In this document: positions 1 through 64,000 of the stretch, one piece after another | How the letters are laid out: the number at the start of each line of letters is the position of its first letter | How positions within the stretch are numbered: position 1 is the first letter of the stretch | Assembly: GCF_009729855.1 (NCBI RefSeq) | Contig: NZ_WODA01000007.1 | Location: 1-64,000, forward strand | Length of the DNA: 64,000 bases | Source of the DNA: Agromyces luteolus | Lineage (GTDB): Bacteria > Actinomycetota > Actinomycetes > Actinomycetales > Microbacteriaceae | Direction of reading: 5' to 3' | Position numbers and translations under genes: made by a program | The notes under the pieces: model-generated | Databases searched by the model: none | Told to the model about the DNA's origin: nothing | The model's input: the letters and a program-made list of their open reading frames with translations, nothing else

Positions 1-21
1 CAGATGGCCCCAGAAATGACA

Positions 22-60
22 GATGTCTCGCGACATATGAGACATATGTCGCGAGACATC
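22..60. repeat. Perfect 18-bp inverted repeat downstream of tRNA-Arg
   Basis: The arms at 22-39 and 43-60 are exact reverse complements around a 3-nt spacer (AGA). Each arm contains TGTCTCGCGACA or its complement. It lies just past the 3' end of the minus-strand tRNA, so it could act as that gene's transcription terminator, but no T-rich tail follows on either strand. It could instead be a dispersed palindromic element. Confidence 0.8.
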
Positions 61-66
61 ACAACG

Positions 67-139
67 TGCCCCCGGAGGGATTCGAACCCCCGACCTACGG
101 TACCGGAAACCGGCGCTCTATCCCCTGAGCTACGGAGGC
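67..139 (-). tRNA. tRNA-Arg, anticodon CCG (decodes CGG)
   Basis: The minus strand folds into a cloverleaf of 73 nt. The acceptor stem is GCCTCCG paired with CGGGGGC, with one T-G wobble and discriminator A. The D arm is GCTC/GAGC, the anticodon loop is TTCCGGT with CCG at 34-36, and the T arm is GGGGG/CCCTC around TTCGAAT. The 27-43 pair of the anticodon stem is a C-U mismatch, leaving four pairs. The CCA end is not encoded. The matching synthetase gene, argS, lies about 740 bp away, separated by one lipoprotein gene. Confidence 0.93.
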
Positions 140-151
140 GCACAGCAGGAA

Positions 152-157
152 ACACTA
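152..157 (-). promoter_or_regulatory. Possible -10 box of the tRNA-Arg gene
   Basis: TAGTGT on the minus strand fits the TANNNT pattern and lies 12 bp upstream of the mature tRNA 5' end, which would give a short 5' leader for RNase P. No convincing -35 box is visible. Confidence 0.35.
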
Positions 158-205
158 CCACTTGCGAGGCCGTCCGGCGCACGCCGGGACCCCTCGTCGA
201 TCGGC

Positions 206-835
206 TCAGCCGACGACGTTCGCGATGACGTCGGCGACGAGACCCTGGGCGTCCCCGGGCTCGAAGAGCACCGGCGACTCGACGACGATCCAGTACCCGT
301 CGGCGAACACCTGCGCCTGCCCGACGCCGCCGGACTGGCGGAAGAAGCCCTCGACCTCGGGCGGGGTGCCGTACGTGGGAACGGGATTCGAGCGCAGCGC
401 CGCGTCGCCGACCTGGAGCTCGTACGCGTGCTCCGGGAGCGTGGCCACGCCCACCTCGATCACCTCGCCGCTCGTCTGGTTGCTCCATCCGCACGCCGTC
501 CCCGAGGCGTCGACCACGTCGGCGATCGTCGCTGCGGACGGCGTGTAGTCGGGCGCGGTCCCGTAGTTCGGGTTGAACGCGTAGACCTGGTCGGGCGTGA
601 GGATCTCCTCGCACGCGACCTCGAACGGGATCGGCTCCTCCGTCGGCTCCGGCTCGATCGTCGGTTCGGCCGGCGCCGTCGCCGCCGCGGACCCGCTCGC
701 GGCGGGCGCCGAGGTCTCCGCCGGCGACGCGGCGGGGTCCGTGCAGGCGGACAGCACGAGGGCGAGCGCGGTCGCGCCGGCCGCGGCGAGCGCGACCGGT
801 CGGAGCCGGAGGAGGGGGGCGTTCGGGCGCGGCAT
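206..835 (-). CDS. Putative secreted lipoprotein, unknown function
   Basis: This is a 209-residue protein. The N-terminus has basic residues, a hydrophobic stretch (about 13-29) and a lipobox LSAC with the acylated cysteine at position 31. A linker rich in Ala, Ser, Pro and Glu follows to about residue 70. The C-terminal domain is small and compact, with two cysteines (VACEEIL and TACGWS) that may form a disulphide. This layout resembles small actinobacterial DUF3558-type lipoproteins, but I cannot assign a family with certainty. The ATG start at 835 is preferred because a TATCGT -10 box lies 8-13 nt upstream, fitting a leaderless transcript. It is divergent from argS, and the convergent edge faces the tRNA gene. 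Confidence 0.75.
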   Translation of the reverse strand: MPRPNAPLLRLRPVALAAAGATALALVLSACTDPAASPAETSAPAASGSAAATAPAEPTIEPEPTEEPIPFEVACEEILTPDQVYAFNPNYGTAPDYTPSAATIADVVDASGTACGWSNQTSGEVIEVGVATLPEHAYELQVGDAALRSNPVPTYGTPPEVEGFFRQSGGVGQAQVFADGYWIVVESPVLFEPGDAQGLVADVIANVVG

Positions 836-842
836 GCGGGAA

Positions 843-869
843 ACGATAGCAACGGGCGCCCGGTAGGAT
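843..869. promoter_or_regulatory. Divergent leaderless promoters for argS and the lipoprotein gene
   Basis: On the plus strand TAGGAT (864-869) sits at exactly -12 to -7 relative to the argS GTG at 876. On the minus strand TATCGT (848 to 843) sits at -13 to -8 relative to the ATG at 835. Both transcripts would begin at or within one base of the start codon, and neither gene shows a Shine-Dalgarno sequence. Confidence 0.65.
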
Positions 870-875
870 CTTCGA

Positions 876-2549
876 GTGACTCCCGCCGACCTCTCGCGTG
901 CCCTGTACGACCTCGTCATCGCCCTGGTCGCACGACGACGCGAGGCCGGTGCCGAGGTCGAGTTGAGCCTCGCGCCCGACGCCGTGACGCTCGAGCGCCC
1001 GAAGCTCCGCGAGCACGGCGACTGGGCCTCGAGCATCGCGCTGCGCATCGCCAAGCCGCTCGGCGGCAACCCGCGCGAGCTCGCGACCGAACTGGCCGCC
1101 GGCCTCGCAGAGGTCGACGGCGTCGCGAGCGCCGAGGTCGCCGGTCCCGGCTTCATCAACATCCGGCTGGATGCCGCGGCCGCGGGTGCGCTCGCGAAGG
1201 CGATCGTCGACGCCGGCACCTCGTACGGGCACGGCGACTCGCTCTCCGGCCGGGTCGTCAACCTCGAGTTCGTCTCGGCGAACCCGACGGGCCCGCTGCA
1301 CATCGGCCACACCCGGTGGGCGGCGCTCGGCGACTCGATCGGCCGCGTGCTCCGCGCGGCGGGTGCACGGGTCGCGAACGAGTACTACATCAACGACGCC
1401 GGCAACCAGATGGACAACTTCGGCGCCTCGGTGATCGCGGCCGCCAAGGGCGAGCCGACGCCCGAGAACGGATATCCGGGCCAGTACATCGCCGACCTCG
1501 CCGCGCGCGTGGTCGAGCGCGAGCCGCACCTGCTCGACCTCGACGACGAGGTGGCGCTGCACACCGCGCGCGAGATCGCCTACGAGCTGCAGCTCGCCGA
1601 GATCCGCGCGTCGCTCGAGCGCTTCAACGTGCACTTCGACGTGTGGACGAGCGAGCGGGCGCTCCACGCGAAGGACGACGACGGCGTGTCCGCGATCGAC
1701 GCCGCGGTCGAGCGCCTGCGGGCGCAGGGCCACGTGTTCGACGAAGACGGCGCGGTGTGGGTCCGCACGACGGACTTCGGCGACGACAAGGACCGCGTCA
1801 TCCGTCGCGCCAACGGCGTCTACACCTACTTCGCCGCGGATGCCGCGTACTACCTCGACAAGGGCGACCGCGGGTTCGAGCACAAGATCTACCTGCTCGG
1901 TGCCGACCACCACGGCTACGTGCACCGACTGAAGGCGCTCGCGGGCGCGGCCGGCGACGACCCCGAGAGAGACGTCGAGGTGCTGATCGGCCAGCTCGTG
2001 TCGATCAACGGCGCGAAGCTGTCCAAGCGCGCGGGCAACATCATCGAGCTCGACGACCTGCAGGCCTGGCTCGGCACCGACGCGCTGCGCTACACGCTCG
2101 CGCGCTACCCGGCCGACTCGCCGCTCGCGATCGACCCCGAGCAGCTGCGTCGACGCACGAACGACAACCCCGTCTTCTACGTGCAGTACGCGCACGCGCG
2201 CACGTCGGCCGTCGCCCGCAACGCCCACGCCTCGGGCGTCGACCGCTCGGCGTTCGCGCCCGAGCTGCTCGCGCACGAGACCGAGTCGGCGCTGCTGGGC
2301 GCGCTGCAGGAGTTCCCCCGCATCGTCGCGCAGGCCGCCGAGCTCCGCGAGCCGCATCGCATCGCGCGGTACATCGAGGAGCTCGCGGGCCTCTACCACC
2401 GCTGGTACGACAACTGCCGCGTGCTGCCGCTCGGCGACGAGCCGATCGGCGACCTGCACCGCACGCGCCTCTGGCTGAACGACGCGACCGGCCAGGTCAT
2501 CCGCAACGGCCTCGACCTGCTCGGCGTGTCGGCGCCCGAGCGCATGTAG
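876..2549 (+). CDS. argS: Arginyl-tRNA synthetase
   Basis: Cytoplasmic class I synthetase that charges tRNA-Arg with arginine using ATP. The 557 residues match the family length. An N-terminal arginyl-tRNA synthetase domain (about 1-110) precedes the Rossmann catalytic domain, which carries the HIGH signature in PLHIGHTRW (about residues 140-150) and a KMSKS-type loop KLSKRAGN (about 380). The C-terminal anticodon-binding DALR domain starts at DALRYTLARY and ends with LLGVSAPERM, as is usual for ArgS. The GTG start is chosen because of the correctly spaced -10 box. A DUF2993 gene follows 10 nt downstream and is probably cotranscribed. Confidence 0.97.
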   Translation: MTPADLSRALYDLVIALVARRREAGAEVELSLAPDAVTLERPKLREHGDWASSIALRIAKPLGGNPRELATELAAGLAEVDGVASAEVAGPGFINIRLDAAAAGALAKAIVDAGTSYGHGDSLSGRVVNLEFVSANPTGPLHIGHTRWAALGDSIGRVLRAAGARVANEYYINDAGNQMDNFGASVIAAAKGEPTPENGYPGQYIADLAARVVEREPHLLDLDDEVALHTAREIAYELQLAEIRASLERFNVHFDVWTSERALHAKDDDGVSAIDAAVERLRAQGHVFDEDGAVWVRTTDFGDDKDRVIRRANGVYTYFAADAAYYLDKGDRGFEHKIYLLGADHHGYVHRLKALAGAAGDDPERDVEVLIGQLVSINGAKLSKRAGNIIELDDLQAWLGTDALRYTLARYPADSPLAIDPEQLRRRTNDNPVFYVQYAHARTSAVARNAHASGVDRSAFAPELLAHETESALLGALQEFPRIVAQAAELREPHRIARYIEELAGLYHRWYDNCRVLPLGDEPIGDLHRTRLWLNDATGQVIRNGLDLLGVSAPERM

Positions 2550-2559
2550 CCTCGCCCGC

Positions 2560-3366
2560 ATGACCTCGCGCGACGCCGAGACCGTTCCCGTCGAGCCCGT
2601 GGGCGGGGCGGATGCCGCGTCGCGCCGTCCGCGCCGAGGCGGGCGCGTCGTGGTCGCCGTGCTCGTCGTCCTGGCCGTGATCGCGGCCCTGCTGGTGCTC
2701 GTCGAGACCGTCGGCCGCGGCATCGCCGAGCGGAACGTCGCCGACTCGATCGAGCGGTCGCTGCCCGAAGGCGTCGAGGGCGAGGTCCGCGTGCAGATCC
2801 GGGGGTTCTCCGCGCTCTGGCAGGCGATGACCGGGAGCATGGACGAGATGGTCGCCACGGCGCCCGAGCTCGTCGTGAACGGCGTCCCGGTCGACGTGAC
2901 GGTCACCGCGTACGGCGTCCCGCTCGCCGAGGGCGGCACCCTCGAACGCGGTGAGGTCGTGGCGTCGATCGACGGCGACGCCGTCGACGAGATCGCGGCG
3001 TCGCAGGGCATCACGGGCGGGCTGACGCTCGGCGAGGGGACCGTCGCGTACGAGGACGAGACCACGTTCCTCGGCATCCCCATCGGCTTCTCGATCACGG
3101 CGGAGCCCGAGGCGGCGGGCGATCGCGTCCTGCTCCGGCCCGTCGCGGCCGACATCAGCGCCGGCGGCGGGAGCTTCGACGCGTCCGGCCTCGTCGACCG
3201 CATCCTGGGCGGCGACCCGGTCCCGATCTGCGTCGCCGACCGCCTGCCCGAGGGCGTCGAGGTCTCCGGCATCGACGTCGAGCCCGACCTCGCGACCGTC
3301 CGGCTCGAGGCGAGCGGGTTGCCGCTCGCCGAGGAGACCCTCGCGACCACGGGAACGTGCGGCTGA
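2560..3366 (+). CDS. DUF2993 (LmeA-like) membrane-anchored protein
   Basis: A 268-residue protein with a basic, disordered N-terminus (1-29), one transmembrane helix (about 30-50, rich in Val, Leu and Ala) and a large extracytoplasmic beta-rich domain. The pattern of R.IAE.NVADSIE after the helix, followed by alternating strands and a cysteine pair near the end (ICVAD and TGTCG), is typical of the DUF2993 family. In mycobacteria the family member LmeA binds phosphoinositides and supports lipomannan synthesis, so an envelope lipid role is a reasonable inference here. It lies 10 nt after argS and probably shares its transcript. Confidence 0.82.
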   Translation: MTSRDAETVPVEPVGGADAASRRPRRGGRVVVAVLVVLAVIAALLVLVETVGRGIAERNVADSIERSLPEGVEGEVRVQIRGFSALWQAMTGSMDEMVATAPELVVNGVPVDVTVTAYGVPLAEGGTLERGEVVASIDGDAVDEIAASQGITGGLTLGEGTVAYEDETTFLGIPIGFSITAEPEAAGDRVLLRPVAADISAGGGSFDASGLVDRILGGDPVPICVADRLPEGVEVSGIDVEPDLATVRLEASGLPLAEETLATTGTCG

Positions 3367-3452
3367 CCTCGGCGGGCCCGGGGCCGGCGACGCCGGGCGA
3401 GGCGCGCGTCGTCGGGTGTCGTCGCCGATTCGGCCACCGCGCCGGGCGTCGG

Positions 3453-3567
3453 TAGACTCGCCGGTACGCCGCCTCACGAGGGCGGTCCGCACCGAGGCTT
3501 CAGGAACCGATCCGGGTTCGCTCGCCGTCCGAGCGATCCGTCGTTCCATCGTCCGTGAGGGTTCCCC
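3453..3567 (+). promoter_or_regulatory. Promoter and about 100-nt leader of the lysA-hom-thrC-thrB operon
   Basis: TAGACT (3453-3458) is a good -10 box, putting the transcript start near 3465. The leader can form two small hairpins: CCGCC/GGCGG at 3469-3473 and 3481-3485, and a perfect CGCTCG/CGAGCG stem at 3519-3535. GTGAGG at 3555-3560 is the Shine-Dalgarno for lysA. I see no known amino acid riboswitch, but the leader is long for this window, where many genes are leaderless. Confidence 0.5.
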
Positions 3568-4983
3568 GTGTCTTCCAGCGCATCCGTCCCCGCGCTGCGC
3601 GGCGCGCCCGCGGACCCGAACGCGCTCGAGCCGAAGGTGTGGCCCGAGGGCGCGCACCGCGACGACGCCGGGCGACTCGTGGTCGGCGGCGTCGACGCCC
3701 GGGCCCTGGCCGCACGCTTCGGCACGCCGCTCTACGTCGTCGACGAGCAGGTCGCGCGCTCGCGCGCCGCACGCACCCGCGCCGCCTTCGAACGGGCCGC
3801 GGCATCCGTCGGCACCTCGGTCACGGTCTACTACGCCGGCAAGGCGTTCCTCTCGGGCGCGGTCGCGCGCTGGATGACCGACGAGGGGCTCGCGATCGAC
3901 GTCGCGACCGGCGGCGAGCTCGCCGTCGCCGTCGCCGCGGGCGCCGACCCGGCCCGCATCGGGTTCCACGGCAACAACAAGTCGGTGCGCGAGATCGAGC
4001 GCGCGGTCGGCGCGGGCGTCGGCACGATCATCATCGACAGCGAGGTCGAGGTGCTCCGGGTGGCGGATGCCGCGGCGCGTGCCGGTCGCGTGCAGCGCGT
4101 GCGCCTCAGGGTCAACTCGGGCGTGCACGCGTCGACGCACGAGTTCCTCGCGACGGCGCACGAGGACCAGAAGTTCGGGGTCGCGCTGCCCGACGCCGGG
4201 CGCGTGGTCGCCGACATCCGCTCGCACGACTCGCTCGACTTCGTCGGCCTGCACTGCCACATCGGGTCGCAGATCTTCGACGCGGCCGGGTTCGCCGAGT
4301 CGGCCGAGCGGCTGCTCGCCGTGCACGCCGAGCTGTCGGCGATCGCCCCGGTGCCCGAGCTCAACCTCGGCGGCGGGTTCGGCATCGCGTACACCGAGGC
4401 CGACGAGCCCGCGCCGATCGAGGAGATCGCAGACGGGATCGCGCGCGCGGTCGCCGCGGCATCGGCCCGGTACGGCGTGCCCGTCCCGCGGCTGGCGTTC
4501 GAGCCCGGTCGCTCCATCATCGGCCCGGCCGGCATCACGCTCTACGAGGTCGGCACCGTCAAGCCCGTGCCGACCGACGACGGCTGGCGCCACTACGTGT
4601 CGGTCGACGGGGGCATGAGCGACAACATCCGCACGGCGATGTACGGCGCCGCCTACACGGTCCGCCTCGCATCGCGGGTCTCCGACGAACCGGCCGCGCT
4701 CGTGCGCGTCGTCGGCAAGCACTGCGAGTCCGGCGACGTCGTGGTCGACCACGACTGGCTACCGCACGACGTCGCCCCCGGCGACCTCGTCGCGGTCGCG
4801 GCGACCGGCGCCTACTGCTGGTCGCTCTCGTCCAACTACAACCACGTGCCACGACCGCCGGTCGTGGCCGTCTCCGGCGGGGCCGCGCGCGTGATCGTGC
4901 GCGGCGAGAGCGAGGAGGACCTCCTCGCGCGCGACGCCGGACTGCCCGACCACGACGATGACGCACACGGAGTCACCGCATGA
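3568..4983 (+). CDS. lysA: Diaminopimelate decarboxylase
   Basis: PLP enzyme that converts meso-diaminopimelate to L-lysine and CO2, the last step of lysine synthesis. Its substrate is also a peptidoglycan precursor. The protein has 471 residues. The PLP lysine is K92 in YYAGKAF. The alanine-racemase-like barrel continues with CHIGSQ and the glycine loop LNLGGGFGIAY, and the C-terminal beta domain holds EPGRS and the active-site cysteine of HCESGD (about 386). The GTG start is set by GTGAGG 8 nt upstream. The stop overlaps the hom start by 4 nt (ATGA), so the two are translationally coupled. It is the first gene of the aspartate-family operon. Confidence 0.96.
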   Translation: MSSSASVPALRGAPADPNALEPKVWPEGAHRDDAGRLVVGGVDARALAARFGTPLYVVDEQVARSRAARTRAAFERAAASVGTSVTVYYAGKAFLSGAVARWMTDEGLAIDVATGGELAVAVAAGADPARIGFHGNNKSVREIERAVGAGVGTIIIDSEVEVLRVADAAARAGRVQRVRLRVNSGVHASTHEFLATAHEDQKFGVALPDAGRVVADIRSHDSLDFVGLHCHIGSQIFDAAGFAESAERLLAVHAELSAIAPVPELNLGGGFGIAYTEADEPAPIEEIADGIARAVAAASARYGVPVPRLAFEPGRSIIGPAGITLYEVGTVKPVPTDDGWRHYVSVDGGMSDNIRTAMYGAAYTVRLASRVSDEPAALVRVVGKHCESGDVVVDHDWLPHDVAPGDLVAVAATGAYCWSLSSNYNHVPRPPVVAVSGGAARVIVRGESEEDLLARDAGLPDHDDDAHGVTA

Positions 4984-6290
4984 TCGAATACCGTTCCATC
5001 CGCGTGGCGCTGCTCGGCGCCGGCTCGGTCGGCTCCCAGGTCGCCCGGCTGCTGCTCGAGCAGGGCGACGAGCTCGCCAATCGCATCGGCGCGAGGATCG
5101 AGCTCGTCGGCATCGCCGTCCGCGACGTCGACGCCCCGCGCGACGCCGCGCTGCCGCGCGAGCTGCTGACGACCGACGCGGAGTCGCTGATCCTCGGCGC
5201 CGACATCGTGATCGAGCTCATGGGCGGGCTCGAGCCCGCGCGCACGCTCATCCTGAAGGCCATCTCCTCGGGTGCCGACGTGGTCTCGGGCAACAAGGCG
5301 CTGCTCGCCACGCACGGGCCCGAGCTCTTCGCCGCGGCCGAGCAGGTCGGCGCGCAGCTGTCGTACGAGGCCGCCGTCGGCGGTGCCATCCCGATCATCC
5401 GGCCGCTGCGCGACAGCCTCGCGGGCGACCGCATCGACCGGATCCTCGGCATCGTGAACGGCACGACGAACTTCATCCTCGACCGGATGGACACCACCGG
5501 CGCCTCGCTCGAGGACGCCCTGGCGACCGCCACCGAGCTCGGCTACGCCGAGGCCGACCCCACGGCCGACATCGGCGGCTACGACGCCGCCCAGAAGGCC
5601 GCGATCCTCGCGAGCCTCGCGTTCCACACGAGCGTGCCCGTCGACCAGGTGCATCGCGAGGGCATCACCGGCGTGACGGCCGCGCAGGTCGAGTCGGCCA
5701 AGCGCGCCGGCTACGTCGTCAAGCTCCTCGCGATCTGCGAGCGCCTGGCCGACCCCGAGACGGGGGAGGAGGGCGTGTCGGCGCGCGTCTACCCCGCCAT
5801 GGTGCACCGGAGCCATCCGCTCGCAGCGGTGCACGGCGCCAACAACGCGGTCTTCGTCGAGGCCGCCGCGGCCGGTCCGCTCATGTTCTACGGCGCGGGC
5901 GCCGGCGGCGTGCAGACCGCCTCGGCCGTGCTCGGCGACCTCGTCGCGATCGCGCGACGCCACGTGCTCGGCGGGCCGGGCACCGCGGAGTCGACGCACG
6001 CCGAGCTGGCCGTGCTCGACATCGGCCGCATCACGACCCGCTACGCCATCACGATCGAGGCCGCCGACCAGCCGGGCGTGCTCGCGACCATCGCGCACGT
6101 GTTCGCCGACCACGGGGTCTCGGTCGGCGAGCTCGAGCAGACCATCAACGACGAGAACGGCCGGGCTACGCTGGTGATCGGCACCCATGAGGCGCGTGAG
6201 TCCGCGCTCGCCGAGACGGTGCGTGCGCTCGCCGACTCTCCGGTCGTGACCTCCGTCGTTTCCGTCATCCGAGTCGAAGGAGCAGAGTGA
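4980..6290 (+). CDS. hom: Homoserine dehydrogenase
   Basis: Reduces aspartate semialdehyde to homoserine with NAD(P)H, the branch point towards threonine and methionine. The 436 residues comprise an N-terminal nucleotide-binding fold ([11 protein letters not shown], about 10-20), the catalytic core ([11 protein letters not shown], then [10 protein letters not shown] and [11 protein letters not shown] around 130-165) and a C-terminal ACT domain ([21 protein letters not shown], split here as a domain around residues 350-436). The ACT domain is where threonine feedback control acts in the family. The gene overlaps lysA and thrC by 4 nt on each side. Confidence 0.97.
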
Positions 6291-7384
6291 ACCACCAGGC
6301 AACGAAGGCGCCGTCGCGCCAGTGGCGCGGCGTCATCCGGGAGTACGCCGACCGCCTCGACGTGACCGACGCCACGCCGATCGTCACCCTCGGGGAGGGC
6401 GGCACTCCGCTCCTGCCGGCGCCTGCGCTTTCGCGCCGGACCGGCGCCGACGTATGGGTCAAGTTCGAGGGCATGAACCCGACCGGCTCCTTCAAGGACC
6501 GCGGCATGACGATGGCCGTCACGAAGGCCGTCGAGCGCGGCGCCGAGGTCGTGATCTGCGCCTCGACCGGCAACACGTCGGCCTCCGCCGCGGCGTACGC
6601 CACGCACGCCGGCATCAAGGCCGCCGTGCTCGTCCCCGAGGGCAAGATCGCGATGGGCAAGCTCAGCCAGGCGATCGCGCACGATGCGCAGCTCATCCAG
6701 ATCCAGGGCAACTTCGACGACTGCCTCGACATCGCCCGCGACCTCGCCGAGAACTACCCGGTGCACCTCGTCAACTCGGTGAACAACGACCGCATCGAGG
6801 GCCAGAAGACCGCGGCGTTCGAGGTCGTCGAGGTCCTCGGCGACGCGCCCGACCTGCACTTCATCCCGGTCGGCAACGCGGGCAACTACACCGCCTACAC
6901 GCGGGGCTATCGCGAGGACATCGCGGCCGGCAACGCCACGAGGCTGCCGCGCATGTTCGGCTTCCAGGCCGCCGGGTCGGCACCGCTCGTGCGCGGCGAG
7001 CCGGTGCGCAACCCCGAGACCATCGCGAGCGCGATCCGCATCGGCAACCCGGCGTCGTGGCACCTCGCGCTCGAGGCGCGCGACCTCACCGACGGGTACT
7101 TCGGCGCGATCGAGGACGACAAGATCCTCGAGGCGCAGCGGATCCTCTCCGCGGAGGTCGGGGTCTTCGTCGAGCCGGCCTCCGCGATCAGCGTCGCCGG
7201 CCTGCTCGAGCGGGCCGAGGCCGGGCAGGTGCCGGCGGGCGCGAAGGTCGTCCTCACGGTCACCGGGCACGGGCTGAAGGACCCGCAGTGGGCGCTCCGC
7301 CGTCCGGACGGGTCCGAGGTCGCGCCGACGGTCGTCCCCGCGGACGTCGCGCACGTCGCCGAGGTGCTGGGGCTCGGCGCATGA
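6287..7384 (+). CDS. thrC: Threonine synthase
   Basis: PLP enzyme converting O-phosphohomoserine to threonine and phosphate in the cytoplasm. The protein has 365 residues, the short actinobacterial form. The Schiff-base lysine is K70 in [10 protein letters not shown], and the phosphate-binding loop is [19 protein letters not shown] lies 5 nt before the GTG start, which itself overlaps the hom stop (GTGA). It overlaps thrB by ATGA. The order hom-thrC-thrB is the standard actinobacterial threonine operon. Confidence 0.97.
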
Positions 7385-8367
7385 GCGCGGCCGCCGCCGC
7401 CTCGGCGGAGGCGACGCCCTCGACGGAGGCGACGCCGTCGCGTGACGCACTCCTCGGGCGGAAGGTGCACGTGAAGGTCCCGGCGACGTCCGCGAACCTC
7501 GGCCCGGGCTTCGACACGCTCGGGCTCGCGCTCGCCCGCTACGACGAACTCGAGGTCGAGGTCGTCGGCTCCGGACTCGAGATCGAGGTCCACGGCGTCG
7601 GCGAGGGCGAGGTCCCGCTCGACGACTCGCACCTCGTCGTCCGCGCGATGGCGCACACGTTCGCGCGGCACGGCCGCGCGCTCCCGCCGATCCGCCTCGT
7701 CGCGCACAACTCCATCCCGCACGGGCGGGGTCTCGGCTCCTCGGGTGCGGCGATCGTGGCGGGCGTCATGGCGGCCAAGGGGCTGCTCGAGCCCGAGGTC
7801 GAGATCTCGCCCGACGGGCTGCTCGAGCTCGCGACCGAACTCGAGGGCCACCCCGACAACGTCGCCCCGGCCCTCTTCGGCGGGCTCACGATCGCGTGGG
7901 TCACGCCCGACGGCCCGCGCCACAAGAAGCTCATGGTGCACCGCGGGGTCTCGCCGCTCGTGCTCGTGCCCGAGCACGAGATGTCGACCGCGCTCGCGCG
8001 CAGCCTGCAGCCGCAGTCCGTGCCGCACGAGGACGCGGTCTTCAACGTCTCGCGTTCCGCGCTCCTCGTCGCAGCGCTCATCCAGAGCCCGGAGCTGCTG
8101 CTCGCCGCCACCGAGGACAAGCTGCACCAGAGCTACCGCGCCGAGGCGATGCCCGAGACCGACCGGCTCATCCGTCGCCTGCGCGAGGCGGGGCATCCCG
8201 CCGTCATCTCCGGGGCCGGGCCCTCGATCCTGGTGCTCGCGAGCGACCCGAGCGAGCGGGCGGATGCCGCGCGCCTCGTCGAGGAGACCGCGGACACGGC
8301 CTGGCAGGCGCTTCCGCTCGCGGTCGACTTCCTCGGCGCGACGGTGACCCCGGCCGACGGACCCTAG
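7381..8367 (+). CDS. thrB: Homoserine kinase
   Basis: GHMP-family kinase that phosphorylates homoserine with ATP to give the thrC substrate. The 328-residue protein has a disordered Ala/Thr/Glu-rich N-terminus of about 20 residues, then [21 protein letters not shown], the ATP-binding loop [16 protein letters not shown] (about 110-125) and the C-terminal [13 protein letters not shown] motif. The ATG start overlaps the thrC stop. It is the last gene of the operon and a hairpin follows 30 nt downstream. Confidence 0.96.
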
Positions 8368-8396
8368 CGGCGGGAGCGTGATGCGGGCTCGCGATG

Positions 8397-8412
8397 CACG
8401 CCGCACGGCGTG
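8397..8412 (+). terminator. Hairpin after the lysine/threonine operon
   Basis: CACGCCG and CGGCGTG form a perfect 7-bp stem around CA, 30 nt after the thrB stop and just before the rho promoter. No T-tract follows, as is common for actinobacterial terminators, so its strength is uncertain. Confidence 0.4.
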
Positions 8413-8420
8413 GCGCGTGG

Positions 8421-8449
8421 TCGGACCGCGGATCGCCGGGTGCTAGACT
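8421..8449 (+). promoter_or_regulatory. rho promoter
   Basis: TGC-TAGACT (8441-8449) is an extended -10 box; TCGGAC at 8421-8426 is a weak -35 at 17-bp spacing. The start of transcription would be near 8456, giving a leader of about 170 nt before rho. Confidence 0.55.
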
Positions 8450-8516
8450 GAGACCCGCACCCGGTAGGCGCTGCACCACCTGCGTCGTCGCCGTTCGGTG
8501 CGATTCCCGGCATCTC

Positions 8517-8630
8517 ATGCTTTCGCCATCGCGCAGATCTGCGCCTCGTGCGCACGTCTGCGACGTGCCGCGACCAGCTCTCCTCGGCCAACCCCCAATG
8601 CCTGGCCAGGGGAAAGGACAATCCCAGTGA
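8517..8630 (+). CDS. Possible upstream ORF in the rho leader
   Basis: A 37-codon reading frame (ATG 8517) ends at the TGA that overlaps the rho GTG start as GTGA. A shorter version starting at ATG 8598 would code for the 10-residue peptide [10 protein letters not shown]. The overlap is the same coupling geometry used by real gene pairs in this window. It may be a coincidence of high GC. No homology is recognised, so treat it as a candidate leader peptide. Confidence 0.3.
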   Translation: MLSPSRRSAPRAHVCDVPRPALLGQPPMPGQGKGQSQ

Positions 8631-10771
8631 CCAACGGAACCGACCACGCCGAGCGCGTGGACGCCGCCCGCCTGTCGACCATGAAGGTCGCCGAGCTCCA
8701 GGAGCTCGCGTCATCGCTCGGCATCTCGGGTGCTTCGAAGCGCCGAAAAGGAGAACTCGTGGAGTTGATCTCCGCCCACACCGACGGCGCCGCGGCCGTA
8801 GTGGCCGACGACGTCGTCGAGCCCGCCGCCGCGGAGACCCCGGAAGCCGAGGCCGCGGCCGAGGCATCCGCCCCTGCCGTCGACGCACCGGACGCCGGCG
8901 AGGCCGCCCCTGTCGTCGAGACGCCGGCCGCCGAGGCGCCCGCTGCCGAGGCGCCCGCTGCCGAGCCGGCCCGCCGTGGCCGGCAGCCGCGTCGCGCGAC
9001 GAGCGCCACGGCCGCCGCTGCCCACGCGAACGCCGGAGCGACCGGCGTCGACCTCGTGCCCACCGACGCGTCGGCGGGCGAGGCGCCCGCTGCGGACTCG
9101 TCCGACGATGAGGCCCGCGAGGCGGCCCGCGCCGCCGTCCGCGAGCAGCTCGCCGCGGCGACCGCCGGGAGCCGGAAGGGCGACGCGGGCGAGGGCCAGG
9201 CCGAGGGTCAGGCCGACGGCACCGCCGAGGGCGAGGGCAAGGCCGACCAGCCCGCGCAGGAGCAGCGCCAGGGCCGCAGCCGCAACCGCGGTCGTCGCGG
9301 CGGCGCCGACCGCGGCGAGGGCCAGAAGGCCGAGCAGCCGCAGGGCGGACGCCGTGCCGACGAGCAGGCCGAGGGCGACAAGGGCCGTCAGGCCGAGTCC
9401 GACAAGGGTCGCCAGGGCGGCGACGCCGAGAAGGGCAAGCAGGACCAGCAGCAGGGGGGCCGGGGCCAGCAGGGCCGCGGCGACCAGCAGCAGGCCGACG
9501 GCGAGGGCGGCGGCCGCCGCAACCGCTACCGCGACCGCAAGCGTCGGGGCCAGGGCCAGGGCGACGAGGTCGAGCCCGAGATCCTCGACGACGACGTGCT
9601 CATCCCGATCGCCGGCATCCTCGACGTGCTCGACAACTACGCGTTCGTGCGCACCACGGGCTACCTGCCCGGCCCGAGCGACGTCTACGTCTCCCTCGGC
9701 CAGGTGAAGAAGTACCACCTGCGCAAGGGCGACGCGGTCGTCGGCTCGATCAAGCAGCCGCGCGAGGGCGAGGGCAGCAGCCGCCAGAAGTACAACGCGC
9801 TCGTCAAGATCGACTCGGTCAACGGCCAGACCGCCGACGAGGCCGCCGCGCGCGTCGACTTCCAGAAGCTCACGCCGCTCTACCCGCAGGACCGCCTGCG
9901 CCTCGAGACCGAGCCGACGAAGCTGACCCAGCGCATCATCGACCTCGTGGCTCCGATCGGCAAGGGCCAGCGCGGCCTCATCGTCGCGCCGCCCAAGGCC
10001 GGCAAGACGATCGTGCTGCAGCAGATCGCGAACGCGATCGCGATCAACAACCCCGAGGTCCACCTCATGGTCGTGCTCGTCGACGAGCGCCCCGAAGAGG
10101 TCACCGACATGCAGCGCACGGTGAAGGGCGAGGTCATCGCCTCGACCTTCGATCGTCCTGCCGAGGACCACACCACGGTCGCCGAGCTCGCGATCGAACG
10201 CGCGAAGCGCCTGGTCGAGCTCGGCCACGACGTGGTCGTGCTGCTCGACTCGATCACCCGCCTCGGCCGCGCCTACAACCTGGCCGCGCCGGCCTCGGGC
10301 CGCGTGCTCTCGGGCGGCGTGGACGCGTCGGCGCTCTACCCGCCCAAGCGGTTCTTCGGCGCGGCGCGCAACATCGAGAACGGCGGCTCGCTCACCATCC
10401 TCGCCACCGCGCTCGTCGAGACCGGCTCGAAGATGGACGAGGTGATCTTCGAGGAGTTCAAGGGCACCGGCAACTCCGAACTGCGTCTCTCGCGTCACCT
10501 CGCCGACAAGCGGATCTTCCCTGCGGTCGACGTGAACGCGTCGTCGACGCGCCGCGAGGAGATGCTGCTCTCGCCCGACGAGGTGAAGATCACCTGGAAG
10601 CTCCGCCGTGCGCTCGCCGGCCTCGAGCCCCAGCAGGCCCTCGAGGCCGTGCTGGGACGCCTCCGCGAGACGCAGTCGAACACCGAGTTCCTCCTGCTCA
10701 TGCAGAAGTCGGCTCCGGTGGGCGGCAACGGGAACGGACACGGGCACGGCCACGAGTCCGACCACCGCTGA
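8627..10771 (+). CDS. rho: Transcription termination factor Rho
   Basis: Hexameric RNA-dependent ATPase/helicase that ends transcription. The 714 residues are far more than the roughly 420 of the E. coli protein. The N-terminal Rho-N helical domain (about 15-50) is followed by a long low-complexity insert: an Ala/Glu/Pro-rich part (about 55-190), then a Gly/Gln/Arg/Asp-rich part (about 190-310). The primary RNA-binding fold starts near 322 ([18 protein letters not shown]). The ATPase core has the P-loop APPKAGKT (about 455) and [16 protein letters not shown] (Walker B). The GTG start is chosen for AGGGGAAAGGA just upstream. Such inserts are known in actinobacterial Rho and add RNA-binding capacity for GC-rich RNA. 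Confidence 0.97.
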
Positions 10772-10774
10772 TCG

Positions 10775-11851
10775 ATGTTCGAGTCCGTCCAGGCTCTGAT
10801 CGCCGAGCACGCCTCGCTCCAGGACGAGCTGGCCGATCCGGCGCTGCATGCCGACGCCGCGCGTGCGAAGCGGGTGAACCGGCGCTACGCCGAGCTCAGC
10901 CGGATCGTCGCCGCGCACGACGCGTGGCGGCAGGCACAGGAGGACCTCGAGGCGGCGCGTGAGCTCGCCAGGGAGGACGAGGCGTTCGCGGAGGAGGTCC
11001 CCGGACTCGAGGAGCACCTCGCCGAGTCGCAGGAGAAGCTGCGCCGGCTCCTGATCCCGCGCGACCCCGACGACGGCCGGGACGTGATCATGGAGATCAA
11101 GGGCGGCGAGGGCGGCGCCGAGAGCGCCCTCTTCGCGGCCGACCTGTTGCGCATGTACATCCAGTACGCGCAGTCGAAGGGCTGGAAGACCGAGCTCCTC
11201 GAGCGCGACGAGTCCGACCTCGGCGGGTACAAGAACGTCCAGGTCGCGATCAAGTCCAACGCCTCCGATCCGTCGCAGGGCGTGTGGGCGCACCTGAAGT
11301 ACGAGGGCGGCGTGCACCGCGTGCAGCGCGTCCCCGTCACCGAGACGCAGGGCCGCATCCACACGTCGACGACCGGCGTGCTCGTCTTCCCGGAGGTCGA
11401 CGAGCCCGAAGAGGTCGAGATCAACCAGAACGACCTCAAGATCGACGTCTACCGGTCGTCCGGCCCCGGCGGCCAGTCGGTCAACACCACCGACTCGGCC
11501 GTGCGGGTCACGCACGTCCCGACCGGCATCGTCGTCGCGATGCAGAACGAGAAGTCGCAGCTGCAGAACCGCGAGGCAGCGATGCGCGTGCTGCGCGCCC
11601 GGCTCCTCGCGCGGCAGCAGGAGGAGCTCGCGGCCGCCGCGTCCGACGCGCGCAAGTCGCAGATCCGGTCGATGGACCGCTCCGAACGCATCCGCACGTA
11701 CAACTTCCCCGAGAATCGGATCGCCGACCACCGCACGGGCTACAAGTCGTACAACCTCGACCAGGTCATGAACGGCGCACTCGAGCCGATCATCGAGTCG
11801 GCGATCCACGCCGACGAGGAGGCCCGGCTCGCCGACCTCGGCGACCAGTGA
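10775..11851 (+). CDS. prfA: Peptide chain release factor 1
   Basis: Recognises UAA and UAG stop codons in the ribosomal A site and triggers peptide release. The 358-residue protein is of normal length. The catalytic GGQ motif is in [17 protein letters not shown] (about 228-245), and its glutamine is the target of PrmC methylation. The ATG lies only 3 nt after the rho stop, so rho and prfA are one transcript. Its TGA overlaps the GTG of the next gene. The prmC gene usually follows directly but is displaced here by about 2.2 kb. Confidence 0.97.
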
Positions 11852-12342
11852 CCGAGCTCGTCATCCGGCCCTTCGCCGCCGACGACTGGCCGGCGGTGCT
11901 CGCGATGATCGACGAGGTCGTGCGAGAGGGCGAGACCTACGCGTATCCGACGCCGCTCGCGCCCGAGGAGGCGCGTGCGCTCTGGGTCGAGACGCCTCCC
12001 GGCCTCACCGTCGTCGCCGAACTCGACGGGCGCATCGTCGGCACCGCGAAGATGGGACCGAACCGACCGGGGCCGGGCGACCACGTCGGCACGGCGTCGT
12101 TCATGGTCGCGGGCGACGCGCGCGGCGCGGGCGTGGGGCGTCGGCTCGCCGACTGGGTCGTCGACTGGCACCGTCGCGAGGGCTACGAGGGCATCCAGTT
12201 CAACGCCGTCGTCGCCTCGAACGAGCCCGCGGTCCGGCTGTGGCGCTCCGTCGGGTTCGAGATCGTCGGCACGGTCCCAGGGGCGTTCCGTTCGCCGCGC
12301 CACGGTCGCGTCGGGCTGCACGTGATGTTCCTGCCGCTCTGA
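11848..12342 (+). CDS. GNAT family N-acetyltransferase
   Basis: A 164-residue single-domain acyl-CoA-dependent acetyltransferase. The acetyl-CoA-binding signature is [13 protein letters not shown] (about 90-103), followed by [21 protein letters not shown], the classic motif B region. The substrate is unknown; sequence pattern suggests a small molecule or antibiotic-type amine rather than a ribosomal protein, but this is only a guess. The GTG start overlaps the prfA stop by 4 nt, implying translational coupling to rho-prfA. Confidence 0.85.
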
Positions 12343-12356
12343 CGGCGACCGACGGG

Positions 12357-12374
12357 CGGATGCCGCGGCATCCG
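12357..12374. terminator. Perfect 18-bp palindrome between convergent genes
   Basis: CGGATGCCG followed directly by CGGCATCCG, lying 15 nt after the GNAT stop and 12 nt from the cysE stop. Its position fits a bidirectional terminator, although the perfect symmetry leaves no natural loop. It is also one of two full palindromic copies of the recurrent GGATGCCG word in this window (the other is at 36053-36070 inside a gene). Confidence 0.4.
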
Positions 12375-12385
12375 TCTCGTCGACC

Positions 12386-12979
12386 TCAGATGTGGAAGTC
12401 GACGTGCCAGTCGTGCATGCCGCGGGCGGCATCCGCCGTCGCCGGCGAGAGCGGCTTGGCGACCGCCGGGATCCCGACGAGCAGCGAGTGCGGGGGAGCA
12501 CCCCTCGTCACCACCGCGTTCGCGCCGATCGCGCTGCCGGCGCCGATCTCGATGTCGCCGAGCACCTTCGCTCCCGCGCCGACCGTGACGCCGTCGCCGA
12601 GCGTGGGGTGGCGCTTCGCGCCGCGCGGGGCGCCGCGGGGCGCCTTCCCGCCGAGCGTGACGCCGTGGTACAGCATGACGTCGTCGCCGACGACCGCGGT
12701 CTCGCCGATCACGACGCCCATGCCGTGGTCGATGAAGAACCGACGGCCGATCGTCGCGCCCGGGTGGATCTCGATGCCCGTGAGGAAGCGCACCAGCTGC
12801 GACACGACGCGCGCCGGCAGCCGGAGGAGCGGCGCCCGCCACATGCGGTGCGCGAGCCGGTGCGCCCAGATCGCGTGCAGGCCCGAGTAGGCGAGGACGA
12901 TCTCGATGCGACTGCGTGCGGCGGGGTCGTGGGAACGTGCCGTCGCGATGTCTTCCCTGAGGCGGCCGAGGATTCCCAC
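12386..12979 (-). CDS. cysE: Serine O-acetyltransferase
   Basis: Transfers acetyl from acetyl-CoA to L-serine to make O-acetylserine for cysteine synthesis. The 197-residue protein is the short form. A helical N-terminal region (1-60) precedes a left-handed beta-helix of hexapeptide repeats with [19 protein letters not shown] and [23 protein letters not shown] (split across about 68-110), which carry the catalytic His and Asp. The GTG start is 30 nt after the cysK stop; the pair is one minus-strand transcript and the two proteins normally form the cysteine synthase complex. The protein ends in isoleucine (HVDFHI), matching the CysK-binding tail rule of the family. Confidence 0.94.
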
Positions 12980-13009
12980 TCGTCAAGTCAACCAGATCGC
13001 CGGCGGCGA

Positions 13010-13945
13010 CTAGTCGAGCAGGCCCTCGTAGAGCACCGTCGAGAGGTACCGCTCGCCGTAGCTCGCGGCGATCACGACGATGGTCTTGCCGGCGTTCTCG
13101 GGCCGCTGCGCGAGCTGGGTGGCCGCGTGCACCGTGGCGCCGGAGGAGATGCCCCCCAGGATGCCCTCCTCGACGCCGAGGCGGCGCGCGGTCGCGACGG
13201 CCTGGTCGATGTTCACGTCGATGATCTCGTCGTAGACCTCGCGGTCGAGGATCGCGGGCACGAAGTTCGCCCCGATGCCCTGGATCTTGTGCGGGCCGGG
13301 CTGGCCGCCGTTGAGGATCGGCGACTCGAGCGGCTCGACGCCGACGATCTGCACCTCGGGCTTGCGCTCCTTCAGGACCTGGCCGACGCCGGAGAGCGTG
13401 CCGCCCGTGCCGATGCCCGAGACGAAGATGTCGACGCCGCCGTCGGTGTCGTCCCAGACCTCCTCCGCAGTGGTGCGGCGGTGGATCTCGACGTTCGCCT
13501 GGTTCTCGAACTGGCGCGCGAGCACCGCGCCGGGGGTCTCGGCGGCGATCTGCTCGGCCCGCGCGACCGCGCCCTTCATGCCCTCCGCGCCCGGGGTGAG
13601 CACGAGTTCCGCGCCGTAGGCGCGCAGCAGCGCGCGGCGCTCCTTCGACATGGTCTCGGGCATCGCGATGACGACCCGGTAGCCGCGTGCGGCGCCGATC
13701 ATGGCGAGCGCGATGCCGGTGTTGCCGCTCGTGCCCTCGACGATCGTGCCGCCGGGCTTCAGCGAGCCGTCGGCCTCGGCGGCGTCGACGATGCCGATGC
13801 CCAGCCGGTCCTTCACGCTCGCCGAGGGATTGTAGAACTCGAGCTTGGCGAGCACGGTCGCGCCGGCGCCATCCGTCACGCGGTTCAGCTTCACGAGCGG
13901 GGTGCGCCCGAAGACGTCGGTGATGTTCTCGTAGACCTGGGCCAT
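13010..13945 (-). CDS. cysK: Cysteine synthase A (O-acetylserine sulfhydrylase)
   Basis: PLP enzyme that makes L-cysteine from O-acetylserine and sulfide. The 311-residue protein has the Schiff-base lysine K45 in [10 protein letters not shown], the substrate loop [12 protein letters not shown] (about 68-79), the phosphate loop [13 protein letters not shown] and the C-terminal [12 protein letters not shown]. The ATG is preceded by a GAGGGAACGAG ribosome-binding region. It is divergent from prmC, with 90 bp between the starts, and is followed by cysE 30 nt downstream. Confidence 0.96.
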
Positions 13946-14022
13946 GATCTCGTTCCCTCTCGTGACGGCGGCGTCGTGCCGCGCACCAGCATACGGACGG
14001 TGGGAACCCGCCGGGAGTGGGT

Positions 14023-14028
14023 TACATT
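14023..14028 (+). promoter_or_regulatory. -10 box of a probable leaderless prmC transcript
   Basis: TACATT at -13 to -8 relative to the prmC GTG (14036), with no Shine-Dalgarno upstream of that codon. The box would start transcription at or one base before the start codon. Confidence 0.55.
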
Positions 14029-14035
14029 CCATTGC

Positions 14036-14920
14036 GTGAATGCGACACCCGACGAGCCGGCGTCCCGACGACTCCGCGACGTGCGCGACGCGACGGTCGG
14101 CACGTTGCGCGCCGCGGGCATCGCCGACGCCGAGGTCGACGCCGATCTCCTGATGGGCCACGTGCTCGGTCTCTCGCGCGGCGAGGTGCACGCGCGACTG
14201 GTGATCGGCGACATGCTGTCGACGACGGATGCCGCCGCGCTCGACCTCCTCGTCGCCCGCCGCGCTCGTCGCGAGCCGCTGCAGCACCTGACCGGGCGGG
14301 CCGCGTTCCGATCGCTCGAGCTGGCCGTCGGGCCGGGCGTCTTCGTCCCGCGTCCGGAGACCGAGCTGCTCGCACAGCTCGCGATCGACGCCCTGCGCGC
14401 GGCGGCCGAACCCGAGCCGATCGGCGTCGACCTCGGCTCCGGCAGCGGCGCGATCGCCCTGTCGATGGCCACCGAGGTCCCGCACGCACGCGTCCGTGCG
14501 GTCGAGAACTCGCCCGAGGCGTTCCCGTGGACACGGCGCAACGTCGACGAGGTCGCCGCGCCCAACCTCGAGCTCGTCTTCGGCGACCTCGCGGAGGCGC
14601 TGCCCGAGCTCGCAGGCCACGTCGCCGTCGTCGCGTCGAACCCGCCCTACATCCCCGACGACGCCATCCCGCGCGACCCCGAGGTGCGCCTGCACGACCC
14701 GGAGCACGCCCTCTACGGCGGACCCGACGGGCTCGACGTCGTGCGCGTCCTGTCGCGTCGGGCGCTCGTCCTCCTGCACCCGGGCGGTGCGCTCATGATC
14801 GAGCACGGCGAGACCCAGTCCGCCGAGATCGCGGCGATCCTGAAGGCCGACGGATGGCACGCCGTCGCGCACCACCGGGACCTCACCGGGCGCGACCGGG
14901 TGACGACCGCCCGGCGCTGA
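14036..14920 (+). CDS. prmC: Release factor glutamine methyltransferase
   Basis: S-adenosylmethionine-dependent enzyme that methylates the glutamine of the GGQ motif in release factors 1 and 2, improving termination. The 294 residues carry an N-terminal helical domain (1-95), [10 protein letters not shown] (about 103-112), the SAM-binding loop [13 protein letters not shown] (about 129-141) and the catalytic NPPY motif in SNPPYIP (about 202). Its partner prfA lies upstream, but a GNAT gene and a cysK-cysE pair now sit between them, and prmC has its own promoter. It is convergent with the TetR gene 19 nt away. Confidence 0.95.
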
Positions 14921-14939
14921 GCCCGCGGCATCCGCCCCG

Positions 14940-15866
14940 TCAGTCGGCGGAGTGCCGGGCGCGCGCCTCGCGGACGGCCTGCCGTTCGAGCCTGCGCGCG
15001 TCGCGGACCCGCTTCTCGGCCTCGCGCACCGACTTCCTCGCCTCTCGGACCTTCTTGTCGGCGGCGACCTCGGGCGTCTCGCGCGCCACGGGCGGGGGAG
15101 CGGGTCGTTCGCCGTCCGCGCGCCGCGCGATGTACTCCGCGACGCCGTCGAGCACGCGCTCGAGACCGAACGCGAACGGGTCCTCGCCCTCGCGGAAGAC
15201 ACCCGCATCGACCGCGCGCCGGAGCGCCGGGAACTCCTCGGCGGTGACGAAGGCGTCGAGCACGGCCGACCGGCCGTCGTCGATCGCCTGCGGGTCGATG
15301 CCCGCCGCGCCCGCCGCGACCTCGTAGGAGCGCTCGATCGTCGACTGCCAGCGGAGCTGACCGGTGACGAGCAGGATGATCGCCACGCGCTCGTCCTCGT
15401 CGAGCGGTGCGGCCGCGAGCGCGTCGAGCATCGCGTCCATCCAGGCGAGGTTGTTCGGGGTGATCGGCGTGCCCTGGATGGGGATGTCGAGGAGCCACGG
15501 GTGCGCGCGGTGCACGTCGACCTGGGCGCGGCCGAGCGCACGGAGCCGCTCGCGCCAGTCGGCGTCGTCGAGCCCGGCCTCGGGCTCGGGCGGGAGTCCG
15601 ATGCCCTGCTCCTGCATGAGCACGAGCAGGTCGTCCTTCGCCGTGACGTACCGGTAGAGCGACATCGTCGTGTACCCGAGGGACTGCGCGACCCGGCTCA
15701 TCGAGACCGCCGCGAGCCCCTCGGCGTCGGCGAGCTCGACGGCGGCGTCGACGATCCGCTCGATGCTCAGCTCGCGCTTGGGCCCGCGCTGCGGGTTCGC
15801 GGCCACGCCCCACGCGAGGGCGACGCCGCGCGGCAGTTCGGGCTCGACGGGGTTCTCGGGAGCCAT
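14940..15866 (-). CDS. TetR family transcriptional regulator
   Basis: A 308-residue repressor-type protein, long for the family. The N-terminal helix-turn-helix domain (about 25-75) has [14 protein letters not shown] and [25 protein letters not shown]-terminal ligand-binding helical domain of the TetR_C type follows, then a highly charged Arg/Lys/Glu tail (about 258-308) likely to form a coiled coil. The ATG at 15866 is preferred over one 15 nt upstream because GGAGGCGG lies at the right distance. It is divergent from a DrrAB-type ABC exporter, and a 10-bp inverted repeat lies between the two starts, so it most likely represses the exporter and itself until a ligand binds. Confidence 0.9.
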
Positions 15867-15905
15867 CCGCCTCCAATCCACGCGAGATGCTTGCGACCAG
15901 CATAG

Positions 15906-15947
15906 AACTGTGTATTACTTAAACCACTGTGGATGACATACACAGTT
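15906..15947. promoter_or_regulatory. Candidate TetR operator
   Basis: AACTGTGTAT (15906-15915) and ATACACAGTT (15938-15947) are perfect reverse complements separated by 22 bp. A further partial half-site, ACTGTGGAT, lies between them at 15926-15934. The left arm abuts a possible tetR -10 box (TATGCT on the minus strand, 15903 to 15898), so binding would block it. The region is strikingly AT-rich for this genome. Confidence 0.75.
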
Positions 15948-15974
15948 TACCTCGTACACCGGAAGGGCGCAGCC

Positions 15975-16892
15975 ATGACCATCGCGATCGAGGCGCACGG
16001 GATCGCCAAGCGGTTCCGCCGCGTGGAGGTCCTGCGGGACCTCGACCTCGCCGTCGCCGCCGGGAGCGTGTTCGGCCTCCTCGGGCCGAACGGCGCCGGC
16101 AAGACCACGACCATCGACATCTTCACGACCCTCGTGCGACCCGACGCCGGAACGGCCGTGGTCGCGGGCGCCGACGTGCGGCGCGACCCCGACGGGGTCC
16201 GAGCCCGCATCAGCCTCACCGGCCAGTCCGCCGCCGTCGACCAGGTGCTCACCGGCCGCGAGAACCTCGTCATGCTCGCGCGGCTCTCGGGGCTCGGGCG
16301 CCGCGCGGGTCGGGCGCGAGCCGACGAACTGCTCGAGCGGTTCGACCTGGCGGACGCCGCGGCGCGCCCGGTTTCCGGCTACTCCGGGGGCATGCGGCGG
16401 CGGCTCGACCTCGCCCTGAGCCTCGTCGTCCCGACCCGCGTCATCTTCCTCGACGAGCCGACCACCGGGCTCGACACCCGCAGCCGCGGCGAGCTCTGGC
16501 GCGTCGTCCGCGAGGTCGCCGACGCGGGCGCGACCGTGTTCCTCACCACGCAGTACCTCGAGGAGGCCGACCGGCTCGCCGACCGCATCGCCGTGCTCGA
16601 CCGCGGCCGGATCGCCGCCGAGGGCACCGCGTCGGAGCTCAAGGCGCGCGTCGGCGGCGAGGTCGTCCAGCTCCTCGGGCCGGACGACGAGGTGCTCGCC
16701 GAACGGTCGACCGACGGGACGGTCCACGGACTCCGCGCCGCGGTCGACGAGTTCGACCGGACCGCGGCGTCCACCGCCGACGGCGCCCGGGTCGCCATCC
16801 GCCGGCCCAGTCTCGACGACGTCTTCCTCGCTATCACGTCGGGCCCGGCCGAGCCGGCGCGACGGGCCGACCTCATCGGATCGAAGGGATGA
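15975..16892 (+). CDS. ABC transporter ATP-binding protein, DrrA type
   Basis: Energises an ABC-2 exporter in the cytoplasmic membrane. The 305-residue protein has the Walker A loop GPNGAGKTTT (about 36-45), signature YSGGMRRRLDLA (about 135), Walker B VIFLDEPTTGLD and the switch histidine replaced by glutamine in FLTTQYLEEADRLAD, a known variant in daunorubicin-resistance type ATPases. The C-terminal extension matches the DrrA group. GGAAGGG lies 8 nt before the ATG. The permease gene overlaps or follows at once. Likely exports a drug or lipid-like compound; the substrate is not evident. Confidence 0.93.
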   Translation: MTIAIEAHGIAKRFRRVEVLRDLDLAVAAGSVFGLLGPNGAGKTTTIDIFTTLVRPDAGTAVVAGADVRRDPDGVRARISLTGQSAAVDQVLTGRENLVMLARLSGLGRRAGRARADELLERFDLADAAARPVSGYSGGMRRRLDLALSLVVPTRVIFLDEPTTGLDTRSRGELWRVVREVADAGATVFLTTQYLEEADRLADRIAVLDRGRIAAEGTASELKARVGGEVVQLLGPDDEVLAERSTDGTVHGLRAAVDEFDRTAASTADGARVAIRRPSLDDVFLAITSGPAEPARRADLIGSKG

Positions 16893-16894
16893 CC

Positions 16895-17725
16895 ATGTCA
16901 ACGCTGATCGACGCCGTCACCGGGCCGTCCGCGCCCGCACCCGCGCCTCCTGCGCTTCGAATGCGGCCGCGCGGGCTGACCGCCGAGGCGGTCCTCATCC
17001 GCCGCAGCATCACGCACTCCCTCCGCGACACGGAGGCGCTCCTCATGGCCGTGCTGCTGCCGACCCTGCTCATGCTCCTGTTCACGTTCGTCTTCGGCGG
17101 TGCGCTCGACCCGTCCGGCGGGTACGTCGACTACGTCGTTCCCGGCATCATCCTGCTCTGCGCGGGATTCGGGGCGAGCTCGACGGCGCTCTACGTCGCC
17201 CGTGACATGACCACCGGCATCATCGACCGCTTCCGCACGATGCCGATGCGAGCGAGCGCGGTGCTGACCGGTCACGTCGTCGCGAGCGTGCTGCGGAACC
17301 TCTTCGCGACGGGCGTCGTGATCGGCGTCGCGCTCCTCGTCGGCTTCCGGCCGACCGCGACGCCGGCGGAGTGGCTCGCCGCGGTCGCCCTCATCGCGCT
17401 CTACATCCTCGCGATCACGTCGCTGTTCGCGGCGATCGGCCTCGCGGCATCGAGTCCGGACGCGGCGAACGCCTACGGCTTCATCCTGCTGTTCCTGCCG
17501 TACCTCTCGAGCGCGTTCGTGCCGGTCGACACGCTGCCCGACTGGCTCGCGTGGTTCGCCGAGCACCAGCCCATCACGCCCGTCATCGAGGCCATCCGGA
17601 GCCTCCTCACGGGCACGCTCATGGGCGACGCGGCCTGGTGGGCGGTCGGCTGGTGCGTCCTGTTCGTCGCCATCGCGGCCGTGTGGGGCGGCCGGCTGTT
17701 CCGGCGCAGGGCGCGTCGCCGCTGA
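16895..17725 (+). CDS. ABC-2 type transporter permease, DrrB type
   Basis: A 276-residue integral membrane protein with six predicted helices, starting with ALLMAVLLPTLLMLLFTFVF (about 43-65), and the conserved ABC-2 segment FLPYLSSAFVPVDTLPDWL before the last helices. The second ATG (16895) is preferred because AAGGG lies 6 nt upstream. The first ATG (16889) overlaps the ATPase stop as ATGA but would have the ribosome site directly adjoining it; either is possible. Together with the ATPase it forms an exporter controlled by the divergent TetR gene. Confidence 0.9.
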   Translation: MSTLIDAVTGPSAPAPAPPALRMRPRGLTAEAVLIRRSITHSLRDTEALLMAVLLPTLLMLLFTFVFGGALDPSGGYVDYVVPGIILLCAGFGASSTALYVARDMTTGIIDRFRTMPMRASAVLTGHVVASVLRNLFATGVVIGVALLVGFRPTATPAEWLAAVALIALYILAITSLFAAIGLAASSPDAANAYGFILLFLPYLSSAFVPVDTLPDWLAWFAEHQPITPVIEAIRSLLTGTLMGDAAWWAVGWCVLFVAIAAVWGGRLFRRRARRR

Positions 17726-17810
17726 GCGGCGGGCGCAGGCGAGCGGATGTCGCGGGGCCGGCCCGCCCCGCGGCATCCGACACGCCCAGCCCCGACCGCC
17801 CCGTCACGTC

Positions 17811-17816
17811 TAGAAT
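17811..17816 (+). promoter_or_regulatory. -10 box of the sua5-wecA-atpI operon
   Basis: TAGAAT ends 9 nt before the sua5 ATG (17826), so the transcript would have a leader of only a few bases. The 100-bp gap since the exporter genes shows no other gene. Confidence 0.6.
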
Positions 17817-17825
17817 CGAGCGGTC

Positions 17826-18620
17826 ATGACACTCATCCACGACTGCTCGGTCGAGTCCGAGCTCCTCGCCGGCATGCGCCTGGCCCGTCGCGCCATCGGC
17901 AGCGGCGAGCTCGTCGTCATCCCCACCGACACCGTCTACGGCGTCGCCGCCGACGCCTTCAGCGCGGCGGCCGTCCAGCGACTGCTCGATGCGAAGGGGC
18001 GCGAGCGCACCTCGCCGCCGCCCGTGCTCGTGCCGGGCATCCCCACGCTCGACGCGCTCGCGGCCGAGGTGCCCGACGCCGTGCGCGCGCTCGTCGCGGA
18101 GTTCTGGCCGGGTGGCCTGACCGTGATCCTGCGCGCGCAGCCGTCGCTGCACTGGGACCTCGGTGAGACCCGCGGCACGGTCGCGCTGCGCATGCCCGAC
18201 CACCGGATCGCGCTCGAGCTGCTCTCCGAGACCGGGCCGCTGGCCGTGTCGTCGGCGAACCTGTCGGGCATGCCGTCGGCCAGCACTGCGGACGAGGCCG
18301 CCGACATGCTCGGCGATCGGGTCTCCGTCTACCTCGACGGCGGCGCCGCGGGCACCGGCTACGAGGCGATCGGCGAGCGGCCGGGCGACACGTCGTCGAC
18401 GATCGTCGACGCGACCGGCCTCGCCGCCGATGGCACCGGTGTGCTCCGAATCGTCCGTGCGGGCGTGATCTCGCGCGAGCGGATCGCCGAGGTCGTGGGG
18501 GAGGAGCTGCTCGCCCCGGTCGACGGCGCGGCGCCCGCCCCGGCGGAGGGCGCCGAGCCCGAGGCATCCGACGACGATGCCCCCGCACCGACCGAGCGGA
18601 CGGACCCCGCCGCCTCATGA
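17826..18620 (+). CDS. L-threonylcarbamoyladenylate synthase (Sua5/YciO/YrdC)
   Basis: Makes threonylcarbamoyl-AMP from threonine, bicarbonate and ATP, the first step of t6A37 tRNA modification. The YrdC domain (about 5-205) shows VVIPTDTVYGVAADA, FWPGGLTVIL, VALRMPDH and SSANLSGMPSA. A Pro/Ala/Glu/Asp-rich tail (about 225-264) is probably disordered. It lacks a full Sua5 domain and so resembles the short TsaC form with a tail. Its stop overlaps the wecA start (ATGA). The sua5-wecA-atpI order is usual in this bacterial group. Confidence 0.93.
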   Translation: MTLIHDCSVESELLAGMRLARRAIGSGELVVIPTDTVYGVAADAFSAAAVQRLLDAKGRERTSPPPVLVPGIPTLDALAAEVPDAVRALVAEFWPGGLTVILRAQPSLHWDLGETRGTVALRMPDHRIALELLSETGPLAVSSANLSGMPSASTADEAADMLGDRVSVYLDGGAAGTGYEAIGERPGDTSSTIVDATGLAADGTGVLRIVRAGVISRERIAEVVGEELLAPVDGAAPAPAEGAEPEASDDDAPAPTERTDPAAS

Positions 18621-19915
18621 CCCTGTTCGTCCTGCTCGCGCTCGTCACCGCGGTGGTGACGTTCGCCGGCTCGCTGGTGGTCTGGAAGCTGAGCCTCAAG
18701 TACCGGCTCTATCCGAAGATCCGCGAGCGCGACGTGCACACGCGGCCGACGCCGCGGCTCGGCGGCATCGCGATGTTCCTCGGGATCCTCGTCGGCTTCG
18801 CGGCCGCGGCCTGGATCTCCTCGCTCGGCATCGCCCGCTTCGCGAACCTGCGGATCGTGTTCCAGGATCCGTTCCAGGTGCTCGCGATCCTCCTCGCGGC
18901 GGGACTCATCGTGGCGATCGGCGTCGCGGACGACATCTGGGACCTCGACTGGCTGACCAAGCTCGCCGGGCAGTTCATCGCGGCCGGCGTGATCGCGTGG
19001 CAGGGCGTCTCGATCGTCTCGCTGCCGATCGGCGCGCCCGACGGCGGCATCACGGTGGGCTCGTCGTGGATGAGCGCGACCGTGACCGTCTTCACGATCG
19101 TGCTCGTGATGAACGCGATCAACTTCATCGACGGGCTCGACGGGCTCGTCGCCGGGGTCGCCCTCATCTCGAGCGGCGTGTTCTTCCTCTACTCGTACCT
19201 GCTCGTGCAGCAGACCTCGCCGACGAACTACTTCAACCTCGCGTCGCTGCTCGCCGTCGTCGTCGTCGGCGCGTGCGCGGGCTTCCTGCCGCTCAACTGG
19301 CACCGGGCGAAGCTCTTCATGGGCGATGCCGGAGCGCTGCTCGTCGGCCTCCTGATGGCGACGTCCGCGATCGCCGTGACCGGCCAGGTCGACCCGTCGC
19401 AGCTCGGCACCGACGAGCTGTTCCCGGCGTTCATCCCGATCATCATCCCGTTCGCGGTGCTGCTGATCCCGCTGCTCGACTTCGGACTCGCGGTCGTGCG
19501 CCGCCTCCGGGCCGGCAAGTCGCCCTTCGCGGCCGACCGCAAGCACCTGCACCACCGCCTGCTCGACATGGGGCACTCGCACCTGCACGCGGTGCTGATC
19601 TTCTACGGCTGGACCGCGGTCGCCTCGTTCGGCTGCCTGCTCGCGTTCGTCCTGCCCGTCTACTTCGGCATCGACTCCGGTTGGGCGTTCCTCTTCATCG
19701 GCGTCGGGTTCGTCATCCTCGCCGCACTCACGCTGGCCCCCCTCGGCCGGCGCAAGCGCCAGACCGTGGCGGCCGAGGCGGATGCCGCCGGCAGCACCTC
19801 CGCGTCCGGCATGGACGAGCTCGCGGCCGTCGACCCCCTCCGCGACGACGACTCCGACCCCCGACCCGTCCCCGATCGCCCGACCCCGGGCGAACATCCG
19901 ACAGGAGCCCGATGA
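18617..19915 (+). CDS. wecA: Polyprenyl-phosphate N-acetylhexosamine-1-phosphate transferase (WecA-like)
   Basis: Membrane enzyme that transfers GlcNAc-1-phosphate (or a related sugar phosphate) from UDP-sugar to the lipid carrier, starting cell-wall glycan linker synthesis. The 432 residues hold about 11 transmembrane helices. Family motifs are present: GVADDIWDLDWLTKL (Mg-binding Asp pair), NAINFIDGLDGLVAG, KLFMGDAGALLVG and the HLHHR loop ADRKHLHHRLLDMG. The hydrophilic acidic tail (about 378-432) is an extension. It overlaps the genes on both sides by 4 nt. Confidence 0.93.
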   Translation: MTLFVLLALVTAVVTFAGSLVVWKLSLKYRLYPKIRERDVHTRPTPRLGGIAMFLGILVGFAAAAWISSLGIARFANLRIVFQDPFQVLAILLAAGLIVAIGVADDIWDLDWLTKLAGQFIAAGVIAWQGVSIVSLPIGAPDGGITVGSSWMSATVTVFTIVLVMNAINFIDGLDGLVAGVALISSGVFFLYSYLLVQQTSPTNYFNLASLLAVVVVGACAGFLPLNWHRAKLFMGDAGALLVGLLMATSAIAVTGQVDPSQLGTDELFPAFIPIIIPFAVLLIPLLDFGLAVVRRLRAGKSPFAADRKHLHHRLLDMGHSHLHAVLIFYGWTAVASFGCLLAFVLPVYFGIDSGWAFLFIGVGFVILAALTLAPLGRRKRQTVAAEADAAGSTSASGMDELAAVDPLRDDDSDPRPVPDRPTPGEHPTGAR

Positions 19916-20391
19916 CCACCTCGCCCCGCGACCCCGCCGACCGCACGCCGACCTCGAACCCGGTGCTCCGCCGCGCCCTGAACTGGGGGGCGGCGATCGC
20001 CGGCGGCATCGCCGTCGTGGGCGGCATCTTCGGCCTCGTCTTCGCCGGCACCGAGGGCCTCGTGAGCGCGCTCCTCGGCACGCTCCTCGCCGTGGTGTTC
20101 ATGGGGATCACGGGGGCGAGCATCCTGCTCGCGAACCGCTTCGCCGGCTCCGACGTCTTCGTGGGCGCATTCTTCGGCATCGTGCTGGGCGGATGGCTGC
20201 TGAAGTTCATCGTGTTCATCGTGCTGGTGGTGCTCCTGCGCGGCGTGGACTGGCTCGATCCGGTCGTCCTCTTCCTGGCGATCGTGGCCGGCGTGATCGG
20301 ATCGCTCGTGGTCGACGTCCTCGTGGTGGCGCGGTCGCGACTGCCCTACGCGAGCGACGCGCAGCTGCCGCCGCCCCCGTCCGACGACTGA
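19912..20391 (+). CDS. AtpI-like small membrane protein
   Basis: A 159-residue protein with four predicted transmembrane helices after a polar N-terminus of about 22 residues. Its size, topology and position between wecA and the ATP synthase operon match the actinobacterial AtpI-like protein; members of the AtpI family help assemble the c-ring. AGGAG lies 4 nt upstream, and the ATG overlaps the wecA stop. A strong hairpin terminator follows 5 nt after its stop, so it is not in the same transcript as atpB unless read-through occurs. Confidence 0.75.
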   Translation: MTTSPRDPADRTPTSNPVLRRALNWGAAIAGGIAVVGGIFGLVFAGTEGLVSALLGTLLAVVFMGITGASILLANRFAGSDVFVGAFFGIVLGGWLLKFIVFIVLVVLLRGVDWLDPVVLFLAIVAGVIGSLVVDVLVVARSRLPYASDAQLPPPPSDD

Positions 20392-20396
20392 CCGGA

Positions 20397-20420
20397 GACG
20401 CCGCCCGAACGGGCGGCGTC
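20397..20420 (+). terminator. Strong hairpin terminator after atpI
   Basis: GACGCCGCCCG (20397-20407) and CGGGCGGCGTC (20410-20420) form a perfect 11-bp GC-rich stem with a minimal loop. It starts 5 nt after the atpI stop. The sequence after it (GTCGTGTTCC) has only a weak T bias. Confidence 0.7.
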
Positions 20421-20757
20421 GTCGTGTTCCGGGCCGCTTCGGCGGGGATTCCCGGTCGTCCCGCGCATGCGGCGGGGCTCCGTCTCCGCTTCGATCGCCC
20501 GCCCGTCGCGGCACCGCCGCGGAGCGTCGTCCGCGGGCGTCCCGGTCGTGGCATGCGCCGAGCGGCATGCTGCCCGGTCGGCGCCGACTTCTACAGCGTG
20601 TGGCGATTCGGCGGAGCGCCGAAGTCTTGCTACAGTAGGGGCGATCCCCCACGGTTCCGCCCTGCTCCGGCATGGGTGCCGGACCGTTTCCATGTTCGTC
20701 GACGCGAGAGCCCCGCTCCACGCCCCGAAACAGGAGATAGCGCTGCTAGCTAACGCT
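20421..20757 (+). promoter_or_regulatory. atp operon promoter and leader
   Basis: This 337-nt stretch holds no convincing gene. TGC-TACAGT (20628-20636) is an extended -10 box, placing the transcript start near 20643. The leader contains a CCGGCA/TGCCGG hairpin (20667-20682) and an AGGAG ribosome site at 20732-20736. The leader is about 115 nt if atpB starts at 20758. Confidence 0.6.
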
Positions 20758-21555
20758 GTGAACCTGCTGGTTCCGACTGCAACCGATGATGGTGAGTTCC
20801 ACGGGCCGTCGATCGAGGAGTTCTTCCCCGGCCCGCTCCTGTTCGAGGACACGGCCTTCGAGATCAACCGCATCATGCTGGTGCGCTTCGTGGCCGTCGC
20901 CGCGCTGCTCCTGGTGTTCTGGTTGGGCACGCGCAACATGCGCATCGTCCCGGGCCGATTCCAGAGCATCGTCGAGATGGGCCTGGACTTCATCCGCGTC
21001 GGCGTCGCCGACGACCTGCTCGGCAAGAAGGACGGCAAGCGGTTCCTGCCGATCCTGACGACGATCTTCTTCATGGTGCTGTTCATGAACATCACGGGCA
21101 TCATCCCGGGACTGAACATCGCCGGTACGTCGGTCATCGGCGTCCCGCTCGTGCTCGCGATCGTGTCGTACGTCACGTTCATCTACGCCGGCATCAAGCA
21201 GAGCCCCAAGAACTTCTTCAAGAACTCGCTCTTCCCCTCGGGCGTGCCGTGGCCGGTGTACATCATCGTCACGCCGATCGAGCTCATCTCGACGTTCGTC
21301 ATCCGCCCCGTCACGCTGACGCTGCGACTCATGATGAACATGATCGTCGGCCACCTGCTGCTCGTGCTGTTCTTCGCGGCGACGCAGTTCTTCATCTTCA
21401 ACCTCGGCGGCTGGTACACGCTGCTCGGCGTCGGAACGCTGGCCTTCGGCTTCGTGTTCACGCTGTTCGAGATCCTCGTCGCCGTCCTGCAGGCCTACGT
21501 CTTCACGCTCCTCACCGCGGTCTACATCCAGCTCGCGGTGGCGGAGGAGCACTGA
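20758..21555 (+). CDS. atpB: ATP synthase Fo subunit a
   Basis: Membrane subunit that forms the two proton half-channels next to the c-ring. The protein (265 residues from this start) has about 6 helices, and the essential arginine is R190 in TLRLMMNMIVGH. The start is uncertain. GTG 20758 gives VNLLVPTATDDGEF, but AGGAG lies 21 nt away. The same AGGAG is ideally placed (6 nt) for the in-frame CTG at 20743, and an ATG at 20692 without a ribosome site would add 22 residues. It is the first gene of the atp operon. Confidence 0.94.
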   Translation: MNLLVPTATDDGEFHGPSIEEFFPGPLLFEDTAFEINRIMLVRFVAVAALLLVFWLGTRNMRIVPGRFQSIVEMGLDFIRVGVADDLLGKKDGKRFLPILTTIFFMVLFMNITGIIPGLNIAGTSVIGVPLVLAIVSYVTFIYAGIKQSPKNFFKNSLFPSGVPWPVYIIVTPIELISTFVIRPVTLTLRLMMNMIVGHLLLVLFFAATQFFIFNLGGWYTLLGVGTLAFGFVFTLFEILVAVLQAYVFTLLTAVYIQLAVAEEH

Positions 21556-21834
<279 letters not shown>

Positions 21835-21862
21835 TCGTCCCGTCCCAACTGAGGAGGCCAAC

Positions 21863-22426
21863 GTGCTTCACGCAGTGCTGAGAGCTGCAACCGAGGGCGA
21901 GAATCAGAACCCGGTGCTGCCGGCGACCTACGACATCGTCTGGTCGGCGGTCTGCTTCGCCATCATCCTCGTCTTCTTCTGGCTGTACGCGCTTCCGCGC
22001 ATGCAGAAGCTGCTCGACGAGCGCGCCGAGGCGATCGAGGGCAACATCGCGAAGGCCGACGAGGCCCAGCGCAAGGCCGAGGCCGCCCTCGAGGAGTACA
22101 CCGCCCAGCTCGCCGACGCGCGCGCCGAGGCGGGCAAGATCCGCGAGACCGCCCGCGAGGACGGCAAGAAGATCGTCTCCGAGGCCAAGGAGCAGGCGTC
22201 GACCGAGGCCGCCCGCATCAACGCGAGCGCCCAGGCGCAGATCGAGGCCGAGCGCCAGTCGGCGCTCGTGTCGCTCCGCTCCGAGGTGGGCACCATCGCC
22301 ATCGACCTCGCGTCGGGTGTCGTCGGCGAGTCGCTCTCCGACGACGCCAAGGCCAAGGCCGTGGTCGACCGCTTCCTCGCCGACCTCGAGGCGTCCGAGC
22401 AGGCCGCTGCAGGGGGGAAGAAGTAA
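21863..22426 (+). CDS. atpF: ATP synthase Fo subunit b
   Basis: Peripheral stalk subunit linking Fo to F1. The 187-residue protein has one N-terminal transmembrane helix (about 24-44), then a long charged Ala/Glu/Lys/Arg-rich coiled coil (about 50-165) and a C-terminal segment that meets subunit delta. GAGGAGG lies 5 nt before the GTG start. The next gene, atpH, begins 3 nt after its stop. Confidence 0.96.
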   Translation: MLHAVLRAATEGENQNPVLPATYDIVWSAVCFAIILVFFWLYALPRMQKLLDERAEAIEGNIAKADEAQRKAEAALEEYTAQLADARAEAGKIRETAREDGKKIVSEAKEQASTEAARINASAQAQIEAERQSALVSLRSEVGTIAIDLASGVVGESLSDDAKAKAVVDRFLADLEASEQAAAGGKK

Positions 22427-22429
22427 CCC

Positions 22430-23221
22430 ATGGGCAGCGCTACGAGAGAGGCCCTGGCCGGCACGCGAGCCGAGCTCGCGGCGATCGGCCGGGCCGAGCT
22501 CCCGGTGGCCGGCGACCTCCTCGCCGCGACCCGGGTGATCGCGGTCACCCCGCAACTGCGGACCGCCCTCACCGACAACGAGGCCGACACCGCCCAGAAG
22601 TCCGAGCTCGTGCGGCGGGTCTTCGGCGGCAGGGTGGCACCCGGCGCGGCGTCGCTCCTCGTGAGCGCGTCGTCGCAGCGGTGGTCCTCCTCGGCCGACT
22701 TCCTCGACGGGCTCGAGGAGCTCGGCTTCCGGGTCGCTGCGGATGCCGCGGGCGACGCGGAGGTCGACGGTGAGCTGTACGCGTTCCAGCGCACGGTCGC
22801 GTCCGACGCCGAGCTCGAGCTGGCCATCGGGTCCAAGCTCGGATCCACCGAGGCGAAGGTCGCGCTCGTCGAGCGGCTGCTGAGCTCGAAGGCCGCACCG
22901 GCGACGACGCTGATCGTCCGCCACCTCGTGCAGTCGCCCCGTGGTCGCCGCATCGGCGAGATGCTGCGCTCCGCGGCATCCGTCGTCGCCGACCAGCGGG
23001 GGTTCGACGTCGCCACGGTGACGTCGGCCGCACCCCTGGCCGACGACCAGATCGCCCGCCTCGAGCGCACGCTCGGGGCCCAGGCCGGCCGCCGCATCCG
23101 CTTCGACGCCATCGTGGACCCCGCGGTCCTCGGCGGAGTCCGGGTGCAGATCGGCGACGACGTCATCGACGGCAGCGTCGCCAGCCGCCTCACCGACCTG
23201 AGGCAGAAGCTTGCCGGCTGA
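22430..23221 (+). CDS. atpH: ATP synthase F1 subunit delta
   Basis: Joins the peripheral stalk to the top of F1. The 263-residue length is typical of actinobacteria, longer than the roughly 177 of E. coli, with the extra sequence in the N-terminal helical part. The C-terminal region contains the family signature in DPAVLGGVRVQIGDDVIDGS (about 230-250). It follows atpF by 3 nt and is separated from atpA by 97 nt. Confidence 0.95.
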   Translation: MGSATREALAGTRAELAAIGRAELPVAGDLLAATRVIAVTPQLRTALTDNEADTAQKSELVRRVFGGRVAPGAASLLVSASSQRWSSSADFLDGLEELGFRVAADAAGDAEVDGELYAFQRTVASDAELELAIGSKLGSTEAKVALVERLLSSKAAPATTLIVRHLVQSPRGRRIGEMLRSAASVVADQRGFDVATVTSAAPLADDQIARLERTLGAQAGRRIRFDAIVDPAVLGGVRVQIGDDVIDGSVASRLTDLRQKLAG

Positions 23222-23284
23222 CGCCGGACGACAACGACCGGCGTCCTGCGCCGCGACACACCAGTAGCTGTACCAGCGGTACAG
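23221..23284 (+). other. Two hairpins in the atpH-atpA gap
   Basis: ACGCCGG and CCGGCGT (23221-23227 and 23238-23244) pair around a 10-nt loop, beginning at the last base of the atpH stop. CTGTACC and GGTACAG (23268-23274 and 23278-23284) form a second perfect 7-bp stem around AGC. They may set mRNA stability or the higher output of the three-copy alpha subunit; there is no direct proof. Confidence 0.4.
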
Positions 23285-23318
23285 ACCCGGGCCTGGCCCG
23301 TCAGAGAAGGAAATGGCA

Positions 23319-24956
23319 ATGGCAGAACTCTCCATCAGCCCCGACGAGATCCGTTCGGCTCTCTCGGAGTTCGCCCGCGACTACGAGCCGGGCGCGGCGC
23401 AGAAGACCGAGGTCGGGTACGTGACCGACGCGGCCGACGGCATCGCCCACGTCGAGGGCCTGCCCTCGGTCATGGCGAACGAGCTCGTCAGGTTCGCTGA
23501 CGGCACGCTCGGCCTCGCACTCAACCTCGACGAGGACGAGATCGGTGTCGTCGTGCTCGGCGAGTTCACCGGCATCGAGGAGGGCATGGAGGTGACCCGC
23601 ACCGGCGAGGTCCTCTCGGTCCCCGTCGGCGAGGGCTACCTCGGCCGCGTCGTCGACCCGCTGGGCAACCCGATCGACGGTCTCGGCGAGATCGCCACGG
23701 AGGGTCGCCGTGCGCTCGAGCTCCAGGCTCCGGGCGTCATGCAGCGCAAGTCGGTGCACGAGCCGCTCCAGACCGGCATCAAGGCGATCGACGCGATGAT
23801 CCCGGTCGGCCGTGGCCAGCGCCAGCTCATCATCGGCGACCGCCAGACCGGCAAGACCGCCATCGCCATCGACACGATCATCAACCAGAGGGCGAACTGG
23901 GAGTCGGGCGACCCGACCAAGCAGGTCCGCTGCATCTACGTCGCGATCGGCCAGAAGGGCTCGACGATCGCGTCGGTCAAAGGCGCGCTCGAGGACGCGG
24001 GCGCGATGGACTACACCACCATCGTCGCCGCGCCGGCCTCCGACCCCGCGGGCTTCAAGTACCTCGCCCCGTACACCGGCTCGGCGATCGGCCAGCACTG
24101 GATGTACGACGGCAAGCACGTCCTGATCATCTTCGACGACCTGTCGAAGCAGGCCGAGGCCTACCGCGCCGTGTCCCTCCTCCTCCGCCGCCCGCCGGGC
24201 CGCGAGGCGTACCCCGGCGACGTCTTCTACCTGCACTCGCGCCTCCTCGAGCGTTGCGCGAAGCTCTCCGACGAGCTGGGCGCCGGCTCGATGACCGGCC
24301 TGCCGATCATCGAGACCAAGGCGAACGACGTCTCGGCGTACATCCCGACCAACGTGATCTCGATCACCGACGGCCAGATCTTCCTGCAGTCCGACCTGTT
24401 CAACTCGAACCAGCGTCCGGCGGTCGACGTCGGCATCTCGGTCTCCCGAGTCGGCGGCGACGCCCAGGTCAAGTCGATCAAGAAGGTCTCGGGAACGCTC
24501 AAGCTCGAGCTCGCCCAGTACCGCTCGCTCGAGGCGTTCGCGATGTTCGCGTCCGACCTCGACGCGGCCAGCCGCCGTCAGCTCGAGCGCGGCGCGCGCC
24601 TGACCGAGCTGCTCAAGCAGCCGCAGTACTCGCCGTACCCCGTCGAGGAGCAGGTCGTCTCGATCTGGGCCGGCACCAACGGCAAGCTCGACGAGGTCCC
24701 CGTCGAGGACATCCTGCGCTTCGAGCGCGAGTTCCTCGACTACCTCGGCCGCAACACGTCGGTGCTCTCGGACCTCCGCGAGACCAACGTCCTCTCCGAC
24801 GAGACGGCCGAGACCCTCGAGTCCGAGGTCGACAAGTTCAAGCTCGAGTTCCAGACCGGCGAGGGCAAGCCGCTCGCCTCGGTCGGCAGCGAGAAGTTCG
24901 AGGCGATCGACGAGGAAGAGGTCGGCCAGGAGAAGATCGTCAAGGGTCGCCGCTAG
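23319..24956 (+). CDS. atpA: ATP synthase F1 subunit alpha
   Basis: Non-catalytic nucleotide-binding subunit, three per enzyme. The 545-residue protein has a beta-barrel N-terminal domain, the P-loop GDRQTGKT (about 174-181), LIIFDDLSK (Walker B, about 270) and the alpha-family stretch [17 protein letters not shown] charged C-terminal extension follows LSDLRETN. The second ATG (23319) is preferred since GAAGGA lies 7 nt upstream; the first ATG (23313) would be too close to it. Confidence 0.97.
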
Positions 24957-24975
24957 TCGATTCCGCCGTCCCCGG

Positions 24976-25014
24976 GGCTCTCGGGGTCGGGCCGCACCGG
25001 CCCGACCGGGAGCC
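24976..25014 (+). other. Large hairpin between atpA and atpG
   Basis: The core GGTCGGGCCG (24985-24994) pairs perfectly with CGGCCCGACC (24998-25007) around CAC, and GGCTC/GAGCC (24976-24980 and 25010-25014) extends it. It could end some transcripts, or protect the 3' end of a processed atpA mRNA, giving different output of alpha and gamma. Transcription must pass through it to reach atpG and atpD. Confidence 0.55.
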
Positions 25015-25046
25015 TCGGGAACAGGAAGCCAGGACACAGGAGAAAC

Positions 25047-25955
25047 ATGGGAGCGCAGCTTCGGGTCTACCGCCAGAAGATCAAGTCGGCGCAGACGACC
25101 AAGAAGATCACGCGAGCGATGGAGCTCATCTCCGCCTCGCGGATCCAGAAGGCGCAGGCGCGCGTCGCCGCGTCGACGCCGTACTCCGACGCGATCACGC
25201 GTGCGGTGTCCGCGGTGGCGAGCTACTCGAACGTCTCGCACGTGCTCACGACCGAGCCGGAGCGGGTCGACCGCGCGGCCATCGTGATCTTCACCTCGGA
25301 CCGCGGCCTCGCGGGCGCGTTCAACTCGCAGGTCCTGCGTGAGTCGGAGGAGCTCGCCGAGCTGCTGCGCAGCCAGGGCAAGGAGGTCGTGTACTTCCTG
25401 ATCGGCCGCAAGTCGGTCGGGTACTTCTCGTTCCGGCGCCGCGACTACGAGCGCAGCTGGATCGGCGGCACCGACAACCCCGAGTTCGAGACCGCCAAGG
25501 AGGTCGCGGACGCCGTGCTCGAGGCATTCCTCCGCGACAGCGCGGACGGCGGCGTCGACGAGATCCACATCGTCTACAACCGGTTCGTCAGCCGCATCAC
25601 GCAAGTGCCGGTCGTGACGCGACTGCTGCCGCTCGAGGTCGTCGAGGCCGAGGAGGAGGTCGCGCCGTCGGGCAAGGCCGAGGTCTTCCCGCTCTACGAG
25701 TTCGAGCCCGACGCCGAGACGGTCCTCGACGGACTGCTCCCGGTGTACATCGAGAGCCGCATCTTCAACGCCATGCTGCAGTCGGCCGCCGCGAAGCACG
25801 CGGCCACGCAGAAGGCGATGAAGTCGGCCACCGACAACGCCGACAAGCTGATCACCGACTACACGCGACTGGCCAACGAGGCCCGGCAGTCCGAGATCAC
25901 GCAGCAGATCGCAGAAATCGTGGGTGGAGCGGACGCGCTCTCCTCCTCCAAGTAG
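25047..25955 (+). CDS. atpG: ATP synthase F1 subunit gamma
   Basis: Central rotor shaft. The 302-residue protein begins with the conserved helix [18 protein letters not shown] and [14 protein letters not shown] and ends with the matching C-terminal helix [22 protein letters not shown] (both part of the coiled coil inside the alpha-beta ring). The middle Rossmann-like domain contains [20 protein letters not shown] lies just before the ATG. Confidence 0.97.
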
Positions 25956-27440
<1,485 letters not shown>

Positions 27441-27442
27441 GC

Positions 27443-27703
27443 ATGGCCGCCCTCAACGTGAGCGTCGTCTCGGCCGACCAGGAAGTCTGGTCGGGCGAGG
27501 CGGCCATGGTGGTGGCGCGCACCGTCGAAGGCGAGATCGGCATCCTGCCGGGTCACGAGCCGATGCTCGCGATCCTCGCCGGCGGCGAGGTGCGCGTCAC
27601 CCTGCCCGGCGGAGAGAAGATCACCGCGAACGCGGAGGACGGGTTCCTCTCGGTGCAGTCCGACGCGGTGCAGGTCGTCGCGTCCCGCGCCGCCCTCGCC
27701 TGA
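27443..27703 (+). CDS. atpC: ATP synthase F1 subunit epsilon, short form
   Basis: Rotor subunit at the foot of gamma. Only 86 residues are present, against about 120-140 in most bacteria: the N-terminal beta-sandwich is complete (LNVSVVSADQEVWSG to FLSVQSDAVQVVA), while the C-terminal two-helix arm is absent. In other bacteria that arm blocks ATP hydrolysis, so this enzyme must be restrained in another way. A short epsilon is known in related actinobacteria, so this is probably normal for the lineage rather than a truncation. Confidence 0.94.
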   Translation: MAALNVSVVSADQEVWSGEAAMVVARTVEGEIGILPGHEPMLAILAGGEVRVTLPGGEKITANAEDGFLSVQSDAVQVVASRAALA

Positions 27704-27713
27704 GGGATCGCGG

Positions 27714-28286
27714 ATGCAGGGGGAGCAGCCGTTCGACCGCCAGTTCGGTGACCTGAGCGTCACCCAGCTCATCGTCATGGCCGGGTTGCCGGGCGCGGGC
27801 AAATCGACGATCGGGGAGATCGTCGGCGCCCGCCTCGGCGCCACGGTCGTGTCGGTCGATCCGATCGAGTCCGCGATCCTGCGGGCCGGGATCGACGCCG
27901 ACCAGCCGACCGGGCTCGCCGCCTACCTCGTGGCCGAGCAGATCGCCGAGAAGGAACTCGATTCCGGTCGTACCGTGATCGTGGACGCGGTGAACGCGGC
28001 CGAGTCGGCTCGCCTGCAGTGGCGCGACCTCGCCGAGCGCGCGGACGTGCGCCTTCGAGTGATCGAGGTCGTGTGCTCCGACGCGTCGGTGCACAAGGAG
28101 CGGCTCGAGAAGCGCGAGCGCAACCTGCCGCACCTCGACGAGACGACATGGCGCGCGGTCGAACAGAGTCTCGACGGGTACGCCCCGTGGACCGGACCGT
28201 CCTCGGCCCTGCCCCGGGTGACCATCGACAGCGTCGAGCCGCTCGGCGTGAACGTCGAGGCCGCCCTGGCCTTCATCGCCGCATAG
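27714..28286 (+). CDS. P-loop kinase-like AAA ATPase
   Basis: A 190-residue cytosolic protein of the zeta-toxin/gluconokinase-like P-loop fold. The Walker A motif is MAGLPGAGKST (about 22-32). A nucleoside-kinase-like core follows, with TVIVDAVNAAESARLQWRDLAE (a Walker-B-like segment, split here as a region near 85-105) and a lid rich in arginine and lysine (HKERLEKRERN). The substrate is unknown; such proteins often phosphorylate small sugars or nucleosides. It starts 10 nt after atpC and its stop shares one base with the next start, so it may be at the tail of the atp transcript. Confidence 0.8.
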   Translation: MQGEQPFDRQFGDLSVTQLIVMAGLPGAGKSTIGEIVGARLGATVVSVDPIESAILRAGIDADQPTGLAAYLVAEQIAEKELDSGRTVIVDAVNAAESARLQWRDLAERADVRLRVIEVVCSDASVHKERLEKRERNLPHLDETTWRAVEQSLDGYAPWTGPSSALPRVTIDSVEPLGVNVEAALAFIAA

Positions 28287-29044
28287 TGCTGGTCCTGCTG
28301 CCGCCGTCCGAGACCAAGCGCGACGGGGGCGATCCGGTCGCGTTGTCGCTCGATGCGCTCTCGTTCCCGTCGTTGCGAGGGCCTCGCGCCGAGGTGCTCC
28401 GAGAGACCTCCGGGCTCGCGGCGGACGGCGACGCCATGATGAAGGCGCTCAAGCTCGGCCCGCGCCAGGCAGCGGAGGTCGACCGCAACCGCCGGCTCCC
28501 GACCTCGCCCACCATGCCGGCCATCGATCGATACACGGGCGTCCTCTACGACGCCCTCGACGCTCCGAGCCTCGACGGTGCCGCGCGCGAGTACGCGGCC
28601 GAGCACGTCGCGGTCCACTCGGCGCTGTTCGGCCTCGTCGGGGCCGGCGATCCCATTCCGGCGTACCGGCTCTCGCACGACTCGCGCCTCCCGGGGCTCC
28701 GCCTCAAGCCGCATTGGCGCGACCCGATCAGCGCGGTGCTCGCCGAGCGCTCCGGACTCATCGTCGACCTCCGCTCGGAGGCCTACGTGGAACTCGGTCC
28801 TGCGCCAGCGCGGTCGGATTCGGTCTTCCTTCGCGTCGTCTCGATCGACGACGGCGGTCGCCGGCGCGCCCTCAACCACTTCAACAAGCGATCGAAGGGG
28901 CTCCTCACGCGCGCCCTGCTCGAGGCGCGCCCGACGCTGGAGACTCCGGACGACCTGATGGCATGGTCCGCCGACGCGGGCTTCCGGCTCGACCTCGGCG
29001 CCGAGCGGCCTTCGCGGCCTCGGGAGATGGAACTCGTCGCCTGA
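28286..29044 (+). CDS. yaaA: YaaA family protein (UPF0246)
   Basis: A 252-residue protein of the DUF328/UPF0246 family. It opens with the family hallmark LLPPSETK and carries RLRKPLWR-like and KRSKGLLTRALL segments (around 135 and 195). E. coli YaaA lowers free iron and limits DNA damage during peroxide stress; that role is assumed here from the family. The GTG start overlaps the TAG stop of the upstream kinase gene by one base. It converges with tag, 15 nt away. Confidence 0.88.
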   Translation: MLVLLPPSETKRDGGDPVALSLDALSFPSLRGPRAEVLRETSGLAADGDAMMKALKLGPRQAAEVDRNRRLPTSPTMPAIDRYTGVLYDALDAPSLDGAAREYAAEHVAVHSALFGLVGAGDPIPAYRLSHDSRLPGLRLKPHWRDPISAVLAERSGLIVDLRSEAYVELGPAPARSDSVFLRVVSIDDGGRRRALNHFNKRSKGLLTRALLEARPTLETPDDLMAWSADAGFRLDLGAERPSRPREMELVA

Positions 29045-29059
29045 CCGCGACCCGTGCGA

Positions 29060-29701
29060 TCAGCCGTGCGCGGCTCCTATCGGTGCTGCGGCCCGGTCGT
29101 TCCCGCGTCCGGGACCGGTTCGGGACCGGTGGCACCCCGCGATGTGGTCGTCGACCATTCCCATCGCCTGCATGAGCGCGTACATCGTCGTCGGCCCGAC
29201 GAACCGGAAGCCGAGCGCGCGGAGGCGGCGACTGAGCGCGCTCGACTCGTCGGTCGTCGACGGAACCTCGGTGAAGCTCGCGGGCGGTGCCGGCCGCGGC
29301 GCCGGCGCGAAGGTCCACAGCAGCTCGGCGAGCGTGCCGTCGAGCGCGAGCGTCGCCTGCGCGTTGGAGATCGTCGCCTCGATCTTGCCTCGATGGCGGA
29401 TGATGCGCGCATCGTGCAGGAGCCGTTCGACGTCGTCGGACGTCATCGCGGCGACTCGCTCGGGGTCGAAACCATGGAACACCTCGCGGAAGGCGGGGCG
29501 GCGCCGAAGGATCGTGATCCACGAGAGCCCGGCCTGGAATCCCTCGAGGCAGAGCTTCTCGAACAGCACGCGGGAATCGTGTTGCGGAGTGCCCCATTCC
29601 TCGTCGTGGTAGCGCCGGTACTCCGGATCGGCGGACCCCCACGCGCAGCGCGCCAGGCCGTCTTCACCGACGACGAGGTCGGGCCGTGCGGGACCGGTCA
29701 C
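29060..29701 (-). CDS. tag: DNA-3-methyladenine glycosylase I
   Basis: Base-excision repair enzyme that removes 3-methyladenine from alkylated DNA. The 213-residue protein has RCAWGSADPEYRRYHDEEWG near the N-terminus (about 16-35), whose Cys and His help bind zinc, the helix-hairpin region CLEGFQAGLSWITIL and the C-terminal zinc ligands in HIAGCH (about 188-193). A Gly/Arg-rich tail follows. The GTG start overlaps the ogt stop by 4 nt (GTGA), so the two repair genes form one coupled unit. Confidence 0.94.
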   Translation of the reverse strand: MTGPARPDLVVGEDGLARCAWGSADPEYRRYHDEEWGTPQHDSRVLFEKLCLEGFQAGLSWITILRRRPAFREVFHGFDPERVAAMTSDDVERLLHDARIIRHRGKIEATISNAQATLALDGTLAELLWTFAPAPRPAPPASFTEVPSTTDESSALSRRLRALGFRFVGPTTMYALMQAMGMVDDHIAGCHRSRTGPGRGNDRAAAPIGAAHG

Positions 29702-30189
29702 GCGGCGAAGCCGATCTGCTCGTGGCCGAGCAGCCAGAGCTTGGTCGGGATGCCGTCGCCCGCGGAGTAGCCCGTGATCCGGCCGTCGGATGCGAGCACC
29801 CGGTGGCAGCCGACGATGATCGGCACCGGGTTGGCGCCGACGGCGCCGCCGATCGCCCGGGCCGAGCCGGGCTTGCCGACCGCTGCGGCGAGGGCGCCGT
29901 ACGACGTCGCCTCGCCCCATCCGAGGCGCTGGAGCTCGCCCCACACCGCGCGCTGGAACGGCGTGCCGTCGAGGCGAACGGGAACGTCGAAGCTCGTGCG
30001 TCCCCCGTCGAAGTACTCCTCGAGCTGGAGCCGCGCGGCTTCGAGGAGGGGGGAGGTGTGCTCGGGGAGGTCGTCGTGCGGCAGCGCTCCGTCGGACTCG
30101 ATCGTGAGCGACGTGAGTGCGTCGGCGTCGGCCTGGAGCTCGATCCGCCCGACGGGGCTGGAGAATCGGATGAGGTACGGGGAGGTCAT
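29698..30189 (-). CDS. ogt: Methylated-DNA-protein-cysteine methyltransferase
   Basis: Suicide repair protein that moves the alkyl group from O6-methylguanine or O4-methylthymine to its own cysteine. The 163 residues show the DNA-binding helix FQRAVWGELQRLGWGEATSYG (as a region around 78-98) and the asparagine hinge GANPVPI. The acceptor is C128 in VGCHRV; the usual proline before the cysteine (PCHR) is glycine here. The rest of the active site (GYSAGDGIPTKLWLL) is intact, so activity is expected. A leaderless-type -10 box precedes the ATG. Confidence 0.93.
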   Translation of the reverse strand: MTSPYLIRFSSPVGRIELQADADALTSLTIESDGALPHDDLPEHTSPLLEAARLQLEEYFDGGRTSFDVPVRLDGTPFQRAVWGELQRLGWGEATSYGALAAAVGKPGSARAIGGAVGANPVPIIVGCHRVLASDGRITGYSAGDGIPTKLWLLGHEQIGFAA

Positions 30190-30195
30190 GCTTCG

Positions 30196-30201
30196 AGGAT
30201 A
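30196..30201 (-). promoter_or_regulatory. -10 box of a leaderless ogt-tag transcript
   Basis: TATCCT on the minus strand lies exactly at -12 to -7 from the ogt ATG (30189). No Shine-Dalgarno is present before that ATG. Confidence 0.6.
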
Positions 30202-30388
30202 GGCGCGGCATCCGTCATCGACTGGCGGGAATCGGACACCGCGCGGCGCGCGGGTGGAGCGTTCGCTGTGGAGGACGGCTCGGTCGCGCCCGGACCTCCC
30301 GTCCTCCACACGGCGGGTGGACCCGCCCATCGCCTCGGGATCGTCCCGCGCCCGCCGACCCCGCCTCGCGACCTGCACGCTGCTCGGC

Positions 30389-31621
30389 ATGACGACCATC
30401 ATCCGCGCCGCTGCGGCGCACGACTTCCTCGCCCTGGTCCCGCTCCTCGCGGGGTATCGGCCCGCTCACTCGCTCGTCTGCGTCGCGTTCGACGGCAACC
30501 GGACGACCGCGGTGCTCCGGCACGACCTGCCGGACGACGAACGGGCCGACGCGACGGTCACGGCCCTCCTCGGAACCCTGTGCCGGATCCCGAGGGTCGA
30601 CGGGATCGTGCCCGTCGCCTACGGCGACCGGCGGTTCGGCAGCGACGACCCGATGCCGAGTCGGCGCGTCCTCGAATGCCTGGTGCGCCGTGCCGGCGAT
30701 GCCGGCTTCGTCGTCCGCGACGCGCTGACGGTCGCCCCGAACGGCTGGGGGTCGCTGTTCGACGACGACCTGCCGGTCGAGGGGCGGCCGCTCCGTCTCA
30801 TCGAGGAGAGCGCCGCCGCGTCGGCGGGACCGACCGAGGTCGCGGAGCTCGCGGCCGGACTCGTCGACTCCGCGGTGGACCTCGTGCCCATCGCCGAACC
30901 GGACGAGGTGCTCGCCGGCGTGATCCTCGTGATCCTCGACGGACTGCCCGCATCAGGGGGAACCGTCGGGCCCGACGGCGATGAGGCGGTCGCCGACGTC
31001 GTCGAGCGCGCGCTCGGCGACGCCGTGGATCCGCTCGTCCTCGTCGAGCGCATCGCCGGCGGACGTTCGGACGGCAGCCCGGAGGAACTCGCGTGGCTGC
31101 TCGCGCTCGCGGAGCGACCGCCGATCCGTGACGCCATGATGCTGCAGGCCGCCTTCGGACCGGTCGTCGGCGAGCTCGCGCTCGACTCCGCCGAGGACGA
31201 CCGCACCCGTCGGGACGCGGGCCGCGCCTCCGGCGGCCCGCGCCAGTCGAGCACGGCGCCGCCTTCCGGATTGCACGAGGAGGAGACCGTGGACGGCTTC
31301 CTGTCGAGGCTCATGCTCGGACGCACGACCGTGCGCCCCGACGTGGAACGCGTGCGGGCGATGCTGGACGTGCTCGGCACGGCGATCGGCAACGCTCCGG
31401 CCGGCCGCCGCACCGGTGCGATCTGCATCGCGGCATGGCTCGCCTGGACGCTCGGACGCGGATCCGCCGCCGGTGCCCTCGTCGATCGTGCGCTCAGCGA
31501 GACCCCGCAGCACACGATGGCCGGACTCCTGCATCGGTTCCTCGGCCTCGGGGAGCTGCCGGAGTGGGCGTTCTCCGAGCCGACGGCGGGTTCGGATCCG
31601 GCCGGCCGTCGCGCCGCGTGA
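30389..31621 (+). CDS. DUF4192 domain-containing protein
   Basis: A 410-residue protein of the actinobacterial DUF4192 family, unknown function. It opens with the typical IIRAAAAHDFLALVPLLAGYRPAHSLVC region (first 35 residues) followed by an alternating alpha/beta domain (to about 180), a helical C-terminal half and a Gly/Ser/Thr-rich linker around residues 288-305. No catalytic motif is obvious to me and no transmembrane segment is seen. The ATG at 30389 matches the family N-terminus; longer in-frame starts upstream look like random Arg-rich sequence. The 199-bp gap to divergent ogt contains no clear promoter for it. Confidence 0.8.
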   Translation: MTTIIRAAAAHDFLALVPLLAGYRPAHSLVCVAFDGNRTTAVLRHDLPDDERADATVTALLGTLCRIPRVDGIVPVAYGDRRFGSDDPMPSRRVLECLVRRAGDAGFVVRDALTVAPNGWGSLFDDDLPVEGRPLRLIEESAAASAGPTEVAELAAGLVDSAVDLVPIAEPDEVLAGVILVILDGLPASGGTVGPDGDEAVADVVERALGDAVDPLVLVERIAGGRSDGSPEELAWLLALAERPPIRDAMMLQAAFGPVVGELALDSAEDDRTRRDAGRASGGPRQSSTAPPSGLHEEETVDGFLSRLMLGRTTVRPDVERVRAMLDVLGTAIGNAPAGRRTGAICIAAWLAWTLGRGSAAGALVDRALSETPQHTMAGLLHRFLGLGELPEWAFSEPTAGSDPAGRRAA

Positions 31622-31656
31622 CCGGCGGTGGACCGGTGCGGACCCGACCGCGAACA

Positions 31657-31694
31657 CCGAAGCGCCCGGATCCGCCAGGATCCGAGCGCTTCGG
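31657..31694. terminator. Bidirectional hairpin between convergent genes
   Basis: A 17-nt arm (31657-31673, starting CCGAAGCGC) pairs with 31678-31694 (ending GCGCTTCGG) around GCCA, with one internal mismatch. It lies between the DUF4192 stop and the aminotransferase stop, so it can serve both strands. No T-tract is present. Confidence 0.75.
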
Positions 31695-31744
31695 GAGCGA
31701 GCGTCGCGCCCACGGCATCCGTACGGCCGCCGTGGCCGGACGCG

Positions 31745-33160
31745 TCAGAGTCGGTTCGCCGCCTCGGTGAGCACGCCGCGGAGGATCTGCTCGATCTCGC
31801 GGAACTCGGCCGGGCCGATGGTCAGCGGCGGCGCGAGCTGGATGACGGGGTCGCCTCGGTCGTCGGCACGGCAGTAGAGGCCCGCATCGAAGAGCGCCTT
31901 CGAGAGGAACCCTCGGAGCAGGCGCTCCGACTCGTCGTCGTCGAAGGTCTCGCGCGTGGCCTTGTCCTTGACGAGCTCGATGCCGAAGAAGTACCCGTCT
32001 CCGCGGACGTCGCCGACGATCGGGATGTCGAGGAGCTTCTCGAGCTCCGCACGGAACAGCGGCGAGTTCTCGCGCACCCGTTCGTTGAGACGCTCCTCCT
32101 CGAAGATGTCCAGGTTCTCGAGCGCGACGGCGGCCGAGACCGGATGGCCGCCGAAGGTGTAGCCGTGGTAGAAGCTCGTCGTGCCCGTCTTGAACGGCTC
32201 GTAGATCTTCTCGGAGACGATCGTCGCGCCGATGGGCGAGTAGCCGGAGGTCATCGCCTTCGCGCAGGTGATCATGTCGGGGACGTACCCGTAGGCATCG
32301 CACGCGAACATGTGGCCGATGCGTCCGAACGCGGCGATGACCTCGTCGGAGACCATGAGCACGTCGTACTTGTCGCAGATCTCGCGCACGCGCTGGAAGT
32401 ACCCGGGGGGCGGCGGGAAGCATCCGCCGGAGTTCTGGATCGGCTCGAGGAACACCGCGGCGACCGTCTCCGGGCCCTCGAACTGGATCATCTCCTCGAT
32501 GCGGTCGGCCGCCCAGAGACCGAAGGCCTCGAGGTCGTCCGTCGGGCCGCCCATCTCGGCCGCCCGGTAGAAGTTCGTGTTCGGCACGCGGAACCCGCCG
32601 GGCGTGATCGGCTCGAACATCTGCTTCATCGCGGGGATGCCCGTGATCGCGAGGGCGCCCTGCGGCGTGCCGTGGTACGCGACGGAACGCGAGATGACCT
32701 TGTGCTTGGTGGGGATGCCGCGGAGCTTCCAGTAGTACTTCGCGAGCTTGAACGCGGTCTCGACGGCCTCGCCGCCGCCGGTGGAGAAGAAGACGCGATC
32801 GAGGTCGCCGGGCGCGTAGTCGGCGAGCCGGTCCGCGAGTTCGATCGCCGCGGGGTGCGCGTAGGACCAGATCGGGAAGAAGGCCAGCTCCTCCGCCTGC
32901 TTCGCCGCCACCTCGGCGAGGCGACGGCGCCCGTGGCCGGCGTTCACGACGAAGAGGCCCGAGAGGCCGTCGAAGTACTTCCTGCCCTGGGCGTCGAAGA
33001 CGTGGTGGCCCTCACCTCGCGTGATGATGGGCACGCCGTGCTCCTCCATCGTCGACTGGCGCGCGAAGTGCATCCAGAGATGGTCCTTCGCCTTCTGCTG
33101 CAGTGCAGCGTCGTCGAAGCCGGCGGTGCCGAGGCGCGCAGCCGTGTCGAGGGTGGTCAT
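31745..33160 (-). CDS. Class III aminotransferase, probably putrescine-pyruvate type
   Basis: PLP-dependent omega-aminotransferase of 471 residues. It shows YFDGLSGLFVVNAGHGRRRL near the N-terminus (as a region around 60-80), FSTGGGEAVETAFKLA (cofactor phosphate site), the aspartate in SDEVIAAFGRIG and the Schiff-base lysine in TCAKAMTSGYSPIG (about 295). This subgroup includes putrescine and beta-alanine aminotransferases. Its neighbours, an aminobutyraldehyde-type dehydrogenase, an Lrp/AsnC regulator, potABCD and gabT, point to putrescine as substrate, giving 4-aminobutanal. A strong GAAGGAG site precedes the ATG. Confidence 0.88.
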   Translation of the reverse strand: MTTLDTAARLGTAGFDDAALQQKAKDHLWMHFARQSTMEEHGVPIITRGEGHHVFDAQGRKYFDGLSGLFVVNAGHGRRRLAEVAAKQAEELAFFPIWSYAHPAAIELADRLADYAPGDLDRVFFSTGGGEAVETAFKLAKYYWKLRGIPTKHKVISRSVAYHGTPQGALAITGIPAMKQMFEPITPGGFRVPNTNFYRAAEMGGPTDDLEAFGLWAADRIEEMIQFEGPETVAAVFLEPIQNSGGCFPPPPGYFQRVREICDKYDVLMVSDEVIAAFGRIGHMFACDAYGYVPDMITCAKAMTSGYSPIGATIVSEKIYEPFKTGTTSFYHGYTFGGHPVSAAVALENLDIFEEERLNERVRENSPLFRAELEKLLDIPIVGDVRGDGYFFGIELVKDKATRETFDDDESERLLRGFLSKALFDAGLYCRADDRGDPVIQLAPPLTIGPAEFREIEQILRGVLTEAANRL

Positions 33161-33188
33161 CGGGATCTCCTTCCGGGCAGGCCCGCCG

Positions 33189-33683
33189 TCAGCGGGTGCC
33201 CCAGTTGTAGAACTGCTTCTGCAGCTTCAGGTAGACGAACGTCTCCGTGGTCTGGACCCCGTCGAGGTTGCGGATGCGCGAGTTGAGCAGCGTGATGAGC
33301 TGGTCGTCGTCCTCGCAGACCACCTCGGCCAGCAGGTCGAAGCTGCCCGCGGTGAGCACGACGTAGTCGATCTCGGGGATGGCCGCGAGCTCCTCCGCGA
33401 GCGCGCGCGTGTCGCCGGTGACACGGATGCCGATCATGGCCTGGCGGGTGAAGCCGAGCTGCATCGGGTCGGTCACCGCCACGATCTGCATCACGCCGGC
33501 CTCGGTGAGCCGCTGGACACGCTGGCGGACGGCGGCCTCGCTGAGGCCGACCGCCTTCCCGATGTCCGCATAGGAACGCCGGCCGTCGGCCTGGAGCTGC
33601 TCGATGATCGCCTTCGAGACGTCGTCGAGCTGCACCGGGCGATGGCTCGTCGGGCGATTCCCGTTCGTCATGCGTTCGATCAT
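33189..33683 (-). CDS. Lrp/AsnC family transcriptional regulator
   Basis: A 164-residue regulator. The N-terminal winged helix-turn-helix (about 24-75) has IIEQLQADGRRSYADIGKAV and LSEAAVRQRVQRLTEAG, and the C-terminal RAM ligand domain follows (TRQAMIGIRV to KLQKQFYNWGTR). It lies 28 nt upstream of the aminotransferase on the same strand and is divergent from the aldehyde dehydrogenase, so it probably senses an amine or amino acid and controls both. Two in-frame ATGs (33683 and 33671) are possible starts; neither has a clear ribosome site. Confidence 0.9.
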   Translation of the reverse strand: MIERMTNGNRPTSHRPVQLDDVSKAIIEQLQADGRRSYADIGKAVGLSEAAVRQRVQRLTEAGVMQIVAVTDPMQLGFTRQAMIGIRVTGDTRALAEELAAIPEIDYVVLTAGSFDLLAEVVCEDDDQLITLLNSRIRNLDGVQTTETFVYLKLQKQFYNWGTR

Positions 33684-33871
33684 GACAGTGCATCGATCGA
33701 ACCACAAGCGATTCCGTCGATTCTGGAGGCGTTCACCACGGATTCCATCGTTCGGGCACTTCCGTTCGACCCGGTCGTGTGCGAGCATGGACGCCACCGC
33801 GCGGCCCGGCCCGGCGTGCCTTCGATCGTCGGCCGAGCGGCCGCCAGACGACATCCAGACGGAGGAACCCC
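33684..33871. promoter_or_regulatory. Intergenic control region between lrp-like and aldehyde dehydrogenase genes
   Basis: A 188-bp divergent gap with lower GC than its surroundings. It contains repeated GATTC-type words (CGATTCCG, CGATTCTG, GGATTCCA) at roughly 10- to 22-bp steps, a layout consistent with side-by-side Lrp-family binding. GGAGGA at 33861-33866 is the ribosome site of the dehydrogenase. No clear -10 box was identified. Confidence 0.35.
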
Positions 33872-35302
33872 GTGACCGAGCTGCTGCGCAACTTCATCGG
33901 CGGCGCCCACGTCGAGGCGCGTGCCGACGAGACCCTCGACCTCGTCGACCCGGCGACCGAGGAGGTCTACGCGAGCGCGCCGATCTCGACCGGCGCCGAC
34001 ATCGACGCCGCCTACGCCGCCGCCGCATCGGCATTCGAGCAGTGGGGCGAGACGACCCCCGCCGAGCGTCAACTCGCGCTCTTCCGCATCGCCGATGCGA
34101 TGGAGGAACGCGCCGAGGAGTTCGCCGACCTCGAGTCGCAGGACACGGGCAAGCCCCGTGCGAGCCTCGTGGCCGACGAGATCCTGCAGTCGGTCGACCA
34201 GCTCCGCTTCTTCGGCGGCGCCGCGCGGAACCTCGAGGGTCGCGCGGCCGCCGAGTACCTCGCCGACCACACGTCCTACGTCCGTCGCGAGCCGATCGGG
34301 GTCATCGGCCAGGTCGCGCCGTGGAACTACCCGTTGAACATGGCCGTCTGGAAGGTCGCGCCCGCGATCGCGGCCGGGAACACCGTCGTCCTGAAGCCCT
34401 CCGACACGACCCCGCTCGCGACGCTGAAGCTCGCCGAGGTCGCCGCCGAGTTCCTCCCGGCCGGCGTGCTCAACGTGGTGACGGGCGACCGCGCCACCGG
34501 CGCGGCCCTGCTCCAGCACGCGACGCCCGAGATGGTCGCCATCACCGGGTCGGTGCGTGCCGGAATGGAGGTCGCTCGGGCCGCGGCATCCGACCTCAAG
34601 CGGGTGCACCTCGAACTCGGCGGCAAGGCGCCCGCGATCGTGTTCGACGACGTGGACCTCGGGGCCGCGGCCGAGGGCATCGTCTCGGCCGCGTACTTCA
34701 ACGCCGGGCAGGACTGCACCGCGGCGACGCGCGTGCTCGTGCACGAGTCCGTCCACGACGAGCTCGTCGCGGCCCTCGTCGAGCGCATCCGGACGAGTGC
34801 TCGCACCGGCGGTCCGCGCGAGGACGGCGTGTTCTACGGGCCGCTCAACAACCCGACCCAGCTCGCGAACGTCTCCGGATTCATCGACCGCCTGCCCGAC
34901 CACGCCGACCTCGCCGTCGGCGGCCGTCGCCAGGGCGACCGGGGCTACTTCTGGGAGGCCACCGTCGTCACCGGCCTGCGGCAGGACGACGAGGCCGTGC
35001 AGCGCGAGATCTTCGGCCCGGTGCTCACCGTGCAGTCGTTCCGCGAGGAATGGGACGCGCTCGCCATGGCGAACGGGGTCGACTACGCGCTCGCGGCCTC
35101 GGTGTGGACCCGCGACCACGGTCGCGCCATGCGGTTCGCCAAGCACCTCGACTTCGGATGCGTGTGGATCAACACGCACATCCCGTTCGTCTCCGACATG
35201 CCGCACGGCGGGTTCAAGCACTCCGGCTACGGCAAGGACCTCTCGCAGTACGGGTTCGAGGACTACACGCGGCTCAAGCACGTGATGAGCTACATCGGCT
35301 GA
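33872..35302 (+). CDS. Aminobutyraldehyde dehydrogenase-like NAD-dependent enzyme
   Basis: Aldehyde dehydrogenase superfamily protein of 476 residues, with the catalytic cysteine C282 in AGQDCTAATR, the general base E248 in HLELGGKAP and the cofactor segment VIGQVAPWNYPLNMAVWKVA (as a region around 148-168). The family type, matching gamma-aminobutyraldehyde or betaine aldehyde dehydrogenases, and the putrescine setting suggest oxidation of 4-aminobutanal to GABA. The GTG start follows GGAGGA by 5 nt. It is divergent from the Lrp/AsnC gene and is the last polyamine gene before the 17.7-kb block. Confidence 0.9.
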   Translation: MTELLRNFIGGAHVEARADETLDLVDPATEEVYASAPISTGADIDAAYAAAASAFEQWGETTPAERQLALFRIADAMEERAEEFADLESQDTGKPRASLVADEILQSVDQLRFFGGAARNLEGRAAAEYLADHTSYVRREPIGVIGQVAPWNYPLNMAVWKVAPAIAAGNTVVLKPSDTTPLATLKLAEVAAEFLPAGVLNVVTGDRATGAALLQHATPEMVAITGSVRAGMEVARAAASDLKRVHLELGGKAPAIVFDDVDLGAAAEGIVSAAYFNAGQDCTAATRVLVHESVHDELVAALVERIRTSARTGGPREDGVFYGPLNNPTQLANVSGFIDRLPDHADLAVGGRRQGDRGYFWEATVVTGLRQDDEAVQREIFGPVLTVQSFREEWDALAMANGVDYALAASVWTRDHGRAMRFAKHLDFGCVWINTHIPFVSDMPHGGFKHSGYGKDLSQYGFEDYTRLKHVMSYIG

Positions 35303-35331
35303 TCGCCTCGCGCGGTGCCAGACTGGACCCC

Positions 35332-36450
35332 ATGGTCGATGGTGCGGTGCGCCGCCGGGAGGAGCCCGGCTCCCCGGAGTGGGACGTCGTCGTGGGATCC
35401 CGCTTCATCGCGGCCGTCGCGGCGCCGGCCGCGGACCGGGTCCTGACCCGGCTCGCCGAGTCCGCCGGCCGGGAGTCGCTCGAGCTCGAGGAGCTCGTGG
35501 CCCGGATCCCCATGGGCGCCGGCGGGGTCGAGCACTTCGCGCTCGTGTGGTGGCCGGCGTCGGGCGATCCGATCACCGCGATCGTGCGCGGCGACGCCGT
35601 CATCGACCTCGCCTCGCCTGGCGGCGCACGCCGACTCGACTCGCGGGGCATCACGCCGTGGCACCTCGCCGAGTTCACGGCCGTGACGCGGCTTCGCATC
35701 GCCGGCGCCGACTCGGCGCTCGACGAGGTGCGACAGGCCGGCCTCCGGGGTACGCCGGTGCCGTCCGAGCGCGCGGCGTTCCGAGCGTCGGCCGTGGAGT
35801 GGTCCTGGCGGGAGGCCCCGGTCGCGCCCGACTCGCGGGCCGGCGACCCCGACCTCGACACGCGGCTCGCCCGGCCGTCGCGCTCCATGCGCGATCGGCG
35901 CGGGCCCACGTCCGGCGTCCCCACGGCCCCCATGCAGGTCGTCGACGACGACACCGTCCGGTTCGTGCGGGGGAACGCCGCCGACGCCGACACCGTCCTC
36001 ACGAGCGCGGCTCGCGCGCAGCTCGCCGAGCGACGCGCCGACGACGTGCGGGCGGATGCCGCGGCATCCGTCGCCCCGGTCGCCGCCGAGCGCGGACAGC
36101 CGACGCCGCGCTACCGCGTGGTGGGCGGCGAGGTCGGCGACGTGTCCGTCCCCGTGCTCTTCGGCAGGAGCCCCAGCGCCCCGCGGATGGCGACCGGGGA
36201 GGTCGCCCTCGTCCGCGTCCACTCCCCGGCGGGCGTCGTCTCGGCGACCCACCTCGAGCTCCGGATGGAGGGCGGCCGGCTCATCGCGGCGGACCTCCGC
36301 TCGACGAACGGGACCGTGGTCCGGACCGCCGCGGGGCGACGTCGGCTGCGATCGGGAGAGTCGCTCGTGGTCACGCCGGGCACGACCCTGCAACTCGGAG
36401 GGGATACGATCGTCGAGATCCTCCCGGCGCTCGGGAGCGTCGACGCATGA
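35332..36450 (+). CDS. FHA domain protein, first gene of the envelope cluster
   Basis: A 372-residue cytoplasmic protein. The N-terminal half (about 15-130) is an alpha/beta region I do not recognise. A disordered linker with many Arg and Asp (about 150-255) follows. The FHA domain (about 260-368) has VLFGRSPSAP, ATHLELRME and LRSTNGTVV, matching the phosphothreonine-binding residues (Arg, then Ser/Thr-His, then Asn-Gly). It should read phosphorylation by the nearby kinase. CAGACT at -13 to -8 from the ATG suggests a leaderless start. A 10-codon frame links its stop to the phosphatase start. Confidence 0.85.
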   Translation: MVDGAVRRREEPGSPEWDVVVGSRFIAAVAAPAADRVLTRLAESAGRESLELEELVARIPMGAGGVEHFALVWWPASGDPITAIVRGDAVIDLASPGGARRLDSRGITPWHLAEFTAVTRLRIAGADSALDEVRQAGLRGTPVPSERAAFRASAVEWSWREAPVAPDSRAGDPDLDTRLARPSRSMRDRRGPTSGVPTAPMQVVDDDTVRFVRGNAADADTVLTSAARAQLAERRADDVRADAAASVAPVAAERGQPTPRYRVVGGEVGDVSVPVLFGRSPSAPRMATGEVALVRVHSPAGVVSATHLELRMEGGRLIAADLRSTNGTVVRTAAGRRRLRSGESLVVTPGTTLQLGGDTIVEILPALGSVDA

Positions 36451-36479
36451 ACTCGATCGGACAGTGGGGGACCGGGTGA
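36447..36479 (+). other. Ten-codon bridging reading frame
   Basis: ATG at 36447 overlaps the FHA gene stop (ATGA) and the frame MNSIGQWGTG ends in a TGA that overlaps the phosphatase GTG start (GTGA). It could carry ribosomes from one gene to the next by termination-reinitiation. It may equally be chance. Confidence 0.3.
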
Positions 36480-37282
36480 CGCAGATCGGCAACGGCAACA
36501 GCCGTCACACGGTCGTGCTGCCCGACCGCACCGAGGTGACGCTCGCCTGGGCGGCCGCGACCGACACCGGCCTGCGGCGGGCCGTCAACGAGGACAGCTT
36601 CGTCGCGCAGGCGCCGCTCTTCGCCGTCGCCGACGGCATGGGCGGGCACGCGGCCGGGGACTTCGCGAGCGCCGCCGTCGTCACCCGGCTCGCCGAGCAC
36701 GGCGGCAGGGCCTCGATCGGCACGGCCGACATCGACGGGGCGCTGAAGCTGGCGGTGCGCGACATGGGACGCGGCGCGGGGGTCACCGACGAGGGGAGCG
36801 GCACGACCGTCACCGGGGTGGCGCTCGGCGTCATCGGCGACGAGCCCGCGTGGATCGTCTTCAACATCGGCGACTCGCGGGTGTACCGCCTCGTCGGCGG
36901 CGCGCTCGACCAGCTCACGGTCGACCACTCGATCGTGCAGGAGCTCGTCGATGCCGGCCAGATCACGCGCGAGGAGGCGGAGACCCACCCGCACTCCAAC
37001 GTGATCACGCGGGCGGTCGGGTTCCACGAGGCGCCGATTCCGGACTACCGGGCCATCCCGCTCGAGGAGGGCATGCGCATCCTCGTGTGCTCCGACGGGC
37101 TGACGAAGGAGCTGACGCCGTACGGCATCCGCCACTTCCTCATCTCCGGTCGCTCGCCCGAGCAGGCCGTGCGGCAACTCGTGGAGGCGGCGGTCGGCAA
37201 CGGCGGACGGGACAACGTCACGGTCGTCGTCGTCGACGTGCTCCGGGTGGTGCGGCCGTCCACATCCGTCGACGACGGCTGA
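36476..37282 (+). CDS. PP2C family Ser/Thr protein phosphatase
   Basis: Metal-dependent phosphatase of 268 residues that should reverse the action of the adjacent kinase. Motifs in order: RRAVNEDSF (about 35-43), the metal-binding ADGMGGHAAGD (about 53-63), GSGTTVTGVAL, IGDSRVYRL, CSDGLTKELT and the final GGRDNVTVVVVD with its metal-binding Asp. It is a cytosolic, single-domain form. The GTG at 36476 is preferred since GGGGG lies 5 nt upstream; another GTG at 36464 is possible. Confidence 0.93.
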   Translation: MTQIGNGNSRHTVVLPDRTEVTLAWAAATDTGLRRAVNEDSFVAQAPLFAVADGMGGHAAGDFASAAVVTRLAEHGGRASIGTADIDGALKLAVRDMGRGAGVTDEGSGTTVTGVALGVIGDEPAWIVFNIGDSRVYRLVGGALDQLTVDHSIVQELVDAGQITREEAETHPHSNVITRAVGFHEAPIPDYRAIPLEEGMRILVCSDGLTKELTPYGIRHFLISGRSPEQAVRQLVEAAVGNGGRDNVTVVVVDVLRVVRPSTSVDDG

Positions 37283-37303
37283 TCCCGCCCGACGCACCGG
37301 ACC

Positions 37304-37309
37304 TAGAAT
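37304..37309 (+). promoter_or_regulatory. -10 box upstream of the kinase gene
   Basis: TAGAAT fits the -10 pattern and would start a transcript near 37316, giving a 5' leader of about 58 nt that ends with GGGAGG just before the kinase GTG. This would let the kinase and the downstream genes be expressed apart from the FHA-phosphatase pair. Confidence 0.5.
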
Positions 37310-37373
37310 TGGGCGCGAGACCCGACGCGTCGCCGCGCCGGGACGCAACGCACCAGAGGCCAGCGGGAGGATC

Positions 37374-38789
37374 GTGTCGAGGCGACTGCCGTCAACCCCG
37401 CCCAACCTGCCCGGGTTCTCGTTCATCCGGGTCCTCGGTTCGGGCGGGTTCGCCGACGTCTTCCTCTACGAGCAGAACATGCCGCGGCGTCTGGTCGCCG
37501 TGAAGGTCCTCCTCGCCGAAGTCGTCAACGATGAGGTCAGGCAGATGTTCCAGGCCGAGGCGAACCTGATGGCGCAGCTGTCGAGCCATCCGTCGATCCT
37601 CACCGTCTACCAGGCCAGCGTCGCCGCCGACGGGCGGCCGTACCTCGTCATGGAGTACTGCTCCGCGACCCTCGGGCAGCGCTACCGGGCCGTGCAGCTC
37701 CCGCTGGCCGAGGTGCTCTCGATCGGCGTGCGGATCGCGAGCGCCGTCGAGACCGCGCATCGACAGGGCGTGCTGCACCGGGACATCAAGCCGTCCAACA
37801 TCCTGACGACCGCGTACGGCCATCCCGTGCTCTCCGACTTCGGCATCGCCGCGACCCTCGGGCAGGCCGAGGCGAGCGACGCCGTCGGGCTCTCCGTGCC
37901 GTGGTCGGCCCCGGAGGTGCTCCTCGACGAGGTCGCGGGCACGGTCGCGAGCGAGGTCTGGTCGCTCGGCGCGACGGTCTACTCGCTCCTCGCGGGACGC
38001 AGCCCGTTCGAGGTCCCCGGCGGCGACAACGGCACGGTCGCGCTGGTCGGTCGCATCGAGAAGGCGAAGGTGCCGCCGACCGGCCGCCCCGACGTCCCGC
38101 GGAGCCTCGAGGCCGTGCTCTCCCGTGCGATGTCCAAGCGGCCGACCGATCGCCAGGGCAGCGCCCTCGAGTTCATCCGCGACCTGCAGGCGGTCGAGGA
38201 GGAGCTCGCTCTCCCGCAGACCCCGCTCGAGGTCGCCATGGACGACTGGGCGCTCGCCACCGCGGTCGACCTCGACGAACGCACGCGCATCGGCGCCGGC
38301 ACCAGCGTGGCCGCCGCCTCGGGGCGCTCGCGACGGCGCCGGGCCGGAGCATCCGCCCGCCCGATGCCGCGCAGCCTGGACTCGCACTCCCAGGGCTCGC
38401 TGTCGAGCCGCGCCCGCACCACGCCGCCCTCGACCGGACGGCTCATCCTGGGGGTCGCGATCGCCGCCGCCGTCTTCGTCGGGCTCGTCGTCGCGGGACT
38501 CCTGACGGTCGCCGGGAACGCCGGCGACATCCCGGTGGTCGCCGACGTCCGGGCGAGCACCGACGGCGCCACGGTCGAGTTCGCGTGGGACGACCCCGGC
38601 CTCCGGCAGGGGGACGCCTACATCGTCACCGTCCAGGGCGAGTCCTTCGCGCCGCAGCGGGCCGCCGAGTACGCGCTGAGCCTCGACGAGCCGGGCACCG
38701 TCTGCGCCACCGTCACCGTGTGGCGTGACGGCAGGACCGGCGAGCCGAGCGCGGAGCGCTGCACCGAGGTGGACGAGGTGCCGCGATGA
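37374..38789 (+). CDS. Transmembrane Ser/Thr protein kinase with Fn3-like ectodomain
   Basis: A 471-residue Hanks-type kinase. The catalytic domain (about 12-275) has the glycine loop VLGSGGFADVF, VAVKVL (ATP lysine, about 44), HRDIKPSN (about 136-143), SDFGIAA (about 156) and the APE-equivalent WSAPEVLL. A linker rich in Arg and Ser (about 315-350) leads to a single transmembrane helix (about 356-378). The remaining 90 residues are outside the cell, with a beta-sandwich pattern and two cysteines (TVCATV and ERCTEV), resembling one fibronectin type III domain rather than PASTA repeats. Its stop overlaps the giant protein start (ATGA). It likely phosphorylates proteins read by the two FHA proteins. 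Confidence 0.93.
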   Translation: MSRRLPSTPPNLPGFSFIRVLGSGGFADVFLYEQNMPRRLVAVKVLLAEVVNDEVRQMFQAEANLMAQLSSHPSILTVYQASVAADGRPYLVMEYCSATLGQRYRAVQLPLAEVLSIGVRIASAVETAHRQGVLHRDIKPSNILTTAYGHPVLSDFGIAATLGQAEASDAVGLSVPWSAPEVLLDEVAGTVASEVWSLGATVYSLLAGRSPFEVPGGDNGTVALVGRIEKAKVPPTGRPDVPRSLEAVLSRAMSKRPTDRQGSALEFIRDLQAVEEELALPQTPLEVAMDDWALATAVDLDERTRIGAGTSVAAASGRSRRRRAGASARPMPRSLDSHSQGSLSSRARTTPPSTGRLILGVAIAAAVFVGLVVAGLLTVAGNAGDIPVVADVRASTDGATVEFAWDDPGLRQGDAYIVTVQGESFAPQRAAEYALSLDEPGTVCATVTVWRDGRTGEPSAERCTEVDEVPR

Positions 38790-41700
38790 ACCTCCGGACC
38801 CTCTGGGCGCGGCGGCGGTCCGCGATCGTGACCGGTGCCTCGGTCGCGGCGGTGGTCGCGCTCGTGGCCGGGGTCGCCGTGGCATCCGGAGGGTACACGG
38901 CCCAGCGGGTCGACCTCGGGGACGCGTCGGTGTGGGTGCCCAACGACGGACTGCAGACCGTGGGCCGCGCGAACACGGCGGTGCACGAGCTGAACGCGGT
39001 GGTCGACACCGGCGGCACTCGGTCCGAGATCGTCCAGAGCGGCGCGACGGTGCTCGTCCTGGACCGCGACCGGGCGAGCGTGGGGATCGTCGATCCCACC
39101 ACGTCGACCGTCACCGCCACGGTCGCGGTTCCCGGCGAGGCCCGGATCGCGCTCGCCGGCGACCGCGTCGTCGTCACGGCGGGCGGCGACCTCTGGGTCC
39201 GGCCGATCGAGGAGTTCGCGTCGTTCGTCGCGGAGGACGACCCCGAGCTGTCCTTCGGGGCCGGTTCGGTGGTGTCTGTGGACGAGGCGGGACGCATCCT
39301 CGCGTTCACGCCGACCACCGGCGTCGTCTCACGCGTGTCGGCGGCGGATCCCGACCGGACGCAGGCCACCTGGGAGCTCGATCCGCTCGACGACGACGTC
39401 GTGACGCAGATCACGTCGGTCGCCGGCCGATGGGCGATCCTCGACGAGGAGGCGGCGACCGTAACGTTCGAGGGCGGCGCGAGCACGTCCCTCGAGGGAC
39501 TCGCCGATGCCGACGACGACCCGGTGCTCCAGCGGCCCGCCACGACGGGCGACGCCGTGCTGCTGGCGACCCGGCAACGACTGCTGGAACTCCCGTTCGA
39601 CGGTTCGGAGCCCTCGGAGCTGTCGGGCGACCACGGCGGGGAACCGGCCGAACCCGTGGTGCACGCGGACTGCCGCCATGCGGCGTGGGGCGACGGCATC
39701 GCCTGGCGCGAGTGCGACGGCGACGCCGGCTCCGTCGTGCCCCTCATCGGCGCCGAGGGCGCGCTGTCCCCGGACTTCCGGGCCAACGGCGAGACGGTCG
39801 TCCTGAACGACCGGCGGTCGGGCGCGACATGGGCGGCATCCGGCGACTACGGCCTGATCGACAACTGGGACGACCTGCTCGCGATCGAGCGCGACGACGA
39901 GACGGTCGAGCAGAACGATCCGGACGCGACCCCCACGATCGAGAAGGCCCAGGTGGCTCCGGTCGCGCTCGACGACGAGTTCGGCGCCCGGCCCGGACGG
40001 GCCACGCTGCTCCCCGTGCTGCTCAACGACTACGACGCCAACGGGGACGTCCTCGTCGTCTCGGGCGTCGACGGCGACCTGCCCGACGGCGCCCGGCTCG
40101 ACCTGGTCGCCGACCGGCAGCAGGTGCAGCTCACGCTCGGCGAGGCCGCACAGGGCGCGTTCGAGTTCGGCTACACGATCGACGACGGACGCGGCGGCAG
40201 CGCGCGCGCACTCGTGAGCGTCGGCGTCCGGCCGCCCGAGGAGAACGAGGCGCCGCGACAGGTCCGCGAGAGCCGCGCGATGGTCGAGCAGGGCGGGCGC
40301 GTCACGACGGCCGTGCTCGGCGAGTGGGTCGACCCCGACGGCGATCCGGTCTTCCTGCGTCGCGCGGCCGTGGACGCGCCCGACCGCGTCTCGTCGACGG
40401 CCGACGGGGTCGTCGTGTTCGACGAGGCCGGCGAGGGTGCGTCGCGGACGGTGTCGCTCTCCGTCTCGGACGGGCGGGACGATGGCACCGGTGCACTGGT
40501 GGTGGCGGTGCGCGCGCCGGGCGAGGCGCCGCTCATCGCCGAGTCGTTCGTGGCGCTCGCCACCGCCGGGGAGGAGATCGAGCTCGAACCGCTCCGTCAC
40601 GTCCGCGGCGGCACGGGGATGCCGCACCTGAGCGCCGTGCCCTCGAAGCCCGGAGCGGTGATCACGCCCGACTTCGACGCGGGGACGTTCCGCTTCCGGA
40701 CCGACGACGTCCGCACGCACTACCTCGAGTACACCGTGACCGACGAGGGACGCACCGCCACCGGACTCGTCCGGGTCGAGGTGTCGGCTCCGCCGGAGCG
40801 CGACACGACCCCCGTCACCGTGCCGCACACGGCGTTCCTCCGGCTCGAGCAGCCGATGGAGGTGGACGTCCTCGCGTCGGACATCGACCCGACCGGCGGA
40901 CTGCTCATCATCACCGGCCTCGCCGAGGAGGTCGATCCCGCGCTCCGGGTCGAGGTCGTCGAGCATCGCATCCTCCGCGTCACGCTGATGCAGCCGCTCG
41001 CGACCGGCTCCACGACCTTCGACTACCGGGTGAGCAACGGCCTCGCCGACGCCGTGGGCTCGGTCACGGTGGTCGAGGTGCCGAGGCCCGATCGATTCCA
41101 GCCGCCGGTCGCCGTGGCCGACACGGCCTCGGCGCGGACCGGCGACGTCATCGACATCCCCGTCCTCGACAACGACGAGCACCCCGACGGCGACCGGCTC
41201 ACGCTCTCGCCGGATCTCGTCGAGGAGCCCGACGCCGGCCCGCTGTTCACCTCCGGATCACGCCTCCGCTATCACGCACCCGACCGGCCGGGCGAGTTCG
41301 AGGCGGTGTACCGCGTGGAGGGACCCGACGGCCAGTTCGGCACCGCGTCGGTCCGGATCACGGTCCGGGACGCGGATGCCGAGAGCAACTCGCCACCCGT
41401 CCCGCGGACCGCCACGGCGCGCGTCCTCGCAGGGGGCACCGTGCGCATCCCGATCGCGCTCGGCGGAATCGACCCCGACGGCGATTCCGTGCAGCTCATC
41501 GGCCAGGAGTCGAATCCCGAGCGGGGCTCCGTCGTGGATCGGGGCGCGGACTGGCTCGAGTACCACGCCGGCGAGTACTCCGCGGGCACGGACACGTTCG
41601 CCTACACGGTCGTCGACGCCCTGGGGGCTCGTGCGACGGGCACCGTGCGGGTCGGAGTCGCACCCGGACTGGAGGGCGCGCGGCATCCGGTCGCCATCGA

Positions 41701-44650
41701 GGACGAGATCACCGTCCGTCCGGGCCGGACGATCGCCGTCCGCGTGCTCGAGAACGACACCGACCCGGACGGCTCGGCCCTGCGCCTCACGGGCGTCGAG
41801 GCCAACACTCCCGGCACCGTGGTCGAACAGGTCGACGACCTGGTGATCGTCGACGTCCCGAGCGGCCCCGGACTCTACGGCGCCATCTACACGATCTCGA
41901 ACGAGCGCGAGGCGAGCGCCTCGAGCTTCGTGCGCATCACGGCCGACCCCGACGCGCCGCTCAGCAGGCCGGAGGCGGCCGACGTCGTCCTGAGCCTCAC
42001 CGACGTCCTCGACGAGGACGAGGTCGACGTCGACGTGCTGGACGAGGTCTTCATCGCCGATGCGGACGCGGCCGACGCGGACGTCGCGCTGATCCCGGGC
42101 TACTCGGACGGAGCGCGCGTCTCGGGCGGCACGGTGCACGTCGAGGTCCAGGACCGGCGCCGCATCGTGCCCTATTCCGTCGCCCACCCCGACGACCCGG
42201 CCCTGCGCGCCTACGCGTTCATCTGGGTGCCCGGGCGCGACGATGCGCTGCCGCAGCTGCGCCGGGACGCACCGCCGGTCGAGGTGACGACCGGCGAGGA
42301 GGTCGTCCTCGACCTGGAGGACTACGTCGTCGCGGCCTCCGGACGGCCCGTCCGCCTGACCGACGCCGCGACGGTGCGGGCGTCCCATTCCGACGGGAGC
42401 GACCTCGCGGTCGACGCCGACACGGTGCGGTTCCGCAGCGAGGCCGGCTACTTCGGACCGGCGTCGATCTCGTTCACCGTCACCGACGGCGATTCCGCGG
42501 ACGACCCGGAGGGGCGCACCGGCACCATCGTCATCCCCATCGACGTCACCCCGAGGGAGGGGCAGCCGCCGGCGTTCGAGGGCGGGGTCATCGACTTCGA
42601 GCCCGGGCAGGAGAAGGCCATCGACCTCGAACGCCTGACCAGCCTCCCCGGTTCCGACGACGCCGACCTGGAGTACCGCCTCATCGGCGAGCTCCCCGAC
42701 GGATTCGGCGCTGCCCTGGACGGCAGCGAACTGCGGGTCCGCGCGGCGGAGTCGACCCCGCAGGGCACCCGCGCCGGCATCACCGTCGGCGTGACCGCCG
42801 ACGGAGTCGAGGGCACCCCCGGCCGCATCGAGCTGCGCGTCGTCCCGTCCACGCGTCCCGTCGCGCGGCCCGCTCCGGACGTCGCGGTCGCGCCGCGCGG
42901 GCTCACGACCTCGGTCGACGTGCTCGAGAACGACGCCGCGGGCAACCCGTTCCCCGGCACGCCCCTCCGAGTGCTCCGCGTCCGCGGGCTCGGCGCCGAG
43001 AACCTCCCCGCGGGCCTCACCGTCGTGCCCGACGAGGACCGGTCGCGTCTCTCCGTCACGGTCTCGCCCGGTGCGGAGCCGGTGAACACGACGCTCGAGT
43101 ACCAGGTCGCCGACGCCACGAACGACTCGAGTCGCTATGCGTGGGGGACCGTGACGATCTCCGTCCAGGATCGGCCGGATCCCGTCACGGACGCGCGGCT
43201 GACGGCGTTCCGCGACGGCGAGCTCGACGTCGCGTTCGGGGCGGGGGCATCGAACAACTCGCCGATCGAGGCCTATCGGATCAGCCTGCTCGACCCCGAC
43301 GGCGGTGCGGAGCTCGCCGCGACGGAGTGCGCGGCGACCACGTGCACCGTGCCCACGCTCGGAAACGGCCCCGGCGCGGCGGTGATCGTGCGCATGCAGG
43401 CGCGCAACGCGATCGGACTCGGCGACCCGGTCCAGCTCCCGACCCCGGTCTGGTCGGACGTCATCCCCCCGGCCGCGACCGGCCTGCGGGCCGTGCCGCT
43501 CGACGGGCGACTCCGGGTCGAATGGGTTCCCGTGTCCACGGGGACGGGGAGCCCCGTCAGCACCTACGTCGTCTGGATCGCGGGGTCCCCGATCGAGGTC
43601 GTCGCCGACCGGGCCTGCACGGCGTCCGTCTGCTCCGTCGAATCGCAGGGGCTCGCGAACGGCAGTTCGGTCGGCATCACGGTCAGCGCCCGCAACGGGG
43701 CGCTGCCCGCGCTCGCCGCGTGGACCGAGGCGAGCACGACCGGCACGCCGTTCGGCACGCCGATCGCGGGCGGGATCACGGTCGACGCCGATCCCGCGGC
43801 CGGCACGGTCGTCGTGTCCTGGTCGCCATTCGGCGGGAACGGCGATGCGATCGGCGGGTACTTCGTGCAGCGCCTCGTCGAGGGCGAGACCTCGATCCCC
43901 GGGGGAGCGCAGGCCTGCTCGGTGACGAGCCCGGCACCGGGCTCGGTCGTCGCCCCGACCGTCGGCGGCACGGTCGCCGAGATGGTCCGCGTCGGCGCGG
44001 GCGCCTCGAGCGTGCAATTCGGCGGCACGAGCACGGAGTCCGCTCGATACGGCTTCGTCGTCTGGGGTTGGAACCGCGCCGGCTGCGTGTCCACCGAGGT
44101 GGCGACGACCGTGGTCCGCCCGGCGCCCGGCGCGATCTCGAGCGTCCGCAGCGGCATGGACTGGTCGAACCCGGAGACCTGGGACCGCTACATCGACGAC
44201 GTCGACGGCGGAACGAAGCGACTCCAGATCATCGCGGTCGACGCCGCAGGCGCGCGCGTCGGCTCGCCGAAGGACTTCTCGGGCTCCGGATGGCTGCGCC
44301 AGCTCCTGAACCGTCCGTTCGGCGAGACCGCGCGCTTCCAGGTCCGCAGTTGCACGGTCTGGGGCACCTGCGGCCCGTGGTCCGGCACGTTCCCCGGCGA
44401 GGAGTCGCCGACGCTGACCTTCGCCCTCCCGGGCCGCGCGTACGACGACGCCACCTCGACGTGGTCGTGGACCGCCGCACCCGCGAACAACGGCCTTCCG
44501 GCCGCCTTCCGCTGCGGCGTCGACGGCGACCGCGTCGGCCGCACGGCACAGGGTGCGACCTCCTGCCAGGTCAACGGCGCCAAGCCCGGCGACCTCGTCT
44601 GGTTGGATGTTGAGGTCGCGGGCGTCACCGCGAGGTTCGAGTCCCGATGA
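38786..44650 (+). CDS. Giant N-terminally anchored Ig-like/Fn3 repeat protein
   Basis: A 1954-residue protein. A basic start (LRTLWARRR) and one hydrophobic helix (about 13-34) suggest an N-in, C-out membrane anchor. Residues about 40-385 form a beta-rich, possibly propeller-like region. Tandem domains then begin near 390, 487, 581, 676, 773, 869, 968, 1065, 1166, 1262 and 1360, many with the signature PVA..D, a Val/Pro..VL.ND..DPDGD loop and a closing F.YT..D strand pair, as in bacterial tandem Ig-like (cadherin-like) domains with acidic calcium-type loops. At least three Fn3-like domains follow (from about 1464, 1562 and 1663) with paired cysteines. No LPXTG motif or C-terminal helix is present. 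It is probably a surface fibre or scaffold, coupled to the kinase and MoxR genes. Confidence 0.88.
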   Translation: MNLRTLWARRRSAIVTGASVAAVVALVAGVAVASGGYTAQRVDLGDASVWVPNDGLQTVGRANTAVHELNAVVDTGGTRSEIVQSGATVLVLDRDRASVGIVDPTTSTVTATVAVPGEARIALAGDRVVVTAGGDLWVRPIEEFASFVAEDDPELSFGAGSVVSVDEAGRILAFTPTTGVVSRVSAADPDRTQATWELDPLDDDVVTQITSVAGRWAILDEEAATVTFEGGASTSLEGLADADDDPVLQRPATTGDAVLLATRQRLLELPFDGSEPSELSGDHGGEPAEPVVHADCRHAAWGDGIAWRECDGDAGSVVPLIGAEGALSPDFRANGETVVLNDRRSGATWAASGDYGLIDNWDDLLAIERDDETVEQNDPDATPTIEKAQVAPVALDDEFGARPGRATLLPVLLNDYDANGDVLVVSGVDGDLPDGARLDLVADRQQVQLTLGEAAQGAFEFGYTIDDGRGGSARALVSVGVRPPEENEAPRQVRESRAMVEQGGRVTTAVLGEWVDPDGDPVFLRRAAVDAPDRVSSTADGVVVFDEAGEGASRTVSLSVSDGRDDGTGALVVAVRAPGEAPLIAESFVALATAGEEIELEPLRHVRGGTGMPHLSAVPSKPGAVITPDFDAGTFRFRTDDVRTHYLEYTVTDEGRTATGLVRVEVSAPPERDTTPVTVPHTAFLRLEQPMEVDVLASDIDPTGGLLIITGLAEEVDPALRVEVVEHRILRVTLMQPLATGSTTFDYRVSNGLADAVGSVTVVEVPRPDRFQPPVAVADTASARTGDVIDIPVLDNDEHPDGDRLTLSPDLVEEPDAGPLFTSGSRLRYHAPDRPGEFEAVYRVEGPDGQFGTASVRITVRDADAESNSPPVPRTATARVLAGGTVRIPIALGGIDPDGDSVQLIGQESNPERGSVVDRGADWLEYHAGEYSAGTDTFAYTVVDALGARATGTVRVGVAPGLEGARHPVAIEDEITVRPGRTIAVRVLENDTDPDGSALRLTGVEANTPGTVVEQVDDLVIVDVPSGPGLYGAIYTISNEREASASSFVRITADPDAPLSRPEAADVVLSLTDVLDEDEVDVDVLDEVFIADADAADADVALIPGYSDGARVSGGTVHVEVQDRRRIVPYSVAHPDDPALRAYAFIWVPGRDDALPQLRRDAPPVEVTTGEEVVLDLEDYVVAASGRPVRLTDAATVRASHSDGSDLAVDADTVRFRSEAGYFGPASISFTVTDGDSADDPEGRTGTIVIPIDVTPREGQPPAFEGGVIDFEPGQEKAIDLERLTSLPGSDDADLEYRLIGELPDGFGAALDGSELRVRAAESTPQGTRAGITVGVTADGVEGTPGRIELRVVPSTRPVARPAPDVAVAPRGLTTSVDVLENDAAGNPFPGTPLRVLRVRGLGAENLPAGLTVVPDEDRSRLSVTVSPGAEPVNTTLEYQVADATNDSSRYAWGTVTISVQDRPDPVTDARLTAFRDGELDVAFGAGASNNSPIEAYRISLLDPDGGAELAATECAATTCTVPTLGNGPGAAVIVRMQARNAIGLGDPVQLPTPVWSDVIPPAATGLRAVPLDGRLRVEWVPVSTGTGSPVSTYVVWIAGSPIEVVADRACTASVCSVESQGLANGSSVGITVSARNGALPALAAWTEASTTGTPFGTPIAGGITVDADPAAGTVVVSWSPFGGNGDAIGGYFVQRLVEGETSIPGGAQACSVTSPAPGSVVAPTVGGTVAEMVRVGAGASSVQFGGTSTESARYGFVVWGWNRAGCVSTEVATTVVRPAPGAISSVRSGMDWSNPETWDRYIDDVDGGTKRLQIIAVDAAGARVGSPKDFSGSGWLRQLLNRPFGETARFQVRSCTVWGTCGPWSGTFPGEESPTLTFALPGRAYDDATSTWSWTAAPANNGLPAAFRCGVDGDRVGRTAQGATSCQVNGAKPGDLVWLDVEVAGVTARFESR

Positions 44651-44669
44651 ATCCCACGAGGAGCACCGC

Positions 44670-45641
44670 ATGACCATGACCCCCGAGGACGCCACCCGAT
44701 TCGCGTCGAACCTCGACGAGCTCGTGGGAGCGGTCGAGGAGATCCTGCTCGGCAAGAACCGCGTCATCCGCCTCGCCTTCACCGCCCTGCTCAGCGAGGG
44801 CCACCTCCTGCTCGAGGACGTCCCCGGCACGGGCAAGACCTCGCTCGCGCGTGCCATGGCGCAGTCCGTCGCGGGCTCGAGCAACCGCGTGCAGTTCACG
44901 CCCGACCTCCTCCCCGGCGACATCACCGGCGTCTCGGTCTACGACCAGCGGTCGGGCGCCTTCGAGTTCCACCCGGGCCCCGTGTTCGCGAACATCGTGC
45001 TGGCCGACGAGATCAACCGCGCGAGCCCGAAGACCCAGTCGGCGCTGCTCGAGGTGATGGAGGAGGGCCAGGTCACGGTCGACGGGCAGACGCACGTCGT
45101 CGGCCGGCCGTTCATGGTCATCGCGACGCAGAACCCCGTCGAGCAGGCGGGCACGTACCGCCTGCCCGAGGCGCAACTCGACCGGTTCCTCATGCGGACC
45201 TCGATCGGGTATCCCGACCACGCGTCGACGATCCGGATCCTCGAGGGGACCGACCAGCGGGCGCACGACCATCGGGTCGACCCGCGCCTCGACGCCGAGC
45301 AGATCGTCGAGATGGCGGCGCTGGCGCGCACCGTGTACGTGGACCCCACCATCAACGACTACGTGTCGCGGCTGGTCGACGCGACCCGCAGCGCGACCGA
45401 GGTCCGCCTGGGGGTGAGCGTCCGCGGTGCGCTGTCCCTCGTGCGCGCCGCGAAGACCCACGCCGCCGGACGAGGACGGCACTACGTCGTGCCCGACGAC
45501 GTCAAGGCGCTCGCCGAGCCGGTCCTCGCGCACCGGCTGATCCTCGATCCCGAGGCGGAGTTCGACGGCGTGACGGCATCGAACATGATCGCGCAGGTGC
45601 TGATCGAGACGCCGCCGCCATCAGCGAGGCAGGCCGGGTGA
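44670..45641 (+). CDS. MoxR family AAA+ ATPase
   Basis: Cytosolic chaperone-like ATPase of 323 residues. Walker A is EDVPGTGKTSLA (about 48-59), Walker B is IVLADEINRA (about 110-119), sensor 1 is IATQNP (about 153) and the C-terminal lid contains VRLGVSVRGALSLVRAAK (sensor 2 arginine). MoxR proteins usually act with VWA or DUF58 proteins in maturing other complexes. GAGGAG lies 6 nt before the ATG. The gene follows the giant protein by 19 nt and overlaps the DUF58 gene by 4 nt. Confidence 0.95.
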   Translation: MTMTPEDATRFASNLDELVGAVEEILLGKNRVIRLAFTALLSEGHLLLEDVPGTGKTSLARAMAQSVAGSSNRVQFTPDLLPGDITGVSVYDQRSGAFEFHPGPVFANIVLADEINRASPKTQSALLEVMEEGQVTVDGQTHVVGRPFMVIATQNPVEQAGTYRLPEAQLDRFLMRTSIGYPDHASTIRILEGTDQRAHDHRVDPRLDAEQIVEMAALARTVYVDPTINDYVSRLVDATRSATEVRLGVSVRGALSLVRAAKTHAAGRGRHYVVPDDVKALAEPVLAHRLILDPEAEFDGVTASNMIAQVLIETPPPSARQAG

Positions 45642-47038
45642 CCTTCCAGACGCGCACGTCGATCCCCGAGGAGGCTGCGAAGCAGGGCTTCCTCGCCGTG
45701 ACGATCGCGCGCGCGGTCGTCGCGGTCCGGAGCGCGGTGGCCGTCGTCGAGCGATGGACGCGCGCGGGCCGGAGCGTCGTGACGCCCCTCGGGTGGGGCG
45801 TGCTCGCGGCATCCGTCTTCGCCCTCGTCCTCGGGTACGGGTTCGGCTGGCTCGAGCTCGCGCTCATCGGATGGGGGGCCGCGGCCGTGCTCGCGCTCGC
45901 ATCCGCATGGCTGGTCGGACGCGGGGCCGGCGCGATCGAGCTCACGCTCCCCGTGCCGCGCGTGGCCGTCGGGGAGGCCGCCGAGGCGCGTCTCGTCGCG
46001 CGCAACCCCGGGCGGCGGCGGTTCTCGGGCGCGCGGATCGAGGTGCCCGTGGGACGGCGCGTCGTCTCGCGGTTCTTCCCCGCACTGCCTCGCGGCGGGA
46101 CGCTGGACGAACGGGTGCCGATCCCGACCGAACGACGCGGCGTCGTCGAGGTCGGCCCAGTGCGCACCGTGCGCGCCGACCCGGTCGGGCTGATGCGACG
46201 CGAGATCGTGTGGTCCGACGTCCGGATGCTGCACGTGCACCCTCGTACGATCGCGGTGTCCGCCCTCAGCACCGGCTTCCTCCGCGACCTCGAGGGTTCG
46301 CCGACCCGGGACCTCACGGCGAGCGACATCGCGTTCCACGCGCTGCGCGAGTACCAGCCGGGCGACGACCGCCGGTACATCCACTGGAGGAGTTCGGCCA
46401 AGACCGGGACGTTCATGGTCCGCCAGTTCGAGGAGACCCGACGCAGTCGACTGATGGTGCTGCTCGACCTCGCGGCGGACGCCTACGAGGACGAGGAGGA
46501 CTTCGAACTCGCCGTGAGCGTCGCGGCCTCCATCGGCGCTCGCGCGATCCGCGACGCCCGGAGTCTCGCGTTCGTCGTCTCGGGGCGGGACCGCCTCGGC
46601 CGCGAGCCCGACACGCGAGGCGAGGCCGGGTCGCGTCGCGGGCTCGCGAACCCGGCCGCGCTCGGCGGCGTCGGCGCGCCACGACGGCGTCAGCCGGCCA
46701 TCGGCGAACTGCCCACCGCCTCGCGCGACCGGTTGCTCGATGCGCTGTGCCTGGTCGAGGCGGACGACCATGCGTCGGGCCTCGCCGACACGGCGCGTGC
46801 GGCCGCCGAGTCGGTGTCGGGCGTGTCGCTCGCCTTCGTCGTCACGGGCGGCGCGCGCGGCGTCGCCGACCTCCGGCAGGCGGCCTCGCGCCTGCCGCTC
46901 GGGATCGAGGCCGTGGCGGTGCGCTGCTCGGCGGAGGGCGAGGCGACGGCGCGATCGGTCGGCGGACTGTCGGTCTACGGGATCGGCTACCTCGAGGACC
47001 TCACGGCCATGCTCGCGAGGACGGCGTCCGTCGCATGA
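45638..47038 (+). CDS. DUF58 domain-containing membrane protein
   Basis: A 466-residue protein with two transmembrane helices (about 48-68 and 70-90) and a cytosolic remainder. The DUF58 signature is present as LREYQPGDDRRYIHWRSSAK (about 245-264), within a beta-sandwich plus VWA-like fold that often carries a metal site. DUF58 proteins are the standard partner of MoxR ATPases and of transglutaminase-like membrane proteins, which are its two neighbours, each overlapping by 4 nt. The exact function of this trio is not known; envelope protein maturation is the usual suggestion. Confidence 0.92.
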   Translation: MTFQTRTSIPEEAAKQGFLAVTIARAVVAVRSAVAVVERWTRAGRSVVTPLGWGVLAASVFALVLGYGFGWLELALIGWGAAAVLALASAWLVGRGAGAIELTLPVPRVAVGEAAEARLVARNPGRRRFSGARIEVPVGRRVVSRFFPALPRGGTLDERVPIPTERRGVVEVGPVRTVRADPVGLMRREIVWSDVRMLHVHPRTIAVSALSTGFLRDLEGSPTRDLTASDIAFHALREYQPGDDRRYIHWRSSAKTGTFMVRQFEETRRSRLMVLLDLAADAYEDEEDFELAVSVAASIGARAIRDARSLAFVVSGRDRLGREPDTRGEAGSRRGLANPAALGGVGAPRRRQPAIGELPTASRDRLLDALCLVEADDHASGLADTARAAAESVSGVSLAFVVTGGARGVADLRQAASRLPLGIEAVAVRCSAEGEATARSVGGLSVYGIGYLEDLTAMLARTASVA

Positions 47039-49413
47039 GCACGGCCACGGGTGCACGCCGTCCGGACTCCGCGCGGGGTCGGGCGCCGCTCAGGATCGCG
47101 GGCGCGAGCCTCGGCTCCGCGCTCGTGAGCACGGCGATGATCATCGCCGTCGCGGGAACGGCGATGCTCCCGTGGTGGCCGATCTACGAGAGCCCGGCGT
47201 TCGTGCACGCCGCGGGGGTGGCGATCCTCACCGGGGCGGCCATCGGCTTCGCCGGCGCCGTGTGGTCCTGGCCGTCCTGGGCGGTGGCGTCGGCGATCGC
47301 GGCGGCGTACCTCGTCCTGGGCGTGCCCGTAGCGGTGCCGACGAGCGCCTACGCCGAGGTCCTGCCGACCGCCGAGGGGCTCGTCGAGCTCGTCGCCGCG
47401 GTGGCGCTGTCGTGGAAGCAGCTCGTCACCATCTCCGTCCCGGTCGGCTCGTACCAGGCGCTGCTCGTCCCGCCGTTCGTGCTCGGAGTGATCGCGACCG
47501 CGACCGCCGTCACGATCGCGCTCCGCACGCGCCGCCCGTCGACGGCGCTGCTGCCGCCCGCCGTGCTGCTCGTCGTCGGCGTGGTGCTCGGGGTCGTGCA
47601 CGACGAAGCGGCGTTCGAGGCGGGCGTCGCGTTCCTCGTCACCGCGATCGCGTGGCTCGTGCGCGTCGCCATCGCCGAACGTCGGCGGGCCGTCGTCGAG
47701 CACTCCGGCGAGTCGACGTTGGCGGACGTGCGTCGTATCGTCGGCGCGACCGCCGTCGCGGCCGTCGCCCTCGTCGGTGCGACCGCTGCCACGTTCGTGC
47801 TCCCGCCCGGGCCCAGGGACGTGGTCCGGGCCGAGCTCCGACCCCCGTTCGAACCGAGCGACTACGACAGTCCGCTGGCGGCGTTCCGGGCCGCATTCGC
47901 GCCCGAGGTGGCCGAGGACGAGATGCTCCGCGTCACCGGGCTCCCCGCCGGGGCCGGGTTGCGGATCGCCACGCTCGACACGTACGACGGCATCGTCTAC
48001 TCGGTGGGAGACAGCGATCGCTCGGGCGCATCCGGACAGTTCTCGCGACTGCCCTACCGACTCGACCAGACCGCGACCCCGGGCGAGGAGGTCCGGCTCG
48101 ACGTCGCCGTGCTCGGCTACGACGACGTCTGGGTGCCCGGCGTCGGCCGGCTCGAACGCATCGCCTTCGCCGGCCCACGGGCAGGCGAGCTCGAGGACGG
48201 GTTCGCGTACAACGACGTGACCGGCACCGCCGGCGTGCGATCCGGCCTCCGGTCGGAGGACCGGTACACGGCCGACTCGATCGCCTGGATCGAACCGGTC
48301 GACCTCGCCGAGCTCCGGCCCGGCGGCGCGGTCCTGCCGGATTCCCCGGATCCGCCCGACGCGCTGCTCAGGCTGCTCGACCGCTGGACGCGCTCCTCGG
48401 ACGAGCCGGGCGTGCGGCTCGCCGGTCTCGTCGAGGGCCTCCACCGCGAGGGATACGTCAGCCACGGCGTCGGCGAGGACGAGGTGCCCAGTCGATCGGG
48501 CCACGCCCTCGACCGTCTCGCGGAGCTCGCGACGGCCAAGCCGATGGTCGGCGACGGAGAGCAGTACGCCGTCGCGGCGGCGATGCTCGCGCGCGCCATC
48601 GGCTTCCCGACGCGGGTCGTGGTCGGCTACCTCCCGGCGGACGGCGACGGCGACGGCGACGGCGACGGTTCCGGTTCCGGCGACGGCGACTCCCGCTCCG
48701 CCGGCGACGGCGACGTGGTCTTCCGCAGCGCCGACCTGCAGGCGTGGATCGAGGTCCAGGCCGAGGACGGTGCGTGGATCGCGGTGGATCCGAACCCGGA
48801 GGTCCGGCCGATCCCGGAGCGGCAGCCCGACGAGCCGACCGTGGTCTCCCGGCCGCAGTCCGCGCTGCCGCCCCCCGAGGACCCGACGCCGGTCGACGAC
48901 CTGGCCGCCGAGCCGGACTCGGGCTCCGAGGACCCGGACCGGGGCGCGGGATGGCTGGACGCCATCCTGGCCGTCCTCCGCATCGCCGGCATCGTGCTCG
49001 CCGCACTCGCCCTCCTCGCCAGTCCCTTCCTCGCGGTCATCGCTGCGAAGGCCCGCCGTCGACGCCTGCGCCGTCGGGCTCCGACGCCCGAGGAGCGCAT
49101 CGAGGGCGGATGGGAGGAGTTCGCCGACCAGGCGACGGACTACGGCTACCCGATGGCGCAGACCGCGACGCGCGCCGAGCAGGCCGCGGTCGTCGGCGGC
49201 CTCGGTCCGGCGGTGCTCGCCTCGGTCGTGGACCGCGCCGTGTTCGGGCCGGACGGTCCGGGTGACGGCGACGATGAACGCGTCTGGGCCGCGGTGGGCG
49301 AGTTGCAGCGGCGCATGGACGAACCGCGGACGTGGCTCGAACGCGCCCGAGCGCGCGTCTCGCTCGGTTCGCTCGGCGGGTACGCTGGCTCGCGGAAGGG
49401 AGCCGGGACGTGA
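47035..49413 (+). CDS. Transglutaminase-like membrane protein lacking catalytic Cys and His
   Basis: A 792-residue protein with about 6 N-terminal transmembrane helices (to about residue 265), a large outside region, one further helix (about 645-668) and a cytosolic tail with a DUF4129-like arrangement. The transglutaminase core is recognisable: GDGEQYAVAAAMLARAIG, PTRVVVGYLP, then LQAWIEV and VDPNPE. The position normally held by the nucleophilic cysteine is G508 and that of the histidine is Q569; only the aspartate (D585) remains. It should therefore not be an active transglutaminase or protease and may act as a binding scaffold. A Gly-Asp repeat (537-552) is inserted between core strands. 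Confidence 0.87.
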   Translation: MSTATGARRPDSARGRAPLRIAGASLGSALVSTAMIIAVAGTAMLPWWPIYESPAFVHAAGVAILTGAAIGFAGAVWSWPSWAVASAIAAAYLVLGVPVAVPTSAYAEVLPTAEGLVELVAAVALSWKQLVTISVPVGSYQALLVPPFVLGVIATATAVTIALRTRRPSTALLPPAVLLVVGVVLGVVHDEAAFEAGVAFLVTAIAWLVRVAIAERRRAVVEHSGESTLADVRRIVGATAVAAVALVGATAATFVLPPGPRDVVRAELRPPFEPSDYDSPLAAFRAAFAPEVAEDEMLRVTGLPAGAGLRIATLDTYDGIVYSVGDSDRSGASGQFSRLPYRLDQTATPGEEVRLDVAVLGYDDVWVPGVGRLERIAFAGPRAGELEDGFAYNDVTGTAGVRSGLRSEDRYTADSIAWIEPVDLAELRPGGAVLPDSPDPPDALLRLLDRWTRSSDEPGVRLAGLVEGLHREGYVSHGVGEDEVPSRSGHALDRLAELATAKPMVGDGEQYAVAAAMLARAIGFPTRVVVGYLPADGDGDGDGDGSGSGDGDSRSAGDGDVVFRSADLQAWIEVQAEDGAWIAVDPNPEVRPIPERQPDEPTVVSRPQSALPPPEDPTPVDDLAAEPDSGSEDPDRGAGWLDAILAVLRIAGIVLAALALLASPFLAVIAAKARRRRLRRRAPTPEERIEGGWEEFADQATDYGYPMAQTATRAEQAAVVGGLGPAVLASVVDRAVFGPDGPGDGDDERVWAAVGELQRRMDEPRTWLERARARVSLGSLGGYAGSRKGAGT
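48643..48690 (+). repeat. Hexanucleotide tandem repeat within the transglutaminase-like gene
   Basis: Four GGCGAC units, two GGTTCC units and two more GGCGAC units lie in a row, coding for (Gly-Asp)4 (Gly-Ser)2 (Gly-Asp)2. The unit is two codons, so gain or loss of copies keeps the frame and changes only linker length. It is a likely slippage site. Confidence 0.9.
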
Positions 49414-49997
49414 ACTGCCGGATCTGCGGTGCGACGTTGCCCGAGGGGGCGATGTTCTGCGGCGAGTGCGGAAGCTCGACGTCCGCGACGCCCGAGTCGC
49501 GCCGGCCCCACGATCCTCGGCCGGGAGACACCTACGTCATCCATCGGTCCGATTCCGGCGTGCTGAGCGTGCCGATCGGCGAGGCGGTCGAGGCCGGGAG
49601 TGCGGACCCGGCAGTGGAGGCCGCGCCGGTCCCGGAATCGGCGCCGACCATCGAACCCGCGGATGCGGCATCCGCCCGCTTCGTCCTGACCTTCACCACC
49701 GGTGAGGTGGTGACCGTCCACGGCACCGGTCTCGTCGGTCGCCGCCCGCTGGCGGAGCCCGGCGAGGCGTTCGACCACCTCGTGCAGATCGTCGATCGGG
49801 GCCTCTCGGTGTCGAAGACCCACCTCGAGTTCGGCGAGCACGACGGCGACCTGTGGGTCGCCGACCGGTTCTCCGCGAACGGCACCGTCGTCCGGCGGCC
49901 CGGCGAGGGCGGGGTCCGGTGCGAGCCCGGCCGTCGCGTGCTCGTTCCGCGGGGCAGCCGGGTCGAGATCGGCGAGCAGGCGTTCGTCGTCGCCTGA
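49410..49997 (+). CDS. Zinc-ribbon and FHA domain protein
   Basis: A 195-residue cytosolic protein. The N-terminus is a zinc ribbon with two CxxC knuckles (CRICG at 3-7 and CGECG near 18-22). A Pro/Glu/Ala-rich linker (about 30-90) precedes the FHA domain (about 95-190), with VGRRPLAEPG, LSVSKTHLEFG and RFSANGTVV holding the phosphothreonine-binding Arg, Ser-His and Asn-Gly. It resembles the adaptor-type FHA proteins of actinobacterial kinase clusters and could link kinase output to the FtsK-like ATPase encoded next. The GTG start overlaps the upstream stop, with AAGGGAG 7 nt before it. Confidence 0.88.
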   Translation: MNCRICGATLPEGAMFCGECGSSTSATPESRRPHDPRPGDTYVIHRSDSGVLSVPIGEAVEAGSADPAVEAAPVPESAPTIEPADAASARFVLTFTTGEVVTVHGTGLVGRRPLAEPGEAFDHLVQIVDRGLSVSKTHLEFGEHDGDLWVADRFSANGTVVRRPGEGGVRCEPGRRVLVPRGSRVEIGEQAFVVA

Positions 49998-50098
49998 CCG
50001 CGGGCGACTCGTCCTGCACGGCCGACGGGCCGATCGCGTGGACCGCTCGACGCCCGCGCGACCGGGGGATCGGAGTCGACGTCTGATCTGCTCGAGGC

Positions 50099-53035
50099 AT
50101 GACGGATGCCGCCACGAGCCTCGAGGCCCTGCCGGCGCTCCACGTGCCGCCCCTCCCGACCGAGCCCGCGCGTTCCCCCTTCCCGTGGCTCGCGACGGCC
50201 GCGCCGGTCGCCGGGGCCGTGGCGATCTGGGCGATCACGGGCTCGGTGGTCTCGCTCGCCTTCGCCGCGCTCGGCCCGCTCGTGGCGATCGCCGCCGTGC
50301 TCGACGCGCGCCGCACCGCTCGGCGCACGCGACGGCGGCAGCTCGTCCACCGCGAGGGCGAGTTCGGCCGGCTCCGCTCGGAGGTGGCCCGGCGCCACGA
50401 CCTCGAGCGGGTCGCGGCGTGGCGCCGGTCGCCCCCTGCCCGCGCGCTCGCGAGCCATGGTGCTCCGGCCTGGTCGTTCCCGCTGCCGGAGGCGGTCGTG
50501 GTCGGCTCGGGGATCGTCCGGAGTCGCCTGTCGATCGAGGGCGTGCGGGTCGAGGATCCCGATGCGGTCCGACTGGCCGCGGATGCCGCGGTGCTCGCCG
50601 ACGCGCCCGTGTGCGCGCCGCTCGCCGGGGGCATCGGCTTCGTCGGGGAGCCTGCGCTCGCCCGGGCGTCGGCTCGCGCGGCGATCGTCCAGGTCGCGGA
50701 GGCGACCGACCCGTCGCGGTGCCGCATCGTCGGCCCGTCGACGGCGTGGGACTGGCTCGTCGACCTCCCGCACCGGTCCTCGACGGCGGATGCCGCCGTG
50801 CTCCGCGTGGTCGAGGCGGTCGCCGGAGCGGGCGTCTCCGACGCGGCGGCGTCGGCGCGGGCCGAGGTCGGCGACCGCGACGGCGCCGTGATCGCGGTCG
50901 CGCCCGATGCGGCGTCCCTCCCGCCCGGGGTCCGCACCGTCGTCGAGGTGATGGCGCCGCGGAGCGCGCTCCTCCACGTGATCGGTGCGGACTCCCGCGC
51001 GCTCGAGCCGGAACTGCTGTCCCAGGCGGAGGCGGGGCGCGCAACGGATCGGCTCGCGCGCATCGCCGCGCGTGCGGGCATCGCATCGGGGCCGGCGGTG
51101 CTCCCCGACTCGATCGGGCTCGGCGGACTGCTGCCGGCCCCCGATCCGACGGCGGACCGATCGAGCCTCTCCGCGACGATCGGCGTCGGCGCCGACGGGC
51201 CGGTCGCGATCGACCTCGTCGCCGGCCCGCATGCGATCGTCGCCGGCACCTCGGGCAGCGGGAAGAGCGAGCTGCTCGTGGCCTGGATCGCCGCCATGGC
51301 GGCGCGATACGCACCCGACCGGGTGGCGTTCCTGCTCGTCGACTTCAAGGGCGGCGCGGCCTTCGAACCCGTGCGCGTGCTGCCGCATGCCGTCGGCCTG
51401 GTCACCGATCTCGACGAGGACGAGGCGGCGCGCGCCGTGGAGAGCATCCGCGCGGAACTTCGTCATCGCGAGCGCGTCCTGGCCGAGTCCGGGGCGCGGA
51501 GCATCACCGAGCTCTCCGGAGCGGTGACGCTTCCCCGGCTGGTGGTCGTCGTCGACGAGTTCCAGGCGATGATGGAGCGATTCGCGGAGCTCGGTGCCGT
51601 GGTGGCGGACGTCGCGGCGCGCGGCCGATCGCTGGGCGTGCACCTCGTGCTCGCGGCGCAGCGCCCGAACGGCGTCGTGCGCGAGCAGGTGAGCGCGAAC
51701 TGCGGCATCCGGATGTCCCTGCGCGTCCTCGATCGTGCGGACGGCGTCGCGGTGCTCGGCGTCGACGGGGCCGAGCGGCTCGACCCGAGCCGCCCGGGGC
51801 GTGCGCTGGTCGACCCCGGCGACGGTCGCGTGGTCGAGTTCCAGTCCGCACTCGCGGCCCGAGCGGAGATCGCGGGGATCGCGGCAGCACACGCCGGGTC
51901 CGCGCCGCCGCGGCGTCCGTGGCTCGATCCGCTGCCCTCGAGCATCGGACCCGACGACGTCGACGCCGTACTCGGAGCGGACGGGGCAGGGGGAGGTGCG
52001 GTCGACTCGACGGGGTCCGCCGCGCTGATCCTCGGTGTCGCGGACGAGCCCGCGGCCCAGCGTCGGATCGTCGCGACCTGGACGCCGGCGGTCGACGGGG
52101 CGCTGGTGGTGCTCGGCGCACAGGGTTCCGGACGGACCGCCCTCATCGAGGCGCTCGCGATGCAGGTCGCGCGTCGCCACGGCACCGCAGCGGTGCTGCG
52201 GGTCGAGGGCGCGCGCAGCGCCGTGTGGGATGCGCTCGCGACGCTCCGACGACGCACCACGGGACAGGCTGGGCCCGACGAGGAGGCCTCGGCCGTGCGA
52301 CTCGTGCTGGTCGACGACGTCGAGCTGCGCTTCGCGGGGTGGCCGGAGGAGCACCGGCTCGCCGCGCTGGAGGCGCTCGGCGAGCTGATCCGGGCGAGCC
52401 GCGCCGGCGGACCGGCGGTCGCCCTCGCGGCCGGACGTTCCGCCGCGCTCGGCTCGGCCGTCCGCGACGGTGCGGCCGTCCACGTGCTGCTGCGGCACGC
52501 GAGTCGCGGCGATCTCGTGCACGCCGGCGGCGACGGCCGCCTGCATCGCGGGGCCGCGCCGCCGGGTGCCGGTCAGTGGCGCGGGCACCCTGCCCAGTTC
52601 CTCCGCGCCGACCGCCCGACGGCTCCCGCGCCGCGGGTCGAGGCGCCGCCGCTCCGATTCGACACGGCCCGCCCCGTCGCCGTCGCATCGGCGCGACCGG
52701 GCGTCGACGCGGACGCGATCGGCCGGATCGCGCCCGAGGTCGAGCTGATCCGCCTCGCCGACGGCCCGGACGCCGCGCGGCGGGCACGGCACGCGATCGA
52801 CTCCGGTGGCGGCGGTGTCGTGATCGTCGGCGACGCCGATGCCTGGGCCGCCGACTGGGGCCTCGCCGCCGCGGCCCGCTCGCGCGCCGACCTCGTCGTC
52901 CATGGCAGCGGTCCCGAGTCGCGTGCGCTGGTGCGCGACGCCGGCATCCTGCCGCTGCTCGACGTCGATCGCGACCAGTGCTGGTTCACCGGTGTCGACC
53001 GCACGACGGAACGAGCGGCCTGGCCGGTCGCATGA
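50099..53035 (+). CDS. FtsK/SpoIIIE ATPase resembling EccC of type VII secretion
   Basis: A 978-residue membrane-anchored motor. Two hydrophobic helices (about 28-70) are followed by an N-terminal region and then tandem FtsK-like domains. The first has Walker A GTSGSGKSE (383-391) and Walker B VVVVDEF (about 481-487), and is complete. The second has a Walker A, GAQGSGRTAL (about 673), and Walker B LVLVDDVE. The third is shortened and has no P-loop, only a strand pair ending VVIVGDADAW. Three ATPase units after two helices is the EccC layout, where the first unit powers export. No WXG100, EccB, EccD, EccE or MycP gene is nearby. It starts 101 nt after the FHA gene with a poor ribosome site (GAGG). 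Confidence 0.87.
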   Translation: MTDAATSLEALPALHVPPLPTEPARSPFPWLATAAPVAGAVAIWAITGSVVSLAFAALGPLVAIAAVLDARRTARRTRRRQLVHREGEFGRLRSEVARRHDLERVAAWRRSPPARALASHGAPAWSFPLPEAVVVGSGIVRSRLSIEGVRVEDPDAVRLAADAAVLADAPVCAPLAGGIGFVGEPALARASARAAIVQVAEATDPSRCRIVGPSTAWDWLVDLPHRSSTADAAVLRVVEAVAGAGVSDAAASARAEVGDRDGAVIAVAPDAASLPPGVRTVVEVMAPRSALLHVIGADSRALEPELLSQAEAGRATDRLARIAARAGIASGPAVLPDSIGLGGLLPAPDPTADRSSLSATIGVGADGPVAIDLVAGPHAIVAGTSGSGKSELLVAWIAAMAARYAPDRVAFLLVDFKGGAAFEPVRVLPHAVGLVTDLDEDEAARAVESIRAELRHRERVLAESGARSITELSGAVTLPRLVVVVDEFQAMMERFAELGAVVADVAARGRSLGVHLVLAAQRPNGVVREQVSANCGIRMSLRVLDRADGVAVLGVDGAERLDPSRPGRALVDPGDGRVVEFQSALAARAEIAGIAAAHAGSAPPRRPWLDPLPSSIGPDDVDAVLGADGAGGGAVDSTGSAALILGVADEPAAQRRIVATWTPAVDGALVVLGAQGSGRTALIEALAMQVARRHGTAAVLRVEGARSAVWDALATLRRRTTGQAGPDEEASAVRLVLVDDVELRFAGWPEEHRLAALEALGELIRASRAGGPAVALAAGRSAALGSAVRDGAAVHVLLRHASRGDLVHAGGDGRLHRGAAPPGAGQWRGHPAQFLRADRPTAPAPRVEAPPLRFDTARPVAVASARPGVDADAIGRIAPEVELIRLADGPDAARRARHAIDSGGGGVVIVGDADAWAADWGLAAAARSRADLVVHGSGPESRALVRDAGILPLLDVDRDQCWFTGVDRTTERAAWPVA

Positions 53036-53120
53036 CGACGGATTCCGTCCGTCTCGGGCCGGTCCCGGCACTGATTCCGTGCGTGATGCTCGCAGAAATT
53101 AACGATTCGGACATCATCTG

Positions 53121-53149
53121 CTGATTTCCGCCACGCAGTGTGTCAGTAT
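53121..53149 (+). promoter_or_regulatory. potDABC promoter
   Basis: CTGATT (53121-53126) and CAGTAT (53144-53149, with an upstream TG) form a -35/-10 pair at 17-bp spacing. Transcription would start near 53156, about 37 nt before the potD GTG. The stretch is AT-richer than the flanking genes. Confidence 0.55.
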
Positions 53150-53192
53150 CTTCGCACCCCTGCACGCGCATGCATGTCGATTGGAGACCCTC

Positions 53193-54410
53193 GTGAGCAG
53201 CCGTCCCCTTCCCCAGGACCCCATCGTCCGCGCCCTCGTCGCGCAGGCCCGCCAGGCGCAGTTGACGCGACGCGGCCTGCTCGCCGGAGCCGGAGCCGGT
53301 GCCTCGGCGCTCGCGCTCGCGGCGTGCTCGACGGGCGGCGGCCAGGCCCGACCGTCGGCGGCGGCCGACGTCTCGGACACCGACAAGACCCTCAACTGGG
53401 CCAACTGGGCCGCGTACATCGACGAGGACGACGACGGCAACTACCCCACGCTGGTCCGCTTCACCGAGGAGACGGGCATCGAAGTGAACTACGACGTCGC
53501 CGTCGACGACAACAACACGTACTACGGCAAGGTCAAGGACCAGCTCGCGCTCGGACAGGACATCGGCGCCGACACGGTCTGCCTCACGGACTGGATGGTC
53601 TCCCGCTGGATCCGACTCGGGTACACCCAGGAGCTCGACCACGGCAACATCCCGAACATCGCCAACCTGGCGCCTGCGCTCGCGAATCCCAGCTTCGACG
53701 AGGGCCGCGCCCACTCCCTCCCGTGGCAGGGCGGCTTCGCCGGGATCTGCTGGAACACCGAGAAGGTGCCCGGCGGCCTCGAGACCGTCGAGGACCTCTG
53801 GAACTCCGAGCTGAAGGGCCGGGTCGGCGTGCTCTCCGAGATGCGCGACACGATGGGGCTCATCATGCTCCAGAACGGCGTGGACATCTCGAGCCCCGAC
53901 TGGGGCGACGCCGAGTTCGACGCGGCGATCGAGGTCCTCGACGAGCAGGTCGCCAACGGCCAGATCCGCAACATCAAGGGCAACTCCTACCTCGAGGACC
54001 TCAAGAGCGAGGACACGCTCGCGGCCATCTGCTGGTCGGGCGACATCACGGTCCTGAACGCCGAGGCCGGCGACAAGTGGCAGTTCGCCATCCCCACGGC
54101 CGGCGGCACCCTGTGGAACGACAACTTCCTGATCCCGATCGGCTCGCCGCGCAAGACGAACGCCGAGACGCTCATCAACTACTACTACGAGCCCGAGGTC
54201 GCCGCAGAGGTCGCCGCCTGGGTGAACTACATCACGCCCGTCGTCGGGGCGCAGGAGGCCGCCGTCGCGATCGACCCCGAGCTCGCCGAGAACCAGTTGA
54301 TCTTCCCCAACGAGGAGACGCTCTCGAACGCGTTCATCTTCCGTGCGCTGGACGGCGCCGAGGAGCAGAAGTACCAGACGCAGTTCCAGCAGATCCTCCT
54401 GGGTTCGTGA
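53193..54410 (+). CDS. potD: Polyamine ABC transporter substrate-binding lipoprotein
   Basis: Extracellular spermidine/putrescine-binding protein of 405 residues. The N-terminus carries a twin-arginine signal (LTRRGLLAGAGAG, 24-36) and a lipobox LAAC with the acylated C45, so it is a Tat-exported lipoprotein. The mature part is a PotD-type two-lobe binding protein (LNWANWAAYIDED near the start, and WNTEKVPGGLETVEDLW). The GTG at 53193 is preferred to a TTG 12 nt upstream because GGAG lies 6 nt before it. It is the first gene of potDABC. Confidence 0.92.
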   Translation: MSSRPLPQDPIVRALVAQARQAQLTRRGLLAGAGAGASALALAACSTGGGQARPSAAADVSDTDKTLNWANWAAYIDEDDDGNYPTLVRFTEETGIEVNYDVAVDDNNTYYGKVKDQLALGQDIGADTVCLTDWMVSRWIRLGYTQELDHGNIPNIANLAPALANPSFDEGRAHSLPWQGGFAGICWNTEKVPGGLETVEDLWNSELKGRVGVLSEMRDTMGLIMLQNGVDISSPDWGDAEFDAAIEVLDEQVANGQIRNIKGNSYLEDLKSEDTLAAICWSGDITVLNAEAGDKWQFAIPTAGGTLWNDNFLIPIGSPRKTNAETLINYYYEPEVAAEVAAWVNYITPVVGAQEAAVAIDPELAENQLIFPNEETLSNAFIFRALDGAEEQKYQTQFQQILLGS

Positions 54411-55609
54411 TGTCGATCCGCGAGTTCGCCGAGAGCGGCGCCGACCTCGAGCTGGTCGGCATCCAGAAGCGGTTCCCGGGTTTCACCGCGATCGAGGAGC
54501 TCGACCTGACGATCCCGGCCGGGTCGTTCTTCGCGCTCCTCGGACCGTCGGGCTGCGGCAAGACGACCACCCTGCGGCTCGTCGCCGGCCTCGAGGAGCC
54601 CACCGCGGGCCGCATCCTCATCGGCGGGAAGGACGTCACGGACACGAAGGCCCACCAGCGCCCCGTCAACACCGTGTTCCAGAGCTACGCGCTCTTCCCG
54701 CACATGTCGATCATCGACAACGTCGCGTTCGGGTTGAAGCGCCGCCGGATCGGCGACGCCCAGACCAAGGCGCACGAGGCGCTGAAGCTCGTCGAGCTCG
54801 ACCACCTCGCGCAGCGACGTCCCGCTCAGCTCTCGGGCGGCCAGCAGCAGCGCGTCGCACTCGCCCGTGCGATCGTCAACCGGCCCGCGCTGCTCCTGCT
54901 CGACGAGCCGCTCGGCGCGCTCGACCTGAAGCTGCGCCGCCAGATGCAGCTCGAGTTGAAGACGATCCAGGAGGAGGTCGGCCTGACCTTCCTCCACGTC
55001 ACGCACGACCAGGAGGAGGCCATGACCATGGCCGACACCGTCGCGGTCATGAACAAGGGTGCGATCGAGCAGATGGGCGCACCGGAGGAGCTCTACGAGC
55101 TGCCGCGCACGGCGTTCGTCGCGAACTTCCTCGGCAAGTCGAACCTGTTCACCGGCGACGTCGTCGGCACGACGGAGTCGGCGATGACGGTCGACGCCGG
55201 CGGACACCGCATCACGGTCGCGACGGCGCGTTCGCAGCGCCACCGCGGGCTCGTGACGGTCGGCGTGCGTCCCGAGAAGGTCACGCTCCACGCGGAGCAG
55301 CCCGACGAGGTCGCGGATCGCAACCTGCTCGGCCCCGGCCGGGTCATCGACGTCTCCTTCGCCGGGGTCAGCACGGAGTACATCGTGGCGGTGCCGGGCG
55401 TCGGCACGATGTCGGTCTTCGCCCAGAACATGACGTTCGGACCGGTCGCGCACGAGGGCTCCGAGGTCTGGCTGAGCTGGGACGTCGAGCACGGCTTCGG
55501 GCTCTCGGACGAGCCGGACGAGTCGTCGCGCTTCCCGGCCGACGCCGACACGCAGTCCATCGCGGTGCAGCGCCGGGAGGCGCTCATCACGGAGCTCGAG
55601 GGCAGCTGA
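54410..55609 (+). CDS. potA: Polyamine ABC transporter ATP-binding protein
   Basis: ATPase of the polyamine importer, 399 residues. Walker A is GPSGCGKTTT (about 44-53), the signature is LSGGQQQRVALARA (about 141), Walker B is LLLLDEPLGALD, and the H-loop is HVTHDQEEAM. The C-terminal regulatory TOBE domain (about 290-365) includes VGVRPEKVTL. The ATG overlaps the last base of the potD stop; the adjacent GTG three bases earlier is also in frame and would overlap by 4 nt. Confidence 0.94.
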   Translation: MSIREFAESGADLELVGIQKRFPGFTAIEELDLTIPAGSFFALLGPSGCGKTTTLRLVAGLEEPTAGRILIGGKDVTDTKAHQRPVNTVFQSYALFPHMSIIDNVAFGLKRRRIGDAQTKAHEALKLVELDHLAQRRPAQLSGGQQQRVALARAIVNRPALLLLDEPLGALDLKLRRQMQLELKTIQEEVGLTFLHVTHDQEEAMTMADTVAVMNKGAIEQMGAPEELYELPRTAFVANFLGKSNLFTGDVVGTTESAMTVDAGGHRITVATARSQRHRGLVTVGVRPEKVTLHAEQPDEVADRNLLGPGRVIDVSFAGVSTEYIVAVPGVGTMSVFAQNMTFGPVAHEGSEVWLSWDVEHGFGLSDEPDESSRFPADADTQSIAVQRREALITELEGS

Positions 55610-55612
55610 GCC

Positions 55613-56524
55613 ATGGCCTTCGCAGCGTTCGCGACGACCGAGGCGCAGCCGCAGACCACGAGGAGGAAGAGCCCGATCGCGCTCTTCCTGCTCCTGCCCG
55701 GCATCCTCTACCTCGTCCTGTTCTTCCTCACCCCGCTGATCTCGCTGATCCTGACCTCGCTGCAGGCACCGAGCGAGTTCGGCGACATCGGCGTGTACGA
55801 CTACGCCTTCAACTGGCAGAACTACGTCACCGTCATCCAGGACTACTGGCCGCACATCCTCCGGTCGTTCGGCTACGCCCTGCTGGCGACGGTGTTCGCG
55901 CTCCTGTTCAGCTACCCGATCGCCTACTTCATCGGCGTGAAGGCGCGGCGGAGGCCGCTGCTGCAGAGCCTGCTGCTCGTGCTCGTCATCGCCCCGTTCT
56001 TCATCAGCTTCCTGCTGCGCACCCTCGCGTGGAAGCAGATCCTCTCGGACGAGTCGCTGATCATCACGTCGCTCAAGGCGCTGTCGCTGCTCGCTCCCGA
56101 CGCCTACTTCGCCGGGACTCCGTTCGCGGTCGTGTTCGGCCTGACGTACAACTTCATCCCGTTCATGACCCTGCCGCTCTACACCACCCTCGAGCGGCTC
56201 GACACGCGCTACCTCGAGGCCGGCAGCGACCTCTACGCGAACTCGTTCACGGTGTTCCGCAAGGTCACCATCCCGCTGTCGATGCCCGGCATCGTCGCGG
56301 GCACGCTGCTCACGTTCATCCCTGCGGCCGGTGACTACGTCAACGCGAGCCGCGACTTCCTCGGAGGTCCGGACACGCAGATGATGGGCAACGTGATCGA
56401 GGCGAACTTCCTCGTGCTGCTGAACTACCCGGCGGCCGCGGCGCTCTCGATCATCCTGATGGCGGCGATCCTCGTGCTCGTCGGCGTGTACGTGAAGCGA
56501 TCCGGAACGGAGGACCTGCTGTGA
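55613..56524 (+). CDS. potB: Polyamine ABC transporter permease, subunit B
   Basis: Integral membrane channel subunit of 303 residues with six helices; the first is IALFLLLPGILYLVLFFL (about 23-41). The cytoplasmic EAA loop that contacts the ATPase is seen as LEAGSDLYANSFTVFRKVTIP (a region around 202-222). It begins 3 nt after the potA stop and overlaps potC by GTGA. Confidence 0.93.
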   Translation: MAFAAFATTEAQPQTTRRKSPIALFLLLPGILYLVLFFLTPLISLILTSLQAPSEFGDIGVYDYAFNWQNYVTVIQDYWPHILRSFGYALLATVFALLFSYPIAYFIGVKARRRPLLQSLLLVLVIAPFFISFLLRTLAWKQILSDESLIITSLKALSLLAPDAYFAGTPFAVVFGLTYNFIPFMTLPLYTTLERLDTRYLEAGSDLYANSFTVFRKVTIPLSMPGIVAGTLLTFIPAAGDYVNASRDFLGGPDTQMMGNVIEANFLVLLNYPAAAALSIILMAAILVLVGVYVKRSGTEDLL

Positions 56525-57423
56525 GCGGCGAAGTCCAGGCGGCAGCCGTCCTCGGCGGCCTGACCGAGAGCGAGGAACTCGAGGACCGGCGGGGGCCCCA
56601 GCGGCCGCGTCGGCGCCGGATCGGACTCGGCGACTGGCTCCTTCCGGTCTACGTCGTCCTCGCGTTCATCTTCCTGCTGATCCCGATCGCGTACACCTTC
56701 GTGTTCTCGTTCAACGACTCCCTGAAGTCGAACATCGCGTGGCGCGGGTTCACGTTCGACAAGTGGCTGAACGTCTGCAACGTCGAGGGCGGAGCGGTGT
56801 GCGAGGCGTTCGGCAACAGCATCGTCATCGGCCTCGTGTCGACGGTCGTCGCGACGACGCTCGGCACGATGATCGCGATCGCGCTCGTCCGGTACCGCTT
56901 CCGGGCGCGCTCGGCGATCAGCCTCCTGCTGTTCCTGCCGATGGCCACGCCCGAGGTCGTCCTCGGTGCGGGCCTCGCGGCGCAGTTCCTCGCCGTCGGC
57001 GTGCCGAAGGACATGCTCACGATCATCCTGGCGCACACGATGTTCTGCATCAGCTTCGTCGTGGTCACGGTCAAGGCCCGTGTGGCGAGCCTCGATCCCG
57101 CGCTCGAGGAGGCCGGGCGCGACCTGTACGGCTCGCCCCGCGAGGTGTTCTGGCGGATCACGTTCCCGCTGCTGACGCCCGGCATCATGGCGGCGGCACT
57201 GCTGTCGTTCGCCCTGAGCTTCGACGACTTCATCATCACGAACTTCAACTCCGGTTCGGTGACGACGTTCCCGAAGTACATCTACATCTCGGCCTCGCGC
57301 GGCATCCCGGCCGAGGCGAACGTGATCGCGTCGGCGGTGTTCCTCGTCGCGCTCGCGATCGTGGTCATCGCGCAGGTGTCGCGGGCGGCTCGGGCCAAGC
57401 GACTCGCGGCCCAGATGGGCTGA
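56521..57423 (+). CDS. potC: Polyamine ABC transporter permease, subunit C
   Basis: Second channel subunit, 300 residues, six helices after an unusually long polar and basic N-terminus (about 1-38). The EAA loop is LEEAGRDLYGSPREVFWRIT (a region around 198-217). The GTG start overlaps the potB stop by 4 nt. A very strong hairpin follows 14 nt after its stop. Together the four genes import putrescine and related amines that feed the catabolic genes on either side. Confidence 0.93.
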   Translation: MSGEVQAAAVLGGLTESEELEDRRGPQRPRRRRIGLGDWLLPVYVVLAFIFLLIPIAYTFVFSFNDSLKSNIAWRGFTFDKWLNVCNVEGGAVCEAFGNSIVIGLVSTVVATTLGTMIAIALVRYRFRARSAISLLLFLPMATPEVVLGAGLAAQFLAVGVPKDMLTIILAHTMFCISFVVVTVKARVASLDPALEEAGRDLYGSPREVFWRITFPLLTPGIMAAALLSFALSFDDFIITNFNSGSVTTFPKYIYISASRGIPAEANVIASAVFLVALAIVVIAQVSRAARAKRLAAQMG

Positions 57424-57437
57424 CCCGGCGGCGCGCC

Positions 57438-57475
57438 CGCGGAGGCCGCGACCCCTCGGGGTCGCGGCCTCCGCG
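57438..57475. terminator. Very strong bidirectional hairpin between potC and the asparaginase gene
   Basis: The 18-nt arms 57438-57455 (CGCGGAGGCCGCGACCCC) and 57458-57475 are perfect complements around TC. It lies between convergent genes and can serve both. No T-tract is seen, as in other terminators of this window. Confidence 0.8.
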
Positions 57476-57515
57476 CGTGGGCGGACGTGGCCGGGTCGCC
57501 GCGCGGAGCCCGCGG

Positions 57516-58505
57516 TCAGACGGTGGCGCGGATGCGGCCGACGACGCGTCCGCCGCCGAGCACGTCGAGGCCGAGCTCGGGTTCGAGCGCGTCGACGGCG
57601 GATGCCTCGAGCGCGCCGGCGCCGACGAGGAGCCGTGCGGCGACGATCGCGGAGGCCCTCGGCGAGCCGTCGAGCATCTTGAGCGCGACCGTGGTGCCGT
57701 CGGCGGCGGTCATGACCTGGACGCCCTCGGCCCCGAACTTCGAGAACACGCCGAGCCGATCGATCGCGACGGAGTCGGGTCGTCCGGGTCCGGCGACGGC
57801 CCAGCCGTTCGCGCGCACGCCCTCGGCGAGCGCGGCGCCCTCCCGGAAGAGCGCGAAGGGCGACGAGGTCGACGACGAGGCGATCTTCTGGACGCCGCGT
57901 GCGAGCGCGGTGAGACCGACCGCGTGGACCGGTGCGCCGCAGCCGTCGATGACGGTCGCCGCCGGCCGCTCGCCGGTGAGGCGCTCGAACACGTCGAGGA
58001 TGCGCTTCTGCAGCGGATGGTCGAGGTCGAGGTAGTCCTCGATCGGCCAGCCGTTCGCGTGGCACGCGAGGAGCATCGCCGCGTGCTTGCCCGAGCAGTT
58101 CATCGTGATGGACTCGGGGCGCATGCCGCCGCGGACGAGCTCGTCGCGGGACGCGCGATCGGTCGGGAACTCGGGCGGGCAGCGCAGTGCCGAAGCGGGC
58201 AGCCCGACGCGCGCGAGCAGCCCGCGCACGAGTGCGACGTGCTGCTGGGTCCCGCTGTGGCTCGCCGTCGCGATCGCGGCGTCCTCACCGCGGAGCGTCA
58301 CGCCCGAGGTCATCACGGCGAGCGCCTGGAACGGCTTCATGCTGGAGCGGGGGAGGACCGGAGCGGTCGAGTCGCCGAGCTCGCGCACGACCTCGCCGTC
58401 GGGCCCGAGGACGACGGCGGAGCCGACGTGGCGCGACTCCACGAAGCCGCCGCGTTCGACGACGGCCAGCTGTGCGGCGGCCGAGGCCGCGAAGGTCTCG
58501 CCCAC
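57516..58505 (-). CDS. Asparaginase family protein (Asparaginase_II type)
   Basis: A 329-residue cytosolic protein of the actinobacterial/rhizobial type asparaginase family, unrelated to the classic E. coli enzymes. Hallmarks are PRSSMKPFQAL (about 52-62), ATASHSGTQQH, NCSGKHAAMLLAC (about 137-149), DGCGAPVHA and GRPDSVAIDRLGVFSKFG. The motifs that carry the active-site Ser, Lys and Cys residues are intact. The expected reaction is asparagine to aspartate and ammonia. The GTG start lies 3 nt after the gabT stop, so both are one transcript; the link with GABA metabolism suggests shared nitrogen control. Confidence 0.88.
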   Translation of the reverse strand: MGETFAASAAAQLAVVERGGFVESRHVGSAVVLGPDGEVVRELGDSTAPVLPRSSMKPFQALAVMTSGVTLRGEDAAIATASHSGTQQHVALVRGLLARVGLPASALRCPPEFPTDRASRDELVRGGMRPESITMNCSGKHAAMLLACHANGWPIEDYLDLDHPLQKRILDVFERLTGERPAATVIDGCGAPVHAVGLTALARGVQKIASSSTSSPFALFREGAALAEGVRANGWAVAGPGRPDSVAIDRLGVFSKFGAEGVQVMTAADGTTVALKMLDGSPRASAIVAARLLVGAGALEASAVDALEPELGLDVLGGGRVVGRIRATV

Positions 58506-58508
58506 GGG

Positions 58509-59894
58509 TCAGGCGAGGGACGCGAAGGCGTCGTCGAGCACGCCGAGCGCATCCTCGATGAGCTCGTCGGTCATCCGCAGGCTCGGGAGGAACCGCAGCA
58601 CGTTGCCCCACGTGCCGGCGCTCAGGAACAGGACGCCCTGCTGCGCGGCGTAGGCGACGATCGCCGACACGGCCGCCGCGTTCGGGGTCTTCGCGATCTC
58701 CGCGGTCCCGGACTCGACGAGCTCGATCGCGATCATCGCGCCGCGGCCGCGGATGTCGCCGATGACGTCGTACCTCTCGCGCAGGCGCTCGAGTCCGGCG
58801 GTGAGGGTCGCCTCGATGCGGCGCGCCTCGGCGAGGAGGCCCTCCTCCTCGATGGTGTCGAAGACCGCGATCGCGGCCGCGCACGCGACGGGGTTCCCGC
58901 CGAACGTGCCGCCCAGGCCGCCGGGGTGCGAGGCGTCCATGATCTCGGCCCGCCCGGTGACGGCGGCCAGCGGGAAGCCGGCCGCGATGCCCTTCGCGGT
59001 CAGGACGAGGTCGGGGGTCCAGCCGAAGTGCTCGGACGCGTAGTACGCGCCGGTGCGCGCCATCCCGGACTGGATCTCGTCGGCGATCATGACGACGCCG
59101 TTCGCGGTGCACCACTCCTGCAGCGCCGGGAGGTAGCCGTCGGCGTAGACCATGAAGCCGCCCTCGCCCTGGATGGGCTCGACCACGAGGCACGCGAGGT
59201 CGGACGCGCCCACGACCTTGTCGAGGTAGCCGATCGTGCGGGCCGCCGCCTCCGCGCCGGACAGGCCGTCGCGGTAGGGGTAGGAGCTCGGGGCGTGGTA
59301 CACGTCGCCCGCGAACGGGCCGAACCCGGTGCCGTACGGCATGGCCTTGTGGTTCATGGCCATCGTGAGGTTCGTGCGGCCGTGGTACGCGTGGTCGAGC
59401 ACGGCGACCGCGCGCCGACCGGTGTGCTTGCGCGCGATCTTCACCCCGTTCTCGACCGCCTCGGCACCGGAGTTCACGAGCACGGACTTCTTGGCGAAGT
59501 CGCCGGGCGTGTGCGCGGCGAGCAGCTCGGCCACGCGGACGTACTCCTCGTACGGCGTGATGGTGAAGAGCGTGTGCAGCACGTCGCGCGACTGCGCGGT
59601 GGCGGCCTCGACGACGCGGGCGGGCGTGTGGCCGACCGTGGTCACGCCGATGCCGGCGCCGAAGTCGAGGAACCGGTTGCCGTCGACGTCTTCGAGGACG
59701 GCACCGTGCGCTCGCTCGATGTAGACGGGGAGCACGCTCGAGACGCCCGCGGAGACGACGGCGGTGCGGCGCGCCTGGAGCTCCTGCGAGCGGGGGCCGG
59801 GGACGGCGGTGACGATCCGTCGCTGCTGCGGCACGGCGGCCGATTCGACCGATTCGGCGGGCACGGATTCGACGGGGATCCAGGTGTCAGTCAT
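58509..59894 (-). CDS. gabT: 4-aminobutyrate aminotransferase
   Basis: PLP-dependent class III aminotransferase of 461 residues that transfers the amino group of GABA to 2-oxoglutarate, giving succinate semialdehyde. It has NSGAEAVENGVKIAR (cofactor phosphate site, about 135-150), the aspartate in IADEIQSGMARTG (about 262-274) and the Schiff-base lysine in LTAKGIAAGFPL (about 293). The N-terminus has about 40 extra residues before the family start. TAAGCT upstream gives a nearly leaderless transcript. With the aminotransferase and dehydrogenase near 31.7-35.3 kb it completes putrescine to succinate semialdehyde. The succinate-semialdehyde dehydrogenase gene is not in the window. Confidence 0.92.
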   Translation of the reverse strand: MTDTWIPVESVPAESVESAAVPQQRRIVTAVPGPRSQELQARRTAVVSAGVSSVLPVYIERAHGAVLEDVDGNRFLDFGAGIGVTTVGHTPARVVEAATAQSRDVLHTLFTITPYEEYVRVAELLAAHTPGDFAKKSVLVNSGAEAVENGVKIARKHTGRRAVAVLDHAYHGRTNLTMAMNHKAMPYGTGFGPFAGDVYHAPSSYPYRDGLSGAEAAARTIGYLDKVVGASDLACLVVEPIQGEGGFMVYADGYLPALQEWCTANGVVMIADEIQSGMARTGAYYASEHFGWTPDLVLTAKGIAAGFPLAAVTGRAEIMDASHPGGLGGTFGGNPVACAAAIAVFDTIEEEGLLAEARRIEATLTAGLERLRERYDVIGDIRGRGAMIAIELVESGTAEIAKTPNAAAVSAIVAYAAQQGVLFLSAGTWGNVLRFLPSLRMTDELIEDALGVLDDAFASLA

Positions 59895-59903
59895 GATCGG
59901 ACC

Positions 59904-59909
59904 AGCTTA
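59904..59909 (-). promoter_or_regulatory. -10 box of the gabT-asparaginase transcript
   Basis: TAAGCT on the minus strand lies at -15 to -10 from the gabT ATG (59894), so any leader is only a few bases long. No ribosome site is present. Confidence 0.45.
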
Positions 59910-59997
59910 ACCCCGGGGCCGCCGCGCGAGGTCGGCGGCCGGGTGCAGGATCGACGACGGTGGAGCGTTCCGCTCACGCCGCACGGGAGGGAGCGAC

Positions 59998-60477
59998 ATG
60001 CTCGGGGAGCACCACTACGCGATCGAACTCGAATGGCAGGGCGACCGCGGCGAGGGAACGAGCTCGTACCGGTCGTACGGCCGGCAGCACGTCGTGCGCG
60101 CCACCGGCAAGCTCCACGAGATCGCGGGCTCGAGCGACCGGGCCTTCCACGGCGATCGCGACCGCTGGAATCCGGAGGAGCTCGTGCTCGCCGCGCTCAG
60201 CCAGTGCCACATGCTGTCGTACCTGCACGTCGCCGTGAACCACGGGGTCGTGGTCGTCGGGTACGAGGATGCCGCGACCGCGACCATGCGCGAGGACGGG
60301 CGCGGCGGCGGGCGGCTCGAGGAGGCGGTCCTGCGCCCGCGCGTCACGGTCGCCGATCCGTCGATGCGCGAGCTCGCCGAGTCGCTGCACCACGAGGCGT
60401 CCGAGAAGTGCTTCATCGCGGCATCCGTCGCCTTCCCCGTCCGGCACGAGCCGGCGACGCTCGTCCGAGGCGGCTGA
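59998..60477 (+). CDS. OsmC family protein
   Basis: A 159-residue protein of the OsmC/Ohr fold, thiol peroxidases that reduce organic hydroperoxides. The two cysteines of the family are present: C70 in LSQCHMLSYL and C138 in SEKCFIAASVAFPV. The arginine-bearing N-terminal strands (YRSYGRQHVVRATGK) are typical of the OsmC-like subgroup. GGGAGGG lies before the ATG. It stands alone, divergent from gabT and convergent with the lipoprotein gene 37 nt away. Confidence 0.9.
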   Translation: MLGEHHYAIELEWQGDRGEGTSSYRSYGRQHVVRATGKLHEIAGSSDRAFHGDRDRWNPEELVLAALSQCHMLSYLHVAVNHGVVVVGYEDAATATMREDGRGGGRLEEAVLRPRVTVADPSMRELAESLHHEASEKCFIAASVAFPVRHEPATLVRGG

Positions 60478-60514
60478 CGCCGGCGACCCGCGCGAGGCGG
60501 TCGAACGGCGCCGG

Positions 60515-61429
60515 TCAGGGGAGCGACTGGGTGGGCGCGAGCGCCGACCCGGGCGGCGCGGGCGCCGGGCACGGGTACCCGCCGACGAGTCGCGAGCACG
60601 GCGGGAAGTACGGGGGGAGCCGTTCGTCGTGGGGGTCGCCGAACCACCGGTTCCAGATGCGCCAGAAGTTCAGGTTGCCGTACGCCGAGCAGTCGTCCCC
60701 GGCCGTCGGGTCGGCCAGGACGGCGTCGTTCGGCTGGTACGGCGTGTAGTTGTAGAGGTTCGCCGTGGCCTGGTTGCGGATGCGGACCGTGGAGGCGCCG
60801 CACGCGGCATCCGGGTGGAAGCCGACGTCGACGGATCCGATCCGGAAGGTCCGGACGGGTTCGACCGTGTACTGCCGGAACTGCCACGCGGCCCGGTAGA
60901 CCTGGTTGAAGAAGCCGAAGTACCGGGCGTCGCAGTCGGCGGTGTCGGGGCAGCCGTAGCCGGTCGCGCGCTCGTAGCCGCGCGCGCTCGGCCGCGTGAG
61001 CAGCGACTGCTCCTTCTGGAGGAGCACGAGGAGGGTCCGCGGGCTCACGCCGCAGGCGGCGGCGGCCTCGCCGATGATCCGACTCGCGGGCACGGCCTCG
61101 CCGCCCGCGACGGCGGTGCAGTGCCGCGGCCCGGCGGCGGGCACGGCCTCGACGTCCTCGGTGTACTCCGCGAGGCACGGCACGTCGTCGACGGGCCGGC
61201 AGTCGCGCGACTCGAGGAAGGCCTGGACGTCGCGCACGGTCATCGCAGCCGAGTCGTAGAAGGAGTCGTCGCTCACGATGAACCCCGGATCGAACCGATC
61301 GGTCGAGGGGATCCGCCGGTCGGCGGAGGTCGGGTCGCGCTCGATCCCGGTGTCCGCCACGCACCCGGCCAGCAGCAGGGCAGCGGATGCCGCGATCGCG
61401 GCGATCCACGCGCGGGAGCTCGTCCTCAT
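60515..61429 (-). CDS. Lipoprotein with lysozyme-like (lytic transglycosylase-type) domain
   Basis: A 304-residue lipoprotein: signal helix about 8-20, lipobox LAGC with acylated C23. The conserved actinobacterial domain follows, with MTVRDVQAFLES, ACGVSPRTLLVLLQKEQSLL (a region around 133-152; the glutamate of KEQ is the likely catalytic acid), YGCPDT, YFGFFNQVYRAAWQF and NQATANLYNYTPYQPN. Such domains are often named hemagglutinin-like but the LLQKEQ helix resembles the active helix of lytic transglycosylases, so a peptidoglycan role is likely. Seven or more cysteines after the lipobox suggest disulphides. TATCGT at -13 to -8 from the ATG fits a leaderless mRNA. Confidence 0.83.
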   Translation of the reverse strand: MRTSSRAWIAAIAASAALLLAGCVADTGIERDPTSADRRIPSTDRFDPGFIVSDDSFYDSAAMTVRDVQAFLESRDCRPVDDVPCLAEYTEDVEAVPAAGPRHCTAVAGGEAVPASRIIGEAAAACGVSPRTLLVLLQKEQSLLTRPSARGYERATGYGCPDTADCDARYFGFFNQVYRAAWQFRQYTVEPVRTFRIGSVDVGFHPDAACGASTVRIRNQATANLYNYTPYQPNDAVLADPTAGDDCSAYGNLNFWRIWNRWFGDPHDERLPPYFPPCSRLVGGYPCPAPAPPGSALAPTQSLP

Positions 61430-61436
61430 CCGGCCG

Positions 61437-61442
61437 ACGATA
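61437..61442 (-). promoter_or_regulatory. -10 box of the lysozyme-like lipoprotein gene
   Basis: TATCGT on the minus strand at -13 to -8 from the ATG (61429). The hexamer and its placement are identical to those of the lipoprotein gene at 206-835. No ribosome site is present. Confidence 0.5.
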
Positions 61443-61494
61443 CCCGTGCCGGCCGCCCGGTCGCTGGGAACGTCCACCGATTCCCGTGGGCCGG

Positions 61495-62256
61495 CTACAC
61501 GCGTTCGCGCGGGGCGACGCGGTCGGCGATCTTCGCGAGCGTGCCCTGCGGCGGGGCCTCGTTGTAGGCGTTCGCGAGTTCCTGCCCCGTGAGGGCGTGG
61601 ATCGCCGCCATGATCTCGTCGGTCGCGGCGCGCCGAGCGCGACCCGACGTCGCCGCGCCGTGCCGGCCGAGGTCGAGCGGCTCGCCGAACCGCACGGTGA
61701 CCGGGCGCACGCGCGGCAGCGACGAACCGACGGGCTGGATCTCCTGCGTGCCGACGAGGCCCACCGGCACGACGACCGCGCCGGTCGTCAGGGCGAGCCA
61801 CGCGATGCCGGTGCGGCCGCGGTAGAGGCGGCCGTCGAGGGACCGCGTGCCCTCGGGGTAGAGCGCGAACGCGCTGCCCGAGTCGAGGATCCGGCGGCCC
61901 TGGTCGAGCGCCGCCTGCGCCTGGGCGCCGGCGCCGCGTTCGACGCTCACCGCGCCGATGGCCGTGAAGAACGTGCGCGACAACCACCCCCGGAATCCGG
62001 TGCCGGTGAAGTAGTGCGACTTCGCGAGGAACTGCACCGGGCGCGGAGCGGCGAGCGGGATGACGATGCTGTCGACGAACGACAGGTGGTTCGAGGCGAG
62101 GATCACGGGGCCGGTCGGCGGCACGTGCTCGGCGCCGGTGATCATCGGCCGGTAGATCATGCGCACGAGCGGGCGGAGGACGCCGCGGACGAGCCCGTAC
62201 ACCGGGCCGGGCTTCGACGGCGGGGCGGGGACGGCGTCGGCCTCGATCTCACTCAC
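61495..62256 (-). CDS. 1-acyl-sn-glycerol-3-phosphate acyltransferase (PlsC)
   Basis: Membrane-associated acyltransferase of 253 residues that makes phosphatidic acid from lysophosphatidic acid and acyl-CoA. The catalytic NHxxxxD box is NHLSFVDS (H57, D62); the substrate-binding box is YPEGTRSLDG (about 133-142), and VVPVGLVGT is the third family block. One or two hydrophobic segments near the N-terminus anchor it. The GTG start is supported by a TAGCGT box at exactly -12 to -7. It is divergent from the phosphopantetheinyl-transferase-like gene. Confidence 0.92.
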   Translation of the reverse strand: MSEIEADAVPAPPSKPGPVYGLVRGVLRPLVRMIYRPMITGAEHVPPTGPVILASNHLSFVDSIVIPLAAPRPVQFLAKSHYFTGTGFRGWLSRTFFTAIGAVSVERGAGAQAQAALDQGRRILDSGSAFALYPEGTRSLDGRLYRGRTGIAWLALTTGAVVVPVGLVGTQEIQPVGSSLPRVRPVTVRFGEPLDLGRHGAATSGRARRAATDEIMAAIHALTGQELANAYNEAPPQGTLAKIADRVAPRERV

Positions 62257-62262
62257 CCTCCG

Positions 62263-62268
62263 ACGCTA
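62263..62268 (-). promoter_or_regulatory. -10 box of a leaderless plsC transcript
   Basis: TAGCGT on the minus strand at -12 to -7 from the plsC GTG (62256), the same geometry as argS, ogt and dxr. Confidence 0.55.
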
Positions 62269-62342
62269 CGTCAGGGCGTATGCGGGCCCCGGAATATCAC
62301 CGAGCCGTCGGCGGATGCCACCGAGTGCGAGATCATGGGCGC

Positions 62343-62999
62343 ATGGACATCGCATCCGCCGACGTCGTCGAGATCGACGACACCGGCGTGCGCGTGATGG
62401 TCGCGGGAGGCGCCCGCCGCGGCGCCGGGGTCGAGTCGGTGCTGCGCGCGCACCTCGCCGGCTCGTCGGGCGTGCCGGCCGACGACGTCGAGCTGGTGCA
62501 CGCATGCCCCGTGTGCGGCGTTCGGCACGGCAGCCCCGTCGTGCGGTACCCGACGACCGCCTCGGGCGGTCCGTGGTTCGCGGACGCGGCCACTGGGGCC
62601 GGCGTGGTCGTCGCGGCGGCCGGCACGAGGCATCCGCTCGGGGTCGGCGTGGAAGCCGCGACGCCGGAGCCCGCACCCGCCCTCGACGCCGCGGCACTGC
62701 ACCCGATGGAGCGGGCCCGCCTCGACGAGGTGGACCCGTCGGCGCGTGCGCTCGTGCGGGCGCAGCTGTGGGCGCGCAAGTCGGCGCTGCTCCGGGCCGT
62801 CGGACACCTCGAGGTCCTCGAGCCCTCGCGGATCGCCCTGTCGCTCCCCGGCGACGACCACGGCGACGCGCGCATCGTGCGGAGCGTGCCCGAGCTCGGG
62901 TCGGGCTGGGAGGACGTGCGCATCGTGGACGTCGCCGTGCCGGGCCGCCTCGCGGCATCCGTCGCCCTGCTGCCCCGCCGCTCAGGGCGCGCGGCCTAG
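62343..62999 (+). CDS. 4'-phosphopantetheinyl transferase-like protein, degenerate
   Basis: A 218-residue protein with a Sfp/EntD-like layout. The N-terminal half has the CPVCGVRHGSPVV segment (about 56-68), the middle has LGVGVEAATPE (about 99-109) and the helix near 140 reads QLWARKSALLRAVGH. In active enzymes these positions read GVDxE and WxxKEA and bind magnesium; here the Asp is Gly and the Glu after Lys is Ser, so catalysis is doubtful. The ATG at 62343 is tentative, with no ribosome site; an in-frame ATG at 62280 would add 21 residues. The -10 box of dxr overlaps its stop. Confidence 0.6.
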   Translation: MDIASADVVEIDDTGVRVMVAGGARRGAGVESVLRAHLAGSSGVPADDVELVHACPVCGVRHGSPVVRYPTTASGGPWFADAATGAGVVVAAAGTRHPLGVGVEAATPEPAPALDAAALHPMERARLDEVDPSARALVRAQLWARKSALLRAVGHLEVLEPSRIALSLPGDDHGDARIVRSVPELGSGWEDVRIVDVAVPGRLAASVALLPRRSGRAA

Positions 63000-63002
63000 A
63001 GT
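62997..63002 (+). promoter_or_regulatory. -10 box of a leaderless dxr transcript
   Basis: TAGAGT lies at exactly -12 to -7 from the dxr GTG (63009). Its first three bases are the TAG stop codon of the upstream gene. Confidence 0.6.
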
Positions 63003-63008
63003 GTCCGT

Positions 63009-64000
63009 GTGCGCAGCGTCATCATCCTCGGGTCCACCGGTTCCATCGGCACGCAGGCGCTCGACGTCATCCGTGCGAACCCGCGCCGCTTCGACGTGGT
63101 CGGCCTCGCCGTCGGGTCGAACCGCGCCGAACTCGAGCGGCAGGCGGAGGAGTTCGGCGTCGAGCACACCGCGGTCGGCATCGACGAGGCCGTGCAGCTC
63201 GTGCGGAGCGTCGACGCCGACGTCGTGCTGAACGGCATCACGGGCTCGGTCGGGCTCGGGCCGACGCTCGCCACGCTCGAGCGCGGCATGACCCTGGCGC
63301 TCGCGAACAAGGAGTCGCTCATCGTCGGCGGCGACCTGGTGACGCGGCTCGCCGCACCGGGGCAGATCGTGCCGGTGGACTCCGAGCATTCGGCCATCGC
63401 GCAGGCGCTGCGCTCCGGCACGCACGACGAGGTCCGCCGGCTCGTGCTCACCGCGTCGGGCGGGCCGTTCCGCGGCCGGCGTCGCGAGGAGCTCGCCGAC
63501 GTCACGCCGGCGGAGGCCCTCGCGCACCCCACCTGGGACATGGGGCTCGTGGTCACCACGAACTCCGCGACCCTCGTGAACAAGGGCCTCGAGGTCATCG
63601 AGGCGCACCTGCTCTTCGCCGTCGACTACGACCGCATCGACGTCGTCGTGCACCCGCAGTCGATCGTGCACTCCATGGTCGAGTTCGTCGACGGCTCGAC
63701 GATCGCGCAGGCGTCGCCGCCCGACATGCGCCTCCCCATCTCGCTCGGCCTCGACTGGCCGAACCGCGTCGCCGCGGCCGGGAAGCCGCTCGACTGGACG
63801 AGCGCGCAGCAGTGGAGCTTCGAACCGCTCGACGAGAGCGCCTTCCCGGCGGTGAGGCTCGCCAAGCAGGTGGGCCGGGCCGGCGGCGAGTACCCCGCCG
63901 TGTTCAACGCCGCGAACGAGCAGGCCGTCGCGGCGTTCCACGCGGGCCGCATCGGGTTCACCGAGATCGTCGACACCGTGAAGGCGGTCGTCGACGCGCA
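63009..64000 (+). CDS. dxr: 1-deoxy-D-xylulose 5-phosphate reductoisomerase, 3' end cut by window
   Basis: Second enzyme of the non-mevalonate isoprenoid pathway; it rearranges and reduces deoxyxylulose phosphate to methylerythritol phosphate with NADPH. The visible part (about 330 of an expected 360-390 residues) shows the NADPH loop [16 protein letters not shown] (6-21), NKESLIVGG, the metal-binding PVDSEHSAI and [10 protein letters not shown], the catalytic HPTWDMG and [13 protein letters not shown]. The reading frame is open to the window edge. The GTG start is supported by the leaderless-type promoter. Confidence 0.95.

What the first reader, a model, noticed from the sequence alone, without database searches (positions are those of the whole stretch)
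50099..53035. An orphan EccC-like motor without WXG100 or other type VII genes
The protein has two N-terminal helices, a complete FtsK domain, a second P-loop domain and a vestigial third, which is the EccC plan. Yet no WXG100-sized ORF fits the 101-nt gap before it or the 157-nt gap after it, and EccB, EccD, EccE and MycP are absent. Either the substrate is encoded elsewhere, or the motor handles something else such as the giant repeat protein.
Basis: partly seen in the sequence, partly recalled or inferred. Interest (0 to 1): 0.7.

Follow-up and report, generated by a model that had tools for sequence, protein, structure and literature searches.

The report
Secretion motor split from its substrate
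A bacterial gene cluster carries a type VII-style protein-export motor with no cargo gene beside it, and in related genomes that motor is usually inherited together with one small cargo-like protein encoded at a distant locus, so the machine is probably not orphaned but scattered over the chromosome.

Summary
The 978-aa protein at 50099-53035 is an EccC/EssC-type ATPase: helical N-terminus as in EccC, DUF domain, intact D1, degenerate D2, P-loop-less D3. It is not a DNA-translocating FtsK. It ends a PFNA-type operon: FHA, phosphatase, kinase, giant Ig protein, MoxR, DUF58, transglutaminase, FHA, motor. No WXG100-like frame was found beside it here or in 42 related loci, so the local observation holds. 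'Without WXG100' fails for the genome, which has two. One of them, convergent with groEL ('GEW'), tracks the motor in 120 Microbacteriaceae genomes: present in 63 of 64 scored motor-positive and 8 of 41 motor-negative genomes (15 motor-positive unscored; shared ancestry not removed). In 14 of 41 loci the motor stands without giant protein, MoxR, DUF58 and transglutaminase beside it, and all 14 genomes have GEW, so the giant protein is an unlikely cargo. Best reading: a dispersed, phospho-regulated type VII-like exporter of GEW, with the FHA domain that relatives carry on the motor now in separate genes. Export is not shown; distance-matrix coevolution was not specific. New variant of a known kind.

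The parts
50099..53035 (+). EccC/EssC-like membrane ATPase, 978 aa (label here: EccX)
50186..50428 (+). two helices at the N-terminus (residues 30-47; 50-110, the second running on as a stalk)
   Evidence: AlphaFold model; region 6-324 aligns with EccC in the ESX-3/ESX-5 membrane complexes, Z about 18
50471..51088 (+). DUF (D0) domain between stalk and D1 (about residues 125-330)
51101..51898 (+). D1 ATPase (about residues 335-600), intact Walker A GTSGSGKS and Walker B DE
   Evidence: G386, G388, K389, D486, E487 invariant in 29 of 29
52016..52618 (+). D2, degenerate second P-loop domain (GAQGSGRT)
   Evidence: P-loop-like motif in 36 of 41 orthologues
52661..53032 (+). D3, vestigial, no P-loop
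   Evidence: GxxxxGK[ST] in 1 of 41; alignment to T. curvata EccC runs to residue 978
49410..49997 (+). zinc-ribbon + FHA protein directly upstream; in the other-family relatives scanned, FHA is fused to the motor
   Evidence: FHA 22.1 bits, cut-off 20.7; for the fused form
47035..49413 (+). TgpA-type membrane transglutaminase
45638..47038 (+). DUF58 protein
44670..45641 (+). MoxR AAA+ ATPase
38786..44650 (+). giant Ig/cadherin-like repeat protein, 1954 aa, hydrophobic segment near its N-terminus
37374..38789 (+). Ser/Thr protein kinase
36476..37282 (+). PP2C-type phosphatase
35332..36450 (+). second FHA-domain protein (FHA at residues 296-356), 25 nt before the phosphatase; probably first gene of the operon (inference)
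   Evidence: 27.9 bits, cut-off 20.7

Best explanation
EccX is the membrane ATPase of a type VII-like export pathway whose genes are scattered. Shown: it has the EccC module order with one intact ATPase domain (D1), and in Microbacteriaceae it is usually found in the same genomes as one WXG100 protein (GEW) that lies convergent with groEL and carries an invariant W-x-G and an invariant YxxxE near its C-terminus. Inferred: EccX forms a hexamer in the membrane; D1 supplies the power; D2/D3 no longer act as full ATPases but bind the GEW tail; the GEW dimer is passed across the membrane. The kinase and phosphatase set a phosphothreonine mark that the separate FHA proteins read, doing in trans what the fused FHA domain may do in relatives. 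The giant Ig protein, MoxR, DUF58 and transglutaminase are a lineage-specific envelope module, not the cargo.
For: EccC plan: profile 336 bits to T. curvata EccC, 258 YukB, 239 EccC5, 114 FtsK; model Z 35.5 over 609 residues to EccC ATPases 1-3 and Z about 18 for residues 6-324 to the ESX-3/ESX-5 EccC membrane part. Catalytic residues invariant in 29 of 29. Co-occurrence in 120 genomes: GEW in 54 of 55 scored strong-motor genomes (15 unscored) and 9 of 9 short-motor genomes, against 8 of 41 motor-negative; by genus 49/1 against 6/22, Fisher 5e-13. GEW is clearly told from other WXG100s fetched: 93 bits or more against 61 or less. GEW is predicted as a WXG100 hairpin, pLDDT 83.8, best matches CFP10-ESAT6 and EsxB, E 4.6e-3. 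YxxxE and WxG invariant in 24 of 24. Motor without giant/MoxR/DUF58/TGM beside it in 14 of 41 loci, all 14 GEW+. FHA fused to the related motor in 5 of 5 scanned other-family proteins.
Against: No binding or export shown. 8 motor-negative genomes keep GEW (six of 1.1-1.7 Mb, one 83% complete, one 97% complete), so GEW can exist without this motor. 15 of 70 strong-motor genomes were not scored for GEW. Shared ancestry is not removed from the test. Distance-matrix coevolution is not specific: ECC-GEW partial r 0.26 given GroEL (p 0.017) and 0.18 given RR (p 0.076), below MoxR-GEW 0.50 and TGM-GEW 0.44 given GroEL. At order level one genome (G277) has a motor relative (L175) but no GEW match; 14 further GEW-negative genomes outside f12 have a motor match of unresolved type; 8 have a GEW match but no motor match at 1e-30. 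EccX is far below the NCBIfam cut-offs for EccC/EssC.
Confidence: 0.52

Rival explanations
1. The motor exports or remodels the giant Ig protein of its own operon, so it is a secretion or assembly ATPase for a surface protein, not for WXG100.
For: Same locus in 26 of 41. ECC-TGM distance correlation is high (partial r 0.56 given GroEL). In L176 and L179, type VII-like clusters of other families, a large TM protein (three FN3 domains in L179) lies next to MoxR-DUF58-TGM.
Against: 14 of 41 motor loci lack the giant protein within about 12 kb upstream, though it was not searched for elsewhere in those genomes. The giant protein has its own hydrophobic N-terminal segment (sequence), as a Sec substrate would.
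Confidence: 0.15
2. EccX is a second motor or regulator serving the FHA-EssC type VII cluster at C15 in the same genome and its WXG100.
For: That cluster exists in this genome, and many Microbacteriaceae show both kinds of match.
Against: Several nearly complete genomes (G042, G058, G071, G084, 99-100%) list EccX but no 1500-aa EssC match in the rows shown, and each has exactly one WXG100, which is GEW. The row list is cut off at E about 6e-39.
Confidence: 0.12
3. EccX and GEW are both old core genes lost together in some lineages without working together.
For: GEW-profile matches are widespread in the order (247 of 297 genomes at E 1e-6). The coevolution test was not specific. GEW persists without the motor in 8 of 41 genomes.
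Against: Genus-level association is strong, and many of the GEW-negative genomes are not small (2-4 Mb).
Confidence: 0.21

Closest known systems
EccC of T7SSa / EssC of T7SSb
   Same: N-terminal membrane region, stalk, DUF, D1-D2-D3 order; intact D1; sequence and overall fold nearer to EccC than to FtsK
   Different: 978 aa, no P-loop in D3, no FHA on the protein, no WXG100/EccB/EccD found in the window; below NCBIfam cut-offs
T7SSd (Garrett et al. 2024, PMC11217815; abstract, sections 7 and 9 and passages seen)
   Same: Actinomycetota; kinase, giant Ig-like protein and EssC-type motor; no ubiquitin-like gene found (YukD search empty)
   Different: T7SSd has the WXG100 in the cluster and FHA on TsdC; TsdI is described with a C-terminal TM helix, whereas the giant protein here ends without an evident one (sequence); transglutaminase and MoxR are not mentioned in that paper
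PFNA operon of Bifidobacterium (PMC8430577, PMC6803598; passages seen)
   Same: kinase, giant repeat protein, MoxR-type ATPase, DUF58, transglutaminase in the same order, plus phosphatase and FHA genes
   Different: Ig/cadherin-like instead of FN3 giant; phosphatase and one FHA gene come first; EccC-like motor at the end, and 'FtsK' does not occur in either paper
DNA translocase FtsK
   Same: D1 fold (Z 29.9 over 265 residues)
   Different: Only D1 is shared; the genome has a separate, more distant FtsK-like hit (C24:202543-204147, not identified further)

Membership tests
EccC/EssC (named protein family) | Passes the curated NCBIfam cut-off for EssC, EccCa or EccCb | tested here: not met
   231/778, 186/509, 139/347 bits
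EccC/EssC (named protein family) | N-terminal membrane region + DUF + three tandem ATPase folds | tested here: met
   (6-324 and 336-978 both align with EccC structures)
EccC/EssC (named protein family) | Nearer to EccC than to DNA translocases by sequence | tested here: met
   336 against 114 bits
Type VII secretion system | WXG100 gene in the motor's cluster | tested here: not met
   none in 43 of 43 loci; 7 of 7 controls found, 3 of them independent of the models
Type VII secretion system | WXG100 with W-x-G and YxxxD/E elsewhere in the genome | tested here: met
Type VII secretion system | Motor-dependent secretion of the WXG100 | not testable with these tools
   needs an experiment
T7SSa | EccB and EccD present in the genome | tested here: inconclusive
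   No EccB match, but no control rang; no YukD-type match, control rang
T7SSa | EccE and MycP present in the genome | not tested
   only the window was scanned (and earlier), where neither appears
T7SSd | FHA domain on the motor | tested here: not met
   no FHA in the protein; FHA in the gene before it and in the gene before the phosphatase
T7SSd | Ser/Thr kinase and giant Ig-like protein in the cluster | tested here: met
T7SSd | TsdH small TM protein | not tested
PFNA-type operon | Order kinase - giant repeat protein - MoxR - DUF58 - transglutaminase | tested here: met
   homology to the Bifidobacterium proteins themselves was not tested

The most novel reading that the evidence does not exclude
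The PFNA operon, known as a bifidobacterial host-sensing cluster, is in Microbacteriaceae the envelope and regulatory half of an undescribed type VII subtype. Its motor has shed its FHA domain and working third ATPase, and its main substrate is a groEL-linked WXG100 encoded far away, so the system escapes searches that rely on gene neighbourhood. Related FHA-bearing motors with no WXG100 seen beside them, 15 of 16 next to a WhiB-like gene, occur in other families of the order, where GEW-type genes are also common.
Probability: 0.33. Interest if true: 0.8.

Novelty: new variant of a known kind. Interest (0 to 1): 0.6.

Why it matters
Type VII systems are usually recognised by the motor lying next to its WXG100 substrate. 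If motor and substrate are commonly split, as in the 43 loci examined here, such systems may have been missed in a large order of bacteria. It would also give a testable function to two things of unclear role: the PFNA operon and the WXG100 gene beside groEL. It turns 'what does an orphan EccC do' into one question: does GEW leave the cell through EccX?

Tried and rejected
DNA-translocating FtsK: rejected on profile scores and full-length fold; D1 alone does not separate the two (Z about 29-30 for FtsK and for EccCb1-D2).

Giant protein as cargo: weakened by the 14 loci without it.

Mirror-tree test as support for the ECC-GEW pair: did not help. ECC-GEW is no stronger than other pairs.

D1 tree (48 rows): the 23 Microbacteriaceae motors lie apart from 24 other rows at a 100/99 branch, but the FtsK-like row is on a very long branch and one long fragment (ESSCx_L152) falls on the other side, so I draw nothing more from it; midpoint root only.

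Giant-protein homology to the large TM proteins of L176 and L179: weak (24% over 172 aa, E 4e-5) or not significant (best E 0.015); used only as a lead.

Order-level classification of motors by E-value alone: given up, because EssC-type and EccX-type overlap outside Microbacteriaceae. Only two candidates per genome were scored there.

The sorting of the 120 genomes into 70 strong, 9 short and 41 none was done by eye from bits, coverage and open-frame length, whose row list is cut off. G088, put among the negatives, was later seen to score nearer the ECC model (404 against 196); it has no GEW, so moving it would add one motor+/GEW- case.

No paper found that links PFNA with type VII secretion. 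Searches: (listings; open-licence PubMed Central only, most subscription journals missing).
Full report
THE OBSERVATION. Pfam gives one FtsK_SpoIIIE domain. NCBIfam's best models are EssC (231 bits), EccCa (186) and EccCb (139), all far below their cut-offs, with FtsK at 53. A profile of 29 orthologues scores 336 bits against T. curvata EccC, 258 against YukB, 239 against EccC5 and 114 against FtsK. The AlphaFold model is good (mean pLDDT 86.7): residues 336-978 align with EccC ATPases 1-3 (Z 35.5, 609 residues) and 6-324 with the membrane part of EccC in ESX-3 and ESX-5 complexes (Z about 18), whereas FtsK matches only D1. D1 keeps G386, G388, K389, D486 and E487 in 29 of 29 sequences. A D2 P-loop-like motif is in 36 of 41 and a D3 P-loop in 1 of 41. 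Of the 55 genes called in the window, 41 were scanned and none is EccB, EccD, EccE or a mycosin-type protease; the rest are 223 aa or shorter.

THE OPERON. Upstream in one direction are an FHA-domain protein, a PP2C phosphatase, a Ser/Thr kinase, the giant Ig/cadherin-like protein, MoxR, DUF58, a TgpA-type transglutaminase and a zinc-ribbon/FHA protein. Kinase to transglutaminase is the gene order of the PFNA operon of Bifidobacterium (pkb2, fn3, aaa-atp, duf58, tgm, with prpC and fha in some species; PMC8430577 and PMC6803598, passages seen). PMC8430577 calls the cluster unique to bifidobacteria; 'FtsK' occurs in neither paper. The nearest named relative of the motor found is from Agromyces kandeliae (74% identity), so the window is probably from Agromyces (inference).

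THE REST OF THE GENOME. Two WXG100 genes: C8:121964-122218 (62 bits) and C15:68542-68796 (43 bits). The C15 gene lies about 4 kb from a 1493-aa EssC-type motor with an FHA domain, itself next to an RDD-FHA protein. No YukD-type match (B. subtilis control rang). No EccB match, but no control rang. The C8 gene is alone, convergent with groEL, with a histidine kinase and response regulator on its other side. I call it GEW.

THE FAMILY-WIDE TEST. In 120 Microbacteriaceae genomes I sorted by eye 70 with a strong EccX match, 9 with a short one and 41 without. WXG100 genes were listed and candidates fetched. In the fetched loci GEW separates cleanly from other WXG100s: 93 bits or more with groEL in view in all but one (L136), against 61 or less and no groEL. 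Result: strong motors, GEW in 54 of 55 scored, the one miss (G061) being 75% complete with no WXG100 match, and 15 unscored (each with at least one WXG100 match); short motors, 9 of 9; no motor, 8 of 41. Four of the strong genomes were scored. By genus: 49 with both, 1 motor only, 6 GEW only, 22 neither, Fisher 5e-13. This test does not remove shared ancestry. For some motor-negative genomes GEW was judged absent because the WXG100 hits lay near an EssC motor or scored under 30 bits, without fetching each one. Against the pairing: the 8 motor-negative genomes with GEW, six of them 1.1-1.7 Mb.

CONTEXT SWITCH. Of 41 motor loci with about 12 kb upstream in hand, 26 have the full module (giant, MoxR, DUF58, transglutaminase), 14 have none of it and 1 is unclear. 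Of the 14, 12 show the phosphatase and 7 an FHA match, read from that table. All 14 of those genomes are GEW+. The motor's steadier companions are therefore phosphatase, FHA and GEW, not the giant protein. None of 43 motor loci, the window included, has a WXG100-like frame, while all 7 control loci do; four of those controls had helped to build the models, three had not.

OTHER FAMILIES. The GEW profile matches 247 of 297 genomes of the order at E 1e-6; 10 of these matches are weaker than 2e-20 and may be other WXG100s. groEL was in view in 18 of 20 fetched GEW regions from other families. Of 20 motor regions fetched from other families, 16 match the EccX model better than the C15-type model, one is a tie and three go the other way by small margins. 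Five of five scanned proteins of the first sort carry an FHA domain. In 15 of these 16 loci an 82-83-aa WhiB-like gene was printed (Pfam Whib confirmed for one), and Tad-pilus-type genes were confirmed by Pfam in one (L173). No WXG100-like small gene was seen in these 16 loci, but the search there was less sensitive: it missed the WXG100-like genes of L176 and L179 that one search printed. So EccX looks like a cut-down form of an FHA-bearing motor, with FHA now in separate genes (inference). In L176 and L179, WXG100-like genes (Pfam 19-22 bits, below cut-off), an EssC-type motor, a large TM protein (three FN3 domains in L179, no Pfam hit in L176), MoxR, DUF58 and a transglutaminase lie together. 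This suggests that a PFNA-type module and a type VII cluster can share one locus.

ORDER-LEVEL CO-ABSENCE. All 22 genomes of family f12 lack a GEW match (by comparison with the handles), and the 16 of them whose match is printed show only D1 coverage in frames of about 1490-1550 aa. Eight f3 and three f4 genomes have neither match. Against: G277 has a motor relative (L175) but no GEW match; 14 further GEW-negative genomes outside f12 have a motor match whose type I could not resolve; 8 genomes have a GEW match but no motor match at 1e-30. Only two candidates per genome were scored.

WHAT DID NOT SUPPORT IT. The distance-matrix test gave ECC-GEW partial r 0.26 (GroEL as species proxy, p 0.017) and 0.18 (RR, p 0.076), n 36; MoxR-GEW (0.50, n 19) and TGM-GEW (0.44, n 22) were higher with GroEL as proxy. 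It does not single out the pair.

MECHANISM. Shown: module plan, intact D1, GEW fold by prediction (pLDDT 83.8; Foldseek best E 4.6e-3 to CFP10-ESAT6 and EsxB), invariant WxG and YxxxE in 24 of 24, co-occurrence. Inferred: hexamer, GEW as cargo, tail recognition by D2/D3, control by kinase, phosphatase and FHA in trans. That YxxxD/E is a type VII export signal and that EccC D3 binds the substrate tail is recalled knowledge; the title of entry 4n1a (EccC ATPases 2 and 3 with a signal sequence peptide) agrees.

COMPARISON. The nearest described subtype is T7SSd (PMC11217815; abstract, sections 7 and 9 and passages seen): WXG100, FHA-EssC, kinase, a small TM protein and a giant Ig-like protein thought to span the envelope. 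The window shares kinase, giant Ig protein and motor, but fails two defining features (FHA on the motor, WXG100 in the cluster), so I do not file it there. It works like a type VII motor as far as anatomy goes; membership of a named subtype is not met. The same paper reports a subtype (T7SSi) for which no WXG100 candidate was found in the cluster, so a motor without a local substrate has a precedent.

CHANGES AFTER RE-CHECK. I scanned the remaining larger window genes, which added the FHA gene at 35332-36450; qualified the order-level GEW count; and added the GEW-negative genomes with unresolved motor matches.

Noticed in passing
window 35332-49997: A PFNA-type operon outside Bifidobacterium; a paper calls the cluster unique to bifidobacteria (PMC8430577, passage).
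   Followed up: partly
L176 1610-15904; L179 1-14489: Type VII-like clusters with WXG100-like genes, EssC-type motor, a large TM protein (three FN3 domains in L179) and MoxR-DUF58-transglutaminase in one run.
   Followed up: partly
L163-L173, L175, L177, L180-L182: EccC-like motors of other families nearer to EccX than to the C15 type, 15 of 16 with a WhiB-like gene in the locus; FHA on all 5 scanned; Tad-pilus-type genes confirmed in L173.
   Followed up: partly
L011 7247-18311: Second, EssC-type cluster of this genome: FHA-motor 1493 aa, RDD-FHA protein, one WXG100; no YukD-type gene found in the genome.
   Followed up: no
L136 (G030, contig of 1,760,810 bases): Contig length equals that published for Pontimonas salivibrio, whose paper says it has no type VII system; here it has a short motor match and GEW.
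   Followed up: no
literature, PMC9415070 (passage): A WXG100 gene of Bifidobacterium longum rises 31-fold in stationary phase; whether it is the GEW orthologue was not tested.
   Followed up: no
L137 (G088): A 1324-aa motor about 2.5 kb from a WXG100-family gene without W-x-G scores nearer the EccX model than the C15 model (404 against 196).
   Followed up: no
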